DNA from: Bryobacter sp.
GTDB lineage: Bacteria > Acidobacteriota > Terriglobia > Bryobacterales > Bryobacteraceae
NCBI GenBank assembly: GCA_025356215.1
Contig: JANXUM010000154.1
Coordinates: forward strand, 1 to 32,678
DNA: 32,678 bases
Direction of reading: 5' to 3'
Below the pieces are notes generated by a model. It was not told the origin of the DNA. It saw only the letters and a program-made list of their open reading frames with translations, and did no database searches. Below, piece after piece: positions 1 through 32,678 of this stretch. The position numbers and the translations under genes are program-made. Positions within the stretch are counted from its first letter, which is position 1; every line of letters begins with the position of its first letter.

Positions 1-140
1 CGGTGGTAAACCAAAGGACGGCAAGGATGCGCACCCTGTAAGCTTAGCGAAAGATTCCGTCCACATAAGATTCATGAGGCGAAACTCCACTTGCTGACGC
101 TGAATAGGATGCCGGGGCGTTAGTTGGCGGATCTTGAATC
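1..140. other. Window edge: leader of first gene, possible 3' end of an upstream frame
   Basis: No complete gene is visible. One + strand frame is open from base 2 to a TGA at 95-97 and would encode about 31 residues ending in a basic stretch (HIRFMRRNSTC). It could be the C-terminus of a gene entering from outside the window, but nothing in it is recognisable and such a short open frame can occur by chance. The remaining bases lead into the ribosome binding site of the first gene. Confidence 0.2.
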
Positions 141-147
141 GAAGGAG
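141..147 (+). promoter_or_regulatory. Ribosome binding site deciding the start of the first gene
   Basis: GAAGGAG lies 8 nt before the ATG at 156. The in-frame GTG at 147 overlaps this purine tract, so it cannot use it as a ribosome binding site. ATG 156 is therefore preferred. Confidence 0.6.
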
Positions 148-155
148 TGTGGGCG

Positions 156-1391
156 ATGGCTGCTATTACTTATCAGGCGGAGTGGAATTGTGCCAAGGCG
201 TCGTGGGATCGCGCCTGGAACGAGGGCTATGTCGAGGCGGCGGTATTGGATCACGTGGGCAAGGACGCGGCCGACGTTTTAAAAGGAGTATTGATTGGGA
301 CCGCTGCTGGATTGATGGCGTTGTTCATTGGAGAGACGGTGGGCGCGGTGGCGGGGTCGGCGGTGGGCGCGTATTTCTCGGCGGGAAATCCGGCGGCGGC
401 GGTGGCGACGGGAAGGCTTGGCGCCCTGATTGGCCGGACGATCGTCAAGGGCGCGCTGGTGGTGATGGGTATCGTGTTTCTAGTGGAGTATGTGGTCACG
501 CATATCGACGACATCGGACGCTATGCGATCGACGCCTACGACTATGCTGTGAACCAAGCTCCCTACTTTGACGGACCGGCTTACGAGCTGACAATCGACC
601 TAGCCGCCAGAGCGCTTGCCGAGGCGATCGGCGTGTTGTTCTCGCTGATCCTGTCGGCAATTGTGATCTACACGACGCAGAGCATTGCGCGGAATGAGGG
701 CTCGGGAGGGCTCAAGGAACTGACCGAGAGCAAGCTGACGCAATGGTCGACGGGGCTGATCAAGTGGCTGATTCCGAATCTTTCCAACCTGCGGGTGCGG
801 CAGTTGAGGGAGTCAGGAAGATTGAGGCCCCGCCTGATCGAAGGAGGGTTGCCGGCCGCGACGATGAGTCCCCTGAAGACGGCGGTAGTGTGCGCAAAGG
901 GAATCATGCCGAAACTGGTGAACGCGGGTTCCGGTAAGCTCTCGGCGACGTCGATCAAACATTTGCACACCACGCTCATCTCGGCTGGATTCAAGTTGGT
1001 GAAAGTTGATGACTGGGGCCCTCCTGGCGGCAAGCAGCTCTTTTATCAAATGGGAAACGTGTTGATCCGATTTAAGACACTGGGCGATGAAAAAGGGCCC
1101 CGCGCCAATCAGCCGCACCTCTCGGCGGCCTTTAACGACGGGCGTGGCTTTGATTGGCAGAACGATATGGCAAAGTTTACAGCGACGGGGAAGGTGGAGC
1201 CGAAGGTAATCTCAGATCCGGCGAAGTTCAATCCCGCCGCAGACTTTCAGGGGAACCCTCATAAGTTTGTCGTGCTGCCGACGCAGTTCAACATGGGACA
1301 GGTGGACGCCTGGGCTGGGCGGACGCACTTTAACGCTTTGGCTGGGTTCGACATGAGGGGGCTACCGGAGATTCTTAAGACGGCTCCCTGA
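156..1391 (+). CDS. Polymorphic-toxin-like protein with glycine-zipper membrane region
   Basis: 411 aa from ATG 156. There is no signal peptide. Residues about 10-115 begin with a W/F-containing amphipathic stretch, followed by long Gly/Ala-rich hydrophobic segments (about 42-75 and 97-115); a third hydrophobic segment lies at about 148-173. This resembles the N-terminal membrane region of some type VI-secreted effectors such as Tre1-like proteins (DUF6861-type); that match is from memory of the family pattern and is not proven. The C-terminal 110 residues form a separate soluble module rich in H, D, N and W (for example QPHLSAAF, FDWQNDMAKF, GRTHFNALAGFDM), the usual place for a variable toxin domain. 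I could not assign its activity. No VgrG, PAAR, Rhs or recognisable immunity gene lies downstream; the next gene is convergent, with only 13 nt between stop codons. Alternatives are a membrane-associated housekeeping protein of unknown role, or an effector whose partners lie upstream of the window. Confidence 0.6.
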   Translation: MAAITYQAEWNCAKASWDRAWNEGYVEAAVLDHVGKDAADVLKGVLIGTAAGLMALFIGETVGAVAGSAVGAYFSAGNPAAAVATGRLGALIGRTIVKGALVVMGIVFLVEYVVTHIDDIGRYAIDAYDYAVNQAPYFDGPAYELTIDLAARALAEAIGVLFSLILSAIVIYTTQSIARNEGSGGLKELTESKLTQWSTGLIKWLIPNLSNLRVRQLRESGRLRPRLIEGGLPAATMSPLKTAVVCAKGIMPKLVNAGSGKLSATSIKHLHTTLISAGFKLVKVDDWGPPGGKQLFYQMGNVLIRFKTLGDEKGPRANQPHLSAAFNDGRGFDWQNDMAKFTATGKVEPKVISDPAKFNPAADFQGNPHKFVVLPTQFNMGQVDAWAGRTHFNALAGFDMRGLPEILKTAP

Positions 1392-1404
1392 AGCCCGTCG
1401 GGCG

Positions 1405-2601
1405 CTAGGCGACCTGGCTGGGGCCGAGCAGGCGGCGGACGATCAGTGCCGCCAGCGGGTGCATCAGGCCCGCCACGATAAAGACCGGGGCGTATCCATA
1501 GTGCTGCACGACGTAACCTGTCCCTAAGTTGGCCAGCATTCCGCCGAAGGCGCCGCCCATGCCTGTAAGTCCCGAAGCAGTGGCGACCTCTGTCGAGGGG
1601 AAGACATCGGTGGGAATCGATTGTAAGTTGGCCACCCACATGGCGTGGCCGAGAGTCATCACGCAAATCGCGGCCAGAGCCAGCTCAAAGTTCGGCGCAT
1701 AGGGGGCGAAGATGGCCGCCGGCATCACTGCTGCCCCCATGTACATTACCGTGCGCCGAGCTCGGCCCAAGCTGTAACCACGATCCATCAACTTACCCGA
1801 CAGCCAGCCGCCGGTAAGATAGCCGATATCTCCAAAGATGAACGGCACCCAAGCGTAGGCACCAATCATTTGTAAGCTGAAGCCGCGCTCTTTGCCTAAG
1901 TACTCCGGCAGCCAGAAGATGATGAAGTAAATGACTGGATCGGTGAAAAAGCGTGCGAGACAGAGCGACCAGCAAGCGCGGCTGGCGAAGATCTCGCGCC
2001 AGGGGCGGCGCGGGGCGGGGGCGCTCTTCAGCACACTTTCGGGTGTGAAGTAGAGCTTCCACCAGAAGATCAGCCAGAGTATCCCGGCAGCACCGGTGAC
2101 GACGAATGCGGCTCGCCAGCCGAAGCGGATTGTGATGGCCGCGACCATGATCGGCGCGAGGGCAGAGCCAAGACTGGTGCCCGCGTTCATGATCCCCATG
2201 CCGAGGGCGCGGCGTTCGACCGGGAACCATTCGGCGACGGCCTTGGCCGAGGCGGGCCAGTTTCCTGGTTCGGCCAGGCCGAGCAAAAAGCGGCAGGCAC
2301 CCATCGACCATTTACCGACCGCGAAGGCGTGCATCAATTGCGCCGAGGACCACGTGAACATGAACAGGGCGAAGCCGCGTTTGGTGCCGATGCGGTCGAC
2401 GATGAAGCCGGAGCCCGCGTACATGATCGCGTAGGCGGCCAAGAACAGAGTCGTGATGTGCGAGTAGTCGATTTCGTTCAGGCCGAAGTCTGCACGCACC
2501 GTTCGGGAGACAACACTGAGAGTGAGGCGGTCCAGGTAGTTGAGCAGTGTGGCGCTAAACAGCAGTGCGGCCACGATCCAGGCGCGGTTGGAGATCTTCA
2601 T
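1405..2601 (-). CDS. MFS transporter, sugar-acid (ACS/GudP-ExuT type)
   Basis: 398 aa with about 12 hydrophobic segments, the usual size for a major facilitator. The first helix and loop carry NYLDRLTLSV. Loop 2-3 has the MFS motif-A-like DRIGTKRG, and helices 4-5 carry the GLAEPGNWPASAKAVAEWFP signature of the anion:cation symporter family (glucarate, galactarate, hexuronate and galactonate porters). It should import a sugar acid by proton symport across the inner membrane. It is the last gene of an operon with glucarate dehydratase and an IlvD/Edd dehydratase, which supports an aldarate or aldonate substrate. Its ATG overlaps the stop of the preceding gene by one base (TAATG at 2599-2603), implying translational coupling. 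The exact substrate cannot be read from sequence. Confidence 0.92.
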   Translation of the reverse strand: MKISNRAWIVAALLFSATLLNYLDRLTLSVVSRTVRADFGLNEIDYSHITTLFLAAYAIMYAGSGFIVDRIGTKRGFALFMFTWSSAQLMHAFAVGKWSMGACRFLLGLAEPGNWPASAKAVAEWFPVERRALGMGIMNAGTSLGSALAPIMVAAITIRFGWRAAFVVTGAAGILWLIFWWKLYFTPESVLKSAPAPRRPWREIFASRACWSLCLARFFTDPVIYFIIFWLPEYLGKERGFSLQMIGAYAWVPFIFGDIGYLTGGWLSGKLMDRGYSLGRARRTVMYMGAAVMPAAIFAPYAPNFELALAAICVMTLGHAMWVANLQSIPTDVFPSTEVATASGLTGMGGAFGGMLANLGTGYVVQHYGYAPVFIVAGLMHPLAALIVRRLLGPSQVA

Positions 2602-4247
2602 TACAGAATCCCGATGCCGATGACGGCGACGCCCAGCGATCGACCGTCCTTCGGGGGTGTGTAGCCGGGTGTTGTCTCAAGGCGAACTTCCACCGGTCCG
2701 CTGACATTTCGCTTGAGCGCGAAATCGACGACCGGGATGCCGCGCGCGATGAAGTCAGTCTCGCCCGTCAGTTCGTTCTCGACATAGACCTTAACGTGGA
2801 TGCGACGCACGGCATCAATGATTGGCTGGCCGATGTTGAAACGGATCTGGAGGATGGACGCTCCCTGGGGGGCGGCCAGCATGAGAGTGGCGGTTGGAGC
2901 CGTCCACCGGTAGCCGTTCTCCCTTTTGTAGAAGCCGTCTTTCAGTTGCCAGGCGGCACTGGGGACTTGGAATTCCAAGTAGTTGGTTTCGGCTTCTGCG
3001 AAGCGATGCGGAACGACGGTGAGCAAGTTGCGTGGCCGGAACCAATAGAGGGTTGGGAGTGCGCGGTCTTTGGCTTTGAGGCGCCCGTCGTCTTCTTCCG
3101 CGTTGAGAAGTTCGGCACCGGGGTTCTTGGTGATTAGCCGGAGGGCACCTCGCATTCCGTAGTCGGGCAGCCCGGGCGGCGCATTTTCGAAGAAGGCGGG
3201 GTTGGCCAGTGGGGCGGCTTTGTGCGCGGCAGCCAGTTGGGTGACCCAGGCTCGGGACTCCTGCGCGATGGCCAGCTCCGCCTTGCGTTTGTCGCGGAGG
3301 ACCGTGTAATTGAGGCCCAGCCAGAGGAGCAGACCGATGGCAAGGCCATTGACCGGGACGCGCGCGAAGATCAAGGCCAAGCCCAGCGCCGCTGGAATCA
3401 TTGGCACGTAGAGATAGACGCTGAACAGGCGGGCGGGGAGGAAGAGCAATGGGATGAGAAGGGCGACCGTAGCTGCGAAGTACTTAACAGGCTGTAGAGT
3501 TCTCACGAAATAGAGCAAAGGCGCGATCAGCAACGCGCCCCATTTGTCGATGTAGGCTTGCTTGGCATAGAAGGGGATCGACTGTGCGAGGGACGCCAGG
3601 CTAAAACGTAATGTGTAGGGATTGTTTCGGGTCGTGTTTACCCGAAGGGCTTGGAGGCCGAAGCTGGCACTGATCGCGAGAAAAGGGATGGCGCGGCGCC
3701 AATTGTCGATCGCGAGCACAACGGGGAAGAACAGCGCGACTTCCTTCGACTTGTAGGCGAGCCAGAATGTGAGCAACGCCAGCGGCCAGCGGCGTGTGTT
3801 GAAGAGCAGCCAAGTGGCGATGCAGAAGCTAGCCGCCAGCAGATCGAAGATGTACATGGGCTTCCACCAGGCTTCGAGCAGCGCGGGGTGGCAGAGGAAG
3901 ATGAGAGTCGCGGCGCACGCGGGGGGCTCGGCGATCTGTTTCCTGCGCAGGAGCCAGAAGAGCAATGCGGCGTTGGCAAGGTGCAGCGCAAACAGAATCG
4001 GGATGTAGCGTGGAAAGTCCAGACCGAAGGCGACCCCGGTGAGCCGGTAAAAAAGCGCGCCGGTGGGCCGGGTGTTTGTGGCGGAGAAAACGGGCGTGAG
4101 CAGTTCTTTGTAGAAGGTATCGACTCCGGCGATGGTGGCCCAACTGAGATTGTCCAGATCGTCGCCGCTGAAATAGCCTTCAAAGGCGGCTCGGTTGGCG
4201 ATGACGAAAATGAGTACGACGGCAAGGGCGATGAGAACGCGCTTCAT
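2601..4247 (-). CDS. Polytopic membrane protein, GT-C glycosyltransferase-like
   Basis: 548 aa. The N-terminus is a signal-anchor helix (MKRVLIALAVVLIFVIANRA) followed by a first extracytoplasmic loop with an acidic cluster, FSGDDLDNLSW. About eight further hydrophobic segments run to roughly residue 330, then a soluble C-terminal portion of about 200 residues with beta-rich character. Acidic residues in the first periplasmic loop plus many helices are characteristic of GT-C glycosyltransferases (GT39/ArnT/PMT-like), which use lipid-linked sugar donors. No finer family motif is evident, so this is a fold-level guess. The gene is locked into the sugar-acid operon: it starts inside the stop of the IlvD-type gene (ATGA, 4244-4247) and ends inside the MFS start (TAATG). 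A catabolic role is not obvious. Confidence 0.75.
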   Translation of the reverse strand: MKRVLIALAVVLIFVIANRAAFEGYFSGDDLDNLSWATIAGVDTFYKELLTPVFSATNTRPTGALFYRLTGVAFGLDFPRYIPILFALHLANAALLFWLLRRKQIAEPPACAATLIFLCHPALLEAWWKPMYIFDLLAASFCIATWLLFNTRRWPLALLTFWLAYKSKEVALFFPVVLAIDNWRRAIPFLAISASFGLQALRVNTTRNNPYTLRFSLASLAQSIPFYAKQAYIDKWGALLIAPLLYFVRTLQPVKYFAATVALLIPLLFLPARLFSVYLYVPMIPAALGLALIFARVPVNGLAIGLLLWLGLNYTVLRDKRKAELAIAQESRAWVTQLAAAHKAAPLANPAFFENAPPGLPDYGMRGALRLITKNPGAELLNAEEDDGRLKAKDRALPTLYWFRPRNLLTVVPHRFAEAETNYLEFQVPSAAWQLKDGFYKRENGYRWTAPTATLMLAAPQGASILQIRFNIGQPIIDAVRRIHVKVYVENELTGETDFIARGIPVVDFALKRNVSGPVEVRLETTPGYTPPKDGRSLGVAVIGIGIL

Positions 4248-5929
4248 TTTGCCTTCAGGAAGTCGAAGTCACAACCGAGGTGGGCTTGTTCGACGTGATC
4301 GAGAAAGAGCTTTCCATAGCCGCGCGTGTAGTGCGGTGTTGGTTGATTGCGGCTGGCCAGGCGAGCTTCAATTTGGTCGGCGGGGACGTGGAGCGTCAGG
4401 CGGCGATCGGGCACATTGAGTTCGATCTGGTCGCCGTCGCGCACTGCGGCGAGAGGGCCGCCGATGGCCGATTCGGGACTAATGTGCAGCACGACGGTAC
4501 CGAAGCTGGTGCCGGACATGCGGGCGTCCGAGATGCGAACGACGTCAGTGACCCCGCGAGCCATCAGGGACTTTGGCAGCGGCATGTGACCCCATTCCGG
4601 GAAGCCAGGCGCGCCGTGCGGCCCCGCGTTGCGAAGGACCAGAACGCTATCGGGTTGAACGTCAAAGGACTCGTCGTTGACCTTGGCCAGCATGTCGTCC
4701 TTGGAATCGAAAACGATGGCCCGACCGCGCGTGTTTTGCAAGGCGGGCGAAGCGGCGCTGGTTTTGATGAGGGCGCCGTCCGGGGCAAGGTTGCCGCGCA
4801 GCACCTTGATGCCGCCGTCGGCGTCGAGCGGGTTGTCGAGGGCGCGGATCACTTGCTGGGGATGCGCGCGGTGCTGGGCGAGTTGGTCGCCGAGGGTGTT
4901 GCCGCCGATCGTGATGGCGTTGGGTTTGAGAAGCGGCAGAAGGATTTGGAGCAGCGTGGCCGCGCCGCCGGCATAGGCAAAATCTTCCATCAGAAAGCGG
5001 CCATGGGGTTTGAGGTCGAGCAGGAGCGGCGAGCGATTTGAGACGGCTTCAAAGTCGTCCAGGGTGAGCGGCACGCCCAGGCGTCCGGCGATGGCCAAAA
5101 GATGAACAACGGCGTTTGTGGACGCTCCGGCGGCCATGAGCGCGGTGATCGCGTTGTGGAAGGCGTCCGGAGTCATCACTTGGGCCGGCGTTGGGCCGGT
5201 GGTGGCCATGGCAACCGCGCGCGTCCCGCTGGCTTCGGCGATCGCGAATCGGCGCGCGTCCACTGCGGGCCAGGCGGCGGCGTCGGGCAGCGTCATGCCG
5301 AGGGCCTCGGCGATGAGTGCCATCGAACTTGCCGTGCCCATGACCATGCAATGGCCCTGGGAGCGGGCGATGGAGCATTCCAACTCCTCCATGTCGCCGT
5401 CGTTAAGCTGACCGGCGCGGTACATGTCAAAGTGCTTGCGTCCATCCGTGCCGCTGCCGAGTGCTGCGCCGCGAAAGGTGCCGGAGAGCATGGGACCGCC
5501 GGGGACGACGATGGCGGGGACGTTGGCGCTGGCCGCGCCCATCAGCAGCGCGGGAATCGTTTTGTCGCAACCGCCCAGCAGGACGACGGCGTCGATGGGG
5601 TTGGCGCGGATCATCTCTTCGACGTCCATGCTCATCAGGTTGCGGTAGAGCATGGCGGTGGGCTTGAGGAACATCTCGCCGAGGCTGATGACGGGGAATT
5701 CGGCCGGGAAGCCGCCGGCGGCCCAGACGCCGCGTTTGACGGCCTCCGCGATTTGAGTCAGGTGGCGGTTGCAGGGGTTAAGGTCGGAGGCGGTGTTACA
5801 GATTCCGATGACAGGTTTGCCTTCGGTGATGCCGCGGGTGAGGCCTTGGGCACGAAGCGTGGACCGGCGGGCGAAAGAATAGTATTCGCGAGAGTCAAAC
5901 CAGGATTGGGAACGGAGAATATTGGCCAA
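4244..5929 (-). CDS. IlvD/Edd family sugar-acid dehydratase ([2Fe-2S], arabinonate dehydratase type)
   Basis: 561 aa, full length for the family. Three cysteines sit at 53 (DLNPCN), 121 (LGGCDKT) and 194 (QGHCMVMGTAS). The spacing 53-121-194 equals that recalled for the [2Fe-2S] L-arabinonate dehydratase of Rhizobium (59-127-200). The C-terminal DARMSGTSFGT motif supplies the catalytic serine (about S472). Enzymes of this branch dehydrate aldonic acids (arabinonate, xylonate, gluconate, galactonate) to 2-keto-3-deoxy acids, whereas true IlvD serves branched-chain amino-acid synthesis. Its neighbours (glucarate dehydratase and a sugar-acid MFS porter) favour sugar-acid catabolism. It begins 40 nt after the upstream gene and overlaps the next by 4 nt. 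The precise aldonate cannot be decided here. Confidence 0.93.
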   Translation of the reverse strand: MANILRSQSWFDSREYYSFARRSTLRAQGLTRGITEGKPVIGICNTASDLNPCNRHLTQIAEAVKRGVWAAGGFPAEFPVISLGEMFLKPTAMLYRNLMSMDVEEMIRANPIDAVVLLGGCDKTIPALLMGAASANVPAIVVPGGPMLSGTFRGAALGSGTDGRKHFDMYRAGQLNDGDMEELECSIARSQGHCMVMGTASSMALIAEALGMTLPDAAAWPAVDARRFAIAEASGTRAVAMATTGPTPAQVMTPDAFHNAITALMAAGASTNAVVHLLAIAGRLGVPLTLDDFEAVSNRSPLLLDLKPHGRFLMEDFAYAGGAATLLQILLPLLKPNAITIGGNTLGDQLAQHRAHPQQVIRALDNPLDADGGIKVLRGNLAPDGALIKTSAASPALQNTRGRAIVFDSKDDMLAKVNDESFDVQPDSVLVLRNAGPHGAPGFPEWGHMPLPKSLMARGVTDVVRISDARMSGTSFGTVVLHISPESAIGGPLAAVRDGDQIELNVPDRRLTLHVPADQIEARLASRNQPTPHYTRGYGKLFLDHVEQAHLGCDFDFLKAK

Positions 5930-5969
5930 TGGCTGAGTTTATCGCGCCTGCCGCGCCGCTGTCTTCGCG

Positions 5970-6995
5970 TTAGCCGTTGAAGTTGAAGCTGGCCTGGCTT
6001 GCGTCGAGCAGCGCCGCTTTGCGCTCACCGCCGGCGCGCAGCCAGTAGAGTTCGCTTTCACAATGCGCCGCGCACTCGGGGGTTTGCGACGCGCGCTGGA
6101 GCAGATCGTAGATCCAGATTGCTTCCGCGACGCGGTTGTTGACGCGGAAAAACGCACCGGCTTTGCGGGCTATGCGCTCGGCGAGCGGCCAGTTGCTCTC
6201 GAACAGGTGCGGCAGCGTCCGTTCGAACTCGTGGGTGGAGAAGGGAAGGGGTTCGCCCTCAATGACCGGCGTGGCTCGCAGCAGTGCATAGGGATCGAGG
6301 GCTGCGGCGGGTTCGGCATCCGGCAAAGTGAGGATCGATGCGTGCGGCTCGGCTTCAATTTTTGGCCCAGTGTATCCGTTTAAGATCCAGAGCTTGCGGC
6401 CCGGAGGCTGGATCCTGGACAGGACGGCGTCGAGCAGGGCGGGGGACTGGTGCCTTGCGTCGAGGACTTGCACGGCTTCAAAGTGCGGCGCGGCAAGCGC
6501 GGCGAAGCGGTGAGCTTCGAGGCTATCGCGCAATTCTAAACTGGCGGCGTTGTCGACTAAGGCGACGAATAGTTTCTCGATGAGCGCCGGGTCGGTTGCG
6601 ACCGCCGCATCCGTCGGCATCAGTTCAATTTGGCGAGGAAGCCGCGCGATGGCCCACGCTTCGATCTCACGCTGAGTGGCGAGCGTATGCGGCCCGAGCA
6701 ACGGTGGAAGCTGAACTGCGTCCAAGGCGACAACGGCGGTGGGTGAGCCGGCTTCGAGCCGTTTGAGCAGCGGCGCATAGCTGGCGCGGGGCGGGCGGCC
6801 GGCGGGGATCAATTGCCGCGATAGGAACGCGAGCAAGGGTTCAGAGGAGTCGCAGACACCGGCAAGGTCTTCGAGAAACGATTCCGGTTCTGTGGCGATC
6901 AAGGTCGGTCTCAACGTCGAGACGCGGGCAAGTCGCGCGTGCGTCTCGACGGCGGCCCGCTCATCTGCGGCTGGATAGAACAGCGCGATCTCCAT
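5970..6995 (-). CDS. Hypothetical protein in the glucarate operon
   Basis: 341 aa that I do not recognise. There is no signal peptide or membrane helix. It starts with a short beta-strand-like stretch (MEIALFYPAADE), is Ala/Leu/Pro-rich throughout, has a likely alpha/beta centre (AVQVLDARH, KLWILNGYTGP), and ends in a helical segment with a few Cys residues that resembles one or two degenerate TPR-like helices (VAEAIWIYDLLQRA). It begins only 6 nt after the glucarate dehydratase stop and lies 40 nt before the IlvD-type gene, so it is co-transcribed with sugar-acid genes. The frame is open for the full length with G/C-rich third positions, supporting a real gene. The function is unknown. Confidence 0.75.
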   Translation of the reverse strand: MEIALFYPAADERAAVETHARLARVSTLRPTLIATEPESFLEDLAGVCDSSEPLLAFLSRQLIPAGRPPRASYAPLLKRLEAGSPTAVVALDAVQLPPLLGPHTLATQREIEAWAIARLPRQIELMPTDAAVATDPALIEKLFVALVDNAASLELRDSLEAHRFAALAAPHFEAVQVLDARHQSPALLDAVLSRIQPPGRKLWILNGYTGPKIEAEPHASILTLPDAEPAAALDPYALLRATPVIEGEPLPFSTHEFERTLPHLFESNWPLAERIARKAGAFFRVNNRVAEAIWIYDLLQRASQTPECAAHCESELYWLRAGGERKAALLDASQASFNFNG

Positions 6996-7001
6996 GACAC
7001 G

Positions 7002-8318
7002 TTACCAGCGCGGCAGAATGCGTTCCCAGTTGGGGTCGACGTGTTGGCGCATCTCGGCGGTGTCGTCGCGTTTGCGGAAGGGCAGATTGTTGTAGCGCTC
7101 GACACCGCGGGCCACCTGATCGTAATCGAGCGAGACTCCGAGGCCAGGCTTGTCCGTGATCGGCACCGTGCCGTTGACGAACTTCACGCGCCCGCCTTCG
7201 ATCACTTCATCGATCTCAGTCTGCCAGGGGTAATGGGTGTCGCAGGCGTGGGTGAGGTGCGGGGAGGCGCAGGCTGCGTGGGCCATCGTCATCATGCTGA
7301 CTCCGAGGTGATTGTTGGAGTGCATCGACAGCCCCAGGCCCAGCACTTCGCACAACTCGCTGAGTTGCTTCTGCTTGCGGATGCCGCCCCAGTAGTGCGG
7401 ATCGCTGAGGATAATCTGCACGGCGTCCAGGTCGCGGGCTTGCGGTACGTGGGCGAAACAGGTGGTGGCCACGTTTGAGGCAAAAAGGGTTTTGACCCCT
7501 TCGCTGAGCAGCCGCTTACGGACTTCAGCCATACCTTCGAGCGCGGCGCAGGGGTCCTCGAGATAGCCGCCCCCGGACAATTCGTCGCGTAGCGCGAGCC
7601 CGATGCGAACGCTGGTTTCGACGCTCCAGGCGCAGTTGGGATCGATGCGGAGAGGGTACTTGGGACCGAAGGCTTGGCGCAGTTGCTTGATCGTCTCGAT
7701 CTCGATATCCGGATCGAGGACGCCGCCCTTGAGTTTGATTTCCTCAAAGCCGTATTCGGCGATGAAACGTCGGCACTGCTCAACGATTGTTTCCGGTGAG
7801 AGGCATTCGCCGTATTTGTCATCGCGCGCATCGGCCCCGGTGCCGCCACCGCCGGCATGTTTGTAAAACAGATATGCAGAGAACGGAGCGGCGTCGCGAG
7901 CGCGGCCGCCCACAAGATCGCACAGCGGCTTGCTTACAGCGTGGCCGATCGCGTCCAGACAGGCGACTTCAATTGCGGCGAAAGTCCGTGCGGCTTCATC
8001 GAGCGGGTTCTCACCGGGCACGAGCATCGTTTGCGAACGGGCACCGTTGGGGTCTACGGCCTTGTCAGTTTCACCGTTGAGGTGCTGCCAGAAACGGGTG
8101 AGATCGAAAGGGTCCATGCCGACTACGCGAGGCCGCACAGCCTCAAGCGCCGCCAGAGGCTTATCGCCGCCGTAGGTCTCGCTGATGCCAACGATGCCAT
8201 CGGTGGTGACCACCTCGACAATGGTGCGGAGTGCGTAGGGGGCGTGGAGGCCGTAGGAACTGCGAAGCGGGCCGTCCGCGATCGCCTGCGGGTGCAGCCG
8301 GAGTTCCTTGATGATCAT
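7002..8318 (-). CDS. gudD: Glucarate dehydratase (enolase superfamily)
   Basis: 438 aa, close to E. coli GudD (446). The enolase-superfamily residues are in order: the KxK base at K195/K197 (EIKLKGG), metal ligands D226 (RIDPN) and E254 (YLEDP), N282 (ASNVATT) where GudD uses Asn as the third ligand, then the Asp-His dyad D306 (SDPHYW) and H333 (MHSNNH). SDPHYW and HSNNH are typical of glucarate dehydratases, which convert D-glucarate (and L-idarate) to 5-keto-4-deoxy-glucarate with Mg2+ in the cytoplasm. It is the second gene of the leftward operon, 10 nt after a 44-codon gene. The aldolase and reductase that would finish the pathway are not in the window. Confidence 0.95.
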   Translation of the reverse strand: MIIKELRLHPQAIADGPLRSSYGLHAPYALRTIVEVVTTDGIVGISETYGGDKPLAALEAVRPRVVGMDPFDLTRFWQHLNGETDKAVDPNGARSQTMLVPGENPLDEAARTFAAIEVACLDAIGHAVSKPLCDLVGGRARDAAPFSAYLFYKHAGGGGTGADARDDKYGECLSPETIVEQCRRFIAEYGFEEIKLKGGVLDPDIEIETIKQLRQAFGPKYPLRIDPNCAWSVETSVRIGLALRDELSGGGYLEDPCAALEGMAEVRKRLLSEGVKTLFASNVATTCFAHVPQARDLDAVQIILSDPHYWGGIRKQKQLSELCEVLGLGLSMHSNNHLGVSMMTMAHAACASPHLTHACDTHYPWQTEIDEVIEGGRVKFVNGTVPITDKPGLGVSLDYDQVARGVERYNNLPFRKRDDTAEMRQHVDPNWERILPRW

Positions 8319-8328
8319 CGATGTAGGT

Positions 8329-8463
8329 CTACTTGCGCGCGCCGCGTTGCGGAGACTTCTTGCGGCTCTGGGTGAGTTTCTTCTTCTTGCGGGCAGGCTT
8401 GGAGATGATGAAGGTGCCGCTGCCGATGTATTCGGCGCTATAGAGCTTTTCAGGAGTTGCCAT
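8329..8463 (-). CDS. Small basic protein (44 aa), first gene of the sugar-acid operon
   Basis: An ATG at 8463 opens a 44-codon frame ending with TAG at 8329-8331. The N-terminal half is ordinary (MATPEKLYSAEYIGSGTFII); the C-terminal half is extremely basic (PARKKKKLTQSRKKSPQRG), suggesting nucleic-acid or ribosome binding. AGGA lies 4 nt before the ATG, and a TAGAAT hexamer lies 8 nt before it. The stop is 10 nt before gudD, so the two are probably co-transcribed. It may be a real small protein or a translated leader; the frame is short, but good initiation signals and biased composition support it. I do not recognise a family. Confidence 0.6.
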   Translation of the reverse strand: MATPEKLYSAEYIGSGTFIISKPARKKKKLTQSRKKSPQRGARK

Positions 8464-8471
8464 AACTTCCT

Positions 8472-8477
8472 ATTCTA
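8472..8477 (-). promoter_or_regulatory. Probable -10 element of the leftward operon (TAGAAT)
   Basis: TAGAAT on the - strand, 8 nt before the ATG at 8463. It is one of several TANNNT hexamers immediately before first genes in this window. No convincing -35 box is seen at the expected distance. The intergenic stretch 8464-8562 separates two divergent genes and holds nothing else recognisable. Confidence 0.4.
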
Positions 8478-8547
8478 ACCGATCTTTGCCGGTGCCCTTA
8501 CAGAGCGCCGGAATTTAGCTCGGAGTATCGCTCCGACGATCGCACGC

Positions 8548-8553
8548 TAGTAT
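8548..8553 (+). promoter_or_regulatory. Probable -10 element of the acyltransferase gene (TAGTAT)
   Basis: TAGTAT, 9 nt before the ATG at 8563. The AGGA next to the ATG is too close to be a normal ribosome binding site, so a very short leader is plausible. No clear -35 box is seen. Confidence 0.35.
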
Positions 8554-8562
8554 CGATTAGGA

Positions 8563-9579
8563 ATGCAGCGGCTGGACAGTCTTCAAGTGCTACGGGCGAT
8601 CGCCGCCATCGCCGTGGTTTTTTATCACACCTTTTATGCGCTGGTGTTGCGCGGCGACGGATGCTGGCTGTGTGAAAACGAGAGCTGGCGCAAGAGCATG
8701 ATCTTTGGCGTCGACGTCTTCTTCGTCATCAGCGGGTTCATCGTTTCGACGGTTGCCGATCGGGATCCCAGCGCTCTTCGTTTTCTCATCAAGCGGGTCT
8801 GGAAGGTGGTTCCGCTCTATTACGTGATGACCGGCATCGAGTATTGGTTCAAGGTCCGGATGGGCGCTATACCGTCCTGGGAGCAAGTATGGAAGAGTCT
8901 GCTCTTCTTTCGCCAACCGGCAGGACCGGTGTTGATTCATGGCTGGACGCTGGTATACGAGATGTGGTTCTACGGCGTGATGGCTCTGCTGATTGCTCTC
9001 GGAGCACGCGGCTTGGGTTGGTGGGGCGCGGCGGCGATGCTGGCTATGGGCTGGTATCGATGGCCCTTATTGCTGCTGTTTGCGGGCGGATGCGTGATCG
9101 GCGAGGTGGCCAAGCTCTGGACCGCGCCTCGTTGGTTGGGCGTTGGGCTGATGTTGTTTGGCTTGAGCTGGTGGATGGCGCTTTCCTGGCAGGGAGAGGC
9201 CTACGGGCGGGATTTCAATTGGGAGGCGGCCTTTGGCAATCACCTCTGGCGAGTGCAGCGCTTTGGCGTTCCCGCATTGATCGTGGTAGCCGCTGTGGTT
9301 CTTCCCGTTTGGCGCTCGGCGGCGATGCCGGGTTGGCTCGTGTTTTTGGGCAATGCCTCGTATCCGATTTATATCTGTCAGCAAGTGGGCTTGGTGCTCG
9401 GGGGCCAGTATTTTGGATGGATGGGTGGCTTGCAGTACGCGGCGGCGGTGACGCTGCTCTGTGTCGGCCTCGGAGTCGCTGTCCACCTGCTTTGGGAAAA
9501 GCCTTATGGCCAAGCCTGGAAGGCCATTTACGTGCGGCCGTTGCCGCGATTGCGCGAGACACCCGGCGCCAGCTCCTGA
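8563..9579 (+). CDS. Acyltransferase 3 family membrane protein (OafA/YrhL type)
   Basis: 338 aa with about ten hydrophobic segments. The first helix carries RAIAAIAVVFYH, with the catalytic-type His at about residue 22. Residues about 48-59 are FGVDVFFVISGF, followed by the conserved WTLVYEMWFY segment and a final helix ending in LWEKP, all hallmarks of acyltransferase 3. The family transfers acyl groups (acetyl, succinyl) to extracytoplasmic polysaccharides, lipopolysaccharide or secondary metabolites. There is no SGNH domain, so it is the short single-domain form. The last 52 nt overlap the end of the convergent CorA-like gene. The substrate is not predictable. Confidence 0.92.
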   Translation: MQRLDSLQVLRAIAAIAVVFYHTFYALVLRGDGCWLCENESWRKSMIFGVDVFFVISGFIVSTVADRDPSALRFLIKRVWKVVPLYYVMTGIEYWFKVRMGAIPSWEQVWKSLLFFRQPAGPVLIHGWTLVYEMWFYGVMALLIALGARGLGWWGAAAMLAMGWYRWPLLLLFAGGCVIGEVAKLWTAPRWLGVGLMLFGLSWWMALSWQGEAYGRDFNWEAAFGNHLWRVQRFGVPALIVVAAVVLPVWRSAAMPGWLVFLGNASYPIYICQQVGLVLGGQYFGWMGGLQYAAAVTLLCVGLGVAVHLLWEKPYGQAWKAIYVRPLPRLRETPGASS

Positions 9580-11204
9580 CCGGGGCGCAGCACGCTGCGG
9601 TAGTCCTGCCAGTTGCGGGTGAACAGATAGGCCGTGATCCCGAGCGCGCCCAGGCAGAACACGACAACCGTGATGATCGCTGTCCAATGGATCCAAAGCG
9701 TGCTCGCCGTCGGTTGGAAAAAGGTCTTCTCAAATAGCGAGGCGAAATTCATTCCGAAGAAGCCCGTCACCACGGCGCCTGCGCCGAGGATCGTCGATAC
9801 AAATGCCAGGCGGTTAACCGCCTGCGTATTGCGCGCCGTGTAGTACTCATTGAGGCTGCTGTTGAGCTTGTCGATTTCGCGCTCCACTTCGCCCTTCATA
9901 TTGTGGATGTCGTAGGCTCCGCTCAACATACGGAAGTGTTCCGATTCTTCGTCTTTATTTGCAAGCTCATCGAAGTGCCAGTAATTGGAAAACACGAGAA
10001 ACTCATAACGGAGTAAGTTGGTGCGCTCCAGGTTCCCCTCCGAAAGGCGGCCGTCCTGGAAGTCGACGTAGAGGCGGCGAGAGACAAGCGCCACACGTTC
10101 GGCGAAGTCCAGCAACGTGGCCCGGTAGAACAAAGCGATGATCGCCATCAGGTAGTAGCGCGAATCGAACATGCGATGAATCAGGAAGCCCTCGCTCAAC
10201 TGATGGTCGTCGCAATCGAAGGTGCCAAAACACATGGTCACGTTCGAGTAGGACGTGAAGCCGTAGAGGGTTCCCTGGTGGGACCAGCGCCGGTAAACCT
10301 GCTGCTCCATCAATCGCTTGGTGAAACCGCGGGCATAGCGGTAATCCTTACCGTCATGATCCACATAAAGCGCCCGGGAAAAAAGAATGTCGTATTCTTC
10401 GCTTTTCTGATAATTTTCCGGCACGCTACCGGGGTCGATCGCCAGGTACGAGTAGACGATCATGCGCTCATCCAGCACGGGTTCGTACTCGCCGCGCTGG
10501 TAATCGGCAAAGTAAAGCAGACTGGTGATCAGGCTCGACACAGGCGGCAGAAAGCCCCGCATCGCGCTGTCCTCGAAGGTGTCCTCCAGCACTTGTGTGC
10601 GGCCGAAAGGGGTCTCCACCGACAGCGTCACGCGCGACGGTGTGCGGCCTTCGCGGAGCTGCCGCCCGGAACTCGGGTAGATCTTACGCGCCATTTCGTT
10701 GATCCAGAGCGCCTGTTCGACAGGAAGATTTTGCGATTCCACTCCCAGGCCCAACATGCCGATGCCGTTGGCGAAGAGGAAGAGACGCAAGTCGGTGACT
10801 TCCATTTCGGCCTCGCGCCCGCGCATGTCTTCGGCCATGAAGAAGAGCTTGTTCTCGGCGGACAGCGGGATGTGATAGCAGCGCAGTAGCGCCTGGATTT
10901 CGTTGTCCACCGATCCCACGCCGGCCGTGTCGAAAAAGATGCGGCGCACAAAGGGATGAAAGAAAATCATGTCCTGATACGCGGGGGAATCGAGGTCGAA
11001 TTGCGTATAGGAGGCGCGCTGCCAACGTCCAATGTGGGTGGCTACGGTCGAGTCTTGAACATGGTGGGCATCGATCCAGTCATCCAGCCCGTCAATCCAA
11101 TAGCGCCCGTGCCACACTTGGCCGTGGTGCTTCAATACTTCGCTGCGATCCACCGCAAAGGGGAACAGAAAATACGTATGCAGATGCTGGATTACGACTT
11201 CCAC
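9528..11204 (-). CDS. CorA-like divalent cation transporter family protein
   Basis: 558 aa from a GTG at 11204. The C-terminal 120 residues show CorA-type architecture: a long helix, a first membrane helix ending in GFFGMNF (GMN signature at 484-486), a short loop, and a second membrane helix followed by a basic tail. The cytoplasmic N-terminal domain is about 430 residues, much larger than the roughly 250 of classical Mg2+ CorA, and is poorly conserved, so transport is inferred from the GMN/two-helix end only. The GMN motif forms the pentameric pore mouth in CorA. The gene starts next to a duplicated promoter/start-region fragment on the other strand, and its last 52 nt overlap the acyltransferase gene. 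Confidence 0.8.
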   Translation of the reverse strand: MEVVIQHLHTYFLFPFAVDRSEVLKHHGQVWHGRYWIDGLDDWIDAHHVQDSTVATHIGRWQRASYTQFDLDSPAYQDMIFFHPFVRRIFFDTAGVGSVDNEIQALLRCYHIPLSAENKLFFMAEDMRGREAEMEVTDLRLFLFANGIGMLGLGVESQNLPVEQALWINEMARKIYPSSGRQLREGRTPSRVTLSVETPFGRTQVLEDTFEDSAMRGFLPPVSSLITSLLYFADYQRGEYEPVLDERMIVYSYLAIDPGSVPENYQKSEEYDILFSRALYVDHDGKDYRYARGFTKRLMEQQVYRRWSHQGTLYGFTSYSNVTMCFGTFDCDDHQLSEGFLIHRMFDSRYYLMAIIALFYRATLLDFAERVALVSRRLYVDFQDGRLSEGNLERTNLLRYEFLVFSNYWHFDELANKDEESEHFRMLSGAYDIHNMKGEVEREIDKLNSSLNEYYTARNTQAVNRLAFVSTILGAGAVVTGFFGMNFASLFEKTFFQPTASTLWIHWTAIITVVVFCLGALGITAYLFTRNWQDYRSVLRPGQELAPGVSRNRGNGRT

Positions 11205-11220
11205 AGGGTCCGGGTTTTAG

Positions 11221-11310
11221 AGAATCACAGGTCATGGGATCGGCGGTCGGTTTTGAAGAATCCTCACGCCGTCAACTCATTGTAATGTGCGGGGCCGTGG
11301 GTGCCGGTCG
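11221..11310 (+). repeat. Direct repeat copy 1 (start region shared with 12431-12520)
   Basis: Aligns without gaps to 12431-12520 at a constant offset of 1210. By hand count 61 of 90 bases match, with 27 of the first 30 identical. The near-identical part covers the bases just before and after the ATG at 11234; the corresponding ATG in copy 2 is at 12444. Confidence 0.7.
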
Positions 11311-11359
11311 AAAGGCGAAAGAATTCGCAATTTTTCACCTCAGCGCAGGATGTCGGTAG
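11234..11359 (+). pseudogene. Decayed 5' end of a signal-peptide gene related to the DUF1080 gene
   Basis: A 41-codon frame begins at ATG 11234 and ends with TAG at 11357-11359. Its first 25 residues parallel the start of the exported DUF1080 protein 1.2 kb downstream: MGSAVG..SSRRQLIVMCGAVGAG against MGSKVG..LSRRQMLAMCGVAGAP. Similarity then stops and the frame runs into unrelated sequence. The simplest reading is the remnant of a duplicated gene whose body was lost. A short expressed Tat-signal-like peptide or a duplicated regulatory region is possible but less likely. Confidence 0.5.
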
Positions 11360-11380
11360 CGCTTCAAGCGTGTCAGCGTC

Positions 11381-11386
11381 TACATT
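11381..11386 (+). promoter_or_regulatory. Candidate -10 element of the oxidoreductase gene (TACATT)
   Basis: TACATT ends 6 nt before the ATG at 11393, the spacing expected if transcription starts at the A of the ATG. No Shine-Dalgarno sequence precedes this ATG, which suggests a leaderless message. No clear -35 box is seen. Confidence 0.35.
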
Positions 11387-11392
11387 TTGAAC

Positions 11393-12406
11393 ATGCGCCA
11401 GAATCAACAGGTTGTACTTGCCTCCAGACCGGAAGGACTTCCCAAGGAGAGTGACTTTCGCGTCGTTAGCGTTCCACTGCGGGATCTGGCGGCCGACGAG
11501 GTGATGGTGCGCGTGATCTATCTGTCGGTGGACCCCTACATGAGGGGCCGCATTTCAGGAATTAAATCTTATGCGGAACCGGTTGGGATCGGCGAGGTCA
11601 TGGTCGGCGGGGCTGTCGGCGTGGTGATCGAATCCAGGAGCGGTTCCGTCCCGGTGGGCAGCTACGTGACTGGATTCTTTGGCTGGCAGGAATACGCGAT
11701 CACGGGGACAAAGTCCTTGCGCCTGGTGGACCCCAAAATCGCGCCGATTTCGACGGCCCTGGGTGTATTGGGTATGACGGGATTGACGGCCTACTTTGGG
11801 CTGTATCGCGTTGGCGAAATGAGGGATGGCGACAGTGTCTTGATCTCCGGAGCGGCGGGGGCGGTGGGCTCGATCGCTGGACAGATCGCGAAACTGGGGA
11901 ACTGCCGCGTCGTGGGCATCGCCGGGACGGATGCGAAAGTGGACTATCTTACGCGCGAGCTAGGCTTTGACGCGGCTTTCAATTACAAGACGACTTCGCA
12001 TTACGCGGCAAGTATCACGGAGCTTTGCCCCCAGGGTGTCGACGTCTATTTCGACAACGTTGGCGGGGCCATCACCGACGCGGTGATCCCGTTGATGAAC
12101 GTGCACGGACGCGTTGCGGTCTGCGGCCAGATCTCGCAATACAATTTGGAGCAGCCGGAGATGGGCCCCCGCTGGATGAGCCAGCTCATCGTCAAACGGA
12201 CGAAGGTTCAGGGTTTTCTGGTGGGCGATTACGCCGCTGACTTCAGCAAGGCGCTGGCACAGTTGGGTCAGTGGCTTGGCGAGGGCAAACTGAGGTACAT
12301 CGAACAGATTGAAGAGGGTGGAATCGGGGCCGCTCCCAAAGCGTTTATTGACATGTTGCAAGGCGGAAATTCGGGCAAGCAGTTGGTACGGATTTCTCAA
12401 GACTGA
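11393..12406 (+). CDS. NADP-dependent oxidoreductase, zinc-free MDR (PTGR/CurA type)
   Basis: 337 aa from ATG 11393; an upstream TTG at 11387 is in frame but less likely. The N-terminal catalytic domain contains LSVDPYMRGR (44-53), typical of prostaglandin/leukotriene reductase-type medium-chain dehydrogenases. The Rossmann domain has ISGAAGAVGS (151-160), and VDVYFDNVGG follows further on. There are no structural-zinc cysteines. These soluble enzymes reduce alpha,beta-unsaturated ketones and aldehydes with NADPH. The gene stands alone, with about 58 nt to the next gene and its own start-proximal hexamer. The substrate is unknown; a detoxification role for reactive enones is the family norm. 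Confidence 0.93.
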   Translation: MRQNQQVVLASRPEGLPKESDFRVVSVPLRDLAADEVMVRVIYLSVDPYMRGRISGIKSYAEPVGIGEVMVGGAVGVVIESRSGSVPVGSYVTGFFGWQEYAITGTKSLRLVDPKIAPISTALGVLGMTGLTAYFGLYRVGEMRDGDSVLISGAAGAVGSIAGQIAKLGNCRVVGIAGTDAKVDYLTRELGFDAAFNYKTTSHYAASITELCPQGVDVYFDNVGGAITDAVIPLMNVHGRVAVCGQISQYNLEQPEMGPRWMSQLIVKRTKVQGFLVGDYAADFSKALAQLGQWLGEGKLRYIEQIEEGGIGAAPKAFIDMLQGGNSGKQLVRISQD

Positions 12407-12407
12407 G

Positions 12408-12435
12408 TTGCCAGCGGGGCGTGATTTTGTAGAAT
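12408..12435 (+). promoter_or_regulatory. Promoter of the DUF1080 gene (TTGCCA-16-TAGAAT)
   Basis: TTGCCA at 12408-12413 and TAGAAT at 12430-12435 are separated by 16 nt, a good sigma-70-type arrangement. Transcription would begin around 12442, essentially at the in-frame ATG 12444. This is the best promoter match seen in the window. Confidence 0.5.
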
Positions 12436-12520
12436 CACAGGTCATGGGATCAAAGGTCGGATCGATGAACTTGTCGCGGCGTCAGATGCTTGCGATGTGT
12501 GGGGTGGCGGGTGCTCCTCT
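12431..12520 (+). repeat. Direct repeat copy 2 (start region of the DUF1080 gene)
   Basis: Functional partner of the 11221-11310 copy. It includes the end of the -10 hexamer, ATG 12444, ATG 12465 and the Tat-like signal-peptide codons. Confidence 0.7.
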
Positions 12521-13580
12521 ATTCGGGCAGGATGTTAGTCTTTTTACCGGCAAGAACCTGACCGGCTGGACCGTGGAACGTGGACCGGAGAGCGCGTTTT
12601 ATGTGCGTGAGGGTGAGGTCAGAGTTCACCCCGGCGCCAACTTCCCCACCTGGCTGCGCAGCGACGCTGTCTATGAGAATTTCGATTGGTCGGGCGAAGT
12701 ATTTATCGAAGGCTGGGCGAACGGCGGCCTCTATTTTTGCGCGCCCCGGCACGGGCCGCCAACGGACTGCGGCTTCAAGTTGAACATCTTTCAGAAGCAG
12801 GACAATCCCGCGCTGAACGTTAGCGTTGGGGCGATTTTCCCGGTGGTTGCGCCATCTAAAGTTACGGTGCGCAATAAGGCGGAGTGGAATCAATTTCGCA
12901 TCCGTCTCGATTGGCCGAGCCTGAAGGTGTGGTGGAACGGCGAGATGGTGCAGGATCTGGAAGTTTCACAAAACGAGGAGCTGAAGTACCGCTTGCGCAG
13001 CGGACACCTGGGCATCGAGAGCCTCTCTTACCCGTTGCGCTATCGCAACTTTAAGATCGCGCGGCTTTCCGGCAAGGAGCGCTGGGATGGGCTCAGCGAC
13101 CTTTCGCGCTGGGTGCCGACCGAGGCCGCCAGTTGGGAAAGTCTCGGGGACGTTTTGCGGGCGGACGGTCTTGGCTATCTGGTCAGCAAAGAACAATACC
13201 GGGACTTTGCGTTTCAGTGTTTTGTGCGCGCCAGCCGCTTCTCCAACGGCGGCATTTTGTTTCGCGGCGGAGAGGACGGCAGGGCGCCTCACTATGAAAT
13301 TCAGATCCACGACGTTGAAGGGGCCGTGTATCCAACCGGCTCGCTGTACGGTATCGAGCGGGCGAAGCCCTATCCGCGGGTCCTGCCTGAGCAGTGGTTT
13401 CTGTTTCAACTCTTTGTCCAGGGCAGGCGTTGTGTCGTCCGCATTGAGGGCGAAACCGTGGTTAACCACGACACACTTACCCGCACCGATGCTGGCACTT
13501 TGTTGATTCAGGCGCATCAGAAGGGCAGTTGGATCGAGTACAAAGACCTGCGCGTTTCGCGGTTGCCAAGCCGACCCTGA
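12465..13580 (+). CDS. Exported protein with two DUF1080 (3-keto-disaccharide hydrolase/LamG-like) domains
   Basis: 371 aa from ATG 12465, which has AAAGG 8 nt upstream. The in-frame ATG 12444, 8 nt after the -10 box, is an alternative adding 7 residues. A twin-arginine-like signal (LSRRQMLAMCGVAGAPLFG) directs export. Residues about 25-205 form one DUF1080 domain (SLFTGKNLTGW, NGGLYFCAP, WNQFRIRL, LGIESL). Residues about 215-365 form a second (SDLSRWV, FSNGGILFRGG, YEIQIHD, GSLYGI, IEYKDLRV). Some DUF1080 proteins hydrolyse or eliminate 3-keto-glycosides made by GMC-type glucoside 3-dehydrogenases; two GMC modules lie within 17 kb, so that role is attractive. Whether both domains are catalytic cannot be seen. 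Confidence 0.88.
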   Translation: MNLSRRQMLAMCGVAGAPLFGQDVSLFTGKNLTGWTVERGPESAFYVREGEVRVHPGANFPTWLRSDAVYENFDWSGEVFIEGWANGGLYFCAPRHGPPTDCGFKLNIFQKQDNPALNVSVGAIFPVVAPSKVTVRNKAEWNQFRIRLDWPSLKVWWNGEMVQDLEVSQNEELKYRLRSGHLGIESLSYPLRYRNFKIARLSGKERWDGLSDLSRWVPTEAASWESLGDVLRADGLGYLVSKEQYRDFAFQCFVRASRFSNGGILFRGGEDGRAPHYEIQIHDVEGAVYPTGSLYGIERAKPYPRVLPEQWFLFQLFVQGRRCVVRIEGETVVNHDTLTRTDAGTLLIQAHQKGSWIEYKDLRVSRLPSRP

Positions 13581-13598
13581 ATGCAATAGCGTGTAAGG

Positions 13599-14399
13599 GT
13601 GATCACCGGCATTCTCCTTCTCACTCTTTTCGCCCAGGAACCCGTTCCGCTTTACCCCGCCAAGGGCGTCTTCGTAAACGACCTCGACCACCCCAATCTA
13701 ACGCCGTATCTTGCTGACAAAAGCAAAGCCACTGGTGCTGCGGTCGTGGTCTGCCCCGGTGGCGGCTATGGCGCGCTGGCGATGGACCACGAGGGCGTCC
13801 AAATCGCCCGCTGGCTCAATTCGATGGGAGTTCACGCCTTTGTGCTCAAGTACCGCCTGGGCCCCCGCCACCGCCACCCCGCCATGCTGGACGATGTCAG
13901 CGAAGCCTTCCGCATGGTTCGTAAGCGCTCTGCCGAGTGGGGCGTCGACTCAAAGCGCGTTGGCGTCTGGGGCTTCAGCGCCGGTGGGCATCTGGCCTCC
14001 ACCATCTCCACGCACTTCACCAAAGAAACCCGCCCCGATTTCGCGATCCTCAGCTATCCCGTGATCACATGCGCGGAATCCTGGCTACACAAAGGCAGTT
14101 GCAAGAACTTGCTTGGCGAGAATCCCGACGCCAAGTTAGTCGATCTCATGAGCAATGAGAAGCAGGTGACCAAGGATACGCCGCCCACCTTCATTTTTCA
14201 TACCACCGACGACGCCACCGTGCCAGTTGAAAACGCGCTTGCCTATTACACGGCCTTGCGCAGGAACGGCGTGGAGGCCGAACTGCACATCTTCGAGCAT
14301 GGCCGCCACGGTGTGGGACTTGCTGGCGGCGATTGGGTACTGAGTTCCTGGAGTGACCTACTGGCCAAGTGGCTTGTCCGCCACGGAATTACGAAGTAG
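13599..14399 (+). CDS. Exported alpha/beta hydrolase (acetyl-xylan esterase-like)
   Basis: 266 aa from GTG 13599, 18 nt after the DUF1080 gene and probably co-transcribed with it. A short signal peptide (MITGILLLTLFAQ) indicates export. The fold is a BD-FAE/esterase-type alpha/beta hydrolase: the oxyanion region CPGGGYGALAMDHEG (about 52-66), nucleophile elbow GFSAGG (S127), acid loop HTTDDATVP (D204 or D205), and the C-terminal HGRHG segment with catalytic His about 237. Such enzymes deacetylate xylan or hydrolyse carbohydrate esters. Its last 11 nt overlap the convergent FG-GAP gene. It matches many proteins misannotated as 'xylanase'. Confidence 0.9.
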   Translation: MITGILLLTLFAQEPVPLYPAKGVFVNDLDHPNLTPYLADKSKATGAAVVVCPGGGYGALAMDHEGVQIARWLNSMGVHAFVLKYRLGPRHRHPAMLDDVSEAFRMVRKRSAEWGVDSKRVGVWGFSAGGHLASTISTHFTKETRPDFAILSYPVITCAESWLHKGSCKNLLGENPDAKLVDLMSNEKQVTKDTPPTFIFHTTDDATVPVENALAYYTALRRNGVEAELHIFEHGRHGVGLAGGDWVLSSWSDLLAKWLVRHGITK

Positions 14400-15528
14400 G
14401 CTTCTGCCCGAGGAACAAGTGCAAGCCGGACTTGCCCGGCGTTACAAAATCAAGAAGCCCGTCGCCATTCAGATCCGCCACTGGCATTTGCATCCCTGTC
14501 CCGGTTCGCGTTGAATAATCGATCACGTGCTTGGTCCATTGGATCTTGCCATTGGGCTCCTTGAAGTATTCAAACCAGTAGATGCCCAGCGGCTCGCGCT
14601 CGCCGGGGTCGCGCCCGTTGTGGGCCATAAACCGCTTGCCGGTGAGAAAATCCATCTGCCCGTCTTTGTTTAGATCCACCTTCACCACGGTGTGTGGCTG
14701 CGACCACGAATCGTCAATCATCCGCATTTCATAGGTGCCACCGGTATTCTGTTCCAGCCAGAAGAATCCGTAGTCGTGCGCATTGCCGGCGACGATATCG
14801 ACCCGCCCATCGCCATTGATGTCGATCGCATGGATAAAGCTCAGCGCCTTGAGCGGCGGGAAATCCCGGTGCAACCGCCAGTTGCCATCGTGGGGATTCG
14901 CTGGCGCTTCCAGCCAACCCTCCGGCGTAATGATGTCCGCGCGCCCGTCTTTGTTCATGTCGCCCGCGCCGATGCCGTGGCCGTAGTTCTGCTCACTGGC
15001 CGTGTGCTTGACCCACTTGCCGCCGCTCAGTCCGTACCAGGATGTCGCCACCTTGCCGCCGAACTGCGGCAAAATCTCTCTGGCCTTTCCGTCATTGTCC
15101 AGATCGACCATGAAGAAGAACTCTACCGAGCCGCCAATGTCGATTACCGTTTCCGCCCACGGCGCGCCCGGCTTGCCCGACTTCCCGGGGTTACGATACC
15201 AACTCAATTTCTTCGAAAAGTAAGTACCGGTGATGATGTCGATATTCCCGTCGCCATCCACGTCCATCGCCTGATCGGAGAATGCGTCAATGTAAAAATT
15301 ATCGTACTCAAGTGAGCGAAATTGTGTCTTCTTCCAGCTCCCGTTGGCGTACCAATACTCGCCACAAACAATATCCGGTTTGCCGTCGCCGTCAATGTCG
15401 GCGATTGTCGCCGTCTCGGCCGACCCGCCGTCCAACATCGTCTTTGAGAAACTCAATTCGGCCGGGCGCCGTCCAGCGCTCATCATCGCCAGCGACATAG
15501 CCGTCGCCACAATCAATCTAGTGTTCAT
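14389..15528 (-). CDS. Exported FG-GAP/VCBS repeat protein
   Basis: 379 aa from ATG 15528; an upstream start would add 19 residues without a signal peptide. The signal peptide is MNTRLIVATAMSLAMMSAG. Seven calcium-loop repeats of the DxDxDGxxD type can be read (DIDGDGKPD, DVDGDGNID, DLDNDGKAR, DMNKDGRAD, DINGDGRVD, DLNKDGQMD, DLNGDGLLD), matching a seven-bladed FG-GAP beta-propeller. The third loop is degenerate. These proteins are extracellular or periplasmic binding scaffolds, with no enzyme motif visible here. It is the last gene of the GMC - small subunit - FG-GAP operon, overlapping its predecessor by 11 nt, so it may bind the sugar substrate or anchor the dehydrogenase; that is inference. 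Confidence 0.88.
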   Translation of the reverse strand: MNTRLIVATAMSLAMMSAGRRPAELSFSKTMLDGGSAETATIADIDGDGKPDIVCGEYWYANGSWKKTQFRSLEYDNFYIDAFSDQAMDVDGDGNIDIITGTYFSKKLSWYRNPGKSGKPGAPWAETVIDIGGSVEFFFMVDLDNDGKAREILPQFGGKVATSWYGLSGGKWVKHTASEQNYGHGIGAGDMNKDGRADIITPEGWLEAPANPHDGNWRLHRDFPPLKALSFIHAIDINGDGRVDIVAGNAHDYGFFWLEQNTGGTYEMRMIDDSWSQPHTVVKVDLNKDGQMDFLTGKRFMAHNGRDPGEREPLGIYWFEYFKEPNGKIQWTKHVIDYSTRTGTGMQMPVADLNGDGLLDFVTPGKSGLHLFLGQKPTS

Positions 15529-16063
15529 CGATCTTGCACTCCGGATATTCCGCGAGCACCTGGTTACCCAGATACCCCAACTCACCGACCAGACCGGCGT
15601 GCGACGTGTAGTAGCCGTCCGCCGTCATATTCTTTGCCACGCGAAAGAATCGCTGTTCCATCGTTTTCACTTCGCCTTTGTCCACCTGCGCGCACACGGG
15701 TTCAAGAAGTGCTAACTGCTTTTTCTCGATCAACTTCATGAACTTCTTCGATTCCAGCCAATGAAGACCGTCTGTGTAAGTCTTCTTGTGCTCCGCATTG
15801 TTGCGCACCACTAAATCGATATAGTTGGGCACCAAGGCGGCGGTGGCCCCGGGGATGATTAAATCCGCGACGCGAGACAACATGGCAAATTGCCCGGGAT
15901 TAAAAAACTGCGGAGGCCCAGGGTCCGCCCCCCGTGTCGGCACCGGATGTTCATGTTGTCCGTACAACTCGTCCCCCGCAAACGGAAAAGCGCACTGGAT
16001 TCCAATCGCTCCAATGATTTTGATCGTCTCGCGGCGACCGTCGCCAAATGCGTTCGTGGACAT
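15518..16063 (-). CDS. GMC dehydrogenase small subunit (gluconate 2-dehydrogenase subunit 3 family)
   Basis: 181 aa. The N-terminus GRRETIKIIGAIGIQ resembles a twin-arginine signal. The body is the all-helical subunit-3 type, with FNPGQFAMLSRVADLIIPG near residue 55-75. In characterised gluconate and glucoside dehydrogenases this small subunit carries the Tat signal and hitch-hikes the cofactor-loaded GMC subunit to the periplasm. It starts in the stop of the GMC gene (TAATG, 16061-16065), fixing the pair stoichiometrically. 'Subunit 3' names a family only; the substrate need not be gluconate. Confidence 0.88.
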   Translation of the reverse strand: MSTNAFGDGRRETIKIIGAIGIQCAFPFAGDELYGQHEHPVPTRGADPGPPQFFNPGQFAMLSRVADLIIPGATAALVPNYIDLVVRNNAEHKKTYTDGLHWLESKKFMKLIEKKQLALLEPVCAQVDKGEVKTMEQRFFRVAKNMTADGYYTSHAGLVGELGYLGNQVLAEYPECKIDEH

Positions 16064-17625
16064 TATGCTTCTCCTTTTTTAAGGCGGTCGATCAGATGTT
16101 CGGCGCTGCGGGCCGAGACGGCCATGAATGTATGGGTCGGGTTCTTTTCCGACGACGAGGGTAGGATGTTGCCACCCAGCGTATAGAGATTTCCGATGTC
16201 GTGCGTTCGACCGTAACTATCCGTCACAGACTTGCGCGGATCTTTACCCATGATGCTGCCACCGTGTTCGTGATTCGGTTTGGGCTCTTTGTACACCTGG
16301 TGGATCTCAGCGCCCGCCGCCTCAAGAATTGCCACCGACTGCTGTTGCATGTCGCGAAAGATCTTCATGTCGTTATCGTTCCAATAAAGGTATCGGCGCA
16401 CCTCGGGGAGCCCGAACTTATCCTTCTTCGCCGGGTCCAGATCGACGTAACTCTTTTCGTCCGGCGTCTTCTCCCCGTACGGCGAGAACACAAAGTAGGA
16501 CGGATAATGATTCTTCACGGTATCCTTTAGCGCTTGTCCCATCCCCGGCATTGTGCGCGCCCAGCCGACGCTGCGCCGGTTCTGATAGTTGAACTGCGCG
16601 CCCCAGCTCCGGGCGTAATCGCGCTTCTGCGTATGCATGAAACTTGGGAGATAGGCGTGGTCGAGAAAGCCCTCGTCGTTCACCGTCTTGCCGCCCATCA
16701 TCTTCGTCAAAAAGGCCTCGACGCCGCCTGTAAAGTGGGGCATAAAATCGCGGCCCACGCGACCCGACGAATTCGCTAACCCGGTCGGATAGCGGCTCGA
16801 TTTCGATTGCAGCAGCAGCGATACGTTCTGCACACAGGCAGCCGCCAGAACCACAACTTTGCCGAAGACCTCGCCGTGCGCCAGCGTCGTTCGATTCAGA
16901 AACTTAACTCCCGTAACCTTGTTCTCGGCATTCACGGGGATATCGTAAACGACACTGTCCATTTGCAATGTAATTTTGCCGGTACTCATGAGCGGACGCA
17001 TGTGTCCGTCCCAGGAATTGTATTTGGCCGCGACATCGCAACCGGCCATGCAATTACCGCAGTAATGACAAGCAGGCCGACCAAACTTAGCCCGGGTGAG
17101 TGTCGCCTTGCGGACGTGGATGACTTTACGTCCGAGTTTTGCCGCCCCGCGCTGGATGTGCAGGTCCGAACACTTCATCGGCGCGGGCGGAAGAAAGATC
17201 CCGTCCGGCAGATCCTCAAGCCCGTCCAGATTGCCGCAAACGCCCACTTCGCGCTCGATCCGTTCATAATACGGCGCAAGATCGCTGTACTTGATGGGCC
17301 AATCGTAACCGACCCCATCGCGCGTAAATCCCTCAAAGTCTCTGGGCCCAAAGCGCCAAGCCACCGCGTTCCAGAGCATCGATTTGCCGCCCAACCCGCG
17401 CGAGCGTTCCGTATCGAAGCCCGGCTTGTTGTTTCGCATCTTCGGGATGCCGCGATTGGGAAATTCATACGGCATCGCGTGGGTGTTGAAATCGGTGCGC
17501 GTCTCGATCTTGGGCCCACCCTCGACCACGCACACATTCACGCCCGCTCGCGCCAGATGAGCCGCAGCCGTTCCACCGCAAGCGCCGGAACCCACGATCA
17601 CTACGTCGTAAATCGTATTCGCCAT
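16063..17625 (-). CDS. GMC family FAD-dependent oxidoreductase (periplasmic sugar dehydrogenase, module 1)
   Basis: 520 aa with no signal peptide, as expected when a small subunit carries the export signal. It opens with the FAD dinucleotide-binding motif VVIVGSGACGG followed by the VVEGG strand end. A CHYCGNCMAGC cysteine cluster lies in the middle of the protein. At the C-terminus the GMC active-site pair is H452 (HEHGGSIMG) and N495 (EKNPTHT), 43 residues apart. The usual H-E-x-G-x-x-R-M-G context has I instead of R. Known relatives oxidise aldoses, gluconate or the C3 hydroxyl of glycosides and pass electrons to a cytochrome c. First gene of a leftward three-gene operon; AGGGG lies just before the ATG. 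No cytochrome gene is in this operon. Confidence 0.93.
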   Translation of the reverse strand: MANTIYDVVIVGSGACGGTAAAHLARAGVNVCVVEGGPKIETRTDFNTHAMPYEFPNRGIPKMRNNKPGFDTERSRGLGGKSMLWNAVAWRFGPRDFEGFTRDGVGYDWPIKYSDLAPYYERIEREVGVCGNLDGLEDLPDGIFLPPAPMKCSDLHIQRGAAKLGRKVIHVRKATLTRAKFGRPACHYCGNCMAGCDVAAKYNSWDGHMRPLMSTGKITLQMDSVVYDIPVNAENKVTGVKFLNRTTLAHGEVFGKVVVLAAACVQNVSLLLQSKSSRYPTGLANSSGRVGRDFMPHFTGGVEAFLTKMMGGKTVNDEGFLDHAYLPSFMHTQKRDYARSWGAQFNYQNRRSVGWARTMPGMGQALKDTVKNHYPSYFVFSPYGEKTPDEKSYVDLDPAKKDKFGLPEVRRYLYWNDNDMKIFRDMQQQSVAILEAAGAEIHQVYKEPKPNHEHGGSIMGKDPRKSVTDSYGRTHDIGNLYTLGGNILPSSSEKNPTHTFMAVSARSAEHLIDRLKKGEA

Positions 17626-17634
17626 TGGTCCCCT

Positions 17635-17640
17635 ATCCTA
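17635..17640 (-). promoter_or_regulatory. Probable -10 element of GMC operon 1 (TAGGAT)
   Basis: TAGGAT on the - strand, 9 nt before the ATG at 17625, with an AGGGG ribosome-binding-like tract in between. The 80-nt gap 17626-17705 separates divergent operons and must hold both promoters. On the + side only a weak TATACG at 17697-17702 is seen, too close to the ATG at 17706 to be convincing. Confidence 0.35.
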
Positions 17641-17705
17641 TCTCATGACCCGTTCCGCTTTTCTATGGCGCTACTCGTGAGAAGGGACTACACTTCTATA
17701 CGACC

Positions 17706-19769
17706 ATGACACGAATCCTCTGGATCATTGCATGCTCCACCGCGCTCCTGGCGCAACGCCGGGACGGTCTCTCCAAGCGGGATCTCATTCTCGCCCCAAA
17801 CGAAGTTGACTATCAGTCTGCGGTCAAGGTGCCGCGTGGATATGCCGTGATCGTGGGCGTCAGCAACTACGCCAACCTTCCAGCAGCCGCGCAGTTGAAG
17901 TTCGCCGAGAGCGACGCCCGACGGATTTATCAGACAGTCATCTCGCGCGAGGGTGGCCAAATCGAGCCCGAAAACGTGAAGACCCTCTTCGGCGCGCAGG
18001 CCACAAAGGCAAACATCGCCAAAGCCATCGAAGAGTGGCTCCCGAGCGTCGCCAAGGAAGACGATCGTGTGATTGTGTTCTTCGCCGGACACGGCTTTGT
18101 TTACCAAGGCAAGGGCTATCTGGCGCCTTACGACTTCGCGTTTGAACGCACCTCCGACACTGGCTACGATATGGCGCGTCTGGGGGAGGTGCTGGCCAAC
18201 AAGGTGAAAGCGCGTAACAAGATTCTACTGACCGACGCCTGCCACTCCGCAAAGATACTGCCGGGCCTGAGCTCCAAGCAGATCAACGATCAATTCAAAT
18301 CGCTGCCCGGCACCTTCTTCACCTTGGCCTCCAGTCGCGAGGCGGAGTCCAGCTTCGAGGACCCAAATCTTGCCAATGGTTCGGGCGTCTTCGCGTACTT
18401 TCTGGTGCAAGGCTGGAAGGGGCAAGCCGACGTGGATCCCGAGGACGGCGTCGTCACCGCCGACGAGCTTGTGCAGTACGTTCGCAGCCAGGTCCGCCAA
18501 TACGCAAAGGCTCACGGCGTGGTCCAGAATCCGCAAGAGAGCGGAAGCTTTCCCGCAGACATGATGCTGGGCTTCCTTCCGCTGCGTCGCGAAAAAGTAA
18601 AGAACAGCGCGGCTCCCGTCAAAGAGGGCACGATCATCGTGACCACCAACCTTGACGACGTCGAAGTCTATGTCGACGGTAACCGCATCGGCAAGGTCGG
18701 GGCGGGGAAGAAGCTGGTGGTTCCCGGTTTGTCCAGCGGCGAACACGAGGTGCGAGGAGAGCGGCAGGGTTACGATCCCGCTCAGCGCGTGGTCACGGTG
18801 CGCCCCGGCCAGGAGATCAACGTTGAGTTGCGCATCCAGTTCCAGCGCCGGATTGGCGAGGCGGCCAAGGACGAATTCAAGCGCGGTCAGGCCATCTACG
18901 CACGCCGCAAGAGCGCTGCTGAGCTTCAATCCGCCGCCGCAAACTTCCAGAAGGCGCTCAAGCTGGAGCCCAAGTACAGCGACGCCGCCGAGTACCTTTG
19001 CCTCACTTACCAAGTGCTGGGGCAAACCGCAGAAGCCGTCAAGGCATGCAAAAAGGCGGTCGATCTCACCCCCGACGGTACGGAGTTCCGCACTTACTAC
19101 GCCTCGGTTCTGACGGAGATGGGCGACTCGAGCGAAGCCATCCGCCAGTTGAGCGCGGTGCTGGAGCGCGATCCCCAACGCGCCGAAGCCTACGTCATGC
19201 TGGCCGACGCTTACCTCTTCGCTCAGGACTTTCCCAAGAGCGAGGCTGCCGCCACTAGCGCTCTCGCGCTGAACCCCAAAGACGCTCGTGCCTTCCTCTT
19301 TCGCGCCGACGCTCGCCGCTTTCAGAACCGCTACGCCGAAGCCATGGGCGACTACCTCACTTATCTGCGAATCAATGATTTTCGCGCGCCGATTAACGAA
19401 GTCCTTGGCTTTTACCTCATCGGCAGCGGCCTCAGCAAGCGCAATGCCGGTCAGAAGCGAGTGCACGAGATTCAACAATGGAGCGCCTGGTTCGGCATCT
19501 GCGATTGCGCGCGCGGCATGGACGAATACGCAAAAGCCGTTTCCGCCTGCGACCGCGCGATTCGAATTGACACCCGTGACGCCGGGACATACTATCTTCT
19601 CGGTAAGACTTATACTGAGTGGTTCGACCAGAAAAATTCGCGCGATACGCTGCTCAAGGCGGAAGAGAAAATTACGACCGCCTTGCGCTTAAACCCGGAT
19701 TTTGAATTCGCCAAAGAGGCCAAACGCCAATTGGGCCTCATTCGTGAATTTAAGGCGGTGATTCGATGA
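17706..19769 (+). CDS. Secreted caspase-family protease with PEGA and TPR domains
   Basis: 687 aa. A signal peptide (MTRILWIIACSTALLAQ) directs it outside the cytoplasm. Residues about 43-290 form a peptidase C14 (caspase/metacaspase) domain, with catalytic His in FFAGHG (H129) and catalytic Cys in LLTDACHS (C179). Residues about 308-378 are a PEGA domain (VEVYVDGNRIGK, LSSGEHEVRGERQGY), a surface beta-sandwich. Residues about 385-687 are TPR-like helical repeats (YLCLTYQVLGQTAEAVKACK, YVMLADAYLFAQDFPKSEAA). Both catalytic residues are intact. The role of exported bacterial caspases is poorly known. The next three genes on the same strand all encode exported proteins, so this may be a processing factor for them; that is inference. 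Confidence 0.93.
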   Translation: MTRILWIIACSTALLAQRRDGLSKRDLILAPNEVDYQSAVKVPRGYAVIVGVSNYANLPAAAQLKFAESDARRIYQTVISREGGQIEPENVKTLFGAQATKANIAKAIEEWLPSVAKEDDRVIVFFAGHGFVYQGKGYLAPYDFAFERTSDTGYDMARLGEVLANKVKARNKILLTDACHSAKILPGLSSKQINDQFKSLPGTFFTLASSREAESSFEDPNLANGSGVFAYFLVQGWKGQADVDPEDGVVTADELVQYVRSQVRQYAKAHGVVQNPQESGSFPADMMLGFLPLRREKVKNSAAPVKEGTIIVTTNLDDVEVYVDGNRIGKVGAGKKLVVPGLSSGEHEVRGERQGYDPAQRVVTVRPGQEINVELRIQFQRRIGEAAKDEFKRGQAIYARRKSAAELQSAAANFQKALKLEPKYSDAAEYLCLTYQVLGQTAEAVKACKKAVDLTPDGTEFRTYYASVLTEMGDSSEAIRQLSAVLERDPQRAEAYVMLADAYLFAQDFPKSEAAATSALALNPKDARAFLFRADARRFQNRYAEAMGDYLTYLRINDFRAPINEVLGFYLIGSGLSKRNAGQKRVHEIQQWSAWFGICDCARGMDEYAKAVSACDRAIRIDTRDAGTYYLLGKTYTEWFDQKNSRDTLLKAEEKITTALRLNPDFEFAKEAKRQLGLIREFKAVIR

Positions 19770-19821
19770 GGCGGTTTTCCCGTTGATTCCGCTGTTTCTT
19801 AGAGACGGCTTTGATGGCACT

Positions 19822-19827
19822 GGAGGA
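19822..19827 (+). promoter_or_regulatory. Strong Shine-Dalgarno for a GTG start
   Basis: GGAGGA, 5 nt before the GTG at 19833. It settles the GTG as the start of the next gene, which has no nearby ATG in frame. Confidence 0.6.
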
Positions 19828-19832
19828 TGTGA

Positions 19833-20549
19833 GTGAATAGAACTTCAAGAACGCTATGCGCTGCGGCTTTAAGCGGCACAATGCTGCTTGGGGCTAACGG
19901 CGCGAGCCTGCGGCCTGTTGGATTCAGCACCGACCGGCTGGGAGAATTCATGGACCAGGGGCCGGCCCCCCAAGACGCAGCCTCCCTCGGCTACAAGATC
20001 AATTTCGCCAAAAGCTCAGCGCAAAACAACCTACGCAAAGGCCGCGCCACGAAGGCCGTTGTTGAGGTGCGTGATCGAAATAACAAACCCGTTGCTGGCG
20101 TGGCAATCCTCTTCCTTCTGCCAAGCTCCGGGCCCAGCGGAACCTTCGCCGCTGGTGCCACCAGCCTGACGGTGACCACCAATGCCGCCGGGCAGGCCAT
20201 CGCCTCTTACGCCCCCAACCAGCTTGCCGGAATGTTCAATCTGACCGCCACGGCCAACGTCAATGGCGTTAGCGTCGGCACCGCCACTGTCTCGCAAGCC
20301 AACATCGCCGCCGCCACGGCCGCAGCCGGCGCGGGCATGAGCGGAACCACCATTGGCATCATCGCCGGTGTGGCCGCCGCCGCCGCCGTCGGTATCGGTG
20401 TGGCCGCTTCCGGTGGCAAGTCCTCCACCCCCGCCTCCACGCCGTCCACGCCTGCGGTGGTCACCCCACCGCCATCCATCCGTATCATCGGCGGCGGAGT
20501 GCCGGTCTTCGGTCCTAAGATCGCCATCCCGGTTGGGAGAGGAAGATAA
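19833..20549 (+). CDS. Exported protein with bacterial Ig-like (Big-1) domain and Gly/Ala C-terminal helix
   Basis: 238 aa from GTG 19833. The signal peptide is MNRTSRTLCAAALSGTMLLGANGA. Residues about 55-150 form an invasin-type Big-1 domain (AVVEVRDRNNKPVAGVAILFLLP, TNAAGQAIASYAPNQLAGMFNLTATAN). This is followed by a Gly/Ala-rich hydrophobic helix (about 168-195), a Ser/Thr/Pro linker and a short basic tail. The helix could anchor the protein in a membrane, with the Ig domain displayed outside. It lies 63 nt after the caspase gene and 2 nt before the next gene. The family is structural or adhesive; the function is unknown. Confidence 0.8.
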   Translation: MNRTSRTLCAAALSGTMLLGANGASLRPVGFSTDRLGEFMDQGPAPQDAASLGYKINFAKSSAQNNLRKGRATKAVVEVRDRNNKPVAGVAILFLLPSSGPSGTFAAGATSLTVTTNAAGQAIASYAPNQLAGMFNLTATANVNGVSVGTATVSQANIAAATAAAGAGMSGTTIGIIAGVAAAAAVGIGVAASGGKSSTPASTPSTPAVVTPPPSIRIIGGGVPVFGPKIAIPVGRGR

Positions 20550-20551
20550 CC

Positions 20552-21403
20552 ATGCAACGCTACTTATTTTTACTCGCCGCCTCGGCCGCTTTCGCCGCCA
20601 ACGAGATGGAGGGCCCGTCGCTTGGCTGGATGTGGGATCGCGACACTCAGAGCCTCCGCCGTCTGGGCGGCTTGCCCGGTGGGCTTCGCAACGAACCCGG
20701 TCTCGATCTCGGCGACGGCGTTCGGGCCGTCTGGATCGCACCCACTCAAAACTTCGCGCTCATCGCCCGCGATGGCGGCCTGCTTGAGCGTCGCAGCTTG
20801 ATCACTGGAGAGAGCAGCCGTATCGAAGCAGAGATGCCCGAAGCCGTCATCTTCTCTCCCGATGGCCAACAACTCGGACTCTGGTCCAAATCCGCTGGAC
20901 GCTTTTCTCTTTGGGGCGCGCCCGCTCAAAACCTCAACGCCGCTCGTATCGCGCTGGCCAACGACGGCGAACTCATCATTCTCGACTCTGACGGCCTCCT
21001 GCGCTCCTCGCGTGGAGCCGCTCTCGGCAATTTCGGTCCCAACGCCGCCATCGCTCTGGACGCCTCCCGCCTGGTGGCCGTCGGTGGCGGCGCGCTTGTC
21101 ATCTACGAACAGAGCTCCGCGGGCTGGCGCCTCGCCAACCGCCTTCAAGACGATCGCTTCGATGCCTGGCGGCAGATCGAGATGGAACCGGAAACCGTTT
21201 TGGCGGTCACACAGATCGGCGCCATCGAACGCTGGCCGCTATCCGGTGCCGATCCCCAGACGCTCGCCAGCGACAGCGTCACCAGCCTCATTCGCCTGCG
21301 GCAACCCGGATTCTATCTGGCCCAAGGGGATTCGACGCGGCTCTTCTTCGCCCTCGGCATAAGCCAAAAACTTTATTCATTGCCCAACGGGGAGCAGCGC
21401 TAA
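20552..21403 (+). CDS. Exported beta-propeller-like protein, unknown function
   Basis: 283 aa. The signal peptide MQRYLFLLAASAAFAA ends in a good cleavage context. The mature part is built of repeating short beta-strand blocks (GVRAVWIAPTQNFALIAR, EAVIFSPDGQQLGLWS, RLVAVGGGALVIYE), resembling a six- or seven-bladed WD40/YVTN-type propeller without the canonical WD dipeptides. There are no enzyme residues. It is 2 nt after the Big-1 gene, and its stop overlaps the start of the next gene (TAATG, 21401-21405), so the three are one translational unit. Confidence 0.75.
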   Translation: MQRYLFLLAASAAFAANEMEGPSLGWMWDRDTQSLRRLGGLPGGLRNEPGLDLGDGVRAVWIAPTQNFALIARDGGLLERRSLITGESSRIEAEMPEAVIFSPDGQQLGLWSKSAGRFSLWGAPAQNLNAARIALANDGELIILDSDGLLRSSRGAALGNFGPNAAIALDASRLVAVGGGALVIYEQSSAGWRLANRLQDDRFDAWRQIEMEPETVLAVTQIGAIERWPLSGADPQTLASDSVTSLIRLRQPGFYLAQGDSTRLFFALGISQKLYSLPNGEQR

Positions 21404-24249
21404 TGTTTAAAACAATATTTGGACTCATTGTTCTGGCCGGGCTGCTCGACGCTCAGGCGATCCGCGGCAACGGCGGCTTCAATACGAACAAGATGAAGAA
21501 TGGCGACGACAACTATGAACCATCTCCGATCGGCTTCAACGTAAACTTCTTCGGACAGCTTCAGCAAACCGCGTATATCAGCAACAACGGCAACCTTACC
21601 TTCGGCGGCCCCTTTCTTGCATCGGACGGCACAGCCGCATGGGTGCCGCTTCCGCTGCGCCAGCTCTTCGGCGTTGCGATGATTGCCCCGTTCTTCGCCG
21701 ATGTCGACACCACTCTCAGCGCGCCCGTCACCTACGGTCGCGACACCGTAAACGGTCGACCCGCCTTCGGCGTCAACTATATCGGCGTTGGGTACTACAA
21801 AGCCAAGACCGACAAGCTCAACAGCTTTCAGTTAGTCCTAATCGAGCGTGGCGACACCGGCGCGGGTAACTTCGACATCGAGTTTAACTACGGCAGCATC
21901 CAGTGGGACATCGGCGAGAATACCCGGATCGGCCGCGCCTACGCCTCTGTCGGTTACACCAACGGTTTGGCCAACACTGCAAATTCCGCCTTTGAACTCC
22001 CCGGCTCCCTCGGTGGCGGGGCCTTCCTCGATTCCGGCGGTTTCGCCCTCATCCGTCAAAGCCGCAACAGCGGCGGAGTCGCGGGCCGGCTTGTCTTTGA
22101 AGTCCGTAACGGCAACATCAACAACACGACCTTGATCATTCAGCCGGACAAGACGATCCTGAATTGCCCTGACATTACGATCGTCGCTCGCGGCAGTGGC
22201 TACACAACTTCCAGCCAATTCATCACCCCGCAGTTCCAATACGCTCTGAAAGAAAACGGCCAAACCCGTCAGATCACCGAAGCTTTCGCCACTCGCGTTT
22301 CCGACGCGCCAGCCGGGACTTATGACTTCACAATCAAATACCGCGGTGCTGTTCCCATTACCGCAACCGGAGCGCAAACCACCAGCGACGTATCTCTGAC
22401 GGTAACTTTGCCGGCACCGAACGGCGACGGTGCGACTTACACCGCAACCGATAGCAAAACCTTGCGTAACTGCGGGCTCGCCGCCGATTGCGGCACTTTG
22501 CCCAAAGACGGTCGGGTTGGCTTCACCCTGCGTGGGCAAGCCAGCGCCAGCGGCGGCGTACCTCCCTACGTTTTCTCTGCTCCCAACGGCGCGTCCCCTG
22601 GCCTCAGTTTGGGTAAAGATGGCGTACTCACCGGAGCGCCCACCACCGCCGGCAACTTCAGTTACACCGTAAAAGTAGATGACCAGTCGGTCTCGCCCGT
22701 GCAATTCGCCGTCACAACCTGCGCGATCAACGTCCTCGGTACAAACACGCCACTTACTGGCGCCTGTGCCACTCCCGCTGGCACGGCCGGCTCCGCCTAC
22801 CAAGGTGCGATTACGGCTTCTGGCGGCGCGGGTCAATACACCTTCAGCCTCAGCTCCGGTAGCTTTCCGCCGGGTCTCGCCATCAACGCCACCGGCGTAA
22901 TCTCCGGCACGATCGCAGCTACTGCCGCTGGTGCCTATCCATTTACGGTCACCGTTCGCGATGCCGCTGGCATTACAGTTCCCGTCAATTGCTCAATCCA
23001 GGTCACGCCGCTCGTGATTCCGGTCCCCACCATCACCGCCCTCGCTCCCGCATATGCCGTAGTGGGCTCCCCGGCTTTCCAGCTCAACGTTACAGGAACC
23101 AACTTCACTAGATCCTCCGTCTTCGTTTGGAACGGCTTCCTCCTCTCTACTTCCTTCACAAGCGCGACTGCGCTGGTTGTCACCATCCCTGCCAACCTTC
23201 TCGGTGCGGCGGGCTCGGCGACGGTCTTTGTTCGCAATAGTCCCACGGTCCAAAGCGTTGATTTTGGCTTTGAGGTCTTCCCTCGTCTCAGCTACATCTC
23301 CACCGCCCCCGCGTCGCTGGTCGCCAACAGCACTGCTACAGCCATTACGATCGACGGCGACGGTTTCTTGCCCGGCATCACGATCGCGATCAACGGCACC
23401 TCCGCTCCCGTAACCAGAGTCAGCACCCAGCAGCTTCGCGCTCAGATTCCTGCCAACTTACTCATGCAAGTCGGCACGCTAACCGTCCGCCTTATTAACC
23501 CGAACGGAGTCAATCTCGACATTCCGCTCACCGTCGGTTCTGGCATCACAGTTACGCCAACCTTCTCCGTTGACAAGCCAGCCGTGATTACCGATCAATC
23601 TACCGCCACGGTCCGCCTTGCCCAAGCTGTCAATCAGGCACTCACCGGCGCGCTGGACATCACCTTTGTTCCGGCCGCCGACAACAGTCCCAATAATGGT
23701 GCGACTGACTTCCCGCGGTTTACGAGCGTCGGCACGCGGCGAATCCCGTTCACAATTGCCGCCAACGCCACCTCATTCAGCGCGCCCATCGATCAAGGCA
23801 GTGTTGCAGGTACGGCAACCATAACGCTCTCAAGCCTCACCGCGAATGGAGGCGATGTGCTTGCTGGCGCGCGTCCCACCCAAACCCTCACCATCGATTC
23901 CACCGTCCCGTTGATCCTCCCCGGCAGCGTGGGAATGGTGCGGACGGCAACAGGCTTTAACGTTGAGGTCACCGCGATCTCAACGCTCCGCAGCCTCACT
24001 GCTGGCTCGCTCACCTTCACGCTCGCCAGCGGCGTCACAAACGGAGGCTCAACCACTTTCCCGATCGATAACCTGCCCACGCTGGGCACAAGCTGGTTCC
24101 AGTCCGCTTCGGGCAAGACCGAGGGCGGCGCTTTCAAGTTAACGATCCCCTTCACCTTCGAAGGCGACTTCAATAACTTGTCCACCGTCCAAGTTACTCT
24201 CAGTAACTCACGCGGTGCCGGTGCGCCGGTGACCGGGCCGCGCCGCTAA
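21403..24249 (+). CDS. Large exported NIDO - Ig-like - IPT/TIG surface protein
   Basis: 948 aa. The signal peptide is MFKTIFGLIVLAGLLDA. Residues about 30-235 match a NIDO (nidogen-like) domain (YISNNGNLTFGGPF, MIAPFFADVDT, GRLVFEVRNG). Two putative-Ig (He_PIG) repeats follow at about 365-440 and 450-535 (GVPPYVFS..PGLSLGKDGVLTGAP; GAGQYTFS..FPPGLAINATGVISG). Two IPT/TIG-like domains lie at about 540-715, then further beta-sandwich modules run to the end. There is no PEP-CTERM, LPXTG or autotransporter end; it stops at GPRR. The protein is low in Cys, rich in Thr/Ala/Gly and probably extracellular, adhesive or matrix-forming. Last gene of the caspase cluster; its stop shares CTAA with the opposing gene. 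Confidence 0.88.
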   Translation: MFKTIFGLIVLAGLLDAQAIRGNGGFNTNKMKNGDDNYEPSPIGFNVNFFGQLQQTAYISNNGNLTFGGPFLASDGTAAWVPLPLRQLFGVAMIAPFFADVDTTLSAPVTYGRDTVNGRPAFGVNYIGVGYYKAKTDKLNSFQLVLIERGDTGAGNFDIEFNYGSIQWDIGENTRIGRAYASVGYTNGLANTANSAFELPGSLGGGAFLDSGGFALIRQSRNSGGVAGRLVFEVRNGNINNTTLIIQPDKTILNCPDITIVARGSGYTTSSQFITPQFQYALKENGQTRQITEAFATRVSDAPAGTYDFTIKYRGAVPITATGAQTTSDVSLTVTLPAPNGDGATYTATDSKTLRNCGLAADCGTLPKDGRVGFTLRGQASASGGVPPYVFSAPNGASPGLSLGKDGVLTGAPTTAGNFSYTVKVDDQSVSPVQFAVTTCAINVLGTNTPLTGACATPAGTAGSAYQGAITASGGAGQYTFSLSSGSFPPGLAINATGVISGTIAATAAGAYPFTVTVRDAAGITVPVNCSIQVTPLVIPVPTITALAPAYAVVGSPAFQLNVTGTNFTRSSVFVWNGFLLSTSFTSATALVVTIPANLLGAAGSATVFVRNSPTVQSVDFGFEVFPRLSYISTAPASLVANSTATAITIDGDGFLPGITIAINGTSAPVTRVSTQQLRAQIPANLLMQVGTLTVRLINPNGVNLDIPLTVGSGITVTPTFSVDKPAVITDQSTATVRLAQAVNQALTGALDITFVPAADNSPNNGATDFPRFTSVGTRRIPFTIAANATSFSAPIDQGSVAGTATITLSSLTANGGDVLAGARPTQTLTIDSTVPLILPGSVGMVRTATGFNVEVTAISTLRSLTAGSLTFTLASGVTNGGSTTFPIDNLPTLGTSWFQSASGKTEGGAFKLTIPFTFEGDFNNLSTVQVTLSNSRGAGAPVTGPRR

Positions 24250-24758
24250 TCCACGTGGCAACTTGCGTCCAGCCGCTCCCGCATCTTAGGCCAGTTCAAC
24301 AGCACAAAGGTTACGCTGTATCCCGGCAGTAGCATCTCCAACTGCACCGCCTCGCGCAGCAGTGGCGTCAGGTCGGGCGGCAGGCTAAACCGCGAAATGT
24401 CGCCCCCAATTAGGGGACTTATCTCAAACGGTGGAAAGTCCTTGCCGTTCAACTTCGCGATCGCTCTACCGCCCAACGCCAATTGCACTCTCATGTCCAC
24501 AAACGCATTCAACGGTCGCGCGGCCCCGCGCTGGCAGTAAATGACCAGATAGGGCGCAACCTTCTTGCCGTCGGCAAGGCTCACCGCCGCGGTCGCCGGC
24601 AGCGCCGCCAGTTGCAACGGGTGCTCTTGTCCAGCCACCGGGACCGTCGAGTAGATCCAGTTGCCCGCCAACTTCGGCGGTACCTTGACGGGGCGAATCT
24701 CTCCCCGCTGCTGGGCGATGCCCAAGGCCATGAGAACGTGAAAGAATACAGAGTGCAA
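24246..24758 (-). CDS. Hypothetical exported protein
   Basis: 170 aa if translation starts at TTG 24758, which yields a signal-peptide-like N-terminus (MHSVFFHVLMALGIAQQ). ATG 24731 would leave almost no hydrophobic core, and the farthest start (24794) would run into the divergent enolase-type gene. The mature part is beta-rich (YLVIYCQRGAARPLNAFVDMRVQLALGG, PGYSVTFVLLNWP) with no known motif. It is squeezed between two rightward units: four bases shared with the NIDO gene end, and 2 nt from the start of the next operon. The start is uncertain and the function unknown. Confidence 0.6.
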   Translation of the reverse strand: MHSVFFHVLMALGIAQQRGEIRPVKVPPKLAGNWIYSTVPVAGQEHPLQLAALPATAAVSLADGKKVAPYLVIYCQRGAARPLNAFVDMRVQLALGGRAIAKLNGKDFPPFEISPLIGGDISRFSLPPDLTPLLREAVQLEMLLPGYSVTFVLLNWPKMRERLDASCHVD

Positions 24759-24760
24759 AT

Positions 24761-25969
24761 ATGCAACGTAGAACGTTTCTAGGTCTGTTGGCAAGTGGCG
24801 CGTCGTCTGTCCTCTCTCAGGACTTCCCCCGCCGCGCCCCCGCCTATGAGGCGCCGCTCTTCAATTTGCATGCCCGATTCGCCTCGCCCGTGAAGATTGC
24901 CAAGGTCGAAGTCTTCGAGCGCGGCAAGGCCACCTTTGTCCGTGTTGAGGCCTCTGACGGCGCTTTCGGCATCGTCCGCACTAAAGACATCGACGACTTC
25001 ATCCCGATCTTGCTGCGGCGCGTCATCCCGGCCTTTCTAGGCCGCGACGCTCGCGATCTGGAGACGATTGTCGACGACGTTTATGTTGCCAACTACAAGT
25101 GGGCCGGTCAACCCCTCTGGAGCCCCGTCGCCTCCGTCGAACATGCCACCTGGGACCTCCTCGGCCGCATTGCCAAACAACCCGTCGCCGCGCTCCTGGG
25201 CGGCGTTAAGCGAAAAGAAATTCCCGTCTATCTTTCTGGCTCCGGTCGTGAGACCACGGTCGAGGAAGAGGTTGAGGTTTACGTCCGCGGCCTCGCCGAG
25301 ACCGGTGCCAAGGCGGTTAAATTTAAGATCGGTGGCCGCATGACGCGCAACGTCGACGCCTACCCCGGTCGCACCCGAAAGCTCCTGGAGTTGGCTCGCA
25401 AACGCATGGGCGACCGCACCATCATTTATGTCGACGCCAACGGCACCTACGACGCCGACTCCGCCATCCAACTGGCCCCGATGCTTGCGGACTTGAAGAT
25501 TGCCTTCTTTGAAGAGCCTTGCCCGTGGGAAGAAGTCAGCGAGACCAAGCGCGTCGCCGACGCCCTGGAAATGCCAATCGCCGGCGGTGAGTGTGACAGC
25601 TCCCTTTGGAAATTCCAAGATATGATCGAACGCCGCGTCCTCGATATCATCCAACCTGACCTCAATTACTGCGGCGGCATCATTCGCGCCTCGCGCATCG
25701 CCAGAATGGCAGCCAAGGCCAAGATGACCATCGTTCCCCACAACACACAAATCGACGCCGCCGGGGCAAAAATGCTCCAATTTGCCGCCGCCACCGCCAA
25801 CATTGGCACTTACATGGAATTCCCTCATCGCGCCATTCCGAAAGTGGCGGATTGGTATACTCCCAATTTCACGATTAAGAACGGCGTCATCGCCGTCCCG
25901 ATCAGTCCCGGCCTCGGCGTCGATTTCGACCCTGGCTACCTGAAAGCCGCCAAGCGCATCGATTCCTAA
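24761..25969 (+). CDS. Exported enolase-superfamily enzyme (mandelate racemase/muconate lactonizing type)
   Basis: 402 aa. The start MQRRTFLGLLASGASSVLSQ is a Tat-like signal, unusual for a superfamily that is normally cytoplasmic. The active site is intact: KxK at K187/K189 (VKFKIG), metal ligands D225 (VDANG), E251 (FFEEP) and E277 (GGECD), and the mandelate-racemase dyad D300 (QPDLNY) and H327 (VPHNTQ). The layout fits the mandelate racemase subgroup, which includes sugar-acid dehydratases, so it may dehydrate or epimerise an aldonate or similar acid in the periplasm. It heads a five-gene operon, 29 nt before a lactonase. The substrate is not assignable. Confidence 0.92.
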   Translation: MQRRTFLGLLASGASSVLSQDFPRRAPAYEAPLFNLHARFASPVKIAKVEVFERGKATFVRVEASDGAFGIVRTKDIDDFIPILLRRVIPAFLGRDARDLETIVDDVYVANYKWAGQPLWSPVASVEHATWDLLGRIAKQPVAALLGGVKRKEIPVYLSGSGRETTVEEEVEVYVRGLAETGAKAVKFKIGGRMTRNVDAYPGRTRKLLELARKRMGDRTIIYVDANGTYDADSAIQLAPMLADLKIAFFEEPCPWEEVSETKRVADALEMPIAGGECDSSLWKFQDMIERRVLDIIQPDLNYCGGIIRASRIARMAAKAKMTIVPHNTQIDAAGAKMLQFAAATANIGTYMEFPHRAIPKVADWYTPNFTIKNGVIAVPISPGLGVDFDPGYLKAAKRIDS

Positions 25970-25998
25970 ACGACAGCCAATTTCGAAAGACTTTCCAG

Positions 25999-27075
25999 AT
26001 GAAACTCAACTTAGTCCTAATGGCCACCCTCGCCACAAACTTGATTGCCGCGGAGCGAATTGCTTACATCGGCACTTACACCAAGCCGCAAGCCAGCAAG
26101 GGCATTTATATGGTGCGCCTCGACGCCGCCACCGGCAAGTTGTCGAAGCCGGAACTCGCCGGCGAGAGCGAGAGCCCGTCTTTTCTGGCAATTGCCAAGA
26201 ACGGCAAATTCCTCTACGCCGCCAATGAGATCTCCAAAGGCGACGTTAGCGCCTTCGCAATCGAGCCCGGAGGCAAGCTCCGCTTTCTGAACAAAGTCAA
26301 AGCACAAGGCGACGCCCCCTGCCATATCAACATTGACGCCACCGGTAAGTGGCTCGCTGTCGCCAATTACTCCAGCGGTACCGCTGCCGTCCTGCCCATC
26401 GCCGCCGACGGTAAGTTGGGAGAAGCCGCCGCCACCGTCCAACACAAAGGCAAGGGCACAGATCCAGCGCGCCAAGCTGGCCCTCACGCCCACGCGGCCT
26501 ATTTCTCCGGCGACAACAAAAGCCTCTACATCGCCGACCTCGGCCTCGATCAAGTCAAGATCTACAGTTTCGACGCGAAGACCGGCAAAATCGCGGAGAC
26601 CGGCCATCTCGACACGCCCAAAGGTGCGGGCCCCCGCCATCTCGCCCTCGGCGCCAACGGCCTCGCCTATGTCCTCAATGAGATGGGCAGCAGCGTGAGC
26701 GTCTTCCAGAATGGCAAGCTGCTCAACACCGTCTCGGCCATCCCCGCCGATTTCAAGGCCAATACCAGTGGTGCCGAAATCCTCCTTCATCCCAAGGGTA
26801 CCCTCGTGTTCAGCTCCAATCGTGGCCATGACAGTATCTCGATTTTTCGCGCCAATCCCTCCACTGGCGAGCTGAAGCTTCTGGGCCAGCAAGCTCTTGG
26901 CGGCAAGACGCCCCGCGGTTTCTCGCTCACCCCTGACGGCAACTTCCTCGTCGCGGGCGCGCAAAATTCCGACAAGGTGTTCTCCTTCAAGGTCGACGTC
27001 GCCGCCGGTACGCTCACTCCTGTTGGCGAGTCGGTCGCCGTCTTCAGCCCCGTCGATGTCCGCTTCCCGAGATAG
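25999..27075 (+). CDS. Exported lactonase family protein (6-phosphogluconolactonase/YbhE-like seven-bladed propeller)
   Basis: 358 aa. The signal peptide is MKLNLVLMATLATNLIAA. The mature protein starts RIAYIGTYT and continues with the repeating blade pattern of the lactonase/3-carboxymuconate cyclase family (SPSFLAIAKNGKFLYAANE, PCHINIDATGKWLAVANYSSGT, GPRHLALGANGLAYVLNE, LLHPKGTLVFSSNRGHDSI). The GPHAHAAYF segment carries the His pair usual in this family. Cytoplasmic members hydrolyse 6-phosphogluconolactone; this one is exported, so a sugar lactone made by a periplasmic dehydrogenase is the more likely substrate. It is 3 nt before the GMC small subunit gene. Confidence 0.9.
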   Translation: MKLNLVLMATLATNLIAAERIAYIGTYTKPQASKGIYMVRLDAATGKLSKPELAGESESPSFLAIAKNGKFLYAANEISKGDVSAFAIEPGGKLRFLNKVKAQGDAPCHINIDATGKWLAVANYSSGTAAVLPIAADGKLGEAAATVQHKGKGTDPARQAGPHAHAAYFSGDNKSLYIADLGLDQVKIYSFDAKTGKIAETGHLDTPKGAGPRHLALGANGLAYVLNEMGSSVSVFQNGKLLNTVSAIPADFKANTSGAEILLHPKGTLVFSSNRGHDSISIFRANPSTGELKLLGQQALGGKTPRGFSLTPDGNFLVAGAQNSDKVFSFKVDVAAGTLTPVGESVAVFSPVDVRFPR

Positions 27076-27078
27076 CCA

Positions 27079-27588
27079 ATGCAACGCCGCTCGATCCTCT
27101 ATTCACTGCTCGGCGTCGCCCCGGCCCTCGCCTGGCAAGACCCGCAGTCGCCTCTCCCCACGTCGGCTGCCGAAGCCGTCTCGATGGGGCTACCCAAGTT
27201 CTTCACCGTGCCAGATCTGGAGGCCTTCGCCGCTCTGGGCGATGCGCTGATTCCCCCGTACGATGGCCGCCCTGGTGCCCGCGAGGCGGAGGCCGCAGAC
27301 TTTCTCGATTTCCTCCTCGCCCAAAGCCCCACGGACATCCAGTCGCTCTATCGCGGTGGCTTAGCCACCTGGAAGCTGCGCAGTAAGGCGGGCGTTCCCG
27401 CCGCGCTCAAAGAACTCTCCGAACCCTGGTCGCATGCCGGGCCCTCCACCCCCTACGCCAAGTTCCTCAGCGCCGCCAAGATCGCCTTCTATCAAGCCAC
27501 GCTCAATTCACGCCAGTGGGCGTCGGCGATGGCAACCCGCAGCCGCGCCGCCTCCGGCATTGGCTCTTACTGGATGCCCATCGAATGA
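27079..27588 (+). CDS. GMC dehydrogenase small subunit (gluconate 2-dehydrogenase subunit 3 family)
   Basis: 169 aa. The start [20 protein letters not shown] is Tat-like. The mature part is helical, with the family feature [32 protein letters not shown] near residues 50-80. It probably escorts the following GMC flavoprotein through the Tat system and stays as part of the complex. Its TGA overlaps the GMC ATG (ATGA, 27585-27588). It is only distantly similar to the small subunit at 15518-16063, so the two modules are not a recent duplication. Confidence 0.88.
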
Positions 27589-29147
27589 AAACTAAATACG
27601 ACGTACTCATCGTCGGCAGCGGTGCCAGCGGCGGCATGGCCGCCCACACCCTCACGCGCTTAGGTGCCAAGTGCGTCATGCTCGACGCCGGTCCCCTCAT
27701 CGATCCAGAAAAGCAGCGTGTCCTGCGCCCCGTCGCCGACCTTCCCTATCGCGGCTTCGGCAAGCCCGGCCGCTTCCCCCACGTCACTCAGGCCAATGAG
27801 TTCTCTGCCAACATGTGGGCCGATGAAAAGCAGAACCCCTACTCCTACGACCCTGAGGATCCTTATTACTGGGTCCGCATTCGTCTGGTCGGAGGCAAGA
27901 CCTTGGCCTGGGGCCGCGCCTCCTGGCGCCTCAGTGACTATGAGTTCAAAGGCAAAGACCACGACGGCTACGGCGACAACTGGCCCATCTCCTACGCCGA
28001 CCTCGCCCCCTTCTACGACCGCGTCGAACCGCTCTTTCGCGTCAGCGGTCGCATGGAAGGCTTCCCGCAGATCCCAGACGGCAACTTCCTTCTCGATGAT
28101 TCTAAAGACAGCGAATGCGTACAACGCTTTCTCGCCTCCTGCCGCAACGCCCAAGTCCCCACCACCAAGCAGCGACGCAGCACCGGCACCCTGGCCAGCA
28201 GTCTCAACCTGCTGCTGCCCACCGCCATTGAGACCGGCAACCTCACTCTGGTACCCAACGCCGTCGTCCGCGAGCTGAGCTACGATCGCAAGACCGGTCG
28301 CGTAACTGGCGCTCATTTCGTCGATCGCATCTCTAAGCGCGAGTTCCATGTCGAAGCCAAGGCCGTCATCCTTGGTGCTTCCACGCTTGAGTCCACCCGC
28401 ATTCTGCTCAACAGCAATCTTGCCAACTCCAGCGGAGTTCTCGGTCGTTACCTCTTCGATCAGTTTTACGTCAAGAACATTGTGCAGGCAATTGTTCCGG
28501 AGGCCCGTGGCGGCAAAGCCCCTCGCACGCTCATGGGTGGAGGCGGCTACATCCCTCGCTTCCGAAATCTGAAGACGAAGGAGAAGAATTTCATCCGCGG
28601 CTACGCCTACGATTTCGGCAGCGGCAACAGCCCCGGTCCTCAGTACTTCAACGCCTACGGCGAGGAACTGTGGAAGAAGCTTGCCGACACCCAAGGCAGC
28701 GGCTTCAACCTGACCGCGATGGGCGAAGTTTTACCGCGCTACGACAGCGTCGCGCATCTCAACAAACAGAAGACCGACGCTTGGGGCATTCCCGTTTTGC
28801 ACTTGAAACAGAAGTACACCGCCAATGAGTTCAACATGGCAAAGGACGCGATGAACACGGCCGAGGAGCTCTGCCGCGCCTCTGGCTTTGAGATCCTTGC
28901 CAAGCATTGGGAGATGGTTCCCCCCGGTGAGAGCATTCACGAACTCGGCACTTGCCGCATGGGCAACAACCCCAAGACCAGCGTGCTCAACCAGTGGAAT
29001 CAGACCCACGACATTCAAAACCTCTATGTCGTCGACGGCGGCGCTTTCGTCAGCGGCGGCTCGCAAAATCCCACTCTCACCATCCTCGCGCTCACCCTTC
29101 GCGCCTCCGAACATCTGGCGGAGGAGATGAAACAGAACAAGATATGA
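27585..29147 (+). CDS. GMC family FAD-dependent oxidoreductase (periplasmic sugar dehydrogenase, module 2)
   Basis: 520 aa from ATG 27585; a longer GTG frame from 27516 lies inside the previous gene and is rejected. The FAD motif is [11 protein letters not shown] at 7-17. The substrate-entry region has [19 protein letters not shown]. The active-site pair is H452 (HELGTCRMG) and N495 (SQNPTLT), the same positions as in the other GMC protein here. It has no own signal peptide, fitting export with the preceding subunit. The following gene encodes a multiheme cytochrome, the natural electron acceptor, so the trio forms a membrane-side dehydrogenase complex. Gluconate, aldose or glycoside C3 oxidation are all possible. 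Confidence 0.94.
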
Positions 29148-29611
29148 AGTACCTCCTGATCGTGGCGATCTCCCTTTTGGCCGCAGACCCTCCTAAGCAA
29201 CCCATTGCTTTCAGCCATAAGCAGCACGCCGGTGACTTTAAGCTTCCCTGTGCCACCTGCCACGTCAATCCTTCCCCGGGCGAAGCAATGACATTTCCAG
29301 CCGAGGCCAAATGCATGGCCTGCCACAACAGCGTCAAAACCGATTCCCCAGAAATTCAGCGCCTGGCCAAGTTCGTCGCCGACGCCAAACGCGTACCCTG
29401 GGTGCGCGTGTATCAGGTTCCAGCCATCATCTTCTGGAGCCACAAATCACATCTCGACGCCGGCGCCAAGTGTGTGGAATGCCATGGCAACGTCGCCGCA
29501 CTCAGTGTGATGACCAAAGAGAAGGAGACCTCGATGGGCTCATGCATGGAATGCCACCGCCAGAAGAAAGTCTCCAACGACTGCAGCTTCTGCCACGAAC
29601 GCCAAAACTAA
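29144..29611 (+). CDS. Exported five-heme cytochrome c (cytochrome c3/c7-like)
   Basis: 155 aa from ATG 29144, overlapping the GMC stop (ATGA). The signal peptide is [14 protein letters not shown]. Five CxxCH heme sites are visible: CATCH (36-40), CMACH (57-61), CVECH (110-114), CMECH (134-138) and CSFCH (147-151). Distal-ligand-type histidine pairs occur in FSHKQH (25, 28) and WSHKSH (100, 103), giving four further His for bis-His ligation. It should accept electrons from the upstream GMC flavoprotein and pass them to the respiratory chain. Most gluconate dehydrogenase complexes use a triheme cytochrome with class-I-like domains, so this c3/c7-like type is a variation. It ends sharing CTAA with truA. 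Confidence 0.92.
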
Positions 29612-30420
29612 GAGTACTTGACGCTCTCAAGAAACAGCCCGGACGAAGGTGCCGTCCAAGCCGCCACATCCAGCTTCGGGCAAGGCTTACCCGACATCAA
29701 CGCGGCAAAATCCTTCTGCGAAATGTCCCGCAACCCCACCTTCACCAGCGTGCCCGTCAACCGCCGCACCATGCGCCAAACAAAGTGCGACGCCGCGATC
29801 CGAAACAAAATCCGGTCATCCTGTTCTACAATTTCCGCGCTCTCCACGACGACAATGGAAGACTCGTTCGGCCTCGCCGCGTCTTGAGCCTGAAAATTCT
29901 TGAAGTCGTGCCGTCCCGCGATCGTCGTCGCCGCCTCGCGCATCCCGGCCAGATCTAGCGGCTCCTTTACCCACCACACGTATCGCTTTTCAAACGCGGT
30001 CTTGCGCCTGCTGATCTGATAAACGTACTCGCGCCCGATCGCGTCATGCCGCGCATGAAAAGCGATCGGAGCCGTCTCCACCCGCCTCACGCAGATCTCA
30101 GCTGGCAGTTTGCGATTGATCTCCGCTGCAATCTGCTCCACCGCCATAGCTTGCCGGGCCCGAAACTTGATGTGCGCCACTTGTCCGCGGGCATGCACCC
30201 CCGCGTCGGTCCTCCCCGCGCCCACAAGCTCCACCTCTGCATGCAGCGTATCTTCCGCCGCCACGCGCAATTCTCCCATCACCGTGCGAGCGTTCTTCTG
30301 CTCAGCCCAGCCGCTGTATTTGCCGCCGTCGTACTCGATGGTCAGCCGCAGGCATTGGTGCGGGGCCGCTTTCTCAGTCGGTCTCGCCATCGGTTTTATG
30401 ATCGGTTTCGCTATCGCCAC
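29608..30420 (-). CDS. truA: tRNA pseudouridine(38-40) synthase TruA
   Basis: 270 aa from GTG 30420, which abuts the stop of the response regulator; ATG 30390 would give 260 aa and is equally possible because neither has a clear ribosome binding site. The family hallmarks are the N-terminal IEYDGGKYSGWAEQ, catalytic Asp in VGAGRTDAGVHARGQ (D72 by GTG numbering), EYVYQISR with the conserved Tyr, and FVWRMVRRLTGTLVKVG near the C-terminus. The length matches E. coli TruA. It modifies U38-U40 in the anticodon arm of tRNAs. Its position behind a two-component system looks incidental. Confidence 0.96.
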   Translation of the reverse strand: MAIAKPIIKPMARPTEKAAPHQCLRLTIEYDGGKYSGWAEQKNARTVMGELRVAAEDTLHAEVELVGAGRTDAGVHARGQVAHIKFRARQAMAVEQIAAEINRKLPAEICVRRVETAPIAFHARHDAIGREYVYQISRRKTAFEKRYVWWVKEPLDLAGMREAATTIAGRHDFKNFQAQDAARPNESSIVVVESAEIVEQDDRILFRIAASHFVWRMVRRLTGTLVKVGLRDISQKDFAALMSGKPCPKLDVAAWTAPSSGLFLESVKYS

Positions 30421-31059
30421 TTAATCGATCAAACCATGTCGCAAGGCAAAGCGCACCAATTCGCTGCCCGAATGTAAATTCAATTTCTCCATGATGCGCC
30501 CACGATGCGCCTCCACCGTATACACGCTCAAGTTCAACGACACCGCAATCTCTTTGTTCGTCTTGCCCTCGGCAATCATCTGTAACACCTCGCGCTCGCG
30601 GCTGCTCAACAGGTCGATCGGGTCCTTGACGTGCTTGCGGTAGTCCACCAGTACGGCATCCGAAACGGCCGGGCTCAAGTACCCCTCGCCCCGCGACACG
30701 GCCCTCACCGCATTCAAAAAATCGTTCTCCACCGCATCCTTCAGCAGATACCCAACGGCCCCCGCGCGCAAGATCTCCCGCACGTAGACGCTGTCCCGGT
30801 GCATGCTCAACGCCAGAATTCGCGTGCGATCGTTGGCAGCCATAATCCGGCGCGTCGCTTCGATGCCATTCAGCTCCGGCATCGAGACATCCATCACCAC
30901 CACATCCGGCTTGGTCTTCTCCGCCATCTCCACCGCCTCCCGCCCATTGGCCGCCTCGGCCACCACCTCAAAGTCCGGTTGCGCACTCAAGATCATCCGA
31001 AAGCCTTGCCTCACCACGGAGTGATCGTCAGCCAGCAAGATGCGCATTTTGCGGTTCAT
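30421..31059 (-). CDS. NarL/FixJ-family response regulator
   Basis: 212 aa. The start at ATG 31059 has a GAGGAAG tract just upstream and is preferred over the internal ATG at residue 5. The receiver domain covers about 5-120: acidic pair DD (11-12), phospho-acceptor D57 (VVVMDVSMPE), and the switch region LALSMHR with GYLLKDA. The C-terminal LuxR-type helix-turn-helix spans about 148-206 (SSREREVLQMIAEGKTNKEIA, YTVEAHRGRIMEKL). It is phosphorylated by the upstream kinase and binds DNA as a dimer. Its 5' end overlaps the kinase gene by 32 nt. A possible target is the divergent TolC-family gene. Confidence 0.95.
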   Translation of the reverse strand: MNRKMRILLADDHSVVRQGFRMILSAQPDFEVVAEAANGREAVEMAEKTKPDVVVMDVSMPELNGIEATRRIMAANDRTRILALSMHRDSVYVREILRAGAVGYLLKDAVENDFLNAVRAVSRGEGYLSPAVSDAVLVDYRKHVKDPIDLLSSREREVLQMIAEGKTNKEIAVSLNLSVYTVEAHRGRIMEKLNLHSGSELVRFALRHGLID

Positions 31060-32368
31060 GTTCTTCCTCTTCTTCCCTCGCCACGTTCTTCAGCGGTACG
31101 ATTGCCTCAATCGCCACCCCGCCCATGGCGCTCTTCCGAATGCTCAGATCGCCGCAAACCTGCCGCGCTCTGGCTCTCATCCCGATCATCCCGATCGATG
31201 GTGCCTGCCTGCCCGTCAACTCCGTCAGCCCCTTGCCGTTGTCCTCAATCGATAGCTTGATCGATTGGCCCGCTTGCTCGATTCGTACCGTCGCCCGCGT
31301 CGCCTCGGCGTGGCGAGCGATGTTCGTCAGGGCTTCCTGCGCGATCCGGAACAGATGCGTCTCCGTCTCATCCTCCTGCCGGGCCGACAAATTCGACTCA
31401 AACTCTACCGGAATCCGCGTCCGCTCTGTAAAGCGCTCACACAGCCACCGCAGCGCCTCGGCCAAACCAAAGTCATCCAGGATCACCGGTCGCAACAACT
31501 GCGACAATTCCCGCACATTGCCGATCGTCTCATCCAGCAGGTCGATGCACTCCCGCCGCCGCCCTTCAAACTGGTTGGCGCTCATCCCAAACAGCATCGC
31601 CTTCAGTCCGGCAAGCGATTGCCCCAGTTCATCGTGCATCTCATGCGAGAAGCGCCGCGCCGATTCTTCCTGCCCATGCAGCATCTGCCATGAAACCTGA
31701 TTGAACTCCGCCGTCTGTCTCTCCAACCTGTCCAGAAAGCGCCGCGTCAACCAAAGAGCAAGAATGGCAAAGCCCGTCGAGACCGCGATCGACGCCCCCA
31801 GCAGCAGGATGAAACCCATCGAAAGCTGTTCGGTTTGCAGATCGATATGGCTCTCGATCTCGGCCGATTGTTCTGCGTCGTCCTTCAAAATCTCGGTCGA
31901 CAGCGTCACCAGTTTTAGGTTCAAGTCCACCAAGCGCGCAAGTTCCGCCTCTGACAACTGGGACCCTTGCGCCACGGCGTGAATCTCCTTGGCGAAGGAC
32001 TGCGACAATCGAAGCAACTCCGTCGAGGAATCCCGCAATTGCTGCGAATCGAGCGATGCCGTAATCTCCAGCATGCGGCGTTGCGAATCTTGGATCTCGC
32101 CCAGGATCTGCTCCGTGTTCGCCGGGCTCACGCCCTTGCGCTGATAGATCTGGAGAAGCAAGGCCCCCAGCGTTTGCCGTTCCGCATCCACCCTGTCCAG
32201 TACCGTTTCATGCGCCAGATGCTCCCGCACCAATTGCCCGATGCCCTCATGGATGCGCTGACTGCGCGTGATCCCCACATACGCCACCACCGCCAACAAC
32301 CCAATCACCAATGCAAAGCCCGCCCCCAAAACGGACAGCACTCCGCGGCGTTGATCGAAAATCGACAT
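31028..32368 (-). CDS. Membrane sensor histidine kinase (HisKA_3/NarX-DesK type)
   Basis: 446 aa. Two membrane helices (about 11-33 and 185-207) flank a roughly 150-residue helical extracytoplasmic sensor, probably a four-helix bundle (CHASE3 or 4HB-like), with no ligand motif. The H-box is SHEMHDELGQSLAGLK with phospho-acceptor H245. The HATPase domain has EALTNIARHA (N box), SIEDNGKGL and SIGMIGMRARA (G boxes), ending in GGVAIEAIVPL. This is the HPK7 class that pairs with NarL-type regulators, as found immediately downstream. The stimulus is unknown; the divergent outer-membrane efflux gene suggests envelope or toxic-compound sensing. Confidence 0.94.
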   Translation of the reverse strand: MSIFDQRRGVLSVLGAGFALVIGLLAVVAYVGITRSQRIHEGIGQLVREHLAHETVLDRVDAERQTLGALLLQIYQRKGVSPANTEQILGEIQDSQRRMLEITASLDSQQLRDSSTELLRLSQSFAKEIHAVAQGSQLSEAELARLVDLNLKLVTLSTEILKDDAEQSAEIESHIDLQTEQLSMGFILLLGASIAVSTGFAILALWLTRRFLDRLERQTAEFNQVSWQMLHGQEESARRFSHEMHDELGQSLAGLKAMLFGMSANQFEGRRRECIDLLDETIGNVRELSQLLRPVILDDFGLAEALRWLCERFTERTRIPVEFESNLSARQEDETETHLFRIAQEALTNIARHAEATRATVRIEQAGQSIKLSIEDNGKGLTELTGRQAPSIGMIGMRARARQVCGDLSIRKSAMGGVAIEAIVPLKNVAREEEEEHEPQNAHLAG

Positions 32369-32491
32369 TGCGCTAGCTATTAGTTTCCTATCGATTCCAT
32401 CAAATTGCTATACCCGAAGCAAGGGCATTCTTCTCCCCTACCCAAGCGAGTGCCAACCGCCTTCAAACCAGCCACAATCAAAAGGATAGTA

Positions 32492-32678
32492 ATGCGAACT
32501 CTCATACTTGGATTGGCCCTTTGCCAGTTGGTCGCCTACGGCCAACCTCTCACGTTAGACTCGCTCATCGACGAAGCCATTCGGAATAGTCTCTTTCTAA
32601 AGGCCGAAAAGGCAAATCTCCCCATTGCCGAAGCTCGCAAGATCACCGCTGCCCTGCGCCCCAATCCCGTCCTCACTC
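32492..32678 (+). CDS. TolC-family outer membrane efflux protein (5' part, runs off the window)
   Basis: The first 62 codons are present. A signal peptide MRTLILGLALCQLVAYG is followed by QPLTLDSLIDEAIRNSLFL, the usual start of TolC/CzcC/OprM outer membrane channel proteins (helix with xLxxAIxxN), then KAEKANLPIAEARKITAALRPNP, which leads into the first periplasmic coiled coil and has the family's 'RPNP' turn. AAGGA lies upstream at good spacing. The gene continues beyond the window, probably into RND-pump genes. The 123-nt gap from 32369 holds the divergent promoters of this gene and of the kinase; no clear box can be singled out there. Confidence 0.85.
   Translation, partial: MRTLILGLALCQLVAYGQPLTLDSLIDEAIRNSLFLKAEKANLPIAEARKITAALRPNPVLT

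Follow-up and report, generated by a model that had tools for sequence, protein, structure and literature searches.

The closest described systems to the locus analysed here are the FAD-dependent glucose dehydrogenase (FAD-GDH) of Burkholderia cepacia, a gamma-alpha-beta complex, and fructose dehydrogenase. In these, a GMC catalytic subunit with no leader of its own, bearing a His/Asn pair, crosses the membrane as a hitch-hiker on a small subunit exported by the twin-arginine (Tat) pathway, and electrons pass to a multiheme cytochrome c. The available text of PMC6719666 gives Cys212, Cys218 and Cys222 as the ligands of the 3Fe-4S cluster of the B. cepacia enzyme, and a three-heme beta subunit. 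Other parts of the locus resemble components of different systems. In ActA, the pentaheme subunit of alternative complex III, four of the hemes are bis-His ligated and the fifth is His/Met ligated (according to the accessible portion of PMC5928083), while the periplasmic gluconolactonase PpgL (6igb) combines a PF10282 propeller with an export signal. Large sets of enolase-superfamily paralogues have been described in SAR202, and the available parts of PMC10444878 and PMC6946804 propose that they serve non-phosphorylative sugar-acid catabolism or act on chiral compounds; the word 'periplasm' has no occurrence in the main text of either.

The window, by which is meant the whole stretch of 32,678 nucleotides that was analysed, comes from a draft Bryobacter sp. 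genome of 5.14 Mb in 623 contigs (Acidobacteriota; GCA_025356215.1, contig JANXUM010000154.1). Five genes on its plus strand, from 24761 to 29611, form a compact run bordered by genes on the opposite strand:

24249-24794, minus strand: divergent conserved ORF with no family match; overlaps the start of ENO and forms the upstream border.
24761-25969, plus strand: ENO, 402 aa, Pfam MR_MLE_N and MR_MLE_C; mandelate-racemase-subgroup enzyme with predicted Tat-type export.
25999-27075, plus strand: LAC, 358 aa, Pfam Lactonase (PF10282), seven-bladed propeller; Sec-like N-terminus.
27079-27588, plus strand: SSU, 169 aa, Gluconate_2-dh3 (PF13618) small subunit; twin-arginine start MQRRSILY.
27585-29147, plus strand: GMC, 520 aa, GMC_oxred N and C, FAD-dependent, signal-free; His452/Asn495 present, 3Fe-4S motif absent.
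29144-29611, plus strand: CYT, 155 aa, Pfam Cytochrome_C7 / Cytochrom_CIII; five CxxCH; ActA-like by sequence, stand-alone.
29611-30420, minus strand: convergent gene, apparently truA-like from its sequence; downstream border.

The spacing is exactly that given in the initial annotation, with 29 nt between ENO and LAC, 3 nt between LAC and SSU, and ATGA overlaps at both the SSU/GMC and GMC/CYT junctions. The start of GMC was taken at 27585, a longer ORF from 27516 being treated as an upstream extension.

Each part of this locus is of a known kind, but it lacks two traits that define its nearest counterpart, the FAD-GDH/fructose dehydrogenase type of complex. GMC is leaderless like its counterparts, its H452 and N495 are invariant in the GMC alignment and align with FdhL residues, and SSU is the predicted equivalent of their Tat hitch-hiker carrier. 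However, the C-x5-C-x3-C spacing of the 3Fe-4S cysteines is absent from the GMC sequence, the corresponding loop being missing in the alignment. A second GMC protein in the same window (GMC2, 16066-17625) does have this spacing. A structure prediction for GMC built from nine sequences had a mean pLDDT of only 60.6 and was left unused. The second difference lies in the electron acceptor, which is a five-heme, ActA-like cytochrome rather than the three-heme, membrane-bound one described in the available text of PMC6719666. As in the known complexes, electrons are nevertheless proposed to reach a multiheme cytochrome c, and transfer from SSU-GMC to CYT is highly likely. LAC matches PF10282 over the whole propeller (355 bits, residues 22-356) and shares this fold and an export signal with PpgL, from which it differs in adjoining genes for a GMC dehydrogenase; it probably acts as a lactonase, an activity predicted from the family match.

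CYT was initially annotated as a c3/c7-like five-heme cytochrome, of which the heme number has stood: there are five CxxCH motifs, at 36, 57, 110, 134 and 147, with further His residues at 25, 28, 100 and 103 and a Met at 131. All five motifs, the four additional His and M131 are invariant in 12 sequences, and by sequence they make up a ligand set matching that of ActA. A plain c3/c7 cytochrome was dismissed, since ActA-type chains score far better and supply the best structure matches (8k9e, 6f0k, 6btm and 6lod). CYT is 36% identical to the host's own 217-aa ActA-like protein, with which it has five CxxCH, four His and one Met in common at matching positions; against the QrcA model it reaches 76.6 bits, where the cut-off is 180 bits. 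Judged by its sequence, CYT is related to ActA but stands alone, and is closer to ActA/QrcA than to plain c3/c7. It differs from both ActA and QrcA in being a separate protein of 155 aa whose gene accompanies that of a dehydrogenase rather than those of ActB and NrfD-like subunits. The ActA-like, ActB-like and NrfD genes of the host lie together on a different contig (C236), apart from CYT. Members of the CYT family also adjoin PQQ dehydrogenases (L034, L080, L084), a GSDH-type protein (L083) and a molybdopterin protein (L085), from which we infer that the family may be a plug common to different dehydrogenases.

By inspection of the N-termini, ENO (MQRRTFLG) and SSU (MQRRSILY) have twin-arginine starts, those of LAC and CYT are Sec-like, and GMC has no signal; the short, hydrophobic start of CYT could be either a signal or a transmembrane anchor. 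This agrees with the earlier proposal that four of the proteins carry their own signals while the fifth hitch-hikes, with the leaderless GMC encoded directly behind a Tat-type SSU. The start of ENO has the RR motif and hydrophobic stretch expected of a Tat substrate, and TatC is encoded in the host genome. In a scripted count, 54 of 57 ENO-clade sequences had a Tat-type start, a figure biased upward because the start codon was picked in favour of RR (the R3/R4 alignment columns carry the same bias); two of the three exceptions are truncated where a contig ends, and the third has RRQW. When the ATG starts of ENO relatives were listed with no preference for RR, a Tat start was absent in L274, L275 and L277 and from all ATG starts of L210, while L218, L229 and L251 are truncated at the 5' end. 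Tat-type starts are also found in ENO relatives from Verrucomicrobiota, Bacteroidota and Planctomycetota, and nearly all of the best 80 ENO loci from the genome scan have one, apart from three Chloroflexota-type records. In the ENO structural model, residues 1-24 mostly have a pLDDT below 50, and the matched fold begins at about residue 42. Export of ENO through MQRRTFLG, as first proposed, is therefore upheld by the clade-wide RR start, the low-confidence leader and the presence of TatC; that the protein is exported is very probable, with the Tat assignment resting on motif and conservation. A cytosolic ENO with an accidental RR start was rejected on the conserved start and on the signal-less paralogues, which begin at the domain.

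These paralogues also bear on the suggestion that exporting a mandelate-racemase (MR)-type enzyme is unusual, which does not hold within this genome. A search with PF13378 gave 20 matches, 19 above the cut-off. Eighteen MR-type ORFs were examined, one of them truncated by a contig end; among the 17 readable, ten have a Tat-type start and seven begin straight at the domain, so exported enolase-type enzymes are common here. Export of enolase-superfamily enzymes, as predicted from these starts, is a habit of this lineage. The large paralogue set recalls the SAR202 expansion, from which it differs in that more than half of its readable members look exported.

The pocket of ENO is complete (K187, K189, D225, N227, E251, E277, D300, H327 and E353); all but N227 and E353 had been named in the initial annotation and are found at the positions it gave, and the nine are invariant across 17 and across 20 aligned sequences. 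The K-x-K motif, Asp/His dyad and three acidic metal ligands are those of the mandelate-racemase subgroup, and fold and full pocket are common to ENO and the sugar-acid dehydratases and cycloisomerases of that subgroup, which ENO departs from in carrying a Tat-type export signal. The nearest structures to the ENO model (mean pLDDT 87.0) are 3u4f, 3tcs, 3t8q and 3t9p, with Z scores of 41.8-42.8 and an rmsd of 2.3-2.7 over 354-362 residues; they have 32-35% identity to ENO, and their titles assign no reaction. This list is a second look at Foldseek matches, and further families may match too.

That ENO is a sugar-acid dehydratase is modestly favoured. The best-surviving alternative is that the oxidised sugar is the substrate of the exported enzyme, but that the reaction is that of an epimerase, racemase or lactone cycloisomerase. 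A mandelate-racemase pocket permits several proton transfers, the fold matches include galactarolactone cycloisomerase (4hpn, 4ggb) and 3,6-anhydro-D-galactonate cycloisomerase (5olc), the closest structures lack an assigned reaction, and the available text of PMC9706016 gives the same eight residues for the pocket of a cycloisomerase predicted to be intracellular. Against this, the top NCBIfam models for ENO are all dehydratases (galactonate, arabinonate and gluconate/galactonate), although every one of them scores far below its cut-off. The fold list and the NCBIfam scores do not separate the candidate reactions, and the alternative is regarded as unlikely without being negligible; dehydration is the reading carried forward.

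The level of conservation of the locus was studied across eight genomes of the genus, all of which contain a GMC match with an E value no higher than 1e-100. The order ENO-permease-LAC-SSU-GMC-CYT is intact in two (G001, G002) and interrupted by contig ends in two more (G003, G007), the gene inserted between ENO and LAC in these sister species being AI-2E_transport (PF01594), which the window genome lacks at that junction. The neighbourhood search suggested in the initial annotation thus recovers the gene set, which recurs in the genus, but finds the exact five-gene order in one of the eight genomes, the one containing the window; with an AI-2E-type permease gene interposed in the sisters, that exact order was dismissed as a conserved unit. 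ENO is present at the home locus in five of the eight genomes, absent in two, and out of view in one (G005), whose contig starts only partway through the permease gene. In G004 the home locus lacks ENO and keeps the rest of the operon, while in G006 ENO is reduced to a stretch matching its start, directly before the permease gene, which suggests loss by deletion.

Within the wider family, relatives of ENO (E up to 1e-110) are found in 56 of 237 genomes and relatives of GMC (E up to 1e-150) in 101, with both present in 31. This co-occurrence is weakly above chance at the level of whole genomes (P = 0.02, or 0.06 outside the genus). At 33 GMC loci that were checked, one of which stops immediately behind the GMC match, an ORF containing four or more CxxCH lies no more than 900 nt downstream in 23, and a Tat-type ORF lies upstream in 30. 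Hence SSU-GMC-CYT constitutes a wider core, which at most of the loci examined has neither LAC nor ENO beside it; among these loci, LAC was found with the core in this genus only. Such independence of the core speaks for an alternative in which GMC oxidises a ring hydroxyl, in the manner of 3-keto-sugar chemistry, forming no lactone and leaving LAC and ENO to serve some other substrate. The C-terminal part of GMC also matches pyranose oxidases and the GMC oxidoreductase 7qf8, presumably a C-glycoside 3-oxidase. However, in sequence GMC is closest to the structures of fructose and glucose dehydrogenases, and within the genus LAC stays between ENO and SSU. Ring-hydroxyl oxidation is regarded as improbable, and as slightly less likely than a different ENO reaction. 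Oxidation to a lactone remains the preferred reading for GMC.

Outside the home locus, 53 ENO loci were compared: at seven a redox gene lies no more than 3 kb away, and at the other 46 there is none. In six of the seven the redox gene is adjacent and on the same strand; in the other, L179, a PQQ gene lies on the opposite strand about 2.5 kb from ENO. The six fall into four arrangements: SSU-GMC-CYT-ENO (L143), ENO-SSU-GMC (L144, L145), PQQ dehydrogenase-CYT-ENO (L034) and CYT-ENO (L159, L168). Near the last two is an MFS carrier that scores highest, though below the cut-off, against the NCBIfam model of the D-galactonate transporter subfamily. Genes in these neighbour listings were called with a simple ORF scorer, and names given without a family search are provisional. 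In a control clade of relatives at 38-44%, a redox neighbour within 3 kb was found in none of nine loci. L043, a member of the ENO clade at 58%, is not counted among these nine. In genomes outside the genus that have both genes, ENO and GMC are adjacent in three of 26, for which the chance estimate is 3e-5, or 0.0016 when the two like arrangements are counted once; these are rough figures, calculated for 1.6 GMC copies, flanks of 5 kb and a genome of 7 Mb. The least probable alternative sees in ENO a passenger that shares position and direction with the redox module but functions independently of it. This would account for the 46 module-free loci, the absence of ENO from G004 and its loss from G006 with the remaining operon kept, and the weak co-occurrence with GMC; against it stand the co-directional placement of ENO beside redox genes in four further arrangements, the adjacency beyond chance estimates and the empty control clade.

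We read the link between ENO and redox genes as real but optional. The co-location of the five genes is more than chance, as they are together in sister species, rearranged in other genera, and encode an ENO pocket that is invariant. The original claim of one complete five-gene route, if meant as obligate, nevertheless finds no support, given the missing ENO in G004 and G006, the restriction of LAC with the core to the genus among the loci examined and the absence of the module within 3 kb of most other ENO loci.

Records named as Verrucomicrobia, Opitutae, Bacteroidota (such as Tannerella and Paludibacter), Planctomycetota and Anaerolineae are among the best 80 ENO loci of the genome scan. 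The Verrucomicrobiota and Bacteroidota copies viewed lie mostly amid unrelated genes. The order at one Tannerella locus is SusC-like, SusD, ENO, DASS anion symporter and a YhcH/YiaL-type gene, which would fit the handling of an anionic substrate between two membranes.

Gene content and order, signals, cofactor motifs, pocket residues and their recurrence are read from the DNA itself, and from them we infer export, electron path, substrate, the reactions of LAC and ENO and the order of steps as follows. SSU, exported by Tat, would take GMC, a folded FAD enzyme with no leader of its own, with it through the membrane, and there GMC would oxidise a sugar or polyol and pass electrons, with no 3Fe-4S relay, to CYT and on to the respiratory chain. 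LAC would open the lactone made by GMC, and ENO, exported by Tat in a folded state, would convert the sugar acid so formed. Dehydration to a 2-keto-3-deoxy acid is the likeliest reaction, and a separate anion transporter would take up this product. The whole ordered extracytoplasmic sequence of oxidation, delactonisation and dehydration is tentative at best. The 5' end of the window encodes an MFS carrier, a dehydratase of the IlvD/Edd type that looks cytosolic and exceeds the NF004784 cut-off, and a signal-less MR enzyme; the dehydratase and MR enzyme imply a cytosolic acid route alongside the operon, so that acid dehydration could also occur inside the cell.

No description of an exported enolase-superfamily enzyme, or of this gene set, was found in the titles and abstract openings of the open-licence papers that the searches listed, and in the accessible portion of PMC5507952 'twin-arginine' and 'enolase superfamily' occur as reference entries. 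Relative to that literature, as far as its accessible text extends, the compartment of ENO is unusual, the conversion of sugar acids by enolase-superfamily enzymes being treated as intracellular there. It is conceivable, with rather less confidence than for the route itself, that these Acidobacteriota have an extracytoplasmic, non-phosphorylative sugar-acid branch with a Tat-exported enolase-superfamily set, joined to respiration by a single ActA-derived pentaheme cytochrome family, an interchangeable plug shared by FAD-GMC, PQQ, GSDH-type and molybdopterin dehydrogenases, and including a GMC class with no 3Fe-4S relay. GMC enzymes lacking this cluster are relevant to direct-electron-transfer sugar sensors, and the ActA-like CYT offers a handle on the route from the periplasmic dehydrogenases of Acidobacteriota to the respiratory chain. 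If the scheme is true across several phyla, the order of uptake followed by dehydration would be reversed in soil-type bacteria, and the carriers worth seeking would be those for keto-deoxy acids.

Upstream of the probable periplasmic oxidation operon, whose first gene encodes a mandelate-racemase-type (MR-type) enolase-superfamily enzyme (ENO), the following features of the window were recorded.

14392-17625, minus: GMC dehydrogenase with a 3Fe-4S motif, small RR-containing ORF and FG-GAP repeat protein
15521-16063, minus: the small RR-containing ORF of this trio
17706-19766, plus: protein with caspase domain, TPR and PEGA, conserved in the genus
21403-24246, plus: 948-aa protein that combines nidogen-like, Ig-like and TIG domains with a choice-of-anchor Z repeat
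24249-24794, minus: conserved divergent protein without family match, its ORF overlapping the ENO start

Several members of the genus keep the 948-aa protein on the 5' side of their operon. The trio containing the second GMC also adjoins the ENO operon at locus L030 and the ENO-less operon at locus L068. The operon itself varies in content: in sister species it includes an AI-2E family permease gene (L029, 9547-10608; L067, 5691-6737), which is lacking at the corresponding place in the window. At locus L034, a molybdopterin oxidoreductase gene (16-2442, minus) directly follows the PQQ dehydrogenase-cytochrome-ENO cluster.

A gene group in the window (1408-8318, minus) is likely to be a cytosolic sugar-acid cluster, comprising an MFS carrier, an IlvD/Edd dehydratase and a signal-less glucarate-dehydratase-like MR enzyme; the family search gave no match for its ORFs at 2604-4247 and 5973-6995.

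This single genome holds approximately 18 MR-type ORFs (loci L281-L295, and 24761-25969 and 7005-8318 in the window). Twin-arginine (Tat-type) starts are present in 10 of the 17 that are readable.
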